Shown here one piece after another: positions 1 through 64,000 of a stretch of DNA of 64,000 bases. The stretch is from Pseudomonadota bacterium (lineage in GTDB: Bacteria; Pseudomonadota; Gammaproteobacteria; Burkholderiales; Burkholderiaceae_E). The DNA lies in assembly GCA_029779435.1 (NCBI GenBank), contig JAKPAM010000036.1, forward strand, positions 1 to 64,000, given 5' to 3'. The position numbers were made by a program, and so were the translations under genes. The stretch's first letter is position 1. Each line of letters begins with the position of its first letter. Below the pieces are notes generated by a model that was given only the letters and a program-made list of their open reading frames with translations, searched no databases and was not told the origin of the DNA.

Positions 1-51
1 GGAGGCCAGAGGGAGCGGTCGTCGCTGCGCGCCGACTGCCCTGCGGTACTC

Positions 52-159
52 GGAAGGGGGTTGGCGCGGCCAACTCGCTGCATTCGCTGCGCTCATTACG
101 CTCAAACAAGGGCCGCGAGTCAGAGGAACGAAGCGTGCTGCGCACGCCAACCCCCTTCC
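52..159. repeat. Perfect 15-bp inverted repeat with nested palindromes
   Basis: Positions 52-66 (GGAAGGGGGTTGGCG) are the exact reverse complement of 145-159. Inside the pair is a second, shorter one (GAGGAACG at 123-130 against CGTTCCTC at 162-169). The 78 bp between the long arms have no coding signal. This resembles a repetitive extragenic palindrome, but I cannot identify a family. Confidence 0.5.
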
Positions 160-510
160 TGCGTTCCTCGGCGATCCCTATGGCCACCCGCCCCGCACCC
201 ACGACGGCAACGCCCGGCACCGGTGTCAGCACACGGTTTGCAATTCGTAGACCACGATCGGCTGTGCGTCGATGCGCCTGCCGTCCGGCCAGTCATCCAA
301 CTCGTGTTGGCAAGCTCCGGTCGTTCCATTCGTATTGGGAAGCGCCGGCCGTTCCACTCGTGTCGTGCGATATCCGAGCAATGGATGACATCGCTCGGAT
401 GCCGACAGGGCACTTCACCCTTGAACGACAATGGCTCCGAGGAGTCGACGGGTGTGGGCGGGGCGGCGACCGATTACGAGCGGTCTCGTTGGGCGCCGCC
501 CCGCTCACAC

Positions 511-800
511 CCGGCGGCGCCGGTCGTGACGAGCCTATGCAGAGGTCCGCGGCAACGCGCCGATGCATCCGGCGGCGCCGGCCGTGACAAGCTGACGCAA
601 AGGTCTGGGGCAACGCAATAAAGCACCCGGTGGCGCCGGCCGTGACAAGCCCACGCAGAGGTCTGCAGCAACACACCGATGCACCCGGCAGCACCGATCG
701 TGACAAGCCTACGCAGAGGTCCGCAGCAACGTGCTCACGTATCCGGCGGGGTCGGTCATGACAGACCGGCGCAAAGCTCGACAGCAACACCTGTGATACC
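511..800 (+). repeat. Five degenerate 58-bp tandem repeats
   Basis: Units begin with CCGG at 511, 569, 627, 685 and 743, an exact 58-bp period. A typical unit reads CCGGCGGCGCCGGCCGTGAC, then AAGCCTACGCAGAGGTCTGC, then AGCAACACACCGATGCAC. Copies differ by substitutions, with no change in length. 58 is not a multiple of three, so a protein-coding repeat is unlikely. The array ends about 50 bp before the SURF1 start. Confidence 0.8.
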
Positions 801-848
801 CCACCAACAGCCCAAGCACGATCGACAAGATCGAGAGACTTTGAAAAG

Positions 849-1613
849 ATGGCTCTGAAGGTGGGGTTCCGCCGCCTCGTACCAAGCCTTGCCGCGCTGC
901 TCGTCATCGGGCTGACCGTATCGCTCGGCAACTGGCAGGTCCGCCGCGCGCACGAGAAGCAGGCGATCGCGCAGCGGCAAGCGCAGGCACTGTCGCTACC
1001 TCCTCTGTCATTGAACGCCCGGCCGGCGGCCGAGGCCGGGCAGGCGCCCGATCCGGCTCGTCGCATCGTCGCGCGCGGCCGTTTCCTGGCCGGCAAATCG
1101 ATCCTGATCGACAACCGGACGCACGAGGGCATCGCGGGCTTCCACCTGTTGACGCCGCTCCAATTGGAGACCGGTTTGGAAACAGAATCGGGCGCCGCCC
1201 CGATCGTGCTGGTCCTGCGCGGCTGGGTGCCCAGCAACCCGGCCCAGCGCTGGGCGTGGCCCGACTTCCGTACGCCGGACGGGCTCGTCGACGTCGAGGG
1301 TGAGCCGCAGGCCGAACTACCGCAAGCGCTCCAACTGGGCCGTGAGTCGGCGCCGGGGCCCGGCGATCGGATTTGGCAGTTTTTTGCGTACGACAAGTAC
1401 GAACATTGGTCCAGCCTGGCTGTCGAACCATTTATCATTCGACAGACCTCGAACCTCGATGATGGCTTGACTCGGGACTGGCCGCAGGCTGGCTCGGACG
1501 TCGATCGCCACTACGGCTACGCGTTCCAGTGGTACGGCATGGCCGTCGCCACCGTGGTGTTGTGGATTTGGCACGGGCGCCGCCGCCGGTCGCGCGGTGA
1601 GGTTCGCCATTAG
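849..1613 (+). CDS. surf1: SURF1 family cytochrome c oxidase assembly protein
   Basis: The 254-residue protein has the SURF1 layout: an N-terminal membrane helix (about residues 10-30) ending in the conserved GNWQVRR motif, a periplasmic domain with IDNRTHEGIAGFH and LVLRGWVP, then the terminal motif HYGYAFQWYGMA leading into a second membrane helix and a basic tail. SURF1 proteins help insert haem a into oxidase subunit I at the inner membrane. ATG 849 is the only start that includes the whole first helix; its ribosome site is weak (GAGAGA about 14 nt upstream). Its usual downstream partners (ctaA, ctaB, SCO) lie 42 kb away, beyond the EPS locus. Confidence 0.93.
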   Translation: MALKVGFRRLVPSLAALLVIGLTVSLGNWQVRRAHEKQAIAQRQAQALSLPPLSLNARPAAEAGQAPDPARRIVARGRFLAGKSILIDNRTHEGIAGFHLLTPLQLETGLETESGAAPIVLVLRGWVPSNPAQRWAWPDFRTPDGLVDVEGEPQAELPQALQLGRESAPGPGDRIWQFFAYDKYEHWSSLAVEPFIIRQTSNLDDGLTRDWPQAGSDVDRHYGYAFQWYGMAVATVVLWIWHGRRRRSRGEVRH

Positions 1614-1694
1614 TCAGCTTCGGCCCGCGCGCGCCCACCGCCCGCCGCGCGTCGCGGCATCGTTGTGCAAGGATTTCCCTGGAGGAATGGAACC

Positions 1695-2759
1695 GTGATC
1701 GTCGTAACCGGAGGGGCCGGGTTCATCGGCTCGAATTTCGTGCTCGATTGGCTGGCGTCATCGGACGAGCCCGTCGTCACGGTGGACCTGTTGACCTACG
1801 CCGGCAACCGCGACAACTTGAAGTCGCTCGATGGCGACCCGCGCCATACCTTGGTACAGGCGGATATCTGCGATCGCGCTGCGATGGATCGGGTCCTGGC
1901 CGAGCACCAGCCGCGCGCGGTGCTGCATTTCGCCGCCGAGAGCCACGTCGACCGGTCGATCCTCGGTCCGTCGGCGTTCATCAAGACCAACGTCGAGGGC
2001 ACGTTCACGCTGCTCGAAGCCTCGCGCGCCTATTGGTCGGCGCTGTCGGCCGAGCGCCAGGCGGCGTTCCGCTTCCTGCATGTGTCGACCGACGAAGTCT
2101 ATGGCTCGTTGGGGCCGCAGGATCCGGCGTTCGTCGAGACGCGCGCGTATGAGCCCAACAGCCCGTACAGCGCGTCCAAGGCGGCGTCCGACCACCTGGT
2201 ACGGGCCTGGCACCATACTTATGACCTGCCCGTGCTGACGACCAACTGCTCGAACAACTACGGTCCGTTGCAGTTTCCCGAGAAGCTGATCCCGCTGATG
2301 ATCGTCAAGGCCAGGTCAGGCGACCCGCTGCCCGTCTATGGCGACGGCATGAATGTGCGCGACTGGTTGTACGTCACCGATCATTGTTCGGCGATCCGCG
2401 AGGTGCTGGCCCGCGGCCGGCTCGGCGAGACGTACAACGTCGGCGGCTGGAATGAGAAGCCGAACATCGAGATCGTGCAGACGATCTGCCGCCTGCTCGA
2501 CGAACTCGCGCCCGATCCGAAGGGGTCGCATTCGCGGTTGATCACTTATGTCAAGGATCGCCCCGGCCACGATCGCCGCTACGCGATCGACGCGCACAAG
2601 ATCGAGCGCGAACTCGGCTGGCGCCCGGCCGAGACCTTCGAGACCGGTATCCGCAAGACGATCGAATGGTATCTGGCCAACGAGGCCTGGGTCTCGCGCA
2701 TCACGTCCGGCGCTTATCGCGACTGGCTCGACGACAACTACGGCAAGCGGGGAAATTGA
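1695..2759 (+). CDS. rfbB: dTDP-glucose 4,6-dehydratase
   Basis: This is the second step of dTDP-L-rhamnose synthesis, converting dTDP-glucose to dTDP-4-keto-6-deoxyglucose in the cytoplasm. The N-terminal NAD-binding motif [10 protein letters not shown], the [10 protein letters not shown] motif, STDEVYG and the YSASKAASD catalytic Tyr/Lys motif are all present. From GTG 1695 the protein is 354 residues, the usual RmlB length, and GGAGGA at 1681-1686 sits 8 nt upstream. An upstream in-frame GTG at 1665 would add ten atypical residues. It is the first gene of rfbBACD, 81 bp after SURF1. Confidence 0.95.
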
Positions 2760-2762
2760 GCG

Positions 2763-3695
2763 ATGGCGAACACCTTCAACCGCCGGGTCACCGACCGCCA
2801 GGCAGCGCCCGTATCGGATCGCCGCGGGATCGTACTGGCCGGCGGGGCCGGGACACGGCTGCACCCGTGCACGCTGGCCGTCTCGAAGCAACTGATGCCG
2901 GTCTATGACAAGCCGATGATCTATTACCCGGTGACCACGCTGATGCTGGCGGGCATCCGGGAGATCCTGATCATCTCGACGCCGCAGGACACGCCGCGCT
3001 TCGAGCAACTGCTCGGCGACGGACAGGAATGGGGCGTGCGTTTCCAGTACGCGGTGCAGCCCGAGCCCAACGGGCTGGCGCAGGCGTTCGTCATCGGCGA
3101 GTCGTTCGTCGACGACAAGCCCAGTGCGCTCGTGCTCGGCGACAACCTGTTCTATGGCCATCAGCTCGCGACCGACCTGGCGGCGGCCGGCGAGCGCGCG
3201 AGCGGCGCGACGGTGTTCGCTTATGCGGTGACCGATCCCGAGCGCTATGGTGTCGTCGAGTTCGATGGCCAGGGCCGCGCGATCAGCCTCGAAGAGAAGC
3301 CGTCGGCGCCCAAGAGCCGCTATGCGGTGACGGGGCTGTACTTCTATGATCGGCAAGTCTGCGGGCTGGCGCGCGACTTGAAGCCGTCGGCACGCGGCGA
3401 GTACGAGATCACCGACCTGAACCGGTTGTATCTCGAACGCGGACAGCTCGACGTGCAAGTGATGGGTCGCGGCCATGCATGGCTCGATACCGGGACGCAC
3501 GAGTCGCTGCTGGCGGCCGGCCAGTTCATCCAGACCGTCGAGCAGCGCCAGGGCCTGAAGGTCGGCAGCCCCGAGGAAGTCGCATGGCGGCAGGGCTGGA
3601 TCGACGACCAGCAACTGCGCAAGCTGGCCCAGCGGCTCGGCAAGAGCAGCTACGGTAAGTATCTCGAGACGCTTCCGAGCGAAAGGATTTTTTGA
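2763..3695 (+). CDS. rfbA: Glucose-1-phosphate thymidylyltransferase
   Basis: It makes dTDP-glucose from dTTP and glucose-1-phosphate, the first step of dTDP-rhamnose synthesis. The nucleotidyltransferase signature is clear (GGAGTRLHP, then [16 protein letters not shown] at residues ~40-55), followed by LGDNLFYG and EEKPSAPKS. It begins 3 bp after rfbB. About 20 residues precede the conserved core, slightly more than usual for RmlA (total 310), so a later start is possible, although ATG 2763 fits the tight operon spacing. Confidence 0.95.
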
Positions 3696-3697
3696 GG

Positions 3698-4261
3698 ATG
3701 CGCGCGATTCCCACTCCGATTCCCGATCTGGTCGTCATCGAGCCGAAGGTGTTCGGCGACGAACGCGGGTTTTTCTTCGAGAGCTTCAACGAGCGGGTGT
3801 TCACCGAGCTGACCGGCCAGACGCCCAGTTTCGTGCAGGACAATCACTCGCGCAGCGCGCGCGGCGTGCTAAGGGGCCTGCATTACCAGATCCAGCAGGC
3901 GCAGGGCAAGCTCGTGCGCGTCGTGCGCGGCTCCGTCTACGACGTCGCGCTGGACCTGCGCAAAGGCTCGCCGACGTTCGGTCGATGGCATGCCATCGAG
4001 CTCAGCGAGGACAATCACCGGATGTTCTGGGTACCGGCCGGGTTCGCGCACGGTTTCGTCGTCACGTCGCCGGTCGCCGAGTTCCTGTACAAGACCACCG
4101 ACTACTGGGCGCCGCCGCACGAGCGCTGCATCGCTTGGAACGACCCGGATCTGGCGATCGATTGGCCGCTGGACGGCATCGAACCGCAGTTGTCGGCCAA
4201 GGACCAGCTCGGCACGCGGCTGCGCGACGCCGAGGTTTACCCGGTCGGCTGGACCGCCTGA
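3698..4261 (+). CDS. rfbC: dTDP-4-dehydrorhamnose 3,5-epimerase
   Basis: The RmlC cupin epimerises the 4-keto sugar at C3 and C5. Diagnostic motifs are FFFESFNERVF, the catalytic-His segment GVLRGLHYQ, KLVRVVRGSVYDVALDLRKG and PAGFAHGFVV. ATG 3698 is preferred, with AAAGGA 9-14 nt upstream; a TTG at 3692 overlaps the rfbA stop and would add only two residues. The 187-residue length is normal. Confidence 0.95.
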   Translation: MRAIPTPIPDLVVIEPKVFGDERGFFFESFNERVFTELTGQTPSFVQDNHSRSARGVLRGLHYQIQQAQGKLVRVVRGSVYDVALDLRKGSPTFGRWHAIELSEDNHRMFWVPAGFAHGFVVTSPVAEFLYKTTDYWAPPHERCIAWNDPDLAIDWPLDGIEPQLSAKDQLGTRLRDAEVYPVGWTA

Positions 4262-4278
4262 AGCCGGGCACGAGCAAA

Positions 4279-4296
4279 GGCACAGGCACAGGCACA
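4279..4296 (+). repeat. (GGCACA)3 hexanucleotide repeat before rfbD
   Basis: Three exact GGCACA copies followed by GGCAAGG lie in the 56-bp gap between rfbC and rfbD, about 20 nt upstream of the rfbD start. It is one of several hexamer repeats in this window and could vary the spacing in front of rfbD. Confidence 0.6.
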
Positions 4297-4317
4297 GGCA
4301 AGGATAAGGACAGGTCG

Positions 4318-5208
4318 ATGAAACTTCTCGTCGTGGGCGCCGCCGGACAGGTGGGCTGGGAATTGCAGCGGTCGCTGCAGCCGTTGGGCACGGTAATCGC
4401 GGCGCGTCGGCAGGACATCGACCTGTCGCAGCCCGAGACGATCGGCGCCCGGATCGATGCGCTGGCGCCCGACGTCATCGTCAATGCCGGCGCCTATACG
4501 GCCGTCGACAAGGCCGAGAGCGACGAGGCGACCGCGTATCGCGTCAATGCCGAGGCGCCCGGCGAACTCGCGCAAGCGGCGCGACGTCGCGGCGCGCTGC
4601 TGGTCCACTATTCGACCGACTACGTGTTCGATGGCAGCCAGCCGACGCCTTACCGCGAGACGGATCCGACCTGCCCGCTCAACGCTTATGGCCGCACCAA
4701 GCTCGCGGGCGAGCAGGCCATCGCGCAGGCCAATGGGGATTGGCTGGTGTTTCGCACGACCTGGGTCTATGCGTCGCGGGGCGGCAACTTCGCGCGGACG
4801 ATCCTGCGGCTGGCCGCCGAGCGCGATGCGCTGTCGATCGTCGACGACCAGTTCGGCGCGCCGACCTCGGCCCGCTTCCTGGCTGATGCGACCGCGCGGA
4901 TCGTCGCGCAGGCACAGGCCGAGCGGAGCCAGCAGCGCTTCGCGTCAGGGCTGTTCAATCTGAGCGCGGGGGGGCGGACGTCATGGCATGGGTTCGCGCG
5001 CGCGCTGATCGACGGCGCACGGGCGCGTGGACAAGTCCTGAAGGTCGGTGAGGTATCCGGCATCCCGGCCGCGCAATATCCGACGCCGGCGCGCCGACCA
5101 GCCAACTCGCTGCTGTCGCACGAGGCGCTGGCCGCGCGCTTCGGCATCGTGCCGCCGCCTTGGGAGGCAGGGGCCGATCTGGTGCTGGGCGAATTGTTTC
5201 CCGGTTAG
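4318..5208 (+). CDS. rfbD: dTDP-4-dehydrorhamnose reductase
   Basis: It catalyses the last step, NAD(P)H reduction to dTDP-L-rhamnose. The RmlD signature is present: VVGAAGQVGWEL at the N-terminus, NAGAYTAVDKAESD, STDYVFDG, and the catalytic YGRTKLAGE. ATG 4318 gives 296 residues, the family norm, with AAGGA about 12 nt upstream; the open frame extends far upstream but without homology. A second RmlD-like gene occurs at 6809-7705. Confidence 0.95.
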   Translation: MKLLVVGAAGQVGWELQRSLQPLGTVIAARRQDIDLSQPETIGARIDALAPDVIVNAGAYTAVDKAESDEATAYRVNAEAPGELAQAARRRGALLVHYSTDYVFDGSQPTPYRETDPTCPLNAYGRTKLAGEQAIAQANGDWLVFRTTWVYASRGGNFARTILRLAAERDALSIVDDQFGAPTSARFLADATARIVAQAQAERSQQRFASGLFNLSAGGRTSWHGFARALIDGARARGQVLKVGEVSGIPAAQYPTPARRPANSLLSHEALAARFGIVPPPWEAGADLVLGELFPG

Positions 5209-5483
5209 CGCTCTGGTCGCGCCGGGGCGATCTTGGCGGGATCAGCGGAGATTAGCGGGAACAAACCCTGGTGGCGAGGATCGGTGTCGCGGAGTGGTGC
5301 GAGCTTCCGATTCACGATTCGCGGGTGATCAGATCCTGATCTGAACAGGCGCTGCCTGGCCCTGCGTGGCGCTGCCTGGCCTGGTGAGCGGAGGACGGGG
5401 CCGCCGCCAGCGTACGCCAGCCGCCGCCCGTCGAACGGCATGGCAGCGGCACGAGTCGTTCTTCGCGCTTCGTCGGCTCGTGG
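5209..5483. other. Gap between convergent rfbD and the GT4 gene
   Basis: 275 bp with no gene. It contains a short palindrome (TCAGAT at 5329-5334 with ATCTGA at 5339-5344) and a direct repeat of about 15 bp (GGCGCTGCCTGGCC near 5348 and 5368). There is no T-tract, so no classical intrinsic terminator is visible. Confidence 0.5.
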
Positions 5484-6773
5484 TCAACCAGCGGTCGCGC
5501 TATGTTCCTTAGGGCGATTCGCGACGCCATTGCCGGTCGCCGCCGTAGGCGTCCCGCTCGAGCTCGTGGTGCCGGGCGGCATGGCCGATGCATCACCAAG
5601 GACCGCCGGAGGCGGCATCGCGGCCACGACCGGCTCGATCGCCAGCGGCGCGCGATGGCGATCGCCCTTAGGGTCGAGGAACACTTTCTCGTAGGCTTCG
5701 GTCACCGCATCCCAACTGAACTCGGCCAGCGCGCGCAATTGACCTCGCATGCCGTTCTGGCGCATCTTGTCGGGGTTCTCGAGCGCCCATTGCAGCTTGG
5801 CGAGCAGGTCGTCCGTGTTGCTTTTCTCGAACAGCAGGCCGGTATCGCCGACGACGTACTTGTTTTCGACGATGTCGCTGCAGATGATCGGCGTGCCCAA
5901 CGCCATGTTCTCGAGCACGACCGGCGACAGGCCCTCGATGTCGGACGGCTGGATGTACGCATAGCAGTTCTTCATCAGGCCATGCGTCTTAGCGCCGTAC
6001 AGGAAGCCGGGGAACATGATCCGCGGATCCTTCGTCGACATCGCCTTGCGTTCGAAATCCGACGGGTTCGGCGCGCCGCCGACCAGCACGAGCTTCTTGT
6101 CGGTGGCCAGCCGTTCGAACGCGGGAATCAGATACTGCAGGCCCTTATCGGGAATGAAGCGGCCGACGAACAGGAAGTATTCACCGGGCCGCAACCCCAG
6201 TTCCTGCAGGATCGATTCGTCGACGTCGTCGTCCTTGACCTCGCTGCCGAACGGGATGAAGTCGAACGTCTTGTTGAACTTCTTCTCGAAATCGGCCTTG
6301 CAGAAGATGTTGTCGATGATCACGCCGTGCGGCCCATAGGCGGTCAGGAACTGCGTGGCCCACAGGTACGCCTTGGCGTACCACGGCCACTTGTCCCGCT
6401 TCCAGTCGACGCCGTCCTGGCTCAGGAACACCTTCTTGCCGAACAGCCGCAGGATCAGCGCGAACGGGCTGTTGCCGCCGTTCTGCATGTGGACGACGTC
6501 CGCGGTGTTGTGGCGGATGATGTCCCAGGTGGCCTTGGCCGAGTGGGCGAACGTGTCGAAACCCTTCTTGCGCGTCGGCGTATAGAAGTTTTTCGTGATG
6601 ACGCCCTTGTACTCGTCGCCGATCGGTTGCTCGCCCTTGAACAGCCGGTTGTACGCGACGACCTGGTGGCCGCGCGCGACCAGCCGCGGATACAACTCGA
6701 GCGCGAACTTGTCGGCGCCGGCGCAACCGGGACGGAGCGGGATCGAGCGAAACGCGAAAGTGGCAATTCTCAT
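5484..6773 (-). CDS. Glycosyltransferase family 4, DUF1972-like N-terminus
   Basis: The 429-residue protein is predicted to be a cytoplasmic retaining transferase building the EPS repeat unit. The N-terminus (RSIPLRPGCAGADKFALEL) resembles the acceptor-binding half of rhamnosyltransferase-type GT4 enzymes. The C-terminal half has FLFVGRFIPDKG, the GT-B donor motif SDIEGLSPVVLENMALGTP and GDTGLLFE. The last ~55 residues are a low-complexity Pro/Ala/Ser/Thr tail unusual for the family. It is the last gene of the minus-strand polymer operon and starts 35 bp after the SDR gene. Nearby rfbBACD makes rhamnose a plausible donor sugar, but this is inference. Confidence 0.85.
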   Translation of the reverse strand: MRIATFAFRSIPLRPGCAGADKFALELYPRLVARGHQVVAYNRLFKGEQPIGDEYKGVITKNFYTPTRKKGFDTFAHSAKATWDIIRHNTADVVHMQNGGNSPFALILRLFGKKVFLSQDGVDWKRDKWPWYAKAYLWATQFLTAYGPHGVIIDNIFCKADFEKKFNKTFDFIPFGSEVKDDDVDESILQELGLRPGEYFLFVGRFIPDKGLQYLIPAFERLATDKKLVLVGGAPNPSDFERKAMSTKDPRIMFPGFLYGAKTHGLMKNCYAYIQPSDIEGLSPVVLENMALGTPIICSDIVENKYVVGDTGLLFEKSNTDDLLAKLQWALENPDKMRQNGMRGQLRALAEFSWDAVTEAYEKVFLDPKGDRHRAPLAIEPVVAAMPPPAVLGDASAMPPGTTSSSGTPTAATGNGVANRPKEHSATAG

Positions 6774-6808
6774 GAGAAAACTTCTATAGCGATGCGCGCA
6801 TCGCGAAT

Positions 6809-7705
6809 TTACAGGTAACCGGCGTATGCCTCGTTCACATACTGTTTCAAAGCGACGCGCCAGTCACGCATCTGATTCAACTTGCGAAGCTCGAGCTTCC
6901 GGTTGATCAGGCGCTCCGAATCCGGGCGAGGCGCATAGAACTCCTTTGCGAAGAACGATGAGCTGACCTCGTTGATCTTGACCTTGTCGGTGAGATTCAG
7001 CACTTTGATCAGCTCGTGCGCGACTTCGAGCCGGCTCGTGACGCCCTCGCAGACCATGTTGTAAAGACCCCAGTACTCATTCTCGAGCAGGGCCTGCACA
7101 TTGGACGCGAAATCGAATGTATAGGTCGGCGTCCCCAGCTTGTCGTGGACGATGTTCAGTTCCTTGCTACCCGCCTTGAGCTGCTTCATCAGCTTCTGGA
7201 TGAACTTCTTGTCCTTGCGCGGACCCCCTCCCATCATCCAGCCGGCGCGGCATACCAGATGACGGCGGGCATTCTGCATCACGTACTGCTCGCCCATGTA
7301 CTTGGAGCGAGCATAGTGCCCCAAGGGGTTCGGCAGATCCCAGTCATCGAAAACTTCTTTGGATCCGTCAAAAATTCCGGCAGTGCTGATGTAGAGCAGC
7401 GGAATGTCGAGCTTGTTCGCGATCCAGACCGCGTTTTCGACCGACGTCGTGTTGGTCGCGTATGCATCCTCGACGTTCGATTCGCAATACTCGAGGTCCG
7501 TGTGGGCGCCCAGATGGAAAAGGAAGTCGGGTTTATACGACTCGACATCCTTGCGATAGGCTTCCAGGTCCCGAAAATCCAGGAACGACAGCCAGTTCTC
7601 GTTGACGTCCTTGTCCGTGCAGCGCAAATCGTGCTGTTGTCCGAAAACCGAGTGGAAAGCCTGGCCGAGCATGCCACCGCAGCCGGCGATATAGATCTTT
7701 TTCAA
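6809..7705 (-). CDS. RmlD-like NAD-dependent sugar reductase
   Basis: A 298-residue short-chain dehydrogenase of the extended RmlD type, with IAGCGGMLGQAF, HLGAHTDLEYCE, STAGIFDG and YARSKYMGE (catalytic Tyr and Lys). It is clearly diverged from rfbD at 4318, so it probably reduces a different nucleotide sugar or makes a different stereoisomer. Its G+C is visibly lower than that of its neighbours (sampled lines near 58%), suggesting separate acquisition. 147 bp separate it from the GT4 gene upstream, where TATACA (minus strand, near 7770) could be part of a weak internal promoter. Confidence 0.82.
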   Translation of the reverse strand: MKKIYIAGCGGMLGQAFHSVFGQQHDLRCTDKDVNENWLSFLDFRDLEAYRKDVESYKPDFLFHLGAHTDLEYCESNVEDAYATNTTSVENAVWIANKLDIPLLYISTAGIFDGSKEVFDDWDLPNPLGHYARSKYMGEQYVMQNARRHLVCRAGWMMGGGPRKDKKFIQKLMKQLKAGSKELNIVHDKLGTPTYTFDFASNVQALLENEYWGLYNMVCEGVTSRLEVAHELIKVLNLTDKVKINEVSSSFFAKEFYAPRPDSERLINRKLELRKLNQMRDWRVALKQYVNEAYAGYL

Positions 7706-7852
7706 GGAATGACTCTCGTGAAGAGATGACCTCGGACCAGTATTTCACACGGGTCGGGTCTGTATAGTGGAGGAATCCACGAACGTTGCAGGCGACGCGA
7801 CGATCGGCATTGTTTGACCCGGAGGATTCCGGCCGGCATCGGCCGTTCCCAC

Positions 7853-9145
7853 TCAAACCGGGCATACCGGTTCGAGCACGCGCTCGGGCAGTTTGACGCC
7901 GAGTTCCGCGTACAGCTTGTACATGGACTCGACGTATTTCTGGCGGTTGAAGCCGCGTTCGACGAATCGCCGCCCCGACCGCCCCATTTCGGCGACCTGT
8001 GCGTCGGGTGTGGCGTGCACCTGGGCCAGCCGCTCGGTCAGCGCGGCGAGGTTGCCGCTTTCGAACAGCCAGCCGCTCTCGCCGGGGCGAACCATTTCGG
8101 GAATCCCGGCGATGTGCGCACCGATGACCGGCTTGCCCATCGCGAAGGCTTCGAGCACGCTGATGGGCGCATTCTCGTAGCTTTCGGATGGCAGCACCAG
8201 CGCGCGCGCATCGCGGATCAGGTCGAACAGTTTGCTGCCCGTCTGGTAGCCGAGCAGTTCGATTCGCCCGTCGGTGCCGGCGAGCATCTGCTGAAACGAT
8301 TCCATCAGCGGGCCGGTGCCGGCGATCTTGAGCCGGACCTTGGCCCGCTGTGCGGCGCTGATCAGCGTCGCGATACCCTTCTCAGGGCTTAGCCGTCCGA
8401 CGTAGACGAAATAGTCACCCGGCTGGTAGCCGGGTTCGTGCAGATCGACGTCGATGAAGTTCGGGATATAGGTGAAGATCTCCGGCGGCCAGCCCCATTG
8501 CTCGAACTTGCGCATGAAGAACTTGCTCGGCACGACGATCCGGTTCAGGTTGCGCCGGTAGCTGTCGAGCACGCGATGCACGGTGGCCTCGGCCGCCACG
8601 ATCACGCTGGCCGCCAGCGAATTCTGCACGCAACGGTTCTTGATCGTCTCGAGGTAATTGCCGCCCTTGCAGCGCTCGCAGACGCCGGTACGGTTCAGCA
8701 TCTTGTTGTTCGGGCACGCGATCTTCAGGTCGTGCGCCGTCATCACCGTCGGGATGCCGGCCTTGCGCAGCACCGGCAGGATCGATGGCGAGAAGTGGTG
8801 GTAGATGTTGTGCAGGTGCGCGACGTCGGGCCGGAAATCGGCCAGCAATTGGCGCAGCTTTCGCTGCGCCTCGAACGAATAGACGACCTTGCCGGCCTTG
8901 ATGACCTTCTGCCCGAACGAATAGTCGTGGCCGAATTGCAGTTCGTCGATGAAGTACCGGGACCAGGGCGTCGGCAGGTTCTTCGGATAGTGCATCGAGA
9001 AGAAGCCGTTCTCCCAGCCATGGGCCTCCATCAGGGCCGCGTGCGAGAAATAGACGGCGTCGGCGCCGCCTCGCACGTAGTGATAGCTGTTGACGTTCAA
9101 TAACCGCGGCACATTCGGTCCTGCAAGCGTAAGGGGACGGGACAC
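7853..9145 (-). CDS. Glycosyltransferase family 4 with Cys cluster
   Basis: The 430-residue protein has a GT-B fold: N-terminal YHYVRGGADAVYF and HLHNIYHHFSPSILPVL, then YVGRLSPEKGIATLI and the donor-binding ESYENAPISVLEAFAMGKPVI. Between the domains it has the four-Cys segment AHDLKIACPNNKM, CERCKGG and NRC seen in one GT4 subfamily. It probably adds one sugar to the lipid-linked repeat. It lies 33 bp downstream of wzx. The start ATG 9145 is followed by ~12 extra residues before the conserved core. Confidence 0.88.
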   Translation of the reverse strand: MSRPLTLAGPNVPRLLNVNSYHYVRGGADAVYFSHAALMEAHGWENGFFSMHYPKNLPTPWSRYFIDELQFGHDYSFGQKVIKAGKVVYSFEAQRKLRQLLADFRPDVAHLHNIYHHFSPSILPVLRKAGIPTVMTAHDLKIACPNNKMLNRTGVCERCKGGNYLETIKNRCVQNSLAASVIVAAEATVHRVLDSYRRNLNRIVVPSKFFMRKFEQWGWPPEIFTYIPNFIDVDLHEPGYQPGDYFVYVGRLSPEKGIATLISAAQRAKVRLKIAGTGPLMESFQQMLAGTDGRIELLGYQTGSKLFDLIRDARALVLPSESYENAPISVLEAFAMGKPVIGAHIAGIPEMVRPGESGWLFESGNLAALTERLAQVHATPDAQVAEMGRSGRRFVERGFNRQKYVESMYKLYAELGVKLPERVLEPVCPV

Positions 9146-9178
9146 CGGTCCGCGGGAGCGGCCGGCGCCGGCATCGGT

Positions 9179-10807
9179 TCAAGCCTTGTCGGGGACGCCC
9201 CGGCGCGTCAGCGACCGGGCCCAGTTCAGATCCTGTACGTCGACGACCTTCAATCCATAGACGAGCCCGCAGAACAGCAGCGTCGACAGCACGATCGCAG
9301 CCGGCAGCGCGGCCGGAGCCGGCAGGGCCTGGCCGGCGAGCCAGCCCAGCGCCCCGGCCAGCAGCATGCTCAGCGTCAATCGTGCCCAGCGAGACAGGTC
9401 CAGGTGGACCGGCAGGCCCGCGCTGCGCAGCGCGTGGATGACGATCGCCACGAAGATCACGTCGACGACGCATACGATCAGCGGCGCGACGTGCGGATGG
9501 CCGACCAGCGGCATCAGCGTGATCAGCATCGGCGGTATCAGCAGGCACGAGAACGCGCCGCGCAGGTACGCGCCCGATTGGCCGGCCGTATAGCACAGCA
9601 GTTCGATGCCGCGGCGCACCGAATGGCCGATCAGCAGCAGCAACAGCGTCGCGAACAGCCACGGCGGCGACACGACGTTGTGGTTCGACAGCAGGCCGAC
9701 GATCATGTCGCCGGCCGCCATCGCGACCGTCAGCCCCGCGGCGAGCACGATCAGGTTCGCGTCGAGCATGCGGTTGACGTCACCCATCAGCACTTTGAAA
9801 TCCCGTCCGGCGCCCTCATAGCGGCCGATGGTAGCCGGTCGCAGCACGCCGTAGAACATGTCCATTGGTAGATACTTGCGGCTGGTCTCCATCAGCTTGC
9901 ACACGAAGCCGAAGGCCGCCGTCGCGTCGGCGCCCAGGTAGCGGGCCACCAGCGCGGTGGTCAGCTCGGTGCCGGTCAGCATCATCAGCAGGAAGCTGCC
10001 GTACGCGCTGGCCGCGAGCCGATACGAGCGGCGATTGAACCAGGCCGACAGGTCGGCGGACGCATTGGGGCGCGAACGCTGCTTGAGCACCAGGTCGATA
10101 AGCGCGCAGGCGGCGATGACCAGCGCGAAGATCGACGCGGCGATCTCCAGAGACGCGATGTGCGTGGCGTCGATCTCGTGCGACATCGCCATCATCGCCA
10201 GCACGCCGCCGAGCACGATGACCGTTCGGACGATCTGCGAGACCTGGACCGCGCGCTGGCGCAGCAGCGCCGACAGCATCTGGTCCCGCAGCATCCGCGT
10301 CGGCCCCTCGATCACCAGCACCAGCGCGTACAGCTCGAGGACGCGTGGGGAGACGACGCCCGACATCGCTGCCGAAAGGGGGCCGCTGAACAGCCAGCCA
10401 CCGGTCGCCAGCAGCAGGTACGGGACGATCACGATGACGTTGAGCCAGCCGATCGCGTGCCGCAACTGGCGGCGCGATCCGTTGACGTTGATTCGCGTCA
10501 GCGAGGTCTGGATGAACCAGTCCATGCCGCAGGTGCCGAGCACGATGCCGATCTCGAGCATCGCCGCCCCTGCGACGTAGGCCGCGTATTCGGGGCGCGG
10601 CATCACCGCGGCGAGCAGCAGGATCAGCAGGAAGGTCAATGGCGCGCTGATCGCCTTGCCCAGCGCGAAGGCCTTGATGCTCGATTTGATCCGCGCCGTC
10701 GAGTAGCGCTCGACGCGCGGCGACGCGGACTCGGCGTCGTCCTCGTGCGTCCTTGCCTGGCGGCGGCCTTCGTCGGGCGAGCCGGGCGGTCGTTGCGGGA
10801 CGTCCAT
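9179..10807 (-). CDS. wzx: Wzx-type polysaccharide flippase
   Basis: A polytopic membrane protein of 542 residues with about twelve hydrophobic segments (for example FLLILLLAAVM, WLNVIVIVPYLLLATGGWLF and PPMLITLMPLVG). It resembles the MATE/MVF-like O-antigen flippase fold and would move undecaprenyl-linked repeat units to the periplasm. ATG 10807 lies 11 bp after the stop of the preceding GT4 gene, suggesting coupled translation; the first ~50 residues are charged and cytoplasmic. Placement between glycosyltransferases and next to wzy supports the call. No single diagnostic motif exists for the family. Confidence 0.8.
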   Translation of the reverse strand: MDVPQRPPGSPDEGRRQARTHEDDAESASPRVERYSTARIKSSIKAFALGKAISAPLTFLLILLLAAVMPRPEYAAYVAGAAMLEIGIVLGTCGMDWFIQTSLTRINVNGSRRQLRHAIGWLNVIVIVPYLLLATGGWLFSGPLSAAMSGVVSPRVLELYALVLVIEGPTRMLRDQMLSALLRQRAVQVSQIVRTVIVLGGVLAMMAMSHEIDATHIASLEIAASIFALVIAACALIDLVLKQRSRPNASADLSAWFNRRSYRLAASAYGSFLLMMLTGTELTTALVARYLGADATAAFGFVCKLMETSRKYLPMDMFYGVLRPATIGRYEGAGRDFKVLMGDVNRMLDANLIVLAAGLTVAMAAGDMIVGLLSNHNVVSPPWLFATLLLLLIGHSVRRGIELLCYTAGQSGAYLRGAFSCLLIPPMLITLMPLVGHPHVAPLIVCVVDVIFVAIVIHALRSAGLPVHLDLSRWARLTLSMLLAGALGWLAGQALPAPAALPAAIVLSTLLFCGLVYGLKVVDVQDLNWARSLTRRGVPDKA

Positions 10808-10818
10808 CGATCGGGTTC

Positions 10819-12057
10819 TCAGCCTCGCTTGAGTATCGCGCGGCGAGGACGGTCCTGTCCGACCAGGTCGGAGAAGTGTTGGGCCACGTAGTGGCCGAGC
10901 TTGTCGTAGCTGCGGTGGTCGCGCACGTAGCCGTGCCCCTTGGTGGCCATCGCCTTGGACTGCTCGGGCGAACGCAGGCACTCGACGACTGCGTCGGCGA
11001 AGCTCTCGGGCGTCAGCGGAACGCACCATCCGCCGTCGCTTTCGTTGATGACCTTGGCCTGGTCGGGCTGGTCGTTGCAGACGACCGGCACGTTCAGCGC
11101 CAGGTATTCGACGGCCTTGGTCGGCGACGCGTCCTCGAGCAGTTCGCTGCGTAGAAAGGGCGACAGTCCGACCTCGGCGTGGCGGGCCAGCCCGAGGCCG
11201 ACCGCCTGGTTGACGCGGCCGGTCAGGTAGACCCAGTCGGTCGCGCCTTTTTCGACCGCGTAGGCCTTGAGCCAGCCCTTGTCGCTGGGCTCGTCGGCCT
11301 CGCCGATGATCATCAGCCGGAAATCCGGGTAGATCTTGGAGACGCGCAGTGCCGTGTCGACCAGGATCTCGGGTTCGCGATAGCGATCCAGCGTGCCCAG
11401 GTACACGCCCAGACGGCGACCCACCAGCTCGGGGGGTAGCGGGTCGATGGCCGGCGGCAGGTTCTCCATGTCGACGCCCATCGGTACCGGGCACACGCGA
11501 TCGTGGTTCATGCCCTTTTCGCGCAGCTTGACGACCATCGTGTCCGACTGCGCGAACACCCAGTCCGCGCGGCGTACCTGCACGCGATAGAGCAGGTGGT
11601 AGCCGAGCGTGCCGCGCAGCCACGTGTAGAGCCGGCGCGCCGGGCCGACCGATCCGTCCTTGAGCCGGGCGAGGCGCAGGTAGGCCTCGGGCAGCGGGAA
11701 CGAGACCCAGGACACGAAATGGATGCCGGCCAGACGCGCGGCCATCAGTCCGATGACGCCCAGGATCGGCTTGTCTCGTACGACCAGTGCGTCATAACCC
11801 TTGAAGCACAGCCGGAACAGGCTCAGCATCTGCAGCACGTCAGCCAGCATCAGCTTGAACTTGGAAGACCCGTAGCGCAGCAACCGCTGGCCGCCGCCCC
11901 ATTCGGGCGTCTGGTCGACAGGGACTTCGGTGACGCCCAGCAGATCGCTGGTCACGCCGTTGCGCGGCAGGTACTTGCCGAACAACACCTTGACATCCGA
12001 GCGGAACGTGGGATGCGGCTCGGCCGTCGTGAACAACAAACGGACGGGCCTGTTCAT
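10819..12057 (-). CDS. Glycosyltransferase family 4
   Basis: The 412-residue protein has an N-terminal domain starting RLLFTTAEPHPTFRSDVKVL and a C-terminal GT-B donor domain with LGVYLGTLDRYREPEIL, MIIGEADEP and the motif SPTKAVEYLALNVPVV. The start ATG 12057 overlaps the wzy stop by 4 nt (ATGA), so translation is coupled; nine additional in-frame residues upstream belong to the wzy 3' end. It should add a sugar to the lipid-linked EPS intermediate; the donor cannot be read from sequence. Confidence 0.88.
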   Translation of the reverse strand: MNRPVRLLFTTAEPHPTFRSDVKVLFGKYLPRNGVTSDLLGVTEVPVDQTPEWGGGQRLLRYGSSKFKLMLADVLQMLSLFRLCFKGYDALVVRDKPILGVIGLMAARLAGIHFVSWVSFPLPEAYLRLARLKDGSVGPARRLYTWLRGTLGYHLLYRVQVRRADWVFAQSDTMVVKLREKGMNHDRVCPVPMGVDMENLPPAIDPLPPELVGRRLGVYLGTLDRYREPEILVDTALRVSKIYPDFRLMIIGEADEPSDKGWLKAYAVEKGATDWVYLTGRVNQAVGLGLARHAEVGLSPFLRSELLEDASPTKAVEYLALNVPVVCNDQPDQAKVINESDGGWCVPLTPESFADAVVECLRSPEQSKAMATKGHGYVRDHRSYDKLGHYVAQHFSDLVGQDRPRRAILKRG

Positions 12058-13550
12058 CGGGCTTCTTTCTGTCGCCAGCGCCAAGCGACCATCCCCAGGG
12101 TAATAGCCATCAATACTTCCATACTCGGCGCAGACAAAGGCTGTTCACCGGCGAGGAGGAAGACCATCAACGTGCTGATCGAGGCGAGAAGGGTTCGCAG
12201 CAACGCACGATCCCGTCCTGGATCCGCCTGCGCGATCAATCTGATGGTGGTGAACCAGGCCAAGACCAATATCGAAATATACATCAGCGTCCCGACCAGC
12301 CCGACGTCCCACAGCAGCGTCGAGATCGCCGTCAGCCCGATCGCGAAGCCCGGGTAGCGGAGCGCGAGATGGCCTTCGGCTTCGGTGCCCGGCGCGCTGA
12401 ACGAAGCGCCCAGACCATGGCCGAACATCGTTTCGATCGGGTTGTTCGCGCCATGCTGGTTCCACCAGTAAGGCACGACGGTCGTGCGGTTCAGGCTGGC
12501 GCCGGTGTAGTAGCCGGCTTCGCCGAAGTTGTATTGCAAATTCTCGTCCAGCCGTTGCTCGAACGTCATCGGCCGGTCGTCGACGGCCTGCACCGATACG
12601 TACACATAAGTCAGCGCCGCGAGGCCGACCAATGCAACGACCGAGCCCAGGGCGAATACCACTGGTCGCTTACGGACCAGATCGCCATACACGGCCAGCA
12701 GTGCGACCGGCAGCATCACCAGCGCCAGCTTCGTCTCGCCCAGACCCAGCGGCAGCAGGATCAGCAGCAGCAGCGCCGCGCCCATCGGCAGGCTGACGAC
12801 CTTGTCGCGCCACATCGCCAGCACGCCGACCAAGCATACGATCAGGAAATACGCCATCACGTTGCTGTTGCCGCCGCCCATCAGTTCGGCCTCGAAAGTG
12901 CCAGCCACGATGTCGATCGGTACCACGCGGTTCGGCATGTTCAGCCGCATCGGCATCAATACGATGTACTGGTACAACGACATCGGCAATTGCAGCAGCG
13001 CGATGAACAGCAGGAACGCGGCCCAGCGATAGATCGTCCGCTTGTCGATCGGCACGATCGCTAGCGCGAACATCAGGCCCCAGAACTGGAACTGCCGCTT
13101 GACGGCGGTCATCTCGACGCCGAGGCTTCCCTCGCTGAATGCCAGCATCAGCAGCGAGAACGGCAGGTAGATCACCGCGATCCAGATGAAGCCCGGCAGC
13201 GGCGGCCGGTCCATTCGCCGGTCGGTGCCCGCATACAGGATCGCCGCGCCCAGCAGGAAGAAGCCCAGCAGCGAGAACAGCCACGGCACGCGGTTGAGCT
13301 GCGGATAGAACAGCAGCAGCGGGCCGGTCAGGATCAAGGTCCCGAAAAGGATCAGCCAGACGACGGAGGGCACCGCACTGAGCAGCACCAGCCCGATGAC
13401 CAGGCCGACCGTCATCGCGATCAGCATCAGGTTGCCGCTGGCGACCACGACGCCGCTGACGACGGCGGCGAACAGGAAGCCGGCCATCACCGCGAACGAG
13501 ACGAGTTGCTGCGGTGAGGTCAGTGCGTGGAAGTCGAAGGACCGTCGCAT
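12054..13550 (-). CDS. wzy: Wzy-like O-antigen/EPS polymerase
   Basis: A 498-residue inner-membrane protein with about eleven to twelve hydrophobic helices and one large periplasmic loop (about residues 320-400) containing ENLQYNFGEAGYYTGASLNR, followed by MFGHGLGASFS; loops of this kind are characteristic of the Wzy/WaaL superfamily. It would join repeat units at the periplasmic face, with chain length set by EpsF/EpsG encoded immediately upstream. It starts 51 bp after epsG and overlaps the next GT4 gene. Confidence 0.82.
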   Translation of the reverse strand: MRRSFDFHALTSPQQLVSFAVMAGFLFAAVVSGVVVASGNLMLIAMTVGLVIGLVLLSAVPSVVWLILFGTLILTGPLLLFYPQLNRVPWLFSLLGFFLLGAAILYAGTDRRMDRPPLPGFIWIAVIYLPFSLLMLAFSEGSLGVEMTAVKRQFQFWGLMFALAIVPIDKRTIYRWAAFLLFIALLQLPMSLYQYIVLMPMRLNMPNRVVPIDIVAGTFEAELMGGGNSNVMAYFLIVCLVGVLAMWRDKVVSLPMGAALLLLILLPLGLGETKLALVMLPVALLAVYGDLVRKRPVVFALGSVVALVGLAALTYVYVSVQAVDDRPMTFEQRLDENLQYNFGEAGYYTGASLNRTTVVPYWWNQHGANNPIETMFGHGLGASFSAPGTEAEGHLALRYPGFAIGLTAISTLLWDVGLVGTLMYISILVLAWFTTIRLIAQADPGRDRALLRTLLASISTLMVFLLAGEQPLSAPSMEVLMAITLGMVAWRWRQKEAR

Positions 13551-13601
13551 CAGGGGTCTCGGTCTTGCTCGGCGATGCCGCGGGAGTCGGAGCGGGGGCG
13601 C

Positions 13602-14510
13602 TTATTGCGAGTTCAGCGTGGCGCCCAGGATCTGAATGCCCGAGTTCGACATGATGCCGGCCAGTTGCGACAGCTCGGCGGCACGCGTCTTGTCCTTCTT
13701 GCCGACCAGCAGCACGGCGCGCGTGCGCTGCGCGACCACGTGCGCGTCGGACGCCTCCTGCGCCGACGGCGTGTCGACCAGGATCACGTTGTAGCGGCTC
13801 GAGAAGTAGTTGAGCAGATCGGCGAATTCGTGGCTGCCCAGCAGTTCCTGCGGATTCGGCGGTAGCGGCCCCGACGGCAGCACCGACAGGTTGCGGATGT
13901 TGGGCACGTCGACGACTTCTTCCATGCCCGCGCGCCCGGCCAGCACGCCGGACAGTCCCATCTTGTTCTGCAGGCCGAAGATCTGGTTCTGCGTCGGGTG
14001 GCGCAGGTCGGCGTCGATGACCAGCGTGCGTTCGCCGAGCTGCGCGAACACGACGCCCAGGTTGGCCGTGATGAAGCTCTTGCCGTCGCCGCGATCGACA
14101 CTGGTGACCGCCATTGACGTCTGGCCCGGCGATCCGTCGAACCAGCGCAGCATCAACTGGCTGCGCAGGCCGCGCAATGCCTCGACGAAAGGCGAGTTCG
14201 GATTGAACGCCGCGACGACTTTCGTCGGCAGCGTCAGGCTGCTGGTATCGACCTGCGAGTAGCCGTACTGCTGCGACAGCGCATCCTCGACGTCCTTGGG
14301 CCGCGCGAACCCCAGCTTGATCGCGATCTCGCCGAAGCGCTGGTTCGGCGCGCTTTCCTGCTCCTGCAGGACCAGGTCCACCTGACCCGGGTTCATCCGG
14401 CCCTGCCGAACCAGGATCTGACCGATTTTCAGTTCTTTGGCGCTGGAAACCTGGTCGATCGCGGTGGAAGTGGGCTGCATGGTCTTCGGGATAACGTTCA
14501 AGTCGGACAC
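13602..14510 (-). CDS. epsG: EpsG-type chain-length tyrosine-kinase-like ATPase
   Basis: 302 residues. Residues ~25-100 form a GspE-N/MshEN-like domain (IGQILVRQGRMNPGQVDLVL, then IAIKLGFARPKDVEDALSQQ). Residues 110-302 are a CapB/Etk-like P-loop domain: Walker A at 138-146 (VDRGDGKSF), A' VIDADLRHP at 164-172 and B motif ILVDTPSA. Walker A has GDGKS where most relatives have GEGKS. The protein ends at GATLNSQ with no C-terminal tyrosine cluster, so cycles of autophosphorylation as in Wzc are unlikely through that region. It is the cytoplasmic partner of EpsF, 49 bp upstream. Confidence 0.9.
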   Translation of the reverse strand: MSDLNVIPKTMQPTSTAIDQVSSAKELKIGQILVRQGRMNPGQVDLVLQEQESAPNQRFGEIAIKLGFARPKDVEDALSQQYGYSQVDTSSLTLPTKVVAAFNPNSPFVEALRGLRSQLMLRWFDGSPGQTSMAVTSVDRGDGKSFITANLGVVFAQLGERTLVIDADLRHPTQNQIFGLQNKMGLSGVLAGRAGMEEVVDVPNIRNLSVLPSGPLPPNPQELLGSHEFADLLNYFSSRYNVILVDTPSAQEASDAHVVAQRTRAVLLVGKKDKTRAAELSQLAGIMSNSGIQILGATLNSQ

Positions 14511-14559
14511 GGGGGACCTCAGGATAGCGGGTTGTCGGCGGTGGGCGCGTCGGCTGGCA

Positions 14560-15990
14560 TCAATTGCCCAGGCGCAGCGTCGGCGGCCGCATCGTCGGGC
14601 CGGTACTGCCGATCAGGCGCTGCGGACGGGTCGACGACGCCGAGGGCAGCACGGCGAGGACCGGCACGCCGCTGGCTTGCAGCAAATCTTCGGGGTCGCG
14701 CAGCGGACGCTGGACGACTTCCATCGTCAGGGCGGCCAGGATCGCGATGATCAGGCCCAGGATCGCCCCGATCACCGTGTTCAGCACCGGCTGCGGACGC
14801 GAGGGCTCGGTCGGCACCGTCGCGCGCGTCAGGATCGAGACGTTGGAAGCGCGGTTCTGGCTTTCGAGGCTGGTTTCGTTGTACCGCTGGGTCACGACGT
14901 CGAGCGCGCGCTGGGCGCTCTGCACCTCGCGCTCGAGCACGCTGAGCTGGTCGCGGGACGCGCGCAGCTTCATCACCCGGGCCTTCTGCGCCTCGACCGC
15001 GGCGCGCAGCTCGGCCTCGCGCTGCACGTTGACGGTGTTCAGCGACGTGATGCTGCCGGCGACGCGGGCGGTCTCGGTGTTCAGGCGGCCGCGCAGGCCT
15101 TCGACCTCGGCCTGGGCGCTCATGTACTCGGGGTGGTTGTGGCCCAGCCGTTGGGACAGTTGCTCGAGGCGGGCTTCGGCGCGGCCTAGGTCGGCCTTCA
15201 GCGTCTGGATCAGCGGGTTGGCGACGACGTCGGGCATCGAGTCGCGGTTGCTGCGGCCCAGCGTGTCACGGCGCGAGCGGCTCTCGCCGAGCGCCGTCTG
15301 CACGACGACCAGTTGCTGCGACAGCTCGTTCAGGCGGTTGTTCTCGACGTCGTAGCGCTCGTCGGTGGCCACGATGCCGCTGGCCTGCTGCGCGGCGGAC
15401 AGCTTGGACTGCGCCTGCTCGAGCTGCTGGCGGGCCGTCTTGGACTGTTCTTCGAACCAGACGCGGAAATTCTTGGCCGGCTCGGTCTTCAGGTCGACCG
15501 ACGCGGCGACATACGAATCGGCGAACGCGTTGACGATCCGTTCGACGAGGACGGGGTCGGTGCCCTCGTAGCTGACGGTGATCGTGCTGCCTTCACGCGA
15601 CGACGAGACGGTCAGCTTCTTGAGCAGCGCGTCGCTGATCATCGCGCGCATCATCTCGGGCGTCGGCGTCGTGTCCGCGGGCGTCTGGACGCCCACCAGC
15701 CCAGGGTGGTCCAGCAGCCCGAGCGTGTCGATGACCTTGCCGACCACGCGCTGGCTGCGGATGATGTCGTTCTGCGTGGACAGGTACGATTGGATCGTAT
15801 ACGGCGTGCCGACGGCCCCGCCGAGCACCGGATCGGTGCCGCGCATATCGACGACTACCGTGGTCGCGGCCGTGTACTTTTTCGTGATGATCAGGCTGAC
15901 CACCACGGTCGTCAGGACCGTGATCAGGAAGATCGTGCCGACGAGCTTGATGCGCGCCTTGACGATCCGGAAGAGTTGACCCAAAACCAT
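14560..15990 (-). CDS. epsF: EpsF-type chain-length determinant (Wzz/GNVR)
   Basis: A 476-residue inner-membrane co-polymerase. It has an N-terminal helix (LVGTIFLITVLTTVVVSLIIT), a Wzz domain, long periplasmic coiled coils rich in Glu/Gln/Ala, a GNVR-like region and a second helix near the C-terminus (VIGAILGLIIAILAALTMEVV) followed by the proline-flanked RPLRDPEDLL motif. ATG 15990 is chosen for its GGGGAA ribosome site and because 57 upstream in-frame residues have no membrane or family signal. It is the first gene of the polymer operon that runs to 5484. Confidence 0.92.
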   Translation of the reverse strand: MVLGQLFRIVKARIKLVGTIFLITVLTTVVVSLIITKKYTAATTVVVDMRGTDPVLGGAVGTPYTIQSYLSTQNDIIRSQRVVGKVIDTLGLLDHPGLVGVQTPADTTPTPEMMRAMISDALLKKLTVSSSREGSTITVSYEGTDPVLVERIVNAFADSYVAASVDLKTEPAKNFRVWFEEQSKTARQQLEQAQSKLSAAQQASGIVATDERYDVENNRLNELSQQLVVVQTALGESRSRRDTLGRSNRDSMPDVVANPLIQTLKADLGRAEARLEQLSQRLGHNHPEYMSAQAEVEGLRGRLNTETARVAGSITSLNTVNVQREAELRAAVEAQKARVMKLRASRDQLSVLEREVQSAQRALDVVTQRYNETSLESQNRASNVSILTRATVPTEPSRPQPVLNTVIGAILGLIIAILAALTMEVVQRPLRDPEDLLQASGVPVLAVLPSASSTRPQRLIGSTGPTMRPPTLRLGN

Positions 15991-16845
15991 GAAAATTCCC
16001 CGAATAAGGCTCGAGTGGAGTTTAAGCGAGAGGGGGGCGGATCCCGTGAAAAAATCCGCTGCAGTCGATTTATTTTCCTCGATTGCGAGGATCGGACAAG
16101 GGCAATAGTTCACCTTCCTCGCATCGAGCCGGCCAGTGGGCGGCCGGGGCGCGCCCGACATCGAACCCGGCCTCTACCGTAACCATCTGGCCCCCGCTGT
16201 CAAAGCCGCCTTCGACCAGCGGAGGGTGTCGGCGGAATGCCGGTCCATCGGTCTGGCGAGGCCGGGACCGGCGGCCGATTCCGCCGCGTCCGCCCGGCGG
16301 CATCCGCTCGTCGGGCGCCGCCATCGGTGGTCAACCCATGCCGGCCGCCACGGCCCGGGCGGCCGGGCGCGGACAACGGAACGCGAACGTGTGAGGGGAG
16401 ATCCATAGGGGGCCGCGGCGAGCTGGCACAGGCATGAGAGGGGGCAGCAAGGTAACGAGGAAACAACGCGAGTTTTCCGCCCGCGGATCGGCGCGAAGCC
16501 GGCATCCCGCGGCCCATGCGAGCCGCAGGGCGGAAGTCGGTCATCGAATGGCAAGCGTCGCGCCGGACGTATCGGACCGATGCGGCACCGCGGCCGTATC
16601 GTTCACAGAATCCAGTCGCGGATCGCATCGAATCCAGACACCGATGGCATGGCCGAACTCGGATTCGCGCTGACGCCACCCGGCTGGAGTGGCGGAAATC
16701 GGCGTCAGTGTGCAGTCAGAGGCGCGAATGTGGAAGCGTCTTGTTGTTGGCGGGCAACGCTATACGTCCGTCGCATTGACAGATCAGGCATTCGTGCCGG
16801 CCGATCGTTTCGCCGTCCTGGAAGAGGGCGTGGAAGCATGCGTCG
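15991..16845. other. Upstream region of the epsF operon
   Basis: 855 bp without a supported gene; overlapping frames lack domains. The 100 bp nearest epsF are A/T-richer (16020-16080) and probably hold the operon promoter: on the minus strand TTGTCC followed 18-19 nt later by AAATAA is a weak candidate. A small palindrome CCTCG-ATTG-CGAGG (16077-16090) and a related half (CTTCCTCGCATCGAG near 16114) could be an operator. From 16200 to 16845 I see nothing. Confidence 0.45.
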
Positions 16846-17769
16846 TCATTCGAGGGGGGGTGGGTCGGCGCGGAACGCCGCTTCGGTGATGCCGCCCCCC
16901 GGCTCCTGCCTGCCGACGTCGGAGAACGTCGTCGCGCTGAACGCCTGCCAGTCGTTGGTGACGCGCTTGCTGCGCGCCGTCATCGCCGACGGGACGATGA
17001 ACTTCCACGTCGTCGAGGTGTCCTTGTAATAGTCATTGCCGATCTGCACCAGGTAGCGGGCCTTGGCACGATCGTCGGGGAGCTTGGGATCGTCGACGAC
17101 CAGGCGGGCCTGCAGCGTGACGAACAGTGCGGCGATGTCGGTCGGATCGATCGGCACGCGGTTGCGCGCCCACCAGCCGTGCCATGCATAGTTGGCGTCG
17201 GCGGGAGGCTTGATCTCGCTCGATCCGTCGCCATTCGTGCGATTGTTCTCGGCAGTCGTCGCGCCGAACAGCGCGCTCTTGCCATACACGGCACCGCTGA
17301 CGCCTGCGCTGCTGCCCAGCGAGACCCACTGGCCATTGGCCTTGCTCTTGTAGTACGCACGGAAGTTGCGGACCTGCACGCGCGTATTGACCGCCTCGTT
17401 GCCGACGCCGTCGAAGATCACGACCCACGGCAGCATCGCGCGCAAATAGTCGGACGAGACGTTGGCGGGGTTATACGACTTCCACCACGACGGGGTATTG
17501 GTCAGCCGCGGATCGTTGCCGATCATCACGTGGCCGGGACCGACGTACCAGCCCGAGGTCTTGTCCTCGTAGCCGCGCAGCACCATGTCGTTCTTCAACT
17601 TCATGTCGTTGACGACGGTGTCGATGCTGTTGATGGGGGAGCGAGCGGTCTGGGCGAGGGACGGTGCGGCGGCGGCCGCGTTGCCGCCGGCCGCGTGGGC
17701 CGGCATCCCAGCGATATTCGCCAACCCCCAGGCCGCCAGTCCGACGGCGACGATTCGGTAGCGCTGCAC
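16846..17769 (-). CDS. Secreted protein, paralogue of the lipoprotein's C-terminal domain
   Basis: 307 residues from GTG 17769, preceded by GGAAGG about 6-11 nt upstream; the longer frame upstream is non-homologous. Residues 1-27 are a Sec signal peptide (VGLAAWGLANIAGMPAHA). Residues ~46-307 match residues 509-771 of the neighbouring lipoprotein almost throughout, including GWYVGPGHVMIGND, NFRAYYKSKANGQWVSLGSS, YAWHGWWARNRV and the common end GGGITEAAFRADPPPLE. I do not recognise the domain. Its aromatic, Trp/Tyr-rich composition would fit a beta-sandwich or carbohydrate-contacting fold, but that is a guess. It is a tandem duplicate, 152 bp downstream of the lipoprotein. Confidence 0.8.
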   Translation of the reverse strand: MQRYRIVAVGLAAWGLANIAGMPAHAAGGNAAAAAPSLAQTARSPINSIDTVVNDMKLKNDMVLRGYEDKTSGWYVGPGHVMIGNDPRLTNTPSWWKSYNPANVSSDYLRAMLPWVVIFDGVGNEAVNTRVQVRNFRAYYKSKANGQWVSLGSSAGVSGAVYGKSALFGATTAENNRTNGDGSSEIKPPADANYAWHGWWARNRVPIDPTDIAALFVTLQARLVVDDPKLPDDRAKARYLVQIGNDYYKDTSTTWKFIVPSAMTARSKRVTNDWQAFSATTFSDVGRQEPGGGITEAAFRADPPPLE

Positions 17770-17921
17770 GGCAGTCCTTCCTTCGTGATCGATGGTGCGG
17801 GCGAGCTTAGCATGCGAGATCGCAGCCGAAACGCCTGTTCCGGCCGCGACCTGTTGCGATGCGTTGCAGTGAGATTCGCCCCGGCTTGCCCCGGCCGCGA
17901 ACCGCGCCGGGGCATCGCCGC

Positions 17922-20237
17922 TTACTCGAGCGGGGGCGGTGCCGCGCGGAAGGCCGCTTCGGTGATGCCGCCGCCAGGCTCCTGCATGCCGACGTTCGAG
18001 AACGTCGTCGCGCTGAACGCCTGCCAGTCGTTGGTGACGCGCTTGCTGCGTGCCGTCATCGCCGACGGGACGACGAAGGCCCACGACGTATTGACGTCCT
18101 TATAGTAGTCGTTGCCGACCTGGACCAGATAGCGGGCGTTGGCACGATCATCGGGACGCGACGTGTTGTCGACGACCAGGCGGGCCTGCAGCGTGACGAA
18201 CAGCGCGGCGATGTCGGTCGGATTGATCTCCACGCGGCCGCGGCCCCACCAGCCGTGCCAGGCATAGTTGACGTCCGCCGGCGGCTTGACCTCGCTCGAT
18301 CCATCGGCGTTCGTGCGCCGGTCCTCGGGCGTCGTCGCGCCGAAGAGGGAGCTCTTGCCATACACGGCGCCGCCGACGCCCGCGCTGCTACCCAGCGAAA
18401 CCCACTGTCCGCTGGATTTGCTCTTGTAGTACGCGCGGAAGTTGCGGATATGCACGCGCGTGTTCGACGCGTTGTGGCCGACCCCATCGAAGATCACGAC
18501 CCAGGGCAACGTCGCGCGCAGGTAGTCACCGGTCGCGCGTCCGGGGTTCGAGGCCTTCCACCACGACGGCGTATTGGTCAACCGTGCATCGTTGCCCATC
18601 ATCACGTAGCCGGGACCGACGTACCAGCCCGAGGTCATGTTCTCGTAGCCGCGCAGCACCATGTCGTTCTTCAACTTCATGTCGTTGACGATGGTGTCGA
18701 CGGTGTTGATCGTCGTCGTCACGACCGGCGTGCCGCCGGGGGCCTTGCCGCCGACGTCGCTGCTGCCCGAGCCGCCCGACGACGAACCGCCCGAGCTACC
18801 CGAGGACGAGTTGCCCGACGAGGATCCGCCCGAAGAAGATCCGTTCGACGAAGATCCGCCCGACGACGAGCCACCGGAGGACGAGCCACCGGAGGACGAG
18901 CCACCGGAGGACGAGCCATTGGTGCTGCTGTCGACCGACGACGTCATCCACGACAGCGTGGGCGCGTTGTAGGTCGCGCGCGGATACGGATGGCCGGTGG
19001 CCGGGATCGTCTTGTCCCACTGGCGCGCGTCGGCCAGGATCGCCGTCTGCAGCAGCGCATAGCCCTGCTCATAAGTGCGGTTCGACGTGAAATAGTCGGT
19101 CGTGGCATAGCTGGCCCACGTCTGCACGGCGGTACTGTTCGGATTGTTGCCGCCCGGATACCAGTCGACGAGGTCGTGGAAGATCTTCTGTACGGCCTGC
19201 AGCGGCGTCAGGCGCTGGACGACCGTCGATGACGAGCCGCTATTGGACGAGCCACTGCTGGACGAGCCACTGCTGGATGAACCGCCATTGGACGAGCCAC
19301 TGTTGGACGAACCACTGTTGGACGAACCGTTGCTGGACGAACCGCTGGAGCCCGTGTCTTTCGGCGTCGTCGCCGTCGTGTCGTTCATCCAGCTCAGCGC
19401 GGGCGCGTTGTACGTGGCGCGCGGATACGGATGGCCGGCGGCCGGGATCGTCTTGTCCCACTGGCGCGCATCGGCCAGGATCGCCGCCTGCAGCAGCGCA
19501 TAGCCTTCTTCATAAGTGCGGTTCGACGTGAAGTAGTTCGACGTGGCATAGCTGGCCCACGTCTGCACGGCGGTACTGTTCGGATTGTTGCCGCCTGGAT
19601 ACCAGTCGACGAGGTCGTGGAAGATCTTCTGCACGGCCTGCAGCGGCGTCAGGCGCTGCGTCGTCGTCGACGAGCCGCCGGTGTTCGGGGCCGTCGATGT
19701 CGTCTGGGTCATCCAGCTCAGCGTTTCGGCCTTGTAGGTCGCGCGCGGATACGGATGGCCGGTGGCCGGAATCGTCTTGTCCCACTGGCGCGCGTCGGCC
19801 AGGATCGCCGCCTGCAGCAGCGCGTAGCCCTGCTCATAAGTGCGGTTCGACGTCAGGAAGCTGGATGCCGCATAGCTGGCCCAGGACTGCACGGCGGCAC
19901 TGTTCGGATTGTTGCCGCCCGGATACCAGTCGATCAGGTCGTGATAGATCTTCTGCACGGCTTGCAGCGGCGTCAGCTTCGACAGGTCGGCGGTCGCGAC
20001 GGTGGTGTTCGTCGCAGCCGCTTTCGACGAGGCTTCGATCGTGCGGGCCGATGCTTCCGCCGCGGTGTCGGCGGACATGTCGGCGCCGGATCCGGCGCCT
20101 CCGCAAGCGGACAGCGACAGCGTCGCGGCGAACAATGCGGCGATCGCGCAGGCGGGGCGGATACGGGACGGGACGGGAGCGCGGAATGGGTCGGAGGCTG
20201 GTTGCCAGTGAGGGGTGCGCGGGCTCATCGCGTTCAT
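17922..20237 (-). CDS. Repeat-containing outer-surface lipoprotein of unknown function
   Basis: 771 residues. The N-terminus has a hydrophobic stretch and lipobox LSAC (Cys45). Three ~89-residue repeats follow at 88-176, 196-284 and 343-431, each running from LTPLQAVQKI through DWYPGGNNPNS and TSNRTYEQGYALLQ to PYPRATYNAPTLSW. They are joined by Ser/Gly linkers (285-342 and 432-506) built of GSSS-type units. Residues 509-771 form the domain shared with the gene at 16846. ATG 20237 has AAGG 7-10 nt upstream. I do not recognise either domain. Position inside the EPS/adhesin locus suggests an envelope or matrix role; the linkers suggest that the repeat units extend from the membrane. Confidence 0.8.
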   Translation of the reverse strand: MNAMSPRTPHWQPASDPFRAPVPSRIRPACAIAALFAATLSLSACGGAGSGADMSADTAAEASARTIEASSKAAATNTTVATADLSKLTPLQAVQKIYHDLIDWYPGGNNPNSAAVQSWASYAASSFLTSNRTYEQGYALLQAAILADARQWDKTIPATGHPYPRATYKAETLSWMTQTTSTAPNTGGSSTTTQRLTPLQAVQKIFHDLVDWYPGGNNPNSTAVQTWASYATSNYFTSNRTYEEGYALLQAAILADARQWDKTIPAAGHPYPRATYNAPALSWMNDTTATTPKDTGSSGSSSNGSSNSGSSNSGSSNGGSSSSGSSSSGSSNSGSSSTVVQRLTPLQAVQKIFHDLVDWYPGGNNPNSTAVQTWASYATTDYFTSNRTYEQGYALLQTAILADARQWDKTIPATGHPYPRATYNAPTLSWMTSSVDSSTNGSSSGGSSSGGSSSGGSSSGGSSSNGSSSGGSSSGNSSSGSSGGSSSGGSGSSDVGGKAPGGTPVVTTTINTVDTIVNDMKLKNDMVLRGYENMTSGWYVGPGYVMMGNDARLTNTPSWWKASNPGRATGDYLRATLPWVVIFDGVGHNASNTRVHIRNFRAYYKSKSSGQWVSLGSSAGVGGAVYGKSSLFGATTPEDRRTNADGSSEVKPPADVNYAWHGWWGRGRVEINPTDIAALFVTLQARLVVDNTSRPDDRANARYLVQVGNDYYKDVNTSWAFVVPSAMTARSKRVTNDWQAFSATTFSNVGMQEPGGGITEAAFRAAPPPLE
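18720..19976 (-). repeat. Three ~267-bp coding repeats with Ser/Gly linkers
   Basis: Repeat units lie at 19710-19976, 19386-19652 and 18945-19211. Units 2 and 3 are nearly identical at DNA level and unit 1 is slightly more diverged. Linker DNA at 19212-19385 and 18720-18944 consists of short in-frame GGA/TCC-rich repeats (plus-strand GACGAGCCACC-type) that would be prone to slippage and copy-number change without loss of frame. Confidence 0.85.
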
Positions 20238-21011
20238 GTAGGACCTTATTGCATGCAGTGCTGAGTGGGGTACATCGCCGAGAGTCCTTGGTAAGAGGGG
20301 AGGGACGTGTGTTCGGCGGAAGGAGGTAGTGCGCTCACCGTATCGACGACTGTTTCATGTCGGTAGGCACCAGGGACGATCGGTGGCTGCTGGCGGATGG
20401 GCGCTGGAAATTTCCGACGAAGGTGTGACCAATGCCCTTTTTCCGACGATCGAATCGAGATTCACGACTGTAAGAAACGCCGATGAGGACGTATGTCACG
20501 GACGCGATCCACGCTGCATGCTTCGGACGGATTCGCGGCGAGGTGAGCATCGACCGACGAGCGGCAGCCGCGCGCACGCGAATTGGTATGGCACTAAGTG
20601 GGAGGCGGGCGCTAATGGCGGACATCGTCCGGCCAGTCGCCCCTCTGTATCGTGGCAAGGAAGTTCCCACCTTCAAGCGGGAGAGACTCACGAGCTCGAG
20701 GGGGGCGGTGGACGTGCGGGACCGGACCTACGGCAAGCTGGCGTGGGCGTGGGCGTGGGCGTGGGCGGGGGCAGGGCGCACGCAGGTGTGGACGTCGGCG
20801 TAAGCGGTAGGTGCGGACGTCACGTGGCCATCAGCCGGGACGTCCGCAAGGACGTCAGCGAGGGCGTCGGGGAGACGGTCGGCGGTTCGGCGGCGACGGC
20901 CGGCGCGGCGGGATTCGGTGGGGTTAGGTCCGTAAGGCCGGCGGCGATGGCCGCGGCGCGGGGGCGATCTTAGCGTTAACAGGCCCCAACGCCGCCTTCG
21001 CCGATCGCCGG
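20238..21011. other. Upstream region of the lipoprotein gene
   Basis: 774 bp without a supported gene. It should contain the lipoprotein promoter; an A/T-richer patch (about 20400-20480) is the only compositional hint and no clear -35/-10 pair was found. It also contains a (GTGGGC)4 repeat at 20743-20766. Reading leftwards, the beta-propeller gene (21012-22418) ends at its right border. Confidence 0.5.
20743..20766 (+). repeat. (GTGGGC)4 hexanucleotide repeat
   Basis: Four exact GTGGGC copies followed by GGGGGCAGGGC, in non-coding DNA between the lipoprotein and beta-propeller genes. It belongs with the hexamer repeats at 4279-4296 and 43597-43698. Confidence 0.7.
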
Positions 21012-22418
21012 TCAGATCAGGCGCATCGCATCGACGATGCGCAGATCGGCGGCCATGTTCAGCGTATGGACGCGCAGCATGCCGTGGCGTGCGTCGCCCT
21101 GCAGATGCAGGTGTTCGCGTTCACGATAATGCTCGGGATCCAACTCGACGATCTCGCGGATCGAGAGCGATTCTCCGTAGGCGCGGCCGCAGTTCTGCGC
21201 CGGACGCAGCAGCTTGCCGTCGACGACCAGCGGACGTCCGGCGGGGCGGGCCCAGCGCGCGTCGTCGACGATCGGGTTGCCCGGATGCGGGGTCCACGGG
21301 CCAAGCGGTGTCGGACCGTGGAACAGGCACAGCTCGTCGTCGAGCGTGGCGCCCAGGTGCATCCTCGACGCGAACATCCACCAGCGTCCTTCGTGTTCGA
21401 CGAGGCTCGGGTCGGCCAGCCGCTCGCCTCGCAGATGCTGGGCGTGCAGCGTCCAGCGGTCCGGCCAGCGCTCGCAGCGATAGACCTCGATGCACTGGTT
21501 CTCCGAGCATTCCGGCATCATGTACCACTGGCCCTGCCACGGGAACATGAACGGATACGACAGGTGGTAGGGCCGTTCCAGCACGCGTACCGGCGGCGTC
21601 GCGCGGCCGTCCGGCAGCAGTTCGAGCACGCTGATGTGGCCGCGCTGGGTCGCGAACGGCAGCTCTTCGAAGAAGACGTGGCAGCGTCCGTCCACGACGA
21701 CCGGAAACGGATCGGCCCAGAACGCGCCGGGCGGCGGCAGGATCGGTGTCCCGCGCGAGAAATCGATCGGCGCCAGCGGATGCGCCGGCCGATCGGCGAA
21801 CAGCACCCACTGCTGCTTGCGGCGAAGGCGTTCGAACAGCTTGGCGGTCAGCGCGCGGCCCGTGTGCCCGGCCAATTCGCCGGCACTCAGCGGCGCGGGC
21901 GGCGCGTCGCCGGCCGCCTGCTCGGGCAGGATGTCGGGCAGGCGCGCGAACCATCGGTTGACGAAATCGGTCGAGCGCTTTCGCGCGATCGCCAGCGAAC
22001 GCGACGGCAGGTGCGCGCGCATCATGCTCGCGCCGCCGATCAGTCGCCGGGTCGCGCCGCCGGCCGAGACGTCGACCAGTTCGCTCCAGACCCCGTCGCG
22101 GCCGATCCACGAATGCAGGCCCAGCAGCGGCCGGCTGAGTGCGTGGGCGGCACGGGCCAGCGATTCGACGGGGACTTCGGGGACCACCAGGTGGTCGATC
22201 GCCCGTGCCGCATCCGGGGTCGCGGGTGGGTCGACGACCACGGCCCGCGCGCCGGCGACGGCGGCCAGTTGCTGCCGGACCTGGGCGGCGAGTTGGGCCG
22301 ACACCGCGCCGCGGCCGATCGACATGCCGGCCAGGCGCCCCAGCGCGGCGGCATCGAGGATCGCGACGCGCGGTCGGGTATCCGGCGGCGCGGCGCCTTG
22401 GGGCGAGGGGGCGGGCAT
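21012..22418 (-). CDS. GINT1_N-type five-bladed beta-propeller protein
   Basis: 468 residues. The C-terminal two thirds (from ~235) match the domain known from the N-terminus of plant glucosamine inositolphosphorylceramide transferase 1 and from bacterial formyltransferase-like EPS proteins: GAFWADPFPVVVDG, HVFFEELPF, RGHISVLEL, PYHLSYPFMFPWQGQWYMMPE, DPSLVEHEGRWWMFAS and LGPWTPHPGNPIV. The fold is that of GH43/GH32-like propellers. The N-terminal third (with LGLHSWIGRDGVW) has a formyltransferase-fold flavour but no clear catalytic motif. It is the last gene of the tailoring module, 13 bp after the GMC gene; it may transfer or remodel a sugar substituent. Confidence 0.78.
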   Translation of the reverse strand: MPAPSPQGAAPPDTRPRVAILDAAALGRLAGMSIGRGAVSAQLAAQVRQQLAAVAGARAVVVDPPATPDAARAIDHLVVPEVPVESLARAAHALSRPLLGLHSWIGRDGVWSELVDVSAGGATRRLIGGASMMRAHLPSRSLAIARKRSTDFVNRWFARLPDILPEQAAGDAPPAPLSAGELAGHTGRALTAKLFERLRRKQQWVLFADRPAHPLAPIDFSRGTPILPPPGAFWADPFPVVVDGRCHVFFEELPFATQRGHISVLELLPDGRATPPVRVLERPYHLSYPFMFPWQGQWYMMPECSENQCIEVYRCERWPDRWTLHAQHLRGERLADPSLVEHEGRWWMFASRMHLGATLDDELCLFHGPTPLGPWTPHPGNPIVDDARWARPAGRPLVVDGKLLRPAQNCGRAYGESLSIREIVELDPEHYREREHLHLQGDARHGMLRVHTLNMAADLRIVDAMRLI

Positions 22419-22431
22419 CAGGTGGCGGGTT

Positions 22432-24027
22432 TCAGGCAGCGGGTTTCATCGAGGCCGGTGCCGGGGTCGGTGCCGGTGCAGTCGATCCGGCCGACGCGGG
22501 TTTCGCCGGAGCCGGTCCGGTCGAGGCGTCCCCGGAAGCGGGCCGCCCGCGGGTGGCTGGCGCCGGCTGGGTCGTCACGCCCAGCGCGCCCGCGCCGTCG
22601 GGCCGTGCCAGGTGGTCGGCCAGCCGACAGGCCAGTTGGACGATCGTCCAGGTCGGATTGGCCTGGCCCGCGCTCGGAAACACCGACGAGCCGCAGATGT
22701 AGAAGTTCGACAGGCCGTGGACGCGCAGGTCGGCATCCACGACGCCGCGCTGCGGATCCGTGCTCATCCGTGTACCGCCCATGTGATGGTTGCCGCGGAT
22801 CTCGTCATCGTCGGGGAAGTCGCCGTCGGCGGCCAGCCACGGCAGCATCTTCGCGCGGCCCATGTTGGTGCGGATCAGGTATTCGCCGAACATCTGGAAC
22901 ACCCGGCGCGCGGTCGTGCGCTCGATGTCGCCGTATTCCCAGTGCAGGTCCACGCGCGGAATGCCGAGCGCGTCGCGGGCCGTGCCCAACGTGACGCGGT
23001 TCCACGGCAGCGGCGCCTGTTCCCAGTTGGCGCGGATCTGCGTGCCGCACACCAGCTTGTACTTGAGCTTGTTCAGCGCCCATTGCGCGGTATCGGGCGC
23101 GACGCAGGCCAGGTCGGCCACCAGCGCCTTGGTGCCCTCGTAGTGCATCGCGTGCAGGCGCAGCGCGCAATTGAGCACGTGGCGCTCGCGGATCGCGTGC
23201 GTCGTCGGCGAGATGTACGCGGTGTTCTTCTGGTCGAAAGTCCACGGTACCTGCGTCGTGTTCAGCAGCGCCTCGCCGAGCGTGAAATGCGGATGTTCCA
23301 TCCAGTAGCGGCCCAGCGCGGTCGGCGTCTTGACGATGCGGTTGCCGTTGATGGCGTTGAACCACAGCAGCAGGCGGCTGTTCTCGATGCCGCCCGCGCA
23401 CAGCACGTAGCGCCGCGCGGTGATCGTCTCGTCCCGGTTGTCCGCGCCGCGCACGATCAGACCGGTGATCTGGCCGCCCCGTTCGGTGACGTTGATCAGC
23501 GCCGCCTGGGTGACGACGGTGACGTTCGGCGATTTCTCGAGCGATTCGCGGTACTTGACGTTGAAGTTGGTCGGCGGCGAGTACGAGAAATGGATGTACG
23601 TGAGGTTGTCGTCCAGCGGCTGGTCGGCGGGAACCGGCTTCAGGTCCAGGATCTCGCTGGACAGGCCGGCATACGGATCGAGATCGCTGCGCTTGATCGG
23701 CCATTCGCCGTCGACGCCCGGGATCTTGTTCTCGAAATCATGGGCATCGAGACGACGGCTCCAGCCGCCCCAGTGGTTCGACGTGCCGCCGAAGAAGCGC
23801 AGCCGCGCCACCGACAGCGGAAACGACAGCTTGCCGAAGACGTCGCCCTCGTACAGCGCCTGCGATTCGACGCTGTATTCCATCGGGCCGGCTTCGAGCA
23901 GCAGGACCGACAGGCCTCGCTTGCCGAGCAGCTCGGCGAGCGTGATGCCCGCGGGCCCGGCACCCACGAGGCAGACGTCATACGTGCGCCGGCCGTCGGC
24001 GACGGCATTCAGGTTCGGTGCCAGCAT
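22432..24027 (-). CDS. GMC-family FAD oxidoreductase
   Basis: 531 residues with the Rossmann FAD motif VGAGPAGITLAELL (residues ~21-34), LRFFGGTSNHWGGWSRRLD, GGIENSRLLL and the C-terminal catalytic region GNHHMGGTRMSTDP and SVFPSAGQANPTWTIVQLA. Relatives oxidise alcohols or sugars (large subunits of gluconate, fructose and sorbitol dehydrogenases). The last ~50 residues are an Ala/Pro-rich tail. ATG 24027 shares one base with the stop of the tiny Tat gene (TGATG), so the two are translationally coupled. The enzyme has no signal peptide of its own, so export would need the partner's Tat signal. The substrate is unknown; an EPS or nucleotide-sugar hydroxyl is plausible. Confidence 0.87.
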   Translation of the reverse strand: MLAPNLNAVADGRRTYDVCLVGAGPAGITLAELLGKRGLSVLLLEAGPMEYSVESQALYEGDVFGKLSFPLSVARLRFFGGTSNHWGGWSRRLDAHDFENKIPGVDGEWPIKRSDLDPYAGLSSEILDLKPVPADQPLDDNLTYIHFSYSPPTNFNVKYRESLEKSPNVTVVTQAALINVTERGGQITGLIVRGADNRDETITARRYVLCAGGIENSRLLLWFNAINGNRIVKTPTALGRYWMEHPHFTLGEALLNTTQVPWTFDQKNTAYISPTTHAIRERHVLNCALRLHAMHYEGTKALVADLACVAPDTAQWALNKLKYKLVCGTQIRANWEQAPLPWNRVTLGTARDALGIPRVDLHWEYGDIERTTARRVFQMFGEYLIRTNMGRAKMLPWLAADGDFPDDDEIRGNHHMGGTRMSTDPQRGVVDADLRVHGLSNFYICGSSVFPSAGQANPTWTIVQLACRLADHLARPDGAGALGVTTQPAPATRGRPASGDASTGPAPAKPASAGSTAPAPTPAPASMKPAA

Positions 24028-24224
24028 CAGCGGTCGCTCGACAGCAGCAGCCAGCCCTGGCGCTGTTCGACGAGCTCGACGAGCGCGCGTGCCGCGAACG
24101 GCATCGCGGCGGTGGCGGTCAACCCGAGCGCGGCCTTGCACCAGTCGCGGCGCGATAGCGTCGATGGCGCGAGCGGGGGCAGCGGATGCGAGACGGGGAA
24201 TCGGGAGGAGGGGGTGGACATCAT
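24027..24224 (-). CDS. 65-residue Tat-signal protein, probable GMC small subunit
   Basis: Residues ~24-47 form a twin-arginine signal: SRRDWCKAALGLTATAAMPFAARA. Only ~18 residues follow (VELVEQRQGWLLLSSDR). The start ATG 24224 overlaps the GT14 stop by 4 nt (ATGA) and its stop overlaps the GMC start (TGATG), so it is a real coupled cistron. In gluconate and fructose dehydrogenases a small subunit with a Tat signal carries the folded GMC subunit to the periplasm; those subunits are usually 150-200 residues. This looks like a minimal version consisting of little more than the signal. Confidence 0.7.
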   Translation of the reverse strand: MMSTPSSRFPVSHPLPPLAPSTLSRRDWCKAALGLTATAAMPFAARALVELVEQRQGWLLLSSDR

Positions 24225-25207
24225 ATGGGTATCTTGCCGGCGGGCGCGCGTACGCCGCCCGCCGGGGTCAGGAGATCGAGGACGAGGCGCCGGATCGGTA
24301 CGTCCGCTTCGCGCGGGAACTTGCGCGCGAAGAACGCGGGCGATCGGCGCAGCAGGGGAAGGTCGTCCGGCGACAGCGCGACCGGGCTGTTCTGGTCGAA
24401 CCGGCTGACCAGGTGGTTGGCCGGGCCGATGCGAAAGCCGCTGTTGCCGATGCGGCTGCCGAAATACGCTTCGTCGGCGAATGGCATCCGGCTGAAGTAG
24501 CGTTCGAGCGGGTCGTCGGGATCGAGGCTGGCCAGCATGTCGCACACCGGCCGTTTGCAGCCGAACCAGACGCTGGCCACGTACGGGCGCCAGCGTCCGT
24601 GGAAAGGATGCGGACCGAGCCAGCCGGCACGGCCGGCGTCGAGGATCAGGCGGCCGGCGCGCGCCTTCAGCGGCAACGGCTGGCCGGCCGGGTCGGCGCG
24701 GTGCTCGATGCCCAGGTTCTGCCGCTGCGTGACGACCATCGCGTCGCCGAGGTACCACAGCGCCGCGCGCTGCTGCAGCCGCCCCGACAGCGTGCCGCGC
24801 CGGCCGAACACGCGGGCGCCGTGGCTGTAGCGGGCCTGCGCGTCGGCGTCCAGGTCGATCAGGTCCATGTTGACGTCGCAGGTGCTCGCGGCCATCGCAT
24901 CGCGGAACGCGCGGATCGGCTTGATCGGCAGGCAGTTGCCGCTCAGCAACTGGTAGTAGTCGCAGGGGCCGGTCTCGACGGCATGGCGGATCGTCCGGAT
25001 GATCGCCTGGCAGAAGCCCCAGGTGCCCCAGCCGGTGACCACCGGGTCGGGCAGGATCGTGACGTTCGGCCGATCGATGACCGGCGCCGGCGTCTTGCTG
25101 GTGTCGTGGTGGATGACCACGCGGCAATCATCGCCGAGCGCGTCGACCAGTTGGCGGATGCTGGCCGGATCCTCGGTCGACGTGACGAGCCCGAAAACTA
25201 GATCCAC
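24221..25207 (-). CDS. Core-2/I-branching GlcNAc-transferase-like (GT14) glycosyltransferase
   Basis: 328 residues with the GT14 pattern: N-terminal VFGLVTSTEDP, VVIHHDTSKT (residues 31-39), WGTWGFCQAIIRTI, then CDYYQLLSGNCLPIKP (82-97), and later ASVWFGCKRP and PFADEAYFGSRI. Family members are inverting enzymes that add beta-1,6 GlcNAc or xylose, often as branches. It has no membrane segment. It starts 29 bp after the DUF2264 gene and overlaps the Tat gene. It probably adds a side residue either to the EPS unit or to a secreted partner. Confidence 0.85.
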   Translation of the reverse strand: MDLVFGLVTSTEDPASIRQLVDALGDDCRVVIHHDTSKTPAPVIDRPNVTILPDPVVTGWGTWGFCQAIIRTIRHAVETGPCDYYQLLSGNCLPIKPIRAFRDAMAASTCDVNMDLIDLDADAQARYSHGARVFGRRGTLSGRLQQRAALWYLGDAMVVTQRQNLGIEHRADPAGQPLPLKARAGRLILDAGRAGWLGPHPFHGRWRPYVASVWFGCKRPVCDMLASLDPDDPLERYFSRMPFADEAYFGSRIGNSGFRIGPANHLVSRFDQNSPVALSPDDLPLLRRSPAFFARKFPREADVPIRRLVLDLLTPAGGVRAPAGKIPI

Positions 25208-25236
25208 GGGTTCTCAGTGTCCGGAGGGGCCGCCGA

Positions 25237-26784
25237 TCACGGCGAGGCCGGGGCCGGACATGCGACGCCCGGCGCGGCGGTCGAATACTTTCGCGATTCG
25301 TACAGCGCGGCGTGGTTGTCGGGCCGGCGCGAACGGTTCAGCGCCAGTTCCATCAACTGGCGCGACAACGTGTAGTGCTTGAGCGGCAGGTCGGCGTCCG
25401 GCGGGTTGGCGTCGATCGTCAGCGTGATGTGGCCGTCCTGCGAATTGCCGGCGATCGTCCAGTTGGTCGTCGCATTGTGCAGCTTGAAGTTGCCGATCTC
25501 GACCGGCAGCGGCTGGCGCGGCGCGTCGAACACGTGCTGGGATCCGTCGAGGTAGAACGCGGTCACCAAGGCGCGCAGCCCGGTCTGGCAGCTGCCCTGG
25601 CCCGAATAGGCATCGACTACCGACAGGTCCGGCCCGCAGAAGCCCTGGGTGACGGTGCCGCCGGCGAACGCGCCGCGGGTGCCGAAGAAGCGCGTCGACG
25701 TGTCGAGCGCGCGCATCGCCTCGCCGATCGTCACCGATTGCGGATCGAGCGCCGCGGCCGTCAGCAGGCCGGTGGCCGCCCCCAGCCGGTAGCAGACGCT
25801 GCGGCCGTACATCGGATGCCCCTGCGGCCCGAAGAAGTGCTTGAAGAAAGCGCCGAACTCGCCCTGTGCCTTGCGGATGAAGGTCGGGTACAGGTCCGGC
25901 TGCATCTGGTTGAGCCAGAACAGGTTGTAGTGGATCGCCCAGGAGTTGTAGTAGTCGAAGCCATTGGGCGGATCATCGAACCAGCCCTCGCCGCGGTACA
26001 GCGAGCGGAACCGCTCGAACATCGTGATCGCGCGCTCGTCGTAGCCCGATACGTCGACGCCCAGCGCCCGCAGCGTCGCATAGACGACCAGCGGCGGCAG
26101 AGACCAGTTGCCCGAGTACATCTTGACTTCGAGCGCCTGACGCAGCCAGGTGGCGATCTGCGTGCGCTGCGCCGGCGTCAGCTTGGCCCAGACCTGGTCG
26201 CGCGACAGCCACAGCGCCAGCGCGATGTCGCCCGATTCGTAGGCGACCTGGTCGTAGTCCTTGAGCTTGCCCCAATATTCGGGGCCGGCCGGATCGGTGC
26301 CCGCCAGCAGGCCCTGGGTCAGCAGTTCGCTGACGAGCACGCGGCGCTGGCCGAGAACGACGTTGTCGGCGCGGCCGCTGGCGAGCCAGGCGCTGGCCAG
26401 CGGCGCGAAACGCGCGAACCCTTCGACGCCGTCGATCGGGTGGCCATTGTCGCTGGGCGCGCCGGGCAGGAACACGCGCGCGCCCAGAGGCGAACGATAG
26501 TTGACGAAACCTTCGAGCAGGTATTGGAACAGGTGCTCGTAGGCGGAAGTGGGTACCGCGGGCCCCTTGGCGGACAGTTCATTCAGCAGGTCGGCGCGCT
26601 GGATGGCCGATGGTTCGACCGGCGTGGTGCGGTCCGACCAGCCCGGCACGCCGCGGACCTGTCTCAACGCGACGACGCCAGCCGCCACCACGACGGCGAC
26701 GAGCACGAGCAGCACGAACGGCCAGCGCCGCCAACGGCGCTGCCGTGGGCGATCTGCTGGGTTGAGTGATGCTGCTGCCGCCAC
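25237..26784 (-). CDS. Membrane-anchored DUF2264 alpha/alpha-barrel protein
   Basis: 515 residues. A basic N-terminus and one helix (PFVLLVLVAVVVAAGVVAL, residues ~22-40) anchor it in the inner membrane with the domain in the periplasm. The body matches DUF2264: GVEGFARFAPLASAWLAS, EYWGKLKDYDQVAYESGDIALALWLSRD, FDYYNSWAIHYNLFWL and GRSVCYRLGAATGLLTAAAL. The family shares the (alpha/alpha)6 fold of unsaturated-uronyl hydrolases and some polysaccharide lyases, so a polysaccharide-cleaving or editing role is likely but not shown. It lies 119 bp downstream of hlyD. Confidence 0.82.
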   Translation of the reverse strand: MAAAASLNPADRPRQRRWRRWPFVLLVLVAVVVAAGVVALRQVRGVPGWSDRTTPVEPSAIQRADLLNELSAKGPAVPTSAYEHLFQYLLEGFVNYRSPLGARVFLPGAPSDNGHPIDGVEGFARFAPLASAWLASGRADNVVLGQRRVLVSELLTQGLLAGTDPAGPEYWGKLKDYDQVAYESGDIALALWLSRDQVWAKLTPAQRTQIATWLRQALEVKMYSGNWSLPPLVVYATLRALGVDVSGYDERAITMFERFRSLYRGEGWFDDPPNGFDYYNSWAIHYNLFWLNQMQPDLYPTFIRKAQGEFGAFFKHFFGPQGHPMYGRSVCYRLGAATGLLTAAALDPQSVTIGEAMRALDTSTRFFGTRGAFAGGTVTQGFCGPDLSVVDAYSGQGSCQTGLRALVTAFYLDGSQHVFDAPRQPLPVEIGNFKLHNATTNWTIAGNSQDGHITLTIDANPPDADLPLKHYTLSRQLMELALNRSRRPDNHAALYESRKYSTAAPGVACPAPASP

Positions 26785-26903
26785 GAGAACCTCGGTTTAT
26801 GTCAGTTACCCATTGCCACCGCACGCGCGCCGGCCAATGTGATCAATATCCGTCTCGCGCTCGACGCGCGCCGGCTGGACGGTCTCGATCGGGCGATCTC
26901 ACC

Positions 26904-28094
26904 TCAACGTTCGCGCAAACCTTCCCGGGCTCGATTCAACGGTTTGAGCAGGTAGTGCAAAACCGTCTTCTTGCCTGACAGCATTTCGACCGAGGCCGTC
27001 ATCCCGGGAATGATCGGCAACGGTTTTCCATCGGGTTGGTGCAGCGCGTTCGCGAAAGTTCGTACCAATACCCGATAGTATGAATGCTGGTCGTCGGTGA
27101 CATCGGCCACGGGTTGGCCGGCTCGTCTCTCGTCCCGAACGGTATCCGGGCTGATGTTTTCGACGATTCCGTCCAATCCTCCGTAGATCGCATAGTCGTA
27201 GGCACTGATCTTGACGACCGCGCGTTGGCCCGGGTGCAGGAAGGCCACGTCCGCGGGCCGTACATAGGCTTCGACCATCAGCGTATCTTCGGACGGCACG
27301 ATCAGAAGGATATCCTGTCCGGCCTGTATAACGCCTCCGATCGTGTTGATCTTGACGCTTTTGACGGTTCCCTTCATCGGCGAACGGATCTCGGTACGCT
27401 GATAGGCGTCTTCGCGCGCCAGCATCGTCTCCCGGCTCTGCGCCAATTCGGATTCGTACTTGAGCAGGTCGGCCGCCGCTTCGACACGGAATTTGTTTTG
27501 GCGATCAGCTAGTTGCAACGCGAGATCGTTGCGTTGTCGTTTCAATCGCAACAGTTCGACTTCCGAGACCAGTCCGCGGGCGACCATCGGCTCGGTGATC
27601 TGGACTTCGCGATCGAGCAGCTTCATCCCGTTGGTCAGGCCCGACACCATCTCGTCGAGCGAACGGCGGCGGGCGTTGTAGGCCTCCGTCTCGCGCCGCA
27701 GCAGTTCGGGCTGGGCGCGCACCTCGGGCGGAAACTCCAGCTTGCCGCCGTAGGCCTCGGCGCGCAGCCGAGCGGCCGAGGCGGCCAGCGCGGCGCTCTT
27801 GGCCTGCATCTCGCGGTACAGCGCCGACGCGCGGGTATCGTCGATGCGCAGCAGCAACTGTCCTTTCTCGACTTCCTGGCCTTCGTGGACCAGCATCTCG
27901 GTCAGCACGCCGGGGTCCAGGCTCTGGATCACCTGCTCGCGGCTGGAAGGCACGACACGGCCCTGACCCCGGGTGACCTCTTCGAGTTCGGCGTTGTAGG
28001 CCCACAACACGAACGCCAGGATCAAGCCCGCCAGCAACGCGACGCTCAGGAAGCCGAACCACGGCAGTTCGCGCTTGAAACGGGTGCGGCTCAT
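26904..28094 (-). CDS. HlyD-family type I secretion adaptor
   Basis: 396 residues: one N-terminal helix (FLSVALLAGLILAFVLWAY), a biotinyl-lipoyl half-motif (EMLVHEGQEVEKGQLLLRIDD), a long coiled-coil hairpin (~100-230), the returning lipoyl half (YQRTEIRSPMKGTVKSVK) and a beta-barrel domain ending LLKPLNRAREGLRER. It bridges the ABC transporter and TolC. ATG 28094 overlaps the ABC stop by 4 nt. G+C changes inside the gene, from ~75% near 27720 to ~50% in sampled lines at 27301 and 27481. Confidence 0.93.
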   Translation of the reverse strand: MSRTRFKRELPWFGFLSVALLAGLILAFVLWAYNAELEEVTRGQGRVVPSSREQVIQSLDPGVLTEMLVHEGQEVEKGQLLLRIDDTRASALYREMQAKSAALAASAARLRAEAYGGKLEFPPEVRAQPELLRRETEAYNARRRSLDEMVSGLTNGMKLLDREVQITEPMVARGLVSEVELLRLKRQRNDLALQLADRQNKFRVEAAADLLKYESELAQSRETMLAREDAYQRTEIRSPMKGTVKSVKINTIGGVIQAGQDILLIVPSEDTLMVEAYVRPADVAFLHPGQRAVVKISAYDYAIYGGLDGIVENISPDTVRDERRAGQPVADVTDDQHSYYRVLVRTFANALHQPDGKPLPIIPGMTASVEMLSGKKTVLHYLLKPLNRAREGLRER

Positions 28095-30649
28095 GACGAG
28101 GTTCCGGGGCGGGGGGCGGAAACGGTTTCGATCGACGTGATCCGGACCGGCGTGGCGGGTGCCGAGGCCCCCGGCGCTGCAGCGGCGGCAGCCGTGGTGC
28201 CCGAGGCGGCAGCACCGGCCGGCATCGCCGTCACGGTGACCCGAGGGGGCGCCGCCGGCACATGGGCGGGCGGGCCGGCCTGGGTGCCGGCACCGGCGCC
28301 GACGCTGGCGCCAGGGGCGCCGTTGGGCGGCGCGGCGCGCGGTGCAGCCATCGTCGGCGCGGGCGGTGCGCCCGAGGGGCGGCCTCCGGGCATCGCGGCG
28401 GCCGGCGCGCCAGCGGGATCGAGCGGGATCGTCACGCCGCGATTCAGTTGGGCGAGCACTTGCGCCTTGGGCCCATCGAGCACGATGCGGCCCTGCTCGA
28501 CGATGATCACGCGATCGACGATCTCGAGCACCTGCGGCCGGTGGGTGACGATGACCATCGTCTTGGGCTGCGCCGACGAGACGCGCCAACGGTCGAGCGC
28601 GCGCAGGATCGCCACCTCGCTGCTGGGGTCCAGGCTGCTGGTCGGCTCGTCGAGCAGCACGACGGCCGGATCGCGCAGCGCGACCCGGGCCAGCGCCACG
28701 AGTCGCTTCTGCCCGCCGGACAGGCCCAGGCCATCCTCGCCCAGCAGCATGTCCATGCCGCGCGGATGCTGGCTGATGAACTGGTCGAGCCCGCACATCT
28801 TCAGCACATCGATCATCCGCGCGTCGTCGCTGTTGCGGTCGCGCACCGCCATGTCCAGGTTCTCGCGCAACGTGCCCAGGAACAGCCGCGCGTCCTGCGG
28901 CAGCAGTCCGATCGCGTTGCGCAGGTCGGCCGGATCCACCTGGCGCACGTCCAGCCCGTCGATCGTCACCTGTCCGCTGCTCGGGCTGTACAGCCCCGCG
29001 GCCAGCCGCAGCAGCGTCGACTTGCCGCTGCCGGTACGGCCCAGGATCGCCACGCGCTCGCCGGCCTGGATCTTCAGGCTGAGCCCGCGGAACAGGCCAA
29101 CCCCTTTCGGGTCATGCGAGAAGTCGATGTTGGTCATCGCGATCTCGCCGCGCGCGGCAGGCAGCGTCAGGTAGCTGCGGTCAGGCTCGCGCTCGATCTC
29201 CTTGTCCATCATCGCCTGCAGGCCGCTGAACGCCGAACGCGCCTGCTGGATCCGTACCGCCAGGCCGGCCAACTGGCCCAGCGGCGCGATCGCGCGGCCG
29301 CACAGGATCACGACGCCGATCAGCCCGCCCATGCTCAGCGCCCCGTCATGGATCAGGTAGACGCCGGCCACGACCGTGGCGACGGTCGCCAGTTGCTGGA
29401 CCGTCGACGTGAAGTTGATGACCATGCTGGACAGGTGGCGCGACTCGGCGGACGTCACCGCGATCTTCTCGGTGTACCACTCCCAGCGCTGCTGCACGAA
29501 GGCCAGCGCGTTGTTGGTCTTGAGCGTCTCGAGCCCCTCGACCGCCTCGACCGCCAGGCCCTGGCGCTGCGAGCTTTCCTTCATCGAATCGCGGATCAGG
29601 CGGGCCAGCGGCCGCTGCGCGAGCGCGCCGGCGAGCACGACGATGACGATGCACACGACCGGAATGACGGCCAGCACCGGCGCGATCGAAAAGATCACGG
29701 CGACGAACAGCAGGAAGAACGGCAGGTCGATCAGCGCGGTCAGCGTCGCCGAGGTCAGCACGTCGCGCACCGATTCGAAATCGCGCAGGTTGCTGACGAA
29801 CGATCCCGACGAGGCCGGCTTCTGGATCAGCTTCATCTCCAGCATGCGGCGGAACAGCGCGCTGCTGATCTGCAGGTCGGCCCGCTTGCCCGCGGTGTCG
29901 AGCAGCCAGCCGCGCAGCGTGCGCGCCAGGAAGTCGAACAGCAGCGCCACCGACGTGCCGATCGCCAGTACCCACAAGGTTTCATAAGTGCGGTTGGGCA
30001 CGACGCGGTCGTAGACGTTCATCGTGAACAGCGACACCGCCAGCGACAGCACGTTGGCCACCAGCGTGGCCAGCACGACGTGGAAGTAATAAGGACGCAG
30101 CTCCCACAGCACCTGCCAGAACCACGCGCGCGCGTCGCGGTGGCCGGGGATCTCGGAGCGGCGGTCGCTGGTCGGGCGCAACGCCACCGACAGGCTCCAG
30201 TCGTCGTAGGCGGCGCGCACCGCACCGTCGACCGGCCGGCCTTCCTGAAGGGCCGTCGCCTCGGCCGCGTTGCGCACGATGACGAAGCTCTCGTCGGCCA
30301 GTGCCGCGATCGCCGGAAAATCCAGCGGCGTCAGGCGGCCGAGCGGGCCCTCGTGCCGGTGCAGGTCCATGCCCGCCCCGTCGAGCGCGGCCTGCAGCGA
30401 TTCGAAGCGGATGTTGCCCTGCGGGTCGAGCGTGGCCTGCGCGCGCAGCGCGGCGGCCGACACGGGCCGGCCGGCCTGGCGCGTCAGCTCGACCAGCGCG
30501 TTCAACAGGCCGGCCTCGCCCGGGCTCAGGCCCGGTTGCGCGGAAGCTTGCTGCGATGCCGGCGATCCGGGCGTCGCCGCGCCGTCGGCGGCGGCGGCCG
30601 TGGCCGCCGCTGAAGCGGAAGGCGCCGGGGCGCCGGAAGCTGCGTTCAT
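28091..30649 (-). CDS. Type I secretion ABC transporter with C39-like domain
   Basis: 852 residues. Residues ~40-165 form a C39-like domain without the catalytic Cys, as in adhesin and RTX exporters. A six-helix transmembrane domain spans ~185-465. The ATPase has Walker A GRTGSGKST (537-545), signature LSGGQKR (643), Walker B VVLLDEPTSSLD (663) and the switch His703. Residues ~745-852 are an unusual Ala/Pro/Gly-rich tail. ATG 30649 overlaps the TolC-like stop (ATGA). It should be homodimeric and export unfolded substrates; the two Ig-repeat proteins encoded upstream are the obvious candidates. Confidence 0.93.
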   Translation of the reverse strand: MNAASGAPAPSASAAATAAAADGAATPGSPASQQASAQPGLSPGEAGLLNALVELTRQAGRPVSAAALRAQATLDPQGNIRFESLQAALDGAGMDLHRHEGPLGRLTPLDFPAIAALADESFVIVRNAAEATALQEGRPVDGAVRAAYDDWSLSVALRPTSDRRSEIPGHRDARAWFWQVLWELRPYYFHVVLATLVANVLSLAVSLFTMNVYDRVVPNRTYETLWVLAIGTSVALLFDFLARTLRGWLLDTAGKRADLQISSALFRRMLEMKLIQKPASSGSFVSNLRDFESVRDVLTSATLTALIDLPFFLLFVAVIFSIAPVLAVIPVVCIVIVVLAGALAQRPLARLIRDSMKESSQRQGLAVEAVEGLETLKTNNALAFVQQRWEWYTEKIAVTSAESRHLSSMVINFTSTVQQLATVATVVAGVYLIHDGALSMGGLIGVVILCGRAIAPLGQLAGLAVRIQQARSAFSGLQAMMDKEIEREPDRSYLTLPAARGEIAMTNIDFSHDPKGVGLFRGLSLKIQAGERVAILGRTGSGKSTLLRLAAGLYSPSSGQVTIDGLDVRQVDPADLRNAIGLLPQDARLFLGTLRENLDMAVRDRNSDDARMIDVLKMCGLDQFISQHPRGMDMLLGEDGLGLSGGQKRLVALARVALRDPAVVLLDEPTSSLDPSSEVAILRALDRWRVSSAQPKTMVIVTHRPQVLEIVDRVIIVEQGRIVLDGPKAQVLAQLNRGVTIPLDPAGAPAAAMPGGRPSGAPPAPTMAAPRAAPPNGAPGASVGAGAGTQAGPPAHVPAAPPRVTVTAMPAGAAASGTTAAAAAAPGASAPATPVRITSIETVSAPRPGTSS

Positions 30650-32199
30650 TTTGGAAGAAGGGTTCCGTCCGAGGGCCGATCGAACACCGTCGACAATCTG
30701 CCGGCGGCGTATTCGAGCTGGTAGCGGGCCGCGGCGCGGTCGACGCGGGCGGCGTCGCGCGAGGCTTCCGCGCTGTACAGCTCGGCGAAGGCGTTCAACA
30801 GATCGAGCAGGTTGCGGCGTCCGATCTGGAACTGCTGGCGATAGACGTCGACCAGTTCGTTGGAGGCGGCGACCTGGCCGACCGCCACTTTTTCGCGGTC
30901 CATGGCGGCGCGCCATGCCTGGAAGGCCGTCTGCTGGCGCTCGCGGACGATCAGCTCCTGCTCCTGGACCGCGGCACGCGCGCCGGCCAATGCGGCGCCT
31001 GCCGAATCCTCGGCCGCCGTACGCGCCAGGTCGAACGCCGGCCACGAGAACTGCAATACGGTGCTGGAGTACGCGCCGGTCGTGGCCGCCAGGTCCAGCC
31101 GGGGCCCGCGGGCGGCACGGGTCGCGCGTGCGTGGGCCTCGGCGCTCAGCAGCGATCGGCGCGCGGCCTCGACGTTCGGATGCTGGATCAGCGTATCGTC
31201 GCCCGGCAGCGGCGGGTCGGGCAGCTCGGGCGGCGGCATCAGCGCGGCGAGGTCGACCGGGCGGGGATAGAAGCGGGCGAGTACCGCGCGGGCCGACGCG
31301 ATCTCGGCCTCGCCGGTGGTCGCGGTCTGCCGCACCTGTTCGGTACGGCTGCGGGCCTGGATCAGATCGTAGCGGCGCCCGGTATCGATCGACGCGATCG
31401 CCGCGAAGTCCTCGACGAGCCGCGAATGCCGCTCGAGGTTGCGCAGGTTGGCGGCCTGGATCGTCGTCGCGCGATACAGCCGGAACCAGGCGGCGGCCGC
31501 CTCGTAGGCGACGTCCTCGCGCGTGGCGGCCAGCGTGCTCGACAGCGAGTGCTCGCGCCACTGCTCGCGCTCGACGCCGGCCTCGATCGCGCCGGATGCG
31601 TACAGGTTCAGGTTCAACTGCGGCTGCGTCAGGTTTGTCGCGGTGCCGACGATCCGCCGCTGGCCGTTGAACGTCACCGACGGAAAGTGTCCGGCCCGTG
31701 CCGACGCCACGTCGAAATGGGCGGCATCCCGCGTCGCGCGCGCCGATTCGATCGACGGGTAGCGGGCGACGGCGGTGCGGATCACGTCCTCCAGCGTCGC
31801 GCTCGCGGCCAGCGCGGCCCCGGTCGAGCCTCCGGCGGGCGGCGGAACGCGGTTGCGCTGGAAATCGACCTGGGCGGGCGTCAGCAGCAGCGGCGAGGCG
31901 GGCGTCGACGAAGCAGGAGCCGGAGCTGCCTGGGCGACCGATGCTTTCGGCGACGGTGCGTCCGAGGTCTTTTTCGCGATAGCCGCCGTGCCGATCATCA
32001 TCAGGCTGCCGGCGATCAGCGCTGCCGCGCAGGCGTATGGCGTCCGTGCACGCCGACGCGCCGAACGGACGCGCGCGGCGAGACCGAAATCAGGCAGCCG
32101 AGGGGTGGGGTCGGGCGATGATTCGAGCGGAGAGGCGAGCGGCACGAGGCGCCGTCGAAGCGGGCGCGCGCGGCCCGGCTGGCTGGCAGGGCTTCCCAT
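30646..32199 (-). CDS. TolC-like outer-membrane channel of type I secretion
   Basis: About 517 residues. The family is shown by ATLEDVIRTAVARYPSIESARA, NLNLYASGAIEAGVEREQW, DLIQARSRTEQVRQ and YRQQFQIGRRNLLDLLNAFAELYSAEASRD, i.e. the duplicated helical-barrel and beta-strand units. The hydrophobic signal-like stretch (CAAALIAGSLMMIGTAAIA) starts only after ~50 residues, so the N-terminus is uncertain: ATG 32199 is chosen, GTG 32232 would add 11 residues, and a later start would give a cleaner signal peptide. It is the first gene of a cluster overlapping into the ABC and hlyD genes. Confidence 0.87.
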   Translation of the reverse strand: MGSPASQPGRARPLRRRLVPLASPLESSPDPTPRLPDFGLAARVRSARRRARTPYACAAALIAGSLMMIGTAAIAKKTSDAPSPKASVAQAAPAPASSTPASPLLLTPAQVDFQRNRVPPPAGGSTGAALAASATLEDVIRTAVARYPSIESARATRDAAHFDVASARAGHFPSVTFNGQRRIVGTATNLTQPQLNLNLYASGAIEAGVEREQWREHSLSSTLAATREDVAYEAAAAWFRLYRATTIQAANLRNLERHSRLVEDFAAIASIDTGRRYDLIQARSRTEQVRQTATTGEAEIASARAVLARFYPRPVDLAALMPPPELPDPPLPGDDTLIQHPNVEAARRSLLSAEAHARATRAARGPRLDLAATTGAYSSTVLQFSWPAFDLARTAAEDSAGAALAGARAAVQEQELIVRERQQTAFQAWRAAMDREKVAVGQVAASNELVDVYRQQFQIGRRNLLDLLNAFAELYSAEASRDAARVDRAAARYQLEYAAGRLSTVFDRPSDGTLLPK

Positions 32200-32306
32200 A
32201 GCACCCGAGATTGGACACTGATGGACGGACACGGTCCATCGTCTGTTGCGGGATTGCCGACAAAGCGGGCCGCGTGATCCCGGCGCTGACGCGCGCCCGA
32301 GTCGGC

Positions 32307-34898
32307 TCAGATCGGAATTGGCGTCGTCGAGATTTGACTGATGTTTCCTGCCAGGTCGGTGATCGTCACCGTGTACGTATAGGTCTGACCGACGAGCACC
32401 GTCGAATCGACGAAATGCGTCGAGTGGGCCGTCCAGCCCGAAAGGACCTGCGGCGCGCCGCCGTCGCTGCGCGTGAAGCCCGTGATCGTCTCGGCGGTCG
32501 TCGCGCCGGTGTCGAGCAACGAGCCGAGGTCCAGCACGACGCTGCCGGCACCGTTGGAGACGCCGCTGAGCGTGTTGACCGGGGGACGCGTATCGATCGC
32601 TTGCGCGTGCGATGCATCGGCCGTCGGTCCCGGCGAATACACGCCGTTGACCGCGCCGACGTGGACGGTCAGCGTCATGTCGCCCGAGGCGACGCCGGCC
32701 GTCGGCGTGACGACCACGTCATAGACGGTGTTGCCGGTTCGCGCCGTCACCGAATCGATGTGCCCGTTGGTGACCGACAGGTCCGACGCATCGGCGGTCA
32801 GCCCGGTGACCGCCTGGTCGAACGTCAGCGTGAACGTCACCGGCCCGTTGGTGACCGGTCCCGCGACGCTGTCGTCGAAACCGGACAGCGTGGGCGGCGG
32901 CACGCGCGTATCGAAGTTCTGCTGAACGTTGCCGGCATTGGCCAGCGCGTTGCCCGCCGCGTCGGTCGCGGCGCCGGCGGCCACCGCCACGCTCATGCTG
33001 CCGGTACCGTTGGCCGGCGGGTCGACGACCATCGTGTACGTGGTGCCCGAACCACCGAACGAGACGACCGTGCCGCCGCCGTTCAGCGCGATGTCGTTCT
33101 GCTCGAAGCCGGTCATCGGCTCGGAGAACGTGAACGTGAACGTCGTGCGGCCGTGCGCCGTCGCGCCGCCGTCGCTGGTGATCGGCATCAGCGTCGGCGC
33201 GACGGTATCGAAACGCTGCGACTCCGAGTCGCTGCCGCTCGGGTTGCCGCCGGCGTCGATCGCGGCGCCGGCCGGGACGCTGACGGAGATCGTGCCCTCG
33301 GCCGCGCCGGACGGCAGCTCGACCAGCAGGTGGTACGTGCTGCCGTTGCCGGTCAGCGAGCCGATCCGGCCGCCGCCGGTGACCGTCACGTCCGATGCGG
33401 TGAAGCCCGTGACCGGTTCGCTGAACGTGAACGTGAACAGCACGGCCTGGTTCGTCGCGCTGCCGCTGGCGTTGTCGGTGATGTTCAAGGTCGGCGCGAC
33501 CGTGTCGACCGGAAACTCGTGCCGGCTGGCCGACGACGCGTTGCCGCCGGAGACGCTCCTGGCCGCGCCTTCGGGCACCGTCACCACGAGCGACTGGCCC
33601 TGGCCGGGCGTCGGCGTGACGAGCATCGTATACGTGCTCGCGCTGAGGGCGGTGAACGCGCCCGCCGTGCCGCCGCTGACCGAGACGTCCGAGGCGGTGA
33701 AGCCTTCGACGGCTTCGCTGAACGAGAAGGTCAGCAGCACCGGCCGATTGGCGGCCGGCGTCGACAAGTCGTCCCCGATCAGCACGCCGGGGTTCTGCGC
33801 CGCGATGACGATCGAGCGCTCGGCCGACGCCTGGTTGCCGAACGCGTCGGCCGCTGTCGCGCGCACCTGCCAGGCGCCGTCGCCCGGCAACTGGGCCGTC
33901 GAGAAGCGCATCGACCACTGGCCGTTGGCATCGGTGGCGACGGTCTGCGAGACGGCGCCGATGCTGACGGTCACCGACGTGCCCGCCTCGGCGGTGCCGG
34001 ATACCGTCACGCCTGCAGCCTTCTCGCCCGCCGAGACCAGGTTGTCCGTGGCGATCGCGTTGATCGTCGGTGCCGGTGTGAACGTATCGATGACCAATTG
34101 CCGCGAGATATCGGCCGCGGCATTGTTCTCGATCGATCGCACGGTCACCGTGTAGCTGCCGTCCGGCAGGCCGCCGGCAGGCAGTCGCGCTGCCGATGTC
34201 GGCGTCGCGGTGCCGGTGTCCAGCGTCCAGTTGCCGTTGGCGTCGGCCGTCACGCTGTAGCTGACCATCGCCATGTCCGGGCTGCTGATCGCCACCGACA
34301 GCCGCGCGTTGGACGACGCGTGGCCGGCGAGGACGGGCGTCGCATCGTTGGTCTGTGTTGCCGACGTGATCGAGACCGATTGCGAGACGCCGCTGTCGGC
34401 GCCCGACGAGCCGCCGCCACCGCCTCCACCCCCGCCGCCGCCGGCCGCCGCTAATCCCAAGCCGACCAGCGCGAGTCCGCCGATCTTGACGCCGGTGCTC
34501 AGGCCTTCGGACGACATCGGCGTGATCGACTCCGACAGCGGCGCCGTCGAGTACATCAGGAAGCTGCCGTCGGGCATCGCCGCCAGCGGCTGCGATGCGG
34601 GCGTGATTTCCGTGCCGACCGGCGCGCCGAGCCCATCGACGGCGAGCCGGCATGCCTGGTCGGGCGGACAGCGTGTGAAGAAGCCGTCGAACTCGACGAC
34701 CGTCCGGTCCGGCAGGTCTTCGATGATCAGGTCGTTGCCGATCCGCTTGGCCTTGGCGTCGCTCGCGCCCTGCAGCGTGTTGTCGTCGAGGATCCGGTAC
34801 GTGGTGCCGGGCTGGACCGGGAAGCGGTTGCGTCCGATCTCCAGCGGGAGGCGCTGCACGACGCCTCGCGCGCTGGTCGCCTCGAGAAAGAGTGCCAT
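32307..34898 (-). CDS. BapA-like surface adhesin with Ig-like repeats (863 aa)
   Basis: Residues 1-~120 form a BapA-prefix-like retention domain (EIGRNRFPVQPG, DLIIEDLPDRTVVEFDGFF, Cys77/Cys83). A hydrophobic stretch follows (GVKIGGLALVGLGLA, 136-150), ending in AAAG (150-153) and an 11-Gly run. At least six bacterial Ig-like domains follow; several carry the FTFSEPVTGFTASDVTV strand pattern. There are no RTX nonapeptides at the C-terminus, which ends TPIPI. The composition and position next to a type I exporter indicate a secreted cell-surface protein. The AAAG resembles LapG-type protease sites, but no lapG/lapD gene is in the window. The start ATG 34898 has GGGGGAA upstream. Confidence 0.85.
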   Translation of the reverse strand: MALFLEATSARGVVQRLPLEIGRNRFPVQPGTTYRILDDNTLQGASDAKAKRIGNDLIIEDLPDRTVVEFDGFFTRCPPDQACRLAVDGLGAPVGTEITPASQPLAAMPDGSFLMYSTAPLSESITPMSSEGLSTGVKIGGLALVGLGLAAAGGGGGGGGGGGSSGADSGVSQSVSITSATQTNDATPVLAGHASSNARLSVAISSPDMAMVSYSVTADANGNWTLDTGTATPTSAARLPAGGLPDGSYTVTVRSIENNAAADISRQLVIDTFTPAPTINAIATDNLVSAGEKAAGVTVSGTAEAGTSVTVSIGAVSQTVATDANGQWSMRFSTAQLPGDGAWQVRATAADAFGNQASAERSIVIAAQNPGVLIGDDLSTPAANRPVLLTFSFSEAVEGFTASDVSVSGGTAGAFTALSASTYTMLVTPTPGQGQSLVVTVPEGAARSVSGGNASSASRHEFPVDTVAPTLNITDNASGSATNQAVLFTFTFSEPVTGFTASDVTVTGGGRIGSLTGNGSTYHLLVELPSGAAEGTISVSVPAGAAIDAGGNPSGSDSESQRFDTVAPTLMPITSDGGATAHGRTTFTFTFSEPMTGFEQNDIALNGGGTVVSFGGSGTTYTMVVDPPANGTGSMSVAVAAGAATDAAGNALANAGNVQQNFDTRVPPPTLSGFDDSVAGPVTNGPVTFTLTFDQAVTGLTADASDLSVTNGHIDSVTARTGNTVYDVVVTPTAGVASGDMTLTVHVGAVNGVYSPGPTADASHAQAIDTRPPVNTLSGVSNGAGSVVLDLGSLLDTGATTAETITGFTRSDGGAPQVLSGWTAHSTHFVDSTVLVGQTYTYTVTITDLAGNISQISTTPIPI

Positions 34899-35256
34899 GG
34901 TTCTATTCCCCCGGGGCCCGCGGGGGCTGGTTTCCCGGGGCGATGCTCAAGTGAGTCACTCCCGCCGCGAGGCGGGAGCTTCCTCGCCACGATACGGGGA
35001 CACCTTCGGTGCCAGAACGGGCCTGCCTCGCTTGATCCCGCCCTAAAGGACGAGGCTTGCGCTTTGGCCCATGATCATTATTGCGCGATGCGCTCGACGC
35101 ACGCTTCGGGTCGTCGCGAATGCGCGTTCCTTTCCGTTCCGTTTCGAATGGACCGGGTCAACCACGGCGGCCGATGCCGGAGGGAGCGACCGATGGGCAT
35201 GGGCGCTGGCCAGGGCAAGGATCCGCGGCTCGTGAAAGACGGAAAGAAAGGTGCGA
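34899..35256. other. Gap between the two adhesin genes, holding a structured repeat
   Basis: 358 bp. The left part (34951-35070) is copy A of the ~118-nt structured element described separately. The remaining ~185 bp (35072-35256) contain no recognisable gene. The element ends 52 nt before the ATG of the downstream adhesin, so it would lie in that gene's leader if transcription starts upstream of it. Confidence 0.6.
34951..35070 (-). ncRNA. Structured leader-like RNA element, copy A
   Basis: Read on the minus strand it begins GGGCCAAAGCGCAAGCC and ends GGCGGGAGTGACTC. Four helices are visible: GGGCC with GGCCC; GCCTCG with CGAGGC enclosing GTCC-TTTA-GGGC; GGCACC-GAA-GGTGTC; and CTCCCGCC-TCGC-GGCGGGAG (34959-34978). 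About four in five bases match copy B at 50006, and differences within helices are mostly compensatory. The class is unknown. The sense strand is that of the adhesin gene 52 nt downstream. Confidence 0.6.
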
Positions 35257-38200
35257 TCACACCACCGTCAACGGCCCCGTGCTGATCGTCGTGCTGTGTC
35301 CGAACTGATCGACGATCGTCGCGCTATACGTATGCGTTTCGCCGGCGACCAGGGACGCATCGGTATACATCCCGGTGCCATCCCATGCCACCGGGATGCC
35401 GTCACGTGTGAACGACGAGACCGTTTCGCGATAGTTCGTCGTGTTGTTGAGGACGTCGTGCAGCGTCAGCGTGATCGTGTTCGGCGTCAGCACCGGATCG
35501 ATCGCGTTGGCAGGGGGCGCATCGTCGTGCGGCTGCGTGCCGGTAACGGTGCTCGCGGGCCCGGCCTGCGACACGCCCTGCACGCTGTTGGCGGCGAGGG
35601 TCACGGTGATATCCCCTTGCGTTCCCGCGGCAGCGGTGGCATCGACTCTGTACGTGGTCGAACTGATGGCCTGGAAGTTGTTCAATGTGACGCCGGGGCC
35701 GGCACTGAGGTCGCCGACGGCGAAGCCCGTGACGGGTTGATCGAACGTGAACGTGAACGTGACGACGTGAGTGTCCGTTACTGCCGCGCTGATGTTATCG
35801 GTGACGGTCGCCGTCGGTGCCGGCGTCGCGACGACGGTATTGACCGGCTGCGTGACCGACGCGGCGGCATTGCCGTTGTTCGCCGCATCGTGCGCTGCAT
35901 TGGCGGCGACGTCGATCCCGATCGGCGTCGTCGAGTTCGCGAGCGGCGCGACGACGAGTTGGTACGTCGTGCCCGAGCCGCTGAAATTGGCGGCGCTCGC
36001 CGTGCCGCCGGTCATGCCGATGTCGCTGAACGTGAAATCGCTGACCGGTTCCGTGAACGTGAAAGTGAAGGTCACCGGGCCGGTGGCGGTGCCCGGGGTG
36101 TTGTCGGTGATCGTCAGCCCCGGCGGCTGCGTGTCATAAGCCTGGGTGGCCGATGCCGGCGCCGTGTTGGTGGCGGTGCCGCTCGTGCCGGTGAACGAGC
36201 CGGCCGGGACGCCGACGGTCACGGTGCCCGCCGAGTTCGCCGTGGGGGTGACGACCATCGTGTAATGGGTGCTGTCCACCATCGTGAGCGCGCCCTTGGC
36301 GCCGTTCGTGACGGTGACATCGTCGGTGGCGAAGCCTGCGACGGGCTTGCTGAACGTGAACGTGAACGTGATCGGGCCCGAGGCGGTGCCTTCGACATTG
36401 TCGGTGATCGCCACGGTCGGGGGCGTCACCGTGCTGAACGTGACCGAATCCGATCGGGCCGCCTGCGGATTGCCGGCGGCGTCGGTCGCTGCGCCCGCGG
36501 GCACGGCAACCGATATCGTTCCGGTCGTGTCGCTCGGAGGCGTGATCGTCAACCGATACAGCGTCGAACTGATCTGGCTCAACTCGCCCGGCGTACCGCC
36601 GCTGACGGTGATGTCCGATAGCGTGAAGCCGCTGACGGGTTCGGAGAACTGAAAGGCGAATACATAAGCCCCCGGAGTCGACGTCGACGCCTCGTGCGAG
36701 ATGCTCAGCGTCGGAGCGGTCAGATCGATGACGACCGGTTGCGTCGCGGCCGCGCTGCGGTTGCCGTGCTGGTCGATCGCCGAGACCGTGATCGTCTGCG
36801 TGCCTTCACCCGGCACCTGCGCGGCAGGAACCGTCTCCGACCAATGCCCGGCACTATCGGACGTGGTCGAGAACGTCCGTCCGCCCCAATTGATCGTGAC
36901 GGCGGTATTGGGGTCCGTATCGCCGCTCAGCGTGATGTTGCTGCCGTTTTCGGCACTGTTGATCCGGTTGTCCCCGGCGACCGTGTTGATCGTCGGCGTC
37001 GCCGGCGGCGTGGTATCGATCACCACGCCATGCGTCGCCGGCGTCGTGTTGCCGAAGCTGTCGCGGGCGGTCAGCGTCATCTGCGTCGCGCCGTCGGCCG
37101 GCACCTCTCCCGATGCGAATGTCGCCGTCCACTGCCCGCTGCCGTTGGCCGTGACGGTCTTCGTCGCCGACCCCCAGGCGATGGTCACGGTCGCATTCGG
37201 GCTCGTCGTACCGCTGATCGCGATGCCGGCGGCTTTCTCCTGCCCGTTGACGATGTCGTCCCCGGTGACCGGCGAGACCAGCGGCGCGGCCGGGCGGCCC
37301 GTCTGCAGGACCACATCGACGGCCGCGCTGGCCGGGCTCGTGTTTCCGGCGGGGTCGGTCGCCGTGGCGACGATCGATCGGATGTCGCCGCTGCCGGCGA
37401 TCGCGGCGCCCGAGAAGGTCGCCGTCCAGGTTCCGTCCGCGGTGGCCACCGTCGTGACCTTCAGCCCGATCCAGTCCACCGTGACGACCGATCCGGCCTC
37501 GGCGGTGCCGCTGACCTTGACGCCGGCCGCTGCCTGCGTCGCGTTGACCGTCAGCCCGCTCTGCGGTTCGGTGATGGTCGGGGCGGCGGGCGGCGTGCGG
37601 TCGATCGTCAGGGCTTGCGACGCATCGACGCTGCCGACGGTGGGCGAGTGCACGGTCACCGTATACGCGCCTTCACCCAGGCCGTTGGCGGGCAGGCTGC
37701 CGCCCAGCGGCGGCGTGGTCGTGGTGTTCAGCGTCCACAGCCCGTTGGCGTCGACCGTGACGTTGTAGAAGACGTTGGTGCCATCGGCCCCCTGGATGGT
37801 GACCGCCAGGCGTTCACCGGCGGTGCCGGTGCCCGTGATGGTCGGGCGGCCCTGGCCCGTGAGGCTGCTGCTGGTGATCGACAGCGGTTGCTGTACGGGA
37901 GGCGGGGCATCCCCGCCGCCTCCGCCGCCCCCCCCGCCTCCGCCGCCGGCCGCGGCGAGCCCCACGCCCACCAGTGCCAGGCCGCCGATCTTCACGCCCA
38001 TGCCCGCGCCTTCGGCGGCCATCGGCGTGATGCTCGACGCTTCGGGCGCGGCGGACATCAGGAAGCTGCCGTCGGTCATCGCGGCGACCGGCTGCGAGGC
38101 GGGCGTGATCTCCGCCCCCCCGCCGCCCAGGCCTTCCATCGACAACGTGCACGACTGCTCGGGCGTGCAGCGGGTGAAGAAGCCGTCGAACTCCACGACG

Positions 38201-38397
38201 GTCTGGCCGGGCAGTTCCTCGACGATCAGGTCGTCGCCGATGCGGCGGGCCTTGGCGTCGATCTTCGGGGCATCGAGGCCATCGTCGACGATCCGGTACT
38301 TGAAGCCGGGCTCGGCCACGAAGCGGTTGCGCCCGATATCGACGGATTGGCGGGTGACGACACCCTGCGGGTTGACCTTTTCTAACACCAACGCCAT
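35257..38397 (-). CDS. BapA-like surface adhesin with Ig-like repeats (1046 aa)
   Basis: A paralogue of the 863-residue adhesin: the same retention domain (IGRNRFVAEPG, DDLIVEELPGQTVVEFDGFF, paired Cys 77/83), hydrophobic helix GVKIGGLALVGVGLA, AAAG at 148-151 and a 12-Gly run. About eight Ig-like domains follow: the first half of Big_13-like type (GTAEAGSVVTVDW, DGTWTATFSGAA), the second with FTFTFSKPVAGFATDDVTV strands. There is no RTX C-terminus. The start ATG 38397 has GGAG 10-13 nt upstream. It is probably exported by the TolC-ABC-HlyD system and held at the surface by the N-terminal module. Confidence 0.85.
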   Translation of the reverse strand: MALVLEKVNPQGVVTRQSVDIGRNRFVAEPGFKYRIVDDGLDAPKIDAKARRIGDDLIVEELPGQTVVEFDGFFTRCTPEQSCTLSMEGLGGGGAEITPASQPVAAMTDGSFLMSAAPEASSITPMAAEGAGMGVKIGGLALVGVGLAAAGGGGGGGGGGGGDAPPPVQQPLSITSSSLTGQGRPTITGTGTAGERLAVTIQGADGTNVFYNVTVDANGLWTLNTTTTPPLGGSLPANGLGEGAYTVTVHSPTVGSVDASQALTIDRTPPAAPTITEPQSGLTVNATQAAAGVKVSGTAEAGSVVTVDWIGLKVTTVATADGTWTATFSGAAIAGSGDIRSIVATATDPAGNTSPASAAVDVVLQTGRPAAPLVSPVTGDDIVNGQEKAAGIAISGTTSPNATVTIAWGSATKTVTANGSGQWTATFASGEVPADGATQMTLTARDSFGNTTPATHGVVIDTTPPATPTINTVAGDNRINSAENGSNITLSGDTDPNTAVTINWGGRTFSTTSDSAGHWSETVPAAQVPGEGTQTITVSAIDQHGNRSAAATQPVVIDLTAPTLSISHEASTSTPGAYVFAFQFSEPVSGFTLSDITVSGGTPGELSQISSTLYRLTITPPSDTTGTISVAVPAGAATDAAGNPQAARSDSVTFSTVTPPTVAITDNVEGTASGPITFTFTFSKPVAGFATDDVTVTNGAKGALTMVDSTHYTMVVTPTANSAGTVTVGVPAGSFTGTSGTATNTAPASATQAYDTQPPGLTITDNTPGTATGPVTFTFTFTEPVSDFTFSDIGMTGGTASAANFSGSGTTYQLVVAPLANSTTPIGIDVAANAAHDAANNGNAAASVTQPVNTVVATPAPTATVTDNISAAVTDTHVVTFTFTFDQPVTGFAVGDLSAGPGVTLNNFQAISSTTYRVDATAAAGTQGDITVTLAANSVQGVSQAGPASTVTGTQPHDDAPPANAIDPVLTPNTITLTLHDVLNNTTNYRETVSSFTRDGIPVAWDGTGMYTDASLVAGETHTYSATIVDQFGHSTTISTGPLTVV

Positions 38398-38592
38398 TGG
38401 CTTTCTCCGAATCGCCGGGCCTCGGACGGCCCTGCATCAGCGAAACATCACGAGCGAACACCGCCCCCGCGCTCGCGCGGAGCGCCGGGAATCATCCTGC
38501 GAGGGTCGAATGCCCGCGGCCGGCGACCGGGTGAGAAGGGGGCGCCCAACGGAGGCGCCGGATCGGGCGAAGGAGGCGGCGCCTCCCTTCTT

Positions 38593-39999
38593 CTAGTACG
38601 CCTGCGGGTCCTTGAAGACCTGCGCCACCGTTTTATAGATGATCCACAGGTCCAGGCGCAGTGACCATTTGCGCAGATATTCGAGATCGTACTTGATCCG
38701 CAGTTCCATCTTGTCGACGGTATCGGTCTCGCCGCGCGCGCCGCTGATCTGGGCCAGACCCGTGATGCCCGGCTTGACCTTGTGGCGGATCATGTATCCC
38801 TTGACGAGCGACCGGTACATCTCGTTGTGCGAGACCGCGTGCGGCCGCGGGCCGACGACGCTCATCTTGCCCTGCAGCACGTTGAAGAACTGCGGCAGTT
38901 CATCGAGCGAGGAACGGCGCAGGAAGCGGCCGAGCGGCGTGATCCGGTCGTCGTTCTTGGTCGCCTGCTTGACGTTGACCCCGTCCTCGGCCACCTTCAT
39001 CGACCGGAATTTCCAGACGATGATCTCCTGGCCGTCCAGGCCGAAGCGGCGCTGCTTGAACAGTACCGGCCCGGGCATCGTCAGCTTGATCGCCAGGGCC
39101 ACGGCGATCATGATCGGCGAGGTCAGGATCACCGCCGTCAGCGCGATGCACATGTCCGACAGCCGCTTGATCGCATTGGTCGTGCCGTGGAACGGCGTTT
39201 CGCAGACGGCCACGACCGGCAGGCCGACGACGGTGTCGACGCGCGCCTGGATCAGGTCCAGCATGAAGACGTCGGGCACGAAGTAGATCGACGCCGTCGT
39301 GTCGCGCAGGCCGTCCAGCAGCTTGAGGATCCGCGGCTGCGACGCCATCGGCAGCGCGATGAATATCTGGTGGACGCGATGGTTGCGGGCGAAGTCCGCG
39401 ACGGCGTCGACGCCGCCGAGCAGCGGCGCCTCGGTGATCTCGCCCAGCCGGCTGACGGCCCGGTCGTCGAAGAAGCCGGCGATGCGCGTCTGCGCGAGCG
39501 GATCGCTGCTGATCGATTGCGCCAGCGTGCGCCCCAGCTTGTTGGCGCCGACGATGATCGCGACGTGCTCGCCGCCCAGCGCGACCAGGCGCGGCAGCAC
39601 GAACGGCAGCAGCACGTGCACGCAGATCTGCGAGAACGGCGTCAGTACCACCCAGGTGGCCAGCACGTTCGGGTCGAACGCCCGCATCGTGTTGGAAATC
39701 AGCCCGAATACCAGCAGAATGCCGATGATGAGGCCCCAGGTCCCGGTGATCTGGCGGAACAGGCCCGGCGTCTTGTGGCTCAGCGGCAGGTCGCTCGACG
39801 GCGTGATGACGAACGCGACGAACGCCAGGATCAGCTCGGGTTGCCCGATCTGCCCGCCCCAGATCCATGTTGCGAGAAACAGACAAGCGGCCGCCAGGCT
39901 TCTGTCCAGCAGAATGCGGAACAGCGTGAGCAAGCTTTGGTTGCCTGTGCGTACCGTGGCGAATCCAGGCGACATATGTCCAATTCTTGACAGTGCCAT
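38593..39999 (-). CDS. WcaJ/EpsB-type undecaprenyl-phosphate sugar phosphotransferase
   Basis: 468 residues: four N-terminal membrane helices, a CoA-binding-like Rossmann domain (AIIVGANKLGRTLAQS), a fifth helix (ALTAVILTSPIMIAVALAI) and the catalytic bacterial sugar transferase domain with LFKQRRFGLDGQEIIVWKFRSMK, RRSSLDELPQFFNVLQGKMSVVGPRP and KPGITGLAQISGARGETD. It loads the first sugar phosphate, usually glucose, on undecaprenyl phosphate. ATG 39999 is used; ATG 39975 is an alternative. It is divergent from epsL and the first gene of the long minus-strand array. Confidence 0.93.
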   Translation of the reverse strand: MALSRIGHMSPGFATVRTGNQSLLTLFRILLDRSLAAACLFLATWIWGGQIGQPELILAFVAFVITPSSDLPLSHKTPGLFRQITGTWGLIIGILLVFGLISNTMRAFDPNVLATWVVLTPFSQICVHVLLPFVLPRLVALGGEHVAIIVGANKLGRTLAQSISSDPLAQTRIAGFFDDRAVSRLGEITEAPLLGGVDAVADFARNHRVHQIFIALPMASQPRILKLLDGLRDTTASIYFVPDVFMLDLIQARVDTVVGLPVVAVCETPFHGTTNAIKRLSDMCIALTAVILTSPIMIAVALAIKLTMPGPVLFKQRRFGLDGQEIIVWKFRSMKVAEDGVNVKQATKNDDRITPLGRFLRRSSLDELPQFFNVLQGKMSVVGPRPHAVSHNEMYRSLVKGYMIRHKVKPGITGLAQISGARGETDTVDKMELRIKYDLEYLRKWSLRLDLWIIYKTVAQVFKDPQAY

Positions 40000-40151
40000 G
40001 CGACGCTTTTTATGGAAAAAGAGGCCGAAAGCTGATAACTTGCCGGCGATTCAAGGCATTACTCGCGCCATCTGCCGCTGATCGTCAGAAGCCCCGCCAT
40101 GGTCCAGCGGTGCCAAGGATATAACAAGGTCATTATTCTCAAGGGATGCAA
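40000..40151. promoter_or_regulatory. Divergent promoter region, wcaJ-like gene / epsL
   Basis: 152 bp between divergent EPS genes. On the plus strand TATAAC (about 40121) is a candidate -10 but has no good -35. AAGGG (40141-40145) is a ribosome site 6 nt before ATG 40152, which favours that start over ATG 40146. Confidence 0.4.
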
Positions 40152-41432
40152 ATGAGGAACAGGGCGCTTGCTCGCAGCTTCGCAACCTGGTCGGCCGCCG
40201 CGCTGCTGCCGGCCGCCGCACTGGCCCAGCCGATCGTTCCCCCGGCGCCGGAGCTCACCAACGTGCCGACGGACCAGAACGTGCTGCGCTTCGATGCGGG
40301 CGCCAACGTCGAGCACCACAGCAATGTCACGGGTCTGAGCAACAGCGTCGACCCCCAGCCGATCTACGGCAAGAGTTCGCGGAGCGACACGATCCTGCGC
40401 GGCACGTTCGGTGTCGCGTACGACCAGATGTTCAGCCTCCAGCGGCTGACGCTCGAGGCCCGGCTCGATCCGGCCAAGTACTTCACGTACTCGCAATTCG
40501 ACTATCTCGGCTATTCGGGCCGCGTGAACCTCGACTGGGCGGTCGGCAACGCGTTGTATGGAACGCTCGGCCTGCGCGCCGGGCAGGCGCTGACCTCCGT
40601 GCTGTCCAATGCCACCGGCAACCGCAACCTCGAGCGCCGCACCACGCTGTACGGGTCCGCCGGCCTGCGCTTCACGCCCAGCACGTCGGTGTTCGTCGGC
40701 GCCGACACCACCAAGCTGGATAACTCCGAGGACTACTTCCGCTCGGCCGACAACCGTGTCGACGCGTTCGAGACCGGCATCCGCTATGCGCCTGGCACGG
40801 GCACCGACATGTCGCTGCTCTATCGCCACCAGAAATCCGACTACCCGAACGACCAATTGTTCGATTCGCTCGGCAACGTGCTGCCGCCCGGCGTCTCGGT
40901 CAACAACTCGTACAAGCAGAACGCCGCGCTGGTCCGGATGTCGGTCATGCCGTCCGAGGACACCCGCATTTCGGGCGAATTGGGCTACACGAAGCGCAAG
41001 TACGACTCGTTCTCCGAGCGCGACTATTCGGGTCCGACGGCACTGCTGACGCTCGCATGGCGTCCGACCGGCGCGTTCTACATGAACGCCGAGCTCGAGC
41101 GCAACATCGCCAGCACGCTGTACCTGACGTCCAACTACATCCAGGTGACCGAGATCCGCTTCATGCCGGTCGTCGTGCTCACCGGCAAGACGCGGCTGAA
41201 CGGCCGCTTCGGCTACTCGCAGCAGGAGTACAAGGGTGACACGGGGCTGCTGGCGACGGCTGGGCCGGTGCGCAAGGACGACCTCTACACGTATGGCGTC
41301 CAGCTCGCGTATGACTACAGCCGCGGCCTGGCGTTCACGCTCGACCTGCGCCGCCTGCAGCGCAAGTCGAACTACGAGGGGCTCAAGTTCTCGAACAACA
41401 TCATCGGCGTCGGCGTGACCGCGCGCTTCTGA
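40152..41432 (+). CDS. epsL: EpsL-type outer-membrane beta-barrel EPS protein
   Basis: 426 residues with a signal peptide (ARSFATWSAAALLPAAALA, cleavage before QP) and a body of alternating amphipathic strands ending in GVGVTARF, with a terminal Phe as in outer-membrane barrels. Motifs match the EpsL family of EPS operons: LRFDAGANVEHHSNVTGLS, ARLDPAKYFTYSQFDYLGYSG and DLRRLQRKSNYEGLKFSNN. It is a likely outer-membrane export or secretion pore. ATG 40152 fits AAGGG at 6 nt; the Met at 40146 overlaps that site. It is followed by tandem hairpins and a terminator. Confidence 0.88.
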   Translation: MRNRALARSFATWSAAALLPAAALAQPIVPPAPELTNVPTDQNVLRFDAGANVEHHSNVTGLSNSVDPQPIYGKSSRSDTILRGTFGVAYDQMFSLQRLTLEARLDPAKYFTYSQFDYLGYSGRVNLDWAVGNALYGTLGLRAGQALTSVLSNATGNRNLERRTTLYGSAGLRFTPSTSVFVGADTTKLDNSEDYFRSADNRVDAFETGIRYAPGTGTDMSLLYRHQKSDYPNDQLFDSLGNVLPPGVSVNNSYKQNAALVRMSVMPSEDTRISGELGYTKRKYDSFSERDYSGPTALLTLAWRPTGAFYMNAELERNIASTLYLTSNYIQVTEIRFMPVVVLTGKTRLNGRFGYSQQEYKGDTGLLATAGPVRKDDLYTYGVQLAYDYSRGLAFTLDLRRLQRKSNYEGLKFSNNIIGVGVTARF

Positions 41433-41446
41433 TACTGTTGCGCGAT

Positions 41447-41506
41447 GGGCATCCCTCGTGGATGCCCGGCACGGCAGTCCGCGAACCGGCCCCTTGGCCG
41501 GTTTTT
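41447..41506 (+). terminator. Tandem hairpins and intrinsic terminator after epsL
   Basis: The first hairpin is GGGCATCC (41447-41454), loop CTCGT, GGATGCCC (41460-41467). The second is AACCGGCC (41484-41491), loop CCTT, GGCCGGTT (41496-41503), then TTT. The second has the full form of a rho-independent terminator and lies about 50 bp after the epsL stop. Confidence 0.85.
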
Positions 41507-41683
41507 CGCTTCGAGAAGCCCGGAGAGGCCCTAAGATGCTGTCATGTCGTCAGTGGTTGAAGACCGCTCAGCATTCGGTCACATCTTCCGGCGGCGACGG
41601 CAGGTATATTTGCGCTGTAAATTTCCCCATCGATTCCACACCGACGAGTGGCCACGCTGCGGCTGCGACTTCAAAAGGTTCGG

Positions 41684-42523
41684 ATGCAAACAATGTTTAA
41701 ATTGCTTGTCAAGCTCATTTCCGTTGCGAGCCTGCTGTTCTGGCTCGGGGGCGTCCAGGCGCAGTCGACGGCCGCGCCCGCCAGCGCTGCCGCTCGCGAT
41801 GATTACCTGGTCGGTGCCGGTGACGTCGTCCGGATCACCGTGTTCCAGAACCGCGATCTCGACGTCGAGGCCCGGGTGTCCGAGAACGGCGTCATTTCGT
41901 TCCCGCTGGTCGGTGTGGTCAAGATCGGCGGCCTGTCGCCGACGGCGGCCGAGCAACTGATCGCCAAACGGCTCAGGGATGGCAACTTCCTGCAGAATCC
42001 GCAGGTCACGCTGAACATCACGCAGTTCCGCAGCCAGCAGGTCGCTGTGCTCGGCAACGTCACCCGTGCCGGCCGTTATCCGCTGGAGACCACCGGCATG
42101 CGCCTGTCCGAGGTCCTGGCGCTGGCCGGCGGCGTCGCCCCCACGGGCGCCGACGAGGTCATCGTCGTGACCGGCCGCGAGGGCCGCATGCAGCGCATCG
42201 AGGTCGACCTGGTCGACCTGTTCACCGGCGGCGACCTGACCAAGGACCTGGTGATGCGGGCCGGCGACGTGATCTTCGTCAACCGCGCTCCCAACTACTA
42301 CATCTACGGGCAGGTCCAGCGTCCGGGCATGTACGTGGTCGACCGCGGCATGACGGTGGCCCAGGCGATCGCCAAGGGGGGCGGCCTGACGCTGCGCGGT
42401 ACCGACAAGGGGGTCCGCATCCAGCGCCGCTACGCGAACAAGAGCGTTCAGGTCATCGAGCCTAAACTCGAAGATCCGATCCGCCCGGACGATCTCGTGT
42501 TCGTGCGCGAAAGCATCTTCTGA
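41684..42523 (+). CDS. epsE: EpsE/Wza-family polysaccharide export protein
   Basis: 279 residues. The signal peptide ends near GGVQA-Q; there is no lipobox Cys, unlike Wza of E. coli. The Poly_export domain follows (DYLVGAGDVVRITVFQNRDLDVEARVSENG is split across this region) with KIGGLSPTAAEQLIAKRL, then two SLBB domains starting VAVLGNVTRAGRYPLE and YIYGQVQRPGMYVVDRG. It should form the periplasmic and outer-membrane export channel. ATG 41684 has AAAAGG 5 nt upstream; GTG 41648 lacks such a site. TATATT at 41605-41610 is a possible -10. Confidence 0.9.
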   Translation: MQTMFKLLVKLISVASLLFWLGGVQAQSTAAPASAAARDDYLVGAGDVVRITVFQNRDLDVEARVSENGVISFPLVGVVKIGGLSPTAAEQLIAKRLRDGNFLQNPQVTLNITQFRSQQVAVLGNVTRAGRYPLETTGMRLSEVLALAGGVAPTGADEVIVVTGREGRMQRIEVDLVDLFTGGDLTKDLVMRAGDVIFVNRAPNYYIYGQVQRPGMYVVDRGMTVAQAIAKGGGLTLRGTDKGVRIQRRYANKSVQVIEPKLEDPIRPDDLVFVRESIF

Positions 42524-42548
42524 TCGGCGGGCGATCGCTCGTCGATGC

Positions 42549-42576
42549 AAAGGCCGGGCCGTCGCCCGGCCTTTTT
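42549..42576 (+). terminator. Intrinsic terminator after epsE
   Basis: An 11-bp perfect stem, AAAGGCCGGGC (42549-42559) with GCCCGGCCTTT (42564-42574), tetraloop CGTC, and a run of five T starting within the stem end. It closes the plus-strand EPS unit; the A-run on the other side lets it also act on transcription from the convergent DUF2909 gene. Confidence 0.93.
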
Positions 42577-42612
42577 CGTTGTCGCGTCCCTTGTTTCCGT
42601 CGAAGCCGGGGC

Positions 42613-42819
42613 TCAGCGCAGCGGCAGGCCGGTCGGCTCGATCCAGCCCAGATAGTGCGCGAGCAGGATCAGCAGGAACAGCGCGACCGACAGCGATATC
42701 CGCCAGGTCAGCGCCCGCACGACGTGCGCCGAGCGCCCCTTGTCACGGACGAGGTAGAACAGCGCCGAGCCCAGACTGGTCAGGATCAACGCGAACGCGA
42801 GCAATACGAGCCATTTCAT
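42613..42819 (-). CDS. DUF2909 twin-transmembrane protein
   Basis: 68 residues with two helices: WLVLLAFALILTSLGSALFYLV, and WRISLSVALFLLILLAHYLG after the basic loop RDKGRSAHVVRALT. This is the small twin-transmembrane protein found next to cytochrome oxidase biogenesis genes in Betaproteobacteria; its function is unknown, perhaps oxidase assembly. GCGGAA lies just before ATG 42819. It is divergent from the thioredoxin-fold gene at 43051. Confidence 0.85.
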   Translation of the reverse strand: MKWLVLLAFALILTSLGSALFYLVRDKGRSAHVVRALTWRISLSVALFLLILLAHYLGWIEPTGLPLR

Positions 42820-43050
42820 TTCCGCATTGTATGTCTAGGGACGCGCTGACCAATCCACGCGGCCGTCGCATCCGCCCCTCGGGCGGTCCGCCGCGTTGCC
42901 CTTTGCGGCCAATAACACCGCTATTGACCACGAATGGCGCCTTGCGTCCCATCCCGATGGTCGGCGCGAGCGGCCCGGCGCACGTGTCGACCGATGGCCG
43001 CGGACCGCTCGGCTTAGAATGTCGGGTTCGTTCGCCTGGAATCTCGCGTC

Positions 43051-43878
43051 TTGAACCCGCCCTCTGGCTCCTCCGGGCCGTCGTCGCCCGTCACTTCTCC
43101 GTCCTCCGTTGATCCGGTGCAGCCGCGCCGGCCGAGCCGTGGCCGGCTCAAGGCGCTGGCGGTGCTGCTCGTGTGCGCGGCGCCCGTCATCGCGTCGTAC
43201 CTGATGTACTACGTGGTCCAGCCATCGGGCCGTACCAACTACGGCGAACTGCTGGTGCAGCAGTCGGTCGACACGCTGGCGGGGACGGACGCGCAGGGGC
43301 AGCCCGTCTCGCTGTCGCAATGGCAGGGCCGCTGGCTGATGGTGCTGGCGAGCGCGCAGGCGTGCCGCGACGACGCATGCGCGAAGCGGCTGTACCTGTC
43401 GCGCCAAGTGCGCACGACGGCCGGCAAGGACATGGATCGCGTCGAACGCGTGCTGCTGCTGACCGGCCCCGACGATCCGTCGCCGGCGCTGCTGGCGCAG
43501 CATCCTGGGCTGCACGTGGTCCGTGTGTCGCCGGCGCGGTTCGATGGGTTGTTCGGCCAGGCGCGGCCGGCTCCGGCGGAAGAGGACCATGGTGCCGGCA
43601 CTGGCACTGGCACTGGCACTGGCACTGGCACTGGCACTGGCACTGGCACTGGGGCAGGGGCAGGGGCAGGGGCAGGGGCAGGGGCAGGGGCAGGGGCAGG
43701 CCGGGATGCCTCTGCGGCGGCACCGGCCACCACCGCCGGATCGCCGATGCCGGCGCTCGATGCGCTGTACATGGTCGATCCGCTCGGGCACCTGATGATG
43801 CGCTACCCCCCGGATTTCGATCCGAACCGGCTCAAGAAAGACTTGGCCAAGCTGCTGCGCGCCTCGCGCGTGGGTTGA
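43051..43878 (+). CDS. Membrane-anchored thioredoxin-fold protein of the ctaA cluster
   Basis: 275 residues. A basic N-terminus and one helix (LKALAVLLVCAAPVIASYLMYYVV, ~35-58) are followed by a periplasmic domain with SQWQGRWLMVLASAQACRDDACAKRLYLSRQVR (written here in parts: two Cys five residues apart) and the end ALYMVDPLGHLMMRYPPDFDPN. This is the SCO/thioredoxin-like protein usually encoded just before ctaA in Burkholderiales; a role in copper or thiol handling for the oxidase is inferred. Inserted within it is (Gly-Thr)9(Gly-Ala)8 from hexamer repeats. The start is TTG 43051; no ATG is available upstream and its ribosome site is poor. Confidence 0.75.
   Translation: MNPPSGSSGPSSPVTSPSSVDPVQPRRPSRGRLKALAVLLVCAAPVIASYLMYYVVQPSGRTNYGELLVQQSVDTLAGTDAQGQPVSLSQWQGRWLMVLASAQACRDDACAKRLYLSRQVRTTAGKDMDRVERVLLLTGPDDPSPALLAQHPGLHVVRVSPARFDGLFGQARPAPAEEDHGAGTGTGTGTGTGTGTGTGTGAGAGAGAGAGAGAGAGRDASAAAPATTAGSPMPALDALYMVDPLGHLMMRYPPDFDPNRLKKDLAKLLRASRVG
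43597..43698 (+). repeat. (GGCACT)9 (GGGGCA)8 coding hexamer repeats
   Basis: Nine exact GGCACT copies (43597-43650) are directly followed by eight exact GGGGCA copies (43651-43698). They encode (Gly-Thr)9 and (Gly-Ala)8 within the thioredoxin-fold protein. As the unit is two codons, expansion or contraction leaves the frame intact. The perfect identity of all copies indicates recent or ongoing slippage. Confidence 0.97.
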
Positions 43879-43893
43879 GAGGCCAGGATCACG

Positions 43894-44952
43894 ATGAGTC
43901 GATCGCCTTCTTCGTTCTATCGCCGCCTGATCGCCGTGACCACGGTGCTGACGCTGTGTCTGGTGATGCTGGGCGCCTACGTGCGGCTGAGCGACGCGGG
44001 GCTGGGCTGCCCCGACTGGCCGGGCTGCTACGGGCACCTGACGCCGACGCGGGCCAGCGACTTCATCGCCCGCGCAGTGGAAGTCCAGGGGGGCGAGCAC
44101 GGTCCGGTCTCGATGGGCAAGGCCTGGCGAGAGATGGTGCACCGCTACTTCGCCAGCGGACTGGGCCTGCTGATCATCGCGATCGCGGTGATCGGATGGC
44201 GTCAGCGGGCACGCCTGGGCCAAAGCCCATGGCTGGCGACCGCGCTGGTCGGCGTCGTCGTGCTGCAGGGCCTGTTCGGAAAATGGACGGTGACGCTGCT
44301 GCTCAAGCCCGCGATCGTCACGGGGCACCTGCTCGGCGGCCTGCTGACGCTGGCGATGCTGGTCTGGCTGTGGGAGCGGCAGCACGCCGGCCACGCGCGC
44401 GTCGACGCGGCGGCCGCCCGCCGGCTCCGCGCGGCGTCGCTGCTGGGCTTCGCGTTGCTGGCCGGGCAGATCTTCCTCGGCGGCTGGACCAGCACCAACT
44501 ACGCGGCCCTCGCGTGTCCCGATTTGCCGACCTGCCAGGGGCAGTGGCTGCCCGAGACCAATTTCGCCGATGCTTTCCACCTGGTGCGCGAACTGGGCAT
44601 GACCGGCGATGGCGAGAACCTGCCGATGCAGGCGCTGACGGCCATCCATTTGTCGCACCGGATCGGCGCCGTCGTCGTCGCGTTGTATCTCGGATGGCTG
44701 GCCTGGCGGGTCAGGCGCGTCGATGGCCTGCAATCGCTCGGCGCCGCGTTGATGGCGGTGCTGGCCGCCCAACTGGTGCTGGGCCTGAGCAACGTGTGGC
44801 TGAGCCTGCCGCTGCCGGTGGCGGTGGCCCATAACGGAGGAGCGGCGGTGCTTGTGGCGCTGATGGTGATGCTAAACTACCGCGTCGGCCGCGCCCGTCG
44901 GGTCAATCCTGCCGTCGTTCGGTCCATTCACCCGGCCCGCCACCAAGCCTGA
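43894..44952 (+). CDS. ctaA: Haem A synthase (COX15/CtaA)
   Basis: 352 residues and eight predicted membrane helices in two four-helix halves. It oxidises the C8 methyl of haem O to give haem A. Motifs are [20 protein letters not shown], the His-bearing helices [40 protein letters not shown] and [13 protein letters not shown], and [21 protein letters not shown]. It starts 15 bp after the thioredoxin-fold gene and is followed 11 bp later by ctaB. Confidence 0.96.
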
Positions 44953-44963
44953 GTTTTTTACGC

Positions 44964-45857
44964 ATGCAAGCCATCGATGTTTCGCAGCCGGCCGGCTGGC
45001 GGCATGTATCTTCTCAATACCTGGCGTTGACCAAGCCGCGGATCACGCTGTTGGCGGCGTTCTGCGCATTGATCGGCATGCTGCTCGCTTCCGACGGGCC
45101 CGTGCCCACGCCGATCCTGGTCTTCGGCGTGCTCGGCATCTCGCTGCTGGCGGGCGCCGGTTTCGCGTTCAATTGCCTGATCGAGCGCGGTATCGACGCG
45201 CGCATGGCCCGCACGCGGGCCCGTGCCACGGCGCGTGGCGAGCTCAACCCCAAAGGCATCGTCCTGTTCGCGGGCGGGCTCGGTGGGCTCGGCGCCTGGC
45301 TGCTGCACGCGTTCGTCAACCCGCTGACGATGTGGCTGACGCTGGCGACGTTCGTCGGCTACGCAGTCGTCTACACGGTGCTGCTCAAGCCGGCGACGCC
45401 GCAGAACATCGTGATCGGCGGCGCGTCGGGCGCGATGCCGCCGGTGCTCGGCTGGGCGGCCGTGGCCAACGACGTCACCGCGCACGCGCTGGTGCTGTTC
45501 CTGATCGTCTTCGTCTGGACCCCGCCGCATTTCTGGGCGCTGGCGCTGTATCGTGTCGAGGACTACCGCAAATCGGGCCTGCCGATGCTGCCGGTCACGC
45601 ATGGGCCCGAGTTCACGCGGCTGAGCATCCTGCTCTACACGGTGCTGCTGGTCGCCGCGTCGCTGCTGCCCTACGTCATCGGCATGAGCGGCGTTTTCTA
45701 CGCCGTGTGCGCGCTGGCGTTGGGCGGCGTGTTCCTGCGCTATGCGTGGATGCTGTGGCGGCAGTACTCGGATGCGCTGTCGCGCAAGACCTTCGGTTAT
45801 TCGATCCTGTACCTGGCCGCCCTGTTCGGCGCATTGCTCATTGACCATTACCTCTGA
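44964..45857 (+). CDS. ctaB: Protohaem IX farnesyltransferase (haem O synthase)
   Basis: 297 residues, a UbiA-family membrane enzyme making haem O from haem B and farnesyl diphosphate. It shows YLALTKPRI, the first Asp-rich-type motif [39 protein letters not shown] and [21 protein letters not shown]. Its product feeds CtaA, encoded directly upstream. The SCO gene probably starts inside its last codons. Confidence 0.96.
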
Positions 45858-46533
45858 ATCGCGTCGCCACGCCGTCCGCACCGGGATCGCGCGTCCGTCC
45901 CCATCGACGGGCGTAGCGGCGCGACGCCGCGTGCTGCGCATGGCCGCCGTGACGGCGGCGGCCGGTTGGCTGACCGTCGGTTTGTCCGGTCTGGCCGGTT
46001 GCGACCGAGCGGGTCCCAGCTTCAAGAATGCCGACATCACCGGCGCCAACTACGCGCAGGATTTCAAGCTCACCGGCCATGACGGCAAGACTTATACGCT
46101 GGCCGATTTCAAGGGCAAGGTCGTCGTCATCTTCTTCGGCTTCACGCAGTGCCCCGACGTCTGCCCGACCAACCTGATGGAGCTGGCCGAGGCCAAGAAG
46201 CGCCTGGGCGCCGAGGGCAACCAGATCCAGGTGCTGTTCGTGACGCTCGATCCGGAGCGCGATACGCGCCAGGTGATGGCTCAGTACACCACGTCGTTCG
46301 ATCCGACGGCCATCGGCCTGTTCGCCGATCCGGAGACGACCGCGCAGACCGCCAAGTCCTTCAAGGTCTTCTACCAGAAGGTACCGGGCAAGACGCCGGA
46401 CACCTACACGCTCGAGCATACGGCCGGCAGCTACGTGTTCGACCGCGCCGGCAAGGTGCGCCTGTTCGTCCGGCACGGGCAGGGGCTCGACGCGTTGACG
46501 CACGATTTGAAGCAGCTCGTCGAACTCGGCTAG
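45841..46533 (+). CDS. SCO1/SenC copper chaperone lipoprotein
   Basis: A SCO family protein delivering copper to the CuA site of oxidase subunit II. It contains a lipobox (LAGC), the CxxxC motif [18 protein letters not shown] and the His of [14 protein letters not shown] 45841 overlaps ctaB by 17 nt and gives 230 residues; ATG 45940 would give a clean lipoprotein signal ([21 protein letters not shown]) of 197 residues. Neither has a good ribosome site, so the start is uncertain. Confidence 0.9.
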
Positions 46534-46776
46534 ACATCATGGTCGCCAGACTGCGGGGGGCCGATCTCCCGACATCCAAGTAACGCGACATTCGCTGCGA
46601 GCGCGCGGGAGGCGGTCCCGACAGCGTCCTCGGTCGCGTCTGGCGGCTTGTTCACCCGGCAGATCGAGGCCCGTGTCGATCTTCGAGCGAACGGCCCCGG
46701 AAGCGTGAGTGGCGGATGCGGCGGGTACCCGCGGCTGCCGCTCACATCCCTGGAGCGGCGGCGCGCGGTTGTCGGC
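46534..46776. other. Gap between convergent SCO and acyltransferase genes
   Basis: 243 bp with no gene and no clear terminator hairpin. Confidence 0.5.
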
Positions 46777-48990
46777 TCATCGTTTCAGCGCGTCGCTGAG
46801 CACCGGTACCAACGCATGGTCGACGAACCAGCGCGAACCGGTATCGGTCAGGTGGCTGGTGTCGTACGACATCAGCGCGAAACCCTTGGACGTCACGCCG
46901 GTCAGGCAGCCCTGCGCATCGCAAAAGAAATCGCGCGGCGACACGTAGCGCGCCGGCGCATCGCCGAGGAATCCGCGAATCGTCTGGTCCAGCTCCGGCA
47001 GCGTGGCCTTCAGGCCGAACTGCGTCCGCTCGGGCAATTGCCGGTGCGATCGGTAGTACGACTGCAGCGCGCGCGGCAGCGACGGCTGCCATTCCGGAAA
47101 CGGGCCGACGACGATCACCTGGCCCACGCCGGCTTCCTTGAGCAGGTGCACGGTGCGGGGTAGTTCGCGCCGCACCGATTCGGCATCGATGCCGTACCAG
47201 GCGGCTGACACGATGACGACCGCCGGCCGTGCCGCGCGGATGCGCTCCAGCGCCAGTTCGACGACGCCGGGGCAGAATGGCCGGTTGCCGCGCGAGAAAT
47301 TCTGCAACGGCGGGCAGGCACTGGCCGTGATCTGCGAGAAGACGGCGCCGAGCGCGGCGCTGCGTTCGCGCAAGCCCAGCGTCAGATGGGCGGCGTGCGA
47401 ATCGCCCCACAGTACGATCTGCGGCCGCACATCGGTGCCGGCGGGCTTCGGCAGGCAATGCGCACCCAGGTCGCTGGCCGGCTGCGTGTAGCGCAGGAAG
47501 CAATCGCCTTCGCGGTAGTCCGCGGCCGGATCGTAGTGGAATCCGCGCAGTTCGGCGCTTTCCGGGAAGCGGGTCGGGATGCCGTCGGCACGCCAGGTCG
47601 CCCAGCCGCCGAGGCCCAGCAGCGCGATGACCAGTGCCGACGTCGCCAGCGCGCGTCGTTCGCGATGGCCGTCGCGGCGCATCCGCCCGGCGAAGCGCTG
47701 CACCGGCTTCTCGACGAACTGCCAGGTCAGCCAGGCGAGTACGAACGACAGCGCGACCAGCCCGTACTTGAGCGCGCGCATCGACGCGTCGCCCTCGTCC
47801 GGCCCTTGCACGATGTGCAGGAACGACAGCAGCGGCCAGTGCCACAGGTACAGCGGATAACTGATCAGGCCGATCAGCACCAGCGGCCGCAGCGAGAGGA
47901 TTCGCCGGTTGATCCACGACCCCTGGCCGGCGTGGATCAGCATGGCCGAGCCCAGTACCGGCATCAGCGCATACCAGCCGGGGAAGGGCGTCAGCCCGTC
48001 GATCAGCGCGGTGGCGATCAGGATCAGGCCGAGCCCGATCGCGCCGGTCAGCTCGGCGGCTCGCGCCGCGTTGCCGCCCAGCACCGCCGCGCCGATCTGC
48101 TGGCCCGGCCGGCGGAACTCGTACCAGGCGATCGCCGCGCCGGTCAGCAGCTCCCAGAAGCGGCTCGGCAGCAGGTAGAACGTCGCCGACGGGTAAGCCT
48201 GCAGGCCGCCGATGTTGATCACGAACGACACGCCGAACAGCAGCGCGATGGCCAGCGTCACCGCGCCGGCGCGCCGCATCGCGAAGAAGGCCATCAGGAT
48301 CAGTGGCCAGATCAGGTAGAACTGCTCCTCGACACCCAGCGACCAGAAGTGCAGCAGCGGCTTGAGTTCGGCCGAGGTATCGAAATAGCCGGCTTCGCTC
48401 CACAGCAAGATGTTCGAGACGAATAGCGAACTGGCCGCGACGTGCTGGCCCAGCGACGCGAAATCATTGGACGACAGCACGAACCACCCGATCGCCCAGG
48501 TCGCCAGCAATACGACGGTCAGTGCGGGCAGGATGCGCCGGCACCGGCGGAAGTAGAAATCCGCCAACGTATACGTGCCGTCGCGCATCTCGCGGAACAG
48601 GATTCCGCTGATCAGGTAGCCGGAGATGACGAAGAACACGTCGACGCCGATGTAGCCGCTCGGCAGGCGTAGCGGCGAGGCGTGGAAGAACACGACCCAC
48701 AGCACCGCCAGCGATCGCAGCCCGTCGATCTCGGGGCGGTGCCCTTGGAGCCGTTTCGCGCCGGCCGTTGGCGGGTCGGCCGACTCGGCGCCGGAAGGCG
48801 ACGTCGTCGCCGTGTCGCCGGGCCGCTGCGGAATCACCAGGTCGTCGGGCGGCCAGACGTTCAGCTCGGGCGTGGAGTCGTGTCGGCTGGACGACGCGGA
48901 GCGGGCACCTCCGATGCGTGTCGGGGTACGGCGGCGGCTGCCAGGGTCGGAGATCTCGGGAGGCGAGGACATCGATACGGCGACGGTCAT
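46777..48990 (-). CDS. Acyltransferase-3 / SGNH fusion (OafA-like)
   Basis: 737 residues. After ~85 disordered residues comes an acyltransferase-3 membrane domain (GHRPEIDGLRSLAVLWVVFFH, SGYIGVDVFFVISGYLIS, FYFRRCRRILPAL, HFWSLGVEEQFYLIWP) with about ten helices, then a periplasmic SGNH domain with GDSHAAHL and the terminal DTSHLTDTG. Such fusions O-acetylate LPS, EPS or peptidoglycan. It is outside the EPS locus proper but only 4 kb away, so it could modify that polymer. ATG 48990 lacks a ribosome site; Met at 48972 is an alternative. Confidence 0.9.
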   Translation of the reverse strand: MTVAVSMSSPPEISDPGSRRRTPTRIGGARSASSSRHDSTPELNVWPPDDLVIPQRPGDTATTSPSGAESADPPTAGAKRLQGHRPEIDGLRSLAVLWVVFFHASPLRLPSGYIGVDVFFVISGYLISGILFREMRDGTYTLADFYFRRCRRILPALTVVLLATWAIGWFVLSSNDFASLGQHVAASSLFVSNILLWSEAGYFDTSAELKPLLHFWSLGVEEQFYLIWPLILMAFFAMRRAGAVTLAIALLFGVSFVINIGGLQAYPSATFYLLPSRFWELLTGAAIAWYEFRRPGQQIGAAVLGGNAARAAELTGAIGLGLILIATALIDGLTPFPGWYALMPVLGSAMLIHAGQGSWINRRILSLRPLVLIGLISYPLYLWHWPLLSFLHIVQGPDEGDASMRALKYGLVALSFVLAWLTWQFVEKPVQRFAGRMRRDGHRERRALATSALVIALLGLGGWATWRADGIPTRFPESAELRGFHYDPAADYREGDCFLRYTQPASDLGAHCLPKPAGTDVRPQIVLWGDSHAAHLTLGLRERSAALGAVFSQITASACPPLQNFSRGNRPFCPGVVELALERIRAARPAVVIVSAAWYGIDAESVRRELPRTVHLLKEAGVGQVIVVGPFPEWQPSLPRALQSYYRSHRQLPERTQFGLKATLPELDQTIRGFLGDAPARYVSPRDFFCDAQGCLTGVTSKGFALMSYDTSHLTDTGSRWFVDHALVPVLSDALKR

Positions 48991-49500
48991 CGAGCCGGCG
49001 CCGCCGGCGCCTCATGCGGGGCGACCGGCGACGACGATCCGGGCAATTGATCGGAGGCTGTCAAACTATCGGCCGAATCGGCCCGATGCGTCCAGACGCC
49101 GGTGGATGGGCTGTCGCTCCTCGTTGTGACCGAACCACAACGCGGCGATGGAAGGTCGGGAGGCGCGACCGCATTCGCCCATCGCCGCCGCTTCGCCGGC
49201 TTCTCGTGCGGCCGGGCCGGCGCGCGGGTGCCGGAGCTGCCGGTCTGCAAGGATATCGCGTGTTGAGGGCGGCCGGCGGCCGTGAGCGGTGCGTCAGTTC
49301 CAGTGCGGATCATCGGACTCGGCCAGAGCGTCCGCGATTCGCTAAGCTGTCGGAACCGGCGCCAGGGAGCGCTGATCAATTCGACCCGGCCGCCGCGTCG
49401 AATTGATCAGCGCGTCCGTCGTACGCGAATGCGTTCGGGCGAAGCACGGCCCGGCGTGCGAGCGCGTGTCGGGACACCACATCGTTTCATCGAGGGAATC
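48991..49500. other. Divergent intergenic region with a 17-bp palindrome
   Basis: 510 bp between the acyltransferase (minus) and glutathione peroxidase (plus) genes. It should hold both promoters. The only strong structure is the perfect inverted repeat at 49369-49413. No gene is supported. Confidence 0.55.
49369..49413. repeat. Perfect 17-bp inverted repeat
   Basis: GCGCTGATCAATTCGAC (49369-49385), 11-nt spacer, GTCGAATTGATCAGCGC (49397-49413). It lies ~88 bp upstream of the glutathione peroxidase start. There is no T-tract and it lies between divergent genes, so a terminator is unlikely. A related half, GGATCAGCGCGTCCCTGGCG, occurs at about 54121-54140 and matches the reverse complement of the extended left arm. 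Confidence 0.8.
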
Positions 49501-50001
49501 ATGAGCAGCGATACAACCGTCTATGACTTTTCCGCCAAGGATCTGACCGGCCTCGAACGCCCGTTGTCCGACTACGAGGGCAAAGTGCTGCTGATCGTCA
49601 ACACGGCCAGTCGCTGCGGATTCACGCCGCAGTATGCCGGCCTCGAAGCGCTCTATCGCAGCCATCACGACAAGGGCCTCGAGATCCTCGGCTTCCCGTG
49701 CAACCAGTTCGGCGCTCAGGAGCCGGGCGACGAAGCGCAGATCGGCGAGTTCTGCGAGCGCAACTATGGCGTGTCGTTTCCGATGTTCGCGAAGGTCGAT
49801 GTCAACGGGGCGCATACTCACCCGTTGTTCCAATGGCTCAAGGCGCAGGCGCCGGGCCTGCTGGGATCTCGGGACATCAAGTGGAATTTCACGAAGTTCC
49901 TGGTCGGCCGCGATGGGCAGGTGATCGATCGGTTCTGGCCGACGACCACGCCCGCCGGCCTCACGTCCGACGTCGACAAGGCGCTGCGAGCGTCCTCCTG
50001 A
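49501..50001 (+). CDS. Glutathione peroxidase family thiol peroxidase
   Basis: 166 residues with the family triad: Cys in [16 protein letters not shown], Gln in [13 protein letters not shown] and Trp in [11 protein letters not shown]. It is a Cys (not selenocysteine) enzyme reducing hydroperoxides with glutathione or thioredoxin in the cytoplasm. ATG 49501 has GAGGGA 4-9 nt upstream; the frame extends left without homology. Element copy B begins 5 bp after the stop. Confidence 0.93.
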
Positions 50002-50005
50002 CCAC

Positions 50006-50123
50006 GGGCCGAAGCGCAACCCTTGTCCTTCCGGACGAAGTCGAGCGAGGCAAGCCCGTTCTGGCGCCGAAGGCGCCCCGTACCGTGGAGAGGAAGCTGT
50101 CGCCTTCAGGCGGCAGCGACTCG
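50006..50123 (+). ncRNA. Structured leader-like RNA element, copy B
   Basis: It begins GGGCCGAAGCGCAACCC and ends GGCGGCAGCGACTCG. Helices are GGGC with GCCC; CCUUG with CGAGG enclosing GTCC-TTCC-GGAC; GGCGCC-GAA-GGCGCC; and CTGTCGCC-TTCA-GGCGGCAG. Compared with copy A (34951-35070, minus), paired positions co-vary (A-U to G-C, C-G to G-C) and each G.U pair becomes A.C if the other strand is read, which fixes the sense. It ends 29 nt before the ATG of the HhH gene. Confidence 0.6.
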
Positions 50124-50152
50124 CCACGGTCCTCAACCTCCAGGGAATCAAG

Positions 50153-50605
50153 ATGAAACGTTTGATCGCGATGCTTGCCGTTTCCGCCGCCGCTACCGTT
50201 GCCGCGGCGCCCGTCTTCGCCAAGGATGCGAGGGAAGACAAGGCACCGGCCGTCTTGGCCCAGGCCACGCATGGCACGACCACGCCGGCGGCTCCTGCCA
50301 TGCCGCCGCCGGCGGGCGCGACCAAGGACGCCGCCAAGGGCGGCGCTGCCGCCGCGACCGATGCCGCCAAGACGGCGCCTGCGGCGCCGATGGTCGACAA
50401 GGCTTCTCCCAAGGGAGAGCTGCTCGACATCAACACGGCGTCGGCTGACGAGCTCAAGGCGTTGACCGGCATCGGCGATGCGCGCGCCGAGGCGATCATC
50501 AAGGGCCGTCCTTATCGTGCCAAGAACGAACTGGTCGACAAGAAGATCCTGACCAAATCGGTCTACGACAAGATCAAGGACAAGATCATCGCTCGGCAGA
50601 AGTGA
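50153..50605 (+). CDS. Secreted ComEA-like helix-hairpin-helix protein
   Basis: 150 residues: a signal peptide ([17 protein letters not shown]), a low-complexity Ala/Pro/Lys linker (~25-85), then a ComEA-type HhH domain with [32 protein letters not shown] and the following [18 protein letters not shown] (given in parts). Such proteins bind double-stranded DNA in the periplasm during transformation; many Burkholderiales carry several, not all linked to competence. The structured element B forms its presumed leader. Confidence 0.85.
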
Positions 50606-50637
50606 GACGAGCGGCGGTCTGAAGCCCGCGCTGCGGA

Positions 50638-51954
50638 TCAGCCTATCCGCCGCAGCGGCGGGTAGACGAAGCGCATGCGCAGATGCGCGTCGCGCGGCTG
50701 GTACAGGCGCAGCACCACGTAGAAATCGTCATCGGCCGGCGTGGGCAGCCAGTTGTGGCCCGTGCCCGGGTCGGTGGCCTGCATCCGGATGCGCAGCCCG
50801 CCATCCGGATCCCGAACGAGCCCGGGCGTCCGGTCGCCGATCGAATAGCGGCTGATCGGGTTGTCGACCAGCAGGCAGTCGCGCCGGCCATACATCGTCA
50901 GCGACCAGAATGCGTCGACCTCCGGCGCCTGGCCGGGACCGAAGTACAGTTCGTAGCGCGCGCTGCCCGCCAGGGCCTGGCCGTCGGCGTCGACCTCGCA
51001 CATCGGATACATCGCCTCCTCGATGCCCAGGGCGCCGATCAGGTTGCGCGCCACGCGCGCGCGGGTCAGGTAGTCGTCGTCGTAGCCGGTGCGGATCGTC
51101 ACCGGGACATTCCAGCCCCCGCCCAGTTGCGCGGCCTGCGTATCGTCGCGCAACGTGGCATAGACGCGGGGCAGGGCCCGCGTGAACGCATCCCGCCGTG
51201 CTGCCTCGGCTGCGGGCCGGCCGTCGATCAGCCCGAAGGCCGCATGGGACGCCAGCAGCGCCGTCTCGGCCTCCGGCGCGGCATTGCGCGCCAGCGCCGC
51301 CGAGACGGTCCGCAGATAGGCGTCCGGCGCCGGGACCTGTGTGCGACGGCCGTCGAGACGGGTGTCGATGAGCTGCCAGGCAGGCGCGCCATCGGCGGCA
51401 CGCCGGATTGCATAGGCATCCTGCAGCCGGTGCGCGATCGCCAGGTCGGCATCGTTCGCGTCCACCAGCATCCGGCCGATGATCCAGACGTCGTCGCCCG
51501 GCGCGGCGATCCGCACCATGCCCGCGGGTACGTCCCCCTGCCAGCGCGGGCCGTGCACGAACACGCTCTGCGCGCGATTGCCGGTCGTGCGCCGTCCCGC
51601 GTAGGCGAACGGGTTGGTCCAGAAGTCCAGGAATCCCAGCGTCCAGTAGCGATCGCCCATGTCGGGGATGTCGATCACCAGCGGCCCGGCCGCCAGGTCG
51701 AGCCAGACGTTGTCGTAGAGCGTATCGTTGTTCGGCGACACCACCTCGCGGTTGGCGGGCGTCAGCAGCGCGCGCGAGTGCGTGAAGCCATTGCACCAGC
51801 GCAGCGTCGATGCGCGCTCGTTGGTCGCGAGCTGTCCGTCCGGGCCGCGGCGTGGGCAGGTGGCCGCGCGCATACGCGCCATCTCGTACAGCGGTAGCGA
51901 ATAGAGCACCGCATCACGTGCGGCATCATCGAGATCGGTCGGGGCGAGGGACAC
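50638..51954 (-). CDS. DUF1254/DUF1214 domain protein
   Basis: 438 residues from GTG 51954 (GGAAA 7-11 nt upstream). The N-terminal DUF1254 part has NGFTHSRALLTPANREVVSPNNDTLYDNVWLDL (in parts) and IPDMGDRYWTLGFLDFWTNPF. The C-terminal DUF1214 part has YELYFGPGQAPEVDAFWSLTMYG and ISRYSIGDRTPGL. The biochemical role of the family is unknown. There is no signal peptide here, unlike many homologues. It is convergent with the HhH gene. Confidence 0.85.
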   Translation of the reverse strand: MSLAPTDLDDAARDAVLYSLPLYEMARMRAATCPRRGPDGQLATNERASTLRWCNGFTHSRALLTPANREVVSPNNDTLYDNVWLDLAAGPLVIDIPDMGDRYWTLGFLDFWTNPFAYAGRRTTGNRAQSVFVHGPRWQGDVPAGMVRIAAPGDDVWIIGRMLVDANDADLAIAHRLQDAYAIRRAADGAPAWQLIDTRLDGRRTQVPAPDAYLRTVSAALARNAAPEAETALLASHAAFGLIDGRPAAEAARRDAFTRALPRVYATLRDDTQAAQLGGGWNVPVTIRTGYDDDYLTRARVARNLIGALGIEEAMYPMCEVDADGQALAGSARYELYFGPGQAPEVDAFWSLTMYGRRDCLLVDNPISRYSIGDRTPGLVRDPDGGLRIRMQATDPGTGHNWLPTPADDDFYVVLRLYQPRDAHLRMRFVYPPLRRIG

Positions 51955-52158
51955 GGCGATTTCCGGCGGCGAATGACGACGCTCGTCATGATGGCGTCAG
52001 TCGGTGCCCGAATCAAAACACGGATTCGGATATTGGAAATCGCGCGAGCCGGGGAGGCAGGCGCAAAAAGATCCGCCTCGGACTTGCGTCGTTGGCGGGG
52101 AAATGAGGAGGAGGAAATCCGTGAGGAAGTCGGGGCGCGTCAAACGCCCCTGCCTGGA
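51955..52158. other. Gap downstream of rpoH
   Basis: 204 bp. A 6-bp hairpin GGGGCG (52132-52137) / CGCCCC (52145-52150) just after the rpoH stop could end its transcript, but there is no T-tract on the minus strand. Confidence 0.35.
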
Positions 52159-53058
<900 letters not shown>

Positions 53059-53081
53059 GAGCCTGTGGTTCCTTGTAGAGC

Positions 53082-53099
53082 GCCCGGACACTCCCGGGC
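53082..53099 (-). promoter_or_regulatory. Hairpin in the rpoH leader
   Basis: GCCCGG (minus sense) pairs with CCGGGC across the 6-nt loop GAGTGT. It ends about 10 nt before the ribosome site AAGGA of rpoH. It could influence initiation but does not itself cover the ribosome site. Confidence 0.4.
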
Positions 53100-53106
53100 A
53101 GTGTCA

Positions 53107-53136
53107 ATATTAGCACTCGATCCCGGGGAGTGCTAA
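53107..53136. promoter_or_regulatory. Perfect CIRCE operator with overlapping promoter
   Basis: TTAGCACTC (53110-53118), nine bases, GAGTGCTAA (53128-53136) is an exact match to the HrcA-binding CIRCE consensus. On the minus strand the arm overlaps TAATAT (53107-53112), a good -10 hexamer for rpoH, so bound HrcA would block the promoter. The element is 51 bp from the rpoH start and ~290 bp from maiA on the other side. Confidence 0.95.
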
Positions 53137-53424
53137 TCAAACTTCCCAATCCGGTTCATAGCGGGAATCAATGTAAGGCCATGGGAGCCCGCCGCGGCAG
53201 AAGCGACGCCGAGGCGATGCTTCGGCGGCTTTCGCCGCGCAGGGCTCCTGGACCAGGAACAGGTCTTCTAAACGGATCGGGCCGATGGCGGCAGAACGAA
53301 TCGCCTGGGTGGCGGTCGTGGCTGCCAGCCGGTTGGATGGCGCGCCGCGCGCTGGTGATGCGATCGCGTGGCGCTCCGTGACAGTCCTGATGATTCAGTC
53401 GACATACCGAGCTTAAACTGGCAC

Positions 53425-54078
53425 ATGCTTACGCTCTATACCTATTTCCGCAGTTCGGCGTCTTTTCGGGTGCGCATCGGGTTGAACCTGAAGGGGCTCG
53501 AACGCGAGGATGAAGTCGTCTGGCTGCTGTCGGACGAGCAGGGCGGCGATGCGTATCGCCGGCTCAATCCGCAGAAGCTCGTGCCCGCGCTGGCCGTCGA
53601 CGGGCAGGTGCTCAGCCAGTCGCTGGCGATCCTCGAGTACCTGGAAGAGACGTATCCGGATCCGCCGTTGCTGCCGGCGAGCCCGATCGAGCGCGCCCGC
53701 GTGCGGTCGCTGGCGTTGTTGATCGCCTGCGAGATCCATCCGCTGAACAACCTGCGGGTCCTCAAGTACCTGAAGCAGACGCTGGGCCACGACGCGCAGC
53801 AGGTCGACGCCTGGTATCGCCATTGGTGCCGGGAAGGGTTCGACGCCTTCGAGCGGCAGGTCACCGACGGGCAGGCGGGCCGCTATTGCCATGGCGACAC
53901 CGTCACCCTGGCGGATATCTGCCTGGCTCCGCAGGTCTTCAACGCCCGGCGTTTCGGGGTCGACCTGGCCGTCTATCCGGCGACGATGGCGATCTTCGAC
54001 CGGTTGATGCAGTTGGACGCCTTCGCGCGCGCGCAGCCGTCCGAGCAGCCGGATGCCGCGCGGGCGGCGAATGGGTGA
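53425..54078 (+). CDS. maiA: Maleylacetoacetate isomerase / zeta-class GST
   Basis: 217 residues. The N-terminal thioredoxin fold has YTYFRSSASFRVRIGLNLKGL, where the usual zeta motif SSCS is SSAS, so the catalytic Cys is Ala but the Ser pair remains. NPQKLVPALAVDG and LSQSLAILEYLEETYP (glutathione-binding) and the helical domain with IACEIHPLNNLRVLKYL follow. It isomerises maleylacetoacetate in tyrosine catabolism; a general GST role is possible. ATG 53425 is the natural N-terminus despite a weak ribosome site. Confidence 0.88.
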   Translation: MLTLYTYFRSSASFRVRIGLNLKGLEREDEVVWLLSDEQGGDAYRRLNPQKLVPALAVDGQVLSQSLAILEYLEETYPDPPLLPASPIERARVRSLALLIACEIHPLNNLRVLKYLKQTLGHDAQQVDAWYRHWCREGFDAFERQVTDGQAGRYCHGDTVTLADICLAPQVFNARRFGVDLAVYPATMAIFDRLMQLDAFARAQPSEQPDAARAANG

Positions 54079-54191
54079 CCGGGACGGCGCTTCCTGGCGT
54101 CCGTTCCGGCCGGAGCGAATGGATCAGCGCGTCCCTGGCGTGAGAAGCGGCCCGTTCGCGACGGCGGATTCGGATGCGGCCGACGCCGTGG
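54079..54191. other. Gap between convergent maiA and ftsY
   Basis: 113 bp holding GGATCAGCGCGTCCCTGGCG (about 54121-54140), related to the palindrome at 49369, and a partial copy GGCGCTTCCTGGCG (about 54090). It may be a degraded repetitive extragenic palindrome. Confidence 0.4.
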
Positions 54192-55856
54192 TCACGCCCC
54201 GGTGACCGCTTCGGCGAACTCTGCGGCGCTGAACGCCTGCAGGTCGTCGATGCCCTCGCCGACGCCGATGAAGTAGACCGGAATCGGCTTGTCGCGCTGC
54301 TGCCAGGCCAGGCCGATCAACGCGCCGCCCTTGGCCGTGCCGTCCAACTTGGTGACGATCAGGCCGGTCAGTCCGACGGTCTCGTCGAACGCCTTGACCT
54401 GCGTCAGCATGTTCTGGCCGGTGTTGCCGTCCAGGATCAGCAGCGTCTGATGCGGCGCGCCGGCCATCGCCTTGCTCAGCACGCGCTTGATCTTCTTCAG
54501 TTCGTCCATCAGGTGCGTCTGCGTCGGCAGCCGTCCCGCGGTGTCGATCATCACGACTCCGGTCGAACGCGCCACGCCGGCGGATACGGCGTCGAACGCG
54601 ACCGCCGCCGGATCGCCGCCCTGCTGCGCGATGACCTGCACGTCGTTGCGGGCGCCCCAGGTCGCCAACTGCTCGCGCGCCGCCGCGCGGAACGTGTCGC
54701 CCGCGGCCAGCAGGATCGACTTGCCCTCGCGCTGCAGATGGTGCGTGAGCTTGCCGATCGACGTCGTCTTGCCGGCACCGTTGACGCCCGCGATCATCAT
54801 CACCAGCGGCCGCGCTTCGTCGATGTCCATCGGCTGCTCCAGCGGACGCAACGCTTCGGCGATCAGCGCGCGCAGTGCCTCGCGGACCTGCTCGCCCGTG
54901 GTCAGGCGCTGTGACTTGACCCGTGCGCGCAGATCCTTGAGCAGCCGCTCGGTGGCCTCGAATCCGGCGTCGCTGGTCAGCAGCGCTGTTTCCAGGTCCT
55001 CGAACAGCGTCTCGTCGATCTTGGTCAGGCCGAACAGGCCCGCCAGGTTGCCGCGCGTCTTGCCCAGGCCCTGCTTGAGACGGGCCATCCATCCCTTGCG
55101 CTCGGCCGGCGCGGGCGCCAACTCGTAACCGTCCGGGGCGGCCTCGCCGGGCTCGGTGTCTTGCGCGCTGGCCTCCGCCGTCGATTCGGCGGCGGGCTGC
55201 GGGGCGACTAGGTGCGCGGAAACCGGTGCGGCGACAGGGGGTACGGAACCCTGGCCCGCGATCGGCGGGGCGACGGGCGGCGCGGAAACCGGTGCCGTAA
55301 TCGGTGGAGCGATGGGGGGCGCGGCAACCGGCGGGGCGGTAACTGGCGGGGCAGCGACCGGCGGGGCAGCGACCGGCGGGGCGGCGACCGGCGGGGCGGC
55401 GACCGAGGGGGCGGCGGAGGGCGTGGCGGCGGAGGGCGGCGGGGCCGGCGGCTGCGGCGGCGCGGAGCGGAAGAGTCCGGGGTGGAGCAGCGAGGGCCGC
55501 CTGGCCGGCGGGGCCGCCGGCGGGGGCGCGGGAACGACGGTCTCGGGCGCTGGCGACTGTGCTGCTACCCCGGCCGGAGGCGGCGCGAAGTCGACCCGGG
55601 CCGGTGTTGGCGCGACGTCGACCGAGGCCGAGGACGGGACGGAGGGCGGTGCGATGCCGACCGGGTCGGAGGACGGAGCGGGTGCCGGTCCCACGTCGAT
55701 CGTGGCCGGAGGCTGCGCCGGGTCGACCGTGGCGGGCGCCGACGCGGGGTCGACGAGGTTGGTCGAGGGTGCGGAAGGTTCGACCGGCGGCGCGGCGGGC
55801 GGCTCGGGGACCGGGGCTGGCGCGGGAGGTTTCTTGCGTCTGAGGAAGCCGAACAT
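54192..55856 (-). CDS. ftsY: Signal recognition particle receptor FtsY
   Basis: 554 residues. The C-terminal ~300 form the NG GTPase: GVNGAGKTTSIGKL (G1), GDTFRAAAREQL (G2), DTAGRLPTQ (G3), TKLDGTAKGG (G4) and IGVGEGIDDL. It docks ribosome-SRP complexes at the membrane. The N-terminal ~250 residues, which in E. coli are acidic, are here almost entirely Pro/Ala/Val with tandem AAPPV units (DNA repeats near 55320-55400). The protein starts MFGFLRRKKP, a basic membrane-contact sequence. It is divergent from the M16 gene by 104 bp. Confidence 0.96.
   Translation of the reverse strand: MFGFLRRKKPPAPAPVPEPPAAPPVEPSAPSTNLVDPASAPATVDPAQPPATIDVGPAPAPSSDPVGIAPPSVPSSASVDVAPTPARVDFAPPPAGVAAQSPAPETVVPAPPPAAPPARRPSLLHPGLFRSAPPQPPAPPPSAATPSAAPSVAAPPVAAPPVAAPPVAAPPVTAPPVAAPPIAPPITAPVSAPPVAPPIAGQGSVPPVAAPVSAHLVAPQPAAESTAEASAQDTEPGEAAPDGYELAPAPAERKGWMARLKQGLGKTRGNLAGLFGLTKIDETLFEDLETALLTSDAGFEATERLLKDLRARVKSQRLTTGEQVREALRALIAEALRPLEQPMDIDEARPLVMMIAGVNGAGKTTSIGKLTHHLQREGKSILLAAGDTFRAAAREQLATWGARNDVQVIAQQGGDPAAVAFDAVSAGVARSTGVVMIDTAGRLPTQTHLMDELKKIKRVLSKAMAGAPHQTLLILDGNTGQNMLTQVKAFDETVGLTGLIVTKLDGTAKGGALIGLAWQQRDKPIPVYFIGVGEGIDDLQAFSAAEFAEAVTGA
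55320..55425 (-). repeat. AAPPV-coding 15-bp repeats in ftsY
   Basis: Imperfect 15-bp units (plus strand GGCGGGGCGGCGACC) are repeated about six times, encoding consecutive AAPPV/TAPPV pentapeptides. The unit is in frame, so copy number can change without disrupting FtsY. Confidence 0.75.
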
Positions 55857-55960
55857 ATCGAGGGGCTGGCGCGAAAGGCGTGGCGAAGGCCCCCGAACGG
55901 TGGGTTCCTGCGGGGAGACCAGCGGGTAAACTCTGGGCCTCGATTGTAGCGGCTTCCGTC

Positions 55961-57523
55961 ATGAACGATTCGCTCCATCCTTCCTCCCGTTCCCCGGCCC
56001 GGCAACGGACCCGAGCCCTGCTTCGGCGGCTTCTGCGGCCCACGCTCCTGGCAGGCTGGCTGGCGCTGGCCGGCCTGTCGGTGACCCCAGCGGCCCTCGC
56101 TGCGCCGGCCACCGCAGCCACGGCTCCCGACCTCATCGACCACACGCTGCCCAACGGCCTGCGGTTGCTGATCAAGGTCGATCAGCGTGCGCCGACCGCG
56201 ATCCAGGTCGTCTACTACCGTGCCGGCTCGCTCGACGAGGTCAACGGCCGCACCGGCCTCGCGCACGCCCTCGAGCACATGATGTTCAAGGGCACGCCGT
56301 CGAATCCGGACGGTCAGTTCTCGAAGATCGTCGCGCGCATGGGCGGCCGCGAGAACGCGTCGACGACGCGCGAGTACACGAACTATTTCCAGCAGGTGCC
56401 GGCCAGCGGATTGACGCAGGTGATGGCGCTCGAGGCCGACCGGATGGCCAACCTGACGCTCGACGCCGACGCGTTCGCCAAGGAGATGATGGTCATCCGC
56501 GAAGAGCGCCGGATGCGGACCGACGATCGCCCCGCCGGGCTCGTGTACGAACAGTTGATGGCCAGCGCGTTCGTCGCGTCGCCGACCCGCACCCCGGTGA
56601 TCGGATGGATGGACGACCTGTCGACGATGACGGTCGACGACCTGCGCGGCTGGTACCGCGACTGGTATGCGCCCAACAACGCCGTCGTGGCGATCGCGGG
56701 CGATGTCGACCCGGCGCAGGTCATCCGGCAGGCCGCGCTCACGTATGGAACGATTCCTTCGCGCGCGCTGCCGGAGCGCAAGCGGCAGGCCGAGCCCGAG
56801 CAGCGCGGCCTGCGCCGCATCGTCGTCAACGCGCAGGCGCAGGCGCCGTCGGTGCTGATGGCGTTCAAGGTGCCCCGGCTCGTCGACGTCGAGCACGACG
56901 TCGACCCCTATGCGCTCGAACTGCTGTCGGCCGTGCTCGACGCCGACGCCAACGGCCGGATGACCCGGGAGGTCGTGCGCCGTTCGCGCGTGGCCAACCA
57001 GGCCGGCGTCGGTTATGACCTGACGTCGCGCGGGCCGGTGCTGTTCCTGCTGAGCGGCACGCCGGCCGAGGGCCGCACGACCGACGAGCTCGAAGCCGCG
57101 TTGCGGGCGCAGATCGCGCGCATAGCGAAGGAAGGCGTCGGCGCGCAGGAACTCGCGCGCGTCAAGAATCAATACGTGGCCAGCCGCATCTACCAGCGCG
57201 ACTCGGTGACCTCGCAGGCCTACGAGATGGGCGCGGCCGTCATCGACGGCTTCGCGCCCGACGTGATGGACCGGATCCTCGCGCGCATCCGCGACGTGAC
57301 GTCGGCGCAGATCCAGGCCGTGGCCGAACGGTATTTCGGTGACGACGCGCTGACGGTCGCGACGCTGCGGCCGTTGCCGCGCGGTGATGCCAAGGCCGAA
57401 GCCGACACCAAGAAGCGTGTCGGCGCCAACGCCAACGCCAATGCTAATGCCGACGCCAAGGCCGACGCCAAGGCCGACATGAATGACGGCGCCAGCGCCG
57501 GCGCACGAGGAGAGGCCCGATGA
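55961..57523 (+). CDS. M16 zinc peptidase, catalytic member of a pair
   Basis: 520 residues with a signal peptide (LAGWLALAGLSVTPAALA). The inverted zinc motif HALEH (102-106) and the downstream Glu in VIREERRMR (~181) make it catalytically complete; GWMDDLSTMTVDDLRGWYRDWYAPNN (in parts) is typical of M16B. It ends in a repetitive tail of Asn-Ala and Asp-Ala-Lys-Ala units (~490-510). Periplasmic. Its stop overlaps the next gene by 4 nt (ATGA), and the products probably form a heterodimer. Confidence 0.92.
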   Translation: MNDSLHPSSRSPARQRTRALLRRLLRPTLLAGWLALAGLSVTPAALAAPATAATAPDLIDHTLPNGLRLLIKVDQRAPTAIQVVYYRAGSLDEVNGRTGLAHALEHMMFKGTPSNPDGQFSKIVARMGGRENASTTREYTNYFQQVPASGLTQVMALEADRMANLTLDADAFAKEMMVIREERRMRTDDRPAGLVYEQLMASAFVASPTRTPVIGWMDDLSTMTVDDLRGWYRDWYAPNNAVVAIAGDVDPAQVIRQAALTYGTIPSRALPERKRQAEPEQRGLRRIVVNAQAQAPSVLMAFKVPRLVDVEHDVDPYALELLSAVLDADANGRMTREVVRRSRVANQAGVGYDLTSRGPVLFLLSGTPAEGRTTDELEAALRAQIARIAKEGVGAQELARVKNQYVASRIYQRDSVTSQAYEMGAAVIDGFAPDVMDRILARIRDVTSAQIQAVAERYFGDDALTVATLRPLPRGDAKAEADTKKRVGANANANANADAKADAKADMNDGASAGARGEAR

Positions 57524-58962
57524 ATCGCTTCGCTCCGCCCCTCGCCACAGCGCCTATCGCCTGTCAGCGCCTGCTCGAGCGCCTCGTGCGGACGGCGCGG
57601 CACGGTGCGGCCCGGGGCGCCGCGCTATTGAGCGCCGCGTTGATCGTATCGGCCGCGCTCCTCGTGTCGATGGCGCTGATGCCCTCGCTGCTGCCCTCGG
57701 CACGCGCGGCGTTGCCGATCGAGCAGTGGACGACATCGTCCGGCGCGCGCGTGCTGTTCGTGCGCGCTCCCAGCATTCCGATGTTCGACGTGCGCGTGGA
57801 CTTCGACGCGGGCAGCCGCTACGACCCGCCCGCGAAGGCGGGCCTGGCGGCGCTGACGCAGGGCATGCTGCTGCGGGGCGCCAAAGGGCTCGACGAGTCC
57901 GCGGTCGACGAAGGCTTCGCCAATCTCGGCGCGCTGGTCGGCGGCAGCGCCGGTGGCGACCGTGCATCGGTCTCGCTGCGATCGTTGAGCAGCCGCGCGG
58001 AACTCGATGCGGCGGTCGATCTGCTCGGCCGCCTGCTGGCCGCGCCGGCTTTCGCCGAACCGGTGTTCGCCCGCGAGCGCGAACGCGTGCTGCAGGCGGT
58101 GCGCGAGGCCGAATTGCGCCCGGCCACGATCGCGCAGCGCGCGTTCGACACGATGCTCTACGGTACCCATCCTTATGGCGTGAACGCGACCGTCGAGACG
58201 CTGGAGCGGATCCGGCGCGACGACATGCAGGCCTTCTTCGCCGCGCACTACGGCGCGCGCCGCGCCGTCGTGTCGATGATCGGCGACGTCGATCGCCGCC
58301 AGGCCGAAGCGATCGCCGAGCGTCTGACCGGCGTGCTGCCCGCCGGCCAGGAGCCGCCGGCCCTGCCGGCCGTCACGCTCCCCGACAAGGCCGCCGAACG
58401 CCGGATCGTGCACAGCGCGTCGCAGAGTCACATCCTGATCGGCGTACCGGCGATCGCGCGCGGTGACGACGACTTCTTTCCGCTGCTCGTGGGCAACTAC
58501 GTGCTCGGCGGGGGCAGCTTCGTATCGCGGCTGTACAGCGAGGTGCGCGAGAAGCGCGGCCTGGCCTACAGCGTCTATTCGTATTTCAGCCCGCAACTGC
58601 AGCTCGGCCCGTTCACGATCGGCCTGCAGACGCAGAAAGCGCAGACCGCCGTCGCGCTGGAGGTCGTGCGCGAGACGCTGGCCCGCTTCATGCGCGAGGG
58701 GCCGACGGCCGCCGAGATCGATGCGGCCAAGGACAACCTGGTCGGCGGGTTCGCGCTGCGGATCGATTCGAACGCGAAGATCCTCGAACACCTGTCGTTG
58801 ATCGGTTACTACCGGCTGCCGATCGATTACCTCGATACCTGGCCCTCGCGCATACAGGCGGTGACGCCCGAGCAGGTGCGCGCCGCGTTCGCGCGGCACG
58901 TGCCGGTCGATCGCCTGGTCACCGTCGTCGTCGGCGCCGGAGAGGCCGTTGCGCAGCGCTAG
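57520..58962 (+). CDS. M16 peptidase-like partner lacking HxxEH
   Basis: 480 residues with a long signal/anchor region (LLSAALIVSAALLVSMALMPSLLPSARA). At the place of the zinc motif it has GLAALTQGMLLRG, so it cannot bind zinc. The C-terminal half keeps GGGSFVSRLYSEVREKRGLAYSVYSY, the substrate-contacting R/Y motif (in parts). Inactive M16B subunits normally pair with an active one; the overlapping upstream gene provides it. Confidence 0.92.
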   Translation: MNRFAPPLATAPIACQRLLERLVRTARHGAARGAALLSAALIVSAALLVSMALMPSLLPSARAALPIEQWTTSSGARVLFVRAPSIPMFDVRVDFDAGSRYDPPAKAGLAALTQGMLLRGAKGLDESAVDEGFANLGALVGGSAGGDRASVSLRSLSSRAELDAAVDLLGRLLAAPAFAEPVFARERERVLQAVREAELRPATIAQRAFDTMLYGTHPYGVNATVETLERIRRDDMQAFFAAHYGARRAVVSMIGDVDRRQAEAIAERLTGVLPAGQEPPALPAVTLPDKAAERRIVHSASQSHILIGVPAIARGDDDFFPLLVGNYVLGGGSFVSRLYSEVREKRGLAYSVYSYFSPQLQLGPFTIGLQTQKAQTAVALEVVRETLARFMREGPTAAEIDAAKDNLVGGFALRIDSNAKILEHLSLIGYYRLPIDYLDTWPSRIQAVTPEQVRAAFARHVPVDRLVTVVVGAGEAVAQR

Positions 58963-59638
58963 GAGCCCGCACGGTCGAAGCCGCCGAAGCCTTGCGGACG
59001 GCGGCGCTTGCGCCGCGCAATCCTCCAGGTCCGCTTCCGCCGGCCAAGTGCGCATCGGCGCCGGCCTGTGGAAGCGCACGCCATTGGCCGTCCCCGACGT
59101 CGAAGGGCTGCGTCCGACGCCCGACCGTGTTCGCGAGACGCTGTTCAACTGGCTGGGCCAGCGGCTCGATGGCCTGCGTTGCCTCGATCCGTTCGCGGGC
59201 TCCGGCGTGCTGGGGCTCGAAGCGGCGTCGCGCGGCGCCGCCGGCGTGGTGATGCTCGAACGCGATCCGCGCGCGGCAGCCGCGATCCGGGCCGTCATCG
59301 ACCGGCTCGGCGCGACGCAGGTCACGCTGCACGCCGGCGACGCGCTGCGCTGGCTGGCCGCGCCGGCGCTCGCCGCCGTGCGGTTCGACCTGGTGTTCCT
59401 CGACCCGCCGTTCGGCCAGGGCTGGCTCGACCGTGTGCTGCCGCTGCTGGCGCCGCTGCTGGCGCCGGTCGCACGCCTGTACGTCGAGGATGACGCCCCG
59501 GTCGATCCCGAACGCGTGTCGGCGGGTCTCGCGACCGCCGGCGCATCCCCGCGCATGGGCCCGCGCGTCGAAGGGCTGCGCGCCGACAAAGCCGGCCAAG
59601 TCCATTATCATCTGTTCGAAGTCAGAACCCGTGAATGA
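58949..59638 (+). CDS. rsmD: 16S rRNA (guanine966-N2)-methyltransferase
   Basis: 229 residues with VRIGAGLWKRTPLAVPDVEGLRPTPDRVRETLFNWL (in parts), the SAM-binding DPFAGSGVLGLEA and the catalytic FLDPPFG. It methylates G966 of 16S rRNA. TTG 58949 has GGAGAGG 5 nt upstream and overlaps the M16 stop by 14 nt; GTG 59048 lacks a ribosome site, so TTG is preferred. The motif RIIGG of most homologues reads RIGAG here. Confidence 0.92.
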   Translation: MRSARSPHGRSRRSLADGGACAAQSSRSASAGQVRIGAGLWKRTPLAVPDVEGLRPTPDRVRETLFNWLGQRLDGLRCLDPFAGSGVLGLEAASRGAAGVVMLERDPRAAAAIRAVIDRLGATQVTLHAGDALRWLAAPALAAVRFDLVFLDPPFGQGWLDRVLPLLAPLLAPVARLYVEDDAPVDPERVSAGLATAGASPRMGPRVEGLRADKAGQVHYHLFEVRTRE

Positions 59639-59820
59639 ATCGGACGCGCCCGAGAGACACGCCAGGGCGGGGCCGATCGAGGCGCAAAGCACAGCCATAT
59701 CGCGTGATAGGGCGAGCATTCGCAACGACGAGCGGCCTCGTCCTGGCGGGTCTCTCGGGCGTGGCTGATTCGTTCACAGGTTCTTAGACAATCCAACGAC
59801 GATCGAAGCGGAGACGACAG
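59639..59820. other. Gap between rsmD and coaD
   Basis: 182 bp with no gene and no clear hairpin. GGAGACGACAG just before 59821 is the coaD ribosome site. Confidence 0.5.
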
Positions 59821-60321
59821 ATGGTGACGGCGGTTTATCCTGGCACGTTCGACCCCTTGACCTGCGGGCATGAAGACATCGTGCGCCGCGCGTCGAAGCT
59901 GTTCGGCCGGCTGATCGTCGGCATCGCCGACAGCGATGCCAAGCGTCCGATCTTCAATGTCGAGGAACGCGTCGAGATCGCGCGCGAGGTGCTGGCCGTC
60001 TACTCGAACGTCGAAGTGCGGCGCTTCTCGGGGCTGCTGGTCAATTTCGTCCAGAGCTGCAACGCCCACGTCGTCGTGCGGGGCCTGCGCGCGGTGTCCG
60101 ACTTCGAGTACGAGTTCCAGCTCGCCGGCATGAACCGTCATTTGATGCCCGACATCGAGACGATCTTCATGACGCCGACCGACCAGCATCAATTCGTGTC
60201 CGGTACGCTGGTGCGCGAGATCGCGACGCTCGGCGGCGACGTCGCCCAGTTCGTGCCGCCGCCCGTGCTGGCATGGATCACGCGCAAGCTCGCACAGGTG
60301 GATGCCAAGCCCAAGTCCTGA
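59821..60321 (+). CDS. coaD: Phosphopantetheine adenylyltransferase
   Basis: 166 residues. The nucleotidyl-transferase motif is [12 protein letters not shown] (T/HxGH form with TCGH), followed by [22 protein letters not shown] and the [18 protein letters not shown]-terminal motif. It catalyses the penultimate step of coenzyme A synthesis. GGAG precedes ATG 59821. The rsmD-coaD-ferredoxin order is usual in Burkholderiales. Confidence 0.96.
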
Positions 60322-60654
<333 letters not shown>

Positions 60655-60813
60655 TCCGCTCGCCATGCGCCGAGGGGGGCGCTGTCGCTCGCCAGGTCAC
60701 CAGGCCGGCCCATGCCGCCCTTTCCGTTCACCGCCATCGATCCGTCATCTTCGCGCGTCATGATCCTCGATCCGAAACCCGATGATGAGCCTTGTGGCCA
60801 GCACCCCGGCACG

Positions 60814-61278
60814 ATGAACCTGATCCTATGGCGTCACGCCGAAGCCGAAGACGCGTCGCCCGACCTGACCCGTGAGCTGACCGAGCGCGGCCGCAAGCAG
60901 GCGGCACGGATGGCCGATTGGCTCGCGCCGCGGCTGCCCAAGCGGCACCTGATCCTGTGCAGCCCCGCGACCCGGACGATACAGACCGTCGAGGCGCTCG
61001 AACGCGAGTACGTGATCGATCAACGCCTGAGTCCCGGGGCCGACGTCACCGACTACCTGGCCGCCGTCGATTGGCCCGACGGGCCGCGCAGCGCAGCCGG
61101 CACGATCGTCATCGTCGGCCACCAGCCGACGCTCGGCGGCGTCGCCAGCCTGTTGCTGTCGGGCAGCGAGCAGCCGTGGGCGATCAAGAAGGGCGCGATA
61201 TGGTGGCTGTCCAGCCGCGAGCGCGAGGGCAGGGGCCAGATCGTGCTGCGCACCAGCGTGCATCCGGACCTGCTCTGA
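60814..61278 (+). CDS. sixA: Phosphohistidine phosphatase SixA
   Basis: 154 residues of the histidine phosphatase superfamily: MNLILWRHAEAED (catalytic RHA), LTERGRKQAARMADWL, SPATRTIQTVEAL and IVGHQPTLGGVASLLL. It removes phosphate from phosphohistidine domains. ATG 60814 places the catalytic motif at residues 7-9, as in relatives; in-frame starts upstream (60760, 60712) add non-homologous residues. It is convergent with ppc. Confidence 0.88.
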   Translation: MNLILWRHAEAEDASPDLTRELTERGRKQAARMADWLAPRLPKRHLILCSPATRTIQTVEALEREYVIDQRLSPGADVTDYLAAVDWPDGPRSAAGTIVIVGHQPTLGGVASLLLSGSEQPWAIKKGAIWWLSSREREGRGQIVLRTSVHPDLL

Positions 61279-61294
61279 CTGCTGAGGGCCGTGG

Positions 61295-61315
61295 TCCCAC
61301 CGCGCCTCGGTGGGA
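61295..61315. terminator. Hairpin between convergent sixA and ppc
   Basis: TCCCACCG (61295-61302), loop CGCCT, CGGTGGGA (61308-61315): an 8-bp perfect stem 17 bp after the sixA stop and 39 bp from the ppc stop. There is no T-tract on either side, so it may be a factor-assisted or weak bidirectional terminator. Confidence 0.5.
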
Positions 61316-61353
61316 ACCGGTCCCGGTGGTTGTTGCCTGGCGATGGAGGCCGT

Positions 61354-64000
61354 TCAACCGGTATTGCGCAAGCCGGCGGCGATGCCGTTGATCGAGATGT
61401 GGATGCCGCGCCGCGTGCGGTCGTCCTGCTGGCCCAGGCGCCAGCGGCGGATCAACTCGACCTGCAGGTGGTTCAGCGGGTCGAGGTAAGGGAAGCGGTG
61501 CCGGATCGATCGGGCCAGCGACGGATTGGCGGCCAGCCGCTCGGTGGCGCCGGTGATGTCGGCCAGCGCCTGCGTCGTCAACGCCCATTCCCGTTCGATC
61601 GTCGCGAAGATCTTGCGCGCCTGCTTGCGGTCGGGGACCAGTTCGGCGTAGCGGCGCGCGATGCCCAGGTCTGTCTTGGACAGCACCATGTCGACGTTGG
61701 ACAGCACCGCGTGGAAGAACGGCCATTGCCGGTGCATCTTCTGCAGCAGCGCCAGGTTCTTGCCGGGATCGCGATCGACGAAGGCCCGCACCGCCGAGCC
61801 GAAACCGTACCAGCCGGGCAGCGTCACGCGGCTTTGGCCCCACGAAAAGCCCCAGGGGATCGCGCGCAGATCCTCGATGCGGCGCGTCGTCTTGCGCGAC
61901 GACGGACGCGAGCCGATGTTCAGTTCGGCGATCTCGCTGATCGGCGTCGACGCGTAGAAATAATCGGTGAAGCCGGCCGTCTCGTAGACCAGCGCGCGAT
62001 AAGCGTCCATGCTCGATGCCGACAGCGCCTCCGCCGCATCGAGGAACGCCGTCGGCGCGGACCGCGCGGGCGCCAGCAGCGTCGCTTCGAGCATCGCGGC
62101 GACCAGCGTTTCGAGATTGCGCCGGCCGATCTCGGGGTTCGCGTACTTGCTGCCGATGATTTCGCCCTGCTCGGTCAGGCGGATCTGCCCGTTCACGGTG
62201 CCGGGCGGCTGCGCGAGGATCGCCTGGTAGCTCGGGCCGCCGCCCCGGCCGACGGTGCCGCCGCGGCCATGGAACAGCCGCAGCGTGATGCCGTCGAGGC
62301 CGTCGAACATCCGCGCCAGCGTGGTCGACGATCGGTACAGCTCCCAGTTGCTGGTGAAGAAGCCGCCGTCCTTGTTGCTGTCCGAATAGCCGAGCATGAT
62401 GTCCTGCTGCGCGCCCGAGCGCCGGATCAGCGCCTCGATGCCTGGCAACGCATAGAACGCCTTCATGATCGGCTCGGCGTTGCGCAGGTCGGTGATCGTC
62501 TCGAACAGCGGCACGACGATGAGCGCCGCCGTCGACGTCGGGGCGTCGAGGCAGCCGCGCATCAGCCCGGTCTCCTTCTGGAGCAGCAGCACTTCCAGCA
62601 GGTCGCTGACGGTTTCGGTGTGGCTGATGATGTAGTGGCGGATCGTCTCGCGGCCGAACGCGGCGCGCACGCGCGCGGCCATCTCGAAGACCGCCAGTTC
62701 CTGGTTCGCCAGCGCCGAATACGCGTGGTCGCGCACGCGCAGCGGCCGCGCGTCGCGCAGCAGCCCGAGCAGCAGCGCCTGCCGTTCTTCCTCGCCGAGC
62801 GACGCGTAGTCCGGATGCAGGCGCGCCGCCGCCAGCAGCTCGGCCACCACCGCCTCGTGCTGATCGGAACTTTGGCGCAGGTCCACGGTCGCCAGGTGGA
62901 AGCCGAACACCTGCACCGCGCGGATCAACGGTGCCAGCCGGGGCGCGATCAACGCGCTGCCATGGTGCGCGCGCAGCGACGACTCGATCGTGCGCAGGTC
63001 CGCCAGGAACGCGTCGGCGTCGTCATAAGGATCGGCAGGCTCGACCGCATGGCGCAGCGCCTCGGTGCCGGTCAGGTGCCTGAGCGTGGCTGCCAGCCGC
63101 GCGTAGACGCCGACCAGCGCGCGGCGATAAGGCTCGTCCTGACGATGGCCGTGCGTGTCGTGCGCGCGATCCGCCAGCGCCATCGCCTCGTCGCTGACGC
63201 CGACGAGCAGCCGCGACATCGACAGCTCGGCACCGAGCTGGTGCACCTCGGTCAGGTAATGGCGCAGCACCGTCTCGCCATGGCGCATCACCGCCAGCTC
63301 GAGCGTCTGCGCGTTGACATTGGGATTGCCGTCGCGATCGCCGCCGATCCAGTTGCCCATCCGCAGGAACGGGGCGACCGCCGCGCCGCCCAGCCGCGAT
63401 TCGAGTTCGGCATAGACGCGGGGCACCTGCGTCAGGAACGTCGTCCGGTAGTAGCTGAGCGCGTTTTCGATCTCGTCGGCGACCGTCAGCTTCGTGAAGC
63501 GCAGCATCCGCGTCTGCCACAACTGCGTGACGCACGAGCGGAGCAGCGCCTCGTTTTCCGCGCGCTCGGTGTCCGAGGCCAGTGATTCGCGCTGCGCGAG
63601 CAGGTCGGCGATCGTTCGCTCGGTGTCCAGGATGCTGCGCCGCTGCACCTCGGTCGGGTGAGCGGTCAGCACCGGCGAGACATAGGCGCCGGCCAGCATC
63701 CGCGCGACCTCGCCGGGTCGCACCCGGGCGTCGGCCAGCCGCTCGAACGACCGCGCGAGCGAGCCGTCCTGCGACGCGGGCGGCTTGGCGCCGGCGTCTC
63801 GGCGGGCCATCGCCATCGCTTCGTGCGCCTTGCGCCGGCGGATGTGATGGCGGTCTTCGGCGATGTTGGCCAGGTGCGAGAAATAGCCGAACGCGCGGAT
63901 CACCGACACCGCCTGCTCGGGGCTCAATTCTTCGAGCAGCCGGTTCATCGCCTTGCCCGCCGTCGCGTCGTCCTTGCGGCGATAAGCGACGCTCAACTGG
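61354..64000 (-). CDS. ppc: Phosphoenolpyruvate carboxylase (5' end outside window)
   Basis: At least 880 residues are visible; the frame runs through the right window edge, so the N-terminal ~50-100 residues are missing. PEPC forms oxaloacetate from phosphoenolpyruvate and bicarbonate. Signature residues are [10 protein letters not shown] (catalytic His), [45 protein letters not shown] and the C-terminal [14 protein letters not shown]. Confidence 0.97.

Follow-up and report, generated by a model that had tools for sequence, protein, structure and literature searches.

How a secreted, non-covalently held exopolysaccharide (EPS) stays on the cell is poorly known, and a lipoprotein gene inside an EPS locus of a Burkholderiales bacterium leads us to ask whether its product could have a part in this. 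The gene lies in the window, by which we mean the whole 64,000-nucleotide stretch of DNA analysed. The initial annotation placed it at 17922-20237 without giving its strand, and described a lipoprotein with three repeats of ~89 residues on Ser/Gly tethers and a C-terminal domain (CTD) of ~260 residues, an arrangement that it likened to a surface-displayed binding protein. The coordinates were right, and the gene proved to lie on the minus strand; the plus strand of 17922-20237, read as a frame, contains two stops. The parts of the gene are as follows.

17922-20237, minus strand: lipoprotein gene, 771 aa, with signal peptide, three repeats, linkers and CTD (from the translation)
20103-20237, minus strand: lipoprotein signal peptide with lipobox LSAC (Cys45), followed by Gly-Gly (sequence and pattern scan)
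19698-19979, minus strand: repeat 1
19374-19655, minus strand: repeat 2 (low-confidence three-helix model)
19218-19376, minus strand: Ser/Gly/Asn linker between repeats 2 and 3, residues 288-340 (edges approximate)
18936-19214, minus strand: repeat 3
18720-18932, minus strand: Ser/Gly linker from repeat 3 to the CTD, residues 436-506 (edges approximate)
17925-18719, minus strand: CTD, predicted to be all-beta, ending in PPPLE (alignments and model)

The lipobox and the modular order of repeats, linkers and C-terminal domain are both evident in the translation, with the CTD occupying residues 507-771 (265 residues). The description of the linkers as Ser/Gly tethers holds for the ~53 residues between repeats 2 and 3 (27 Ser, 10 Gly, 5 Asn) and the ~71 residues between repeat 3 and the CTD (34 Ser, 23 Gly), but not for the linker between repeats 1 and 2, which is short (~13 residues) and Thr-rich (5 Thr, 2 Ser, 2 Gly). 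The protein ends in FRAAPPPLE, without the Pro-Glu-Pro, transmembrane helix and basic cluster of an exosortase/PEP-CTERM substrate, and the whole protein gave NCBIfam matches only far below cut-off.

The three repeats begin at residues 88, 196 and 343 and are 83-91% identical in protein and 86-92% identical in DNA, so the repetition is not due to chance. A single-sequence search found the repeat in one of 399 order-level genomes, its own, and a five-row profile matched two of 398 phylum-level genomes, again its own and G259, where the match covers 27 columns of what appears by eye to be an FAD-dependent amino-acid dehydrogenase; we took the latter as chance. The repeat was absent from the viral contigs searched, and five single repeats had no match in Pfam. 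DUF7004, the best Pfam match of the whole protein (21.1 bits, cut-off 27), disappeared when single repeats were used as queries, and DUF4214, which the helix pattern had brought to mind, reached an hhalign probability of 0.08% over 9 columns, with few sequences on both sides. The best matches in a sequence search of solved structures with the whole protein covered either the Ser/Gly linkers or repeat 3 together with linker sequence, and we attributed them to composition. The structure search proposed in the initial annotation was carried out for the repeat with a poor model of three helices (mean pLDDT 63.8, from an alignment of three rows); its Protein Data Bank matches all had E > 1 and were not used. 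Judged by sequence searches of 399 order-level and 398 phylum-level genomes, which returned nothing convincing outside its own genome, the repeat is an orphan module.

The CTD is a different case. In line with the initial annotation, which recognised neither module, it belongs to no known family: the window CTD matched nothing in Pfam, NCBIfam or PHROGs, and the CTD of a neighbouring copy (see below) nothing in Pfam or NCBIfam. It is, nevertheless, a real family, so far without a name. Among 101 related genomes, a single-sequence search detected it in 21, including the genome of the window itself, and a 32-row profile in 23; across the phylum it was present in three of 398 genomes (its own, G800 of the same class, and G718 of another class). 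The 23 CTD loci from named genomes comprise 16 from Burkholderiales, including Lautropia, four from Nostocales, and one each from Cytophagales, Methylococcaceae and Paraglaciecola, and a plasmid search added one Nostoc plasmid match that was 36% identical over part of the domain. We found no description of the domain in print among titles and abstract openings, which does not prove that there is none. The initial annotation treated repeat and CTD as one design; the CTD family is in fact widespread, and the searches made recovered the repeat only from its own genome.

The AlphaFold2 model of the CTD is confident (pLDDT 91.7, pTM 0.91) and consists of 14 strands and two short helices, all-beta. 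The Foldseek search of solved structures suggested earlier was run and returned no match at E <= 1e-3, while the best VIA-align matches (highest Z 4.8) were scattered across different beta-sandwiches. We read the domain as a probable beta-sandwich from these weak matches; searches with the predicted structure point to neither a new nor a known fold.

A Pro-Pro-Pro motif near the CTD C-terminus is invariant in the 32-row alignment and is not kept in the most distant members. Seven polar residues (Arg88, His155, Arg180, Asp190, Asp191, Arg192 and Asp204, window numbering) are retained in at least 90% of 19 diverse rows, a phage row included. Such conservation would suit an enzyme, such as an esterase, lyase or hydrolase, that modifies or cuts the exopolysaccharide while its lipid anchor keeps it at the envelope, and depolymerases are frequent on phage tail proteins. 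However, the CTD matches no catalytic family in Pfam or NCBIfam, the conserved polar residues may be structural, and Asp190-Asp191-Arg192 is missing from the row of a Paraglaciecola homolog in a likely prophage (L074). In one protein (L045), the CTD is followed by a separate GDSL hydrolase, which suits a binding role for the CTD itself. We consider a catalytic CTD unlikely.

The surroundings of the gene confirm that it is encoded inside an EPS locus: glycosyltransferases are present, the EpsF, EpsE and WcaJ models score above cut-off, and those for EpsG and EpsL fall just below. The relevant genes are listed here, together with an adjacent stand-alone CTD gene that the initial annotation had overlooked.

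16846-17769, minus strand: stand-alone CTD protein adjoining the lipoprotein gene (proposed GTG start; Sec-type signal by eye, without lipobox)
14560-16161, minus strand: EpsF chain length determinant (TIGR03017 above cut-off on 14563-16092)
13602-14510, minus strand: EpsG-type tyrosine kinase (TIGR03029, 303.6 bits, just under the 313.8 cut-off)
12054-13550, minus strand: Wzy-like polymerase, named by eye (no Pfam or NCBIfam match; conserved beside the CTD)
10819-12084, minus strand: glycosyltransferase (PF13692, PF00534)
9179-10699, minus strand: Wzx-like flippase, named by eye (no Pfam match on 9182-10549, no NCBIfam match on 9182-10693; conserved in related loci)
38596-40050, minus strand: undecaprenyl-phosphate glucose phosphotransferase, WcaJ type (TIGR03023 above cut-off)
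40125-41429, plus strand: EpsL-like outer membrane protein (TIGR03014, 259.1 bits, below the 275 cut-off)
41621-42520, plus strand: EpsE polysaccharide export protein (TIGR03028 above cut-off)

The locus holds several further genes on the minus strand. The interval 26907-38436 contains type I secretion genes (HlyD type; the ABC protein was identified by eye) together with genes for two large proteins with Ig repeats (Big_12, Big_13) that are likely matrix adhesins; similar genes also adjoin a distant CTD protein in G006 (L046), where we saw type I secretion genes and a glycosyltransferase. A DUF2264 protein (25240-26784) and a GMC oxidoreductase (22435-24081) are kept beside CTD genes in several loci of lake Burkholderiales, and 21015-22418 encodes a GINT1_N domain protein (glucosamine inositolphosphorylceramide transferase type), here in a bacterial EPS locus.

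The CTD of the stand-alone neighbour is 81% identical to that of the lipoprotein. Elsewhere in the genome, contig C26 encodes a third copy, with two repeats and a CTD that is 84% identical. A 42-row tree unites the three copies in a single clade (100/100), and duplication within this lineage is therefore their probable origin. The C26 locus (L033) contains a sugar transferase, CpsB/CapC and an acyltransferase; a second Gly-rich, lipoprotein-like protein of ~580 residues lies near the CTD copy (L033:1222-2967, minus strand) and has no NCBIfam match.

Among the 42 selected CTD proteins, 30 have a lipobox, as do 26 of the 28 from Burkholderiales, by a pattern that we loosened after a stricter version (22/42) had missed clear cases. 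Only two of seven Nostoc copies have a lipobox-like stretch. What precedes or follows the CTD varies. L054 has a RicinB_lectin_2 domain (28.4 bits, cut-off 25.6) and then the CTD, and in L107 the CTD is followed by repeats whose NCBIfam Ig-like match, at 61.3 bits, falls far short of the cut-off of 750. In genus g2, to which Lautropia belongs, seven proteins have about 390-690 residues between lipobox and CTD; by eye these spans resemble Ig-type repeats, and the one tested (L060) had no Pfam match.

These architectures bear on whether the lipoprotein is instead a periplasmic accessory of EPS polymerisation or export. Outer-membrane lipoproteins face the periplasm by default, and the position of the gene beside those for EpsF, EpsG and Wzy would fit such a function. 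The long lipobox-CTD spans of the genus g2 proteins, however, would exceed the reach that the periplasm requires, and neither a CTD copy without a lipobox nor the CTD homologs in phage described below are readily accommodated. A periplasmic accessory is, in our judgement, an improbable explanation.

We then asked how closely the domain follows EPS loci, since the initial annotation had named occurrence unrelated to such loci as an outcome that would speak against it. Nineteen of the 101 related genomes have both the CTD and the locus Wzy, four the CTD only, nine the Wzy only and 69 neither (Fisher P 2.4e-10, a value that overstates the case because the genomes are related). The association is tight: the locus Wzy is present in 19 of the 23 genomes with a CTD, and in 18 of these 19 the two genes are on one contig, 0.9-8.6 kb apart, the remaining pair being on two contigs. 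The CTD is missing from nine of the 28 Wzy genomes, and two of the four CTD-only genomes (G007, G053) have mere fragments of the domain.

When the EPS proteins of the window were searched for in 37 CTD loci, several of which are the same contig taken twice, 25 of them, by our own count, matched three or more of the queries (EpsF, EpsG, Wzy, Wzx or glycosyltransferase). The other 12 include the C26 locus (L033), L046 and the likely prophage L074. Also among the 12, a Nostoc locus (L069) has Wzy_C, Polysacc_synt and glycosyltransferases near the CTD, and L070 and L072 resemble it by eye. Two loci, L106 and L107, were read in addition to the 37. L107, from G718 of another proteobacterial class, encodes a glycosyltransferase that scores above cut-off, and its Wzy_C and GNVR matches are just below. 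As far as the loci were read by eye, EPS genes were not seen near the CTD in L045, L066, L068, L106 (G800) and L109; L067 and L073 are short loci. The genus g2 (Lautropia) CTD proteins at L045:9025-10725 and L109:8920-10716 thus lie outside EPS loci as far as read. Separately, L064 and L067 come from a record titled as a Bordetella parapertussis bin; its EPS locus matches Burkholderiales bins, and the title may be wrong.

Exosortase genes are present in many EpsF-type loci. To place the CTD relative to the exosortase system, we searched within 20 kb of 61 EpsF matches (down to E 2.3e-65) for the CTD and for exosortase PF09721. The CTD alone was found in 17 loci, exosortase alone in 19, neither in 25 and both in none (P 5.6e-4, again overstated by kinship). 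Because the EpsF matches were ordered by their similarity to the EpsF of the window, relatedness brings CTD loci to the top of the ranking. Contig breaks may also hide neighbours: the EpsF loci of G052 and G057, where EpsF and CTD fall on separate contigs, were scored as having neither. Six of the 23 CTD genomes (G023, G028, G031, G038, G052, G060) do have an exosortase, always on another contig than the CTD, and G031 and G060 contain both kinds of locus, separately. No exosortase was found in the genome of the window, at 84% completeness.

Relatives of the CTD also occur in phage. When predicted viral proteins were searched by structure, three of them matched at E <= 1e-3: a tail protein (E 1.1e-11), a protein with an SH3 domain (5.9e-9, TM 0.75) and, from a podovirus, an uncharacterised protein (6.0e-6). 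On the IMG/VR contig 3300046539_000030 (L078), we detected a CTD homolog by profile (E 3.7e-29), separated by four genes from a tape measure gene, which places a CTD homolog in a phage tail module on this one contig. The phage protein shares with the window protein a homologous CTD, including the NPPP motif, after which a tail follows in the phage protein; it differs in having a coiled-coil-like start (by eye) and no lipobox that we could find, and it is 21-28% identical to 18 other aligned rows. A viral pattern scan gave six stretches, two of them with a CTD, the L078 contig and L111, a short contig whose viral nature is unsure. The Paraglaciecola homolog lies in a likely prophage (L074), which also encodes an integrase and a protein that contains Big_9 and matches Chondroitinase B below cut-off. 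Counting against a phage link, tblastn with three CTD queries found no match in 50,697 phage records, and no PHROGs family corresponds to the domain; of the further viral scans, one recovered the L078 contig again and the others nothing.

The homolog in a phage tail region and the structural matches to three predicted phage proteins raise the idea that the cell has domesticated a receptor-binding domain of phages and uses the CTD copies to mask its EPS and block phage adsorption. The phage rows, however, sit on long, unsure branches of the tree, so that transfer may have gone in either direction, and the conserved place of the domain inside EPS loci suits a house-keeping role. We regard domestication as very improbable. 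The phage relative does point to recognition of a polymer.

Taken together, the modular build with its signal peptide, the link to EPS loci, the fusions to lectin and hydrolase domains and the phage relatives fit a polysaccharide-binding domain. The explanation that we favour, at a probability of about 0.5, is that the protein sits in the outer membrane as a lipoprotein and tethers the exopolysaccharide that the cell itself makes, in a type of locus that lacks exosortase/PEP-CTERM. A lipid on Cys45, predicted from the signal sequence, would anchor the protein, the repeats and Ser/Gly linkers would give reach, and the CTD would bind the polymer made by the same locus; the neighbouring copy without a lipobox may bind polymer away from the membrane. 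CTD-type loci could then stand as an alternative to EpsF loci of the exosortase/PEP-CTERM type, the polymer being retained by lipoproteins. A broader proposal, which we put forward only tentatively and think rather unlikely, is that CTD lipoproteins are a second, exosortase-free way for EpsF-type bacteria to hold EPS and that the holding domain is common to host and phage tails, such that tether and phage would compete for the same polymer. A confidently predicted and so far nameless domain marks one class of EPS locus in Burkholderiales, including Lautropia, and recurs in cyanobacteria.

The tether role is suggested by analogy with three known systems. Wzi, an outer-membrane lectin of the Escherichia coli group 1 capsule, binds the cell's own polysaccharide at the outer membrane (PMC3791409), the job proposed here for the CTD. 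The two differ in build: Wzi is an 18-stranded beta-barrel, and the lipoprotein carries its CTD as an all-beta domain of 265 residues, modelled with 14 strands and two helices. In the Caulobacter holdfast anchor complex (PMC6707917), proteins likewise anchor a polysaccharide at the outer membrane, a likeness in role. A further parallel is with exosortase/PEP-CTERM proteins, which are similarly secreted, diverse and linked to EPS genes (PMC1569441, PMC9850573). Where those proteins have a C-terminal sorting signal, CTD proteins have a lipobox, and the search 20 kb around the 17 CTD-type EpsF loci turned up no exosortase. According to PMC9850573, the PEP-CTERM protein PepA lowers released EPS and raises bound EPS, which is the role that we propose for the CTD lipoproteins.
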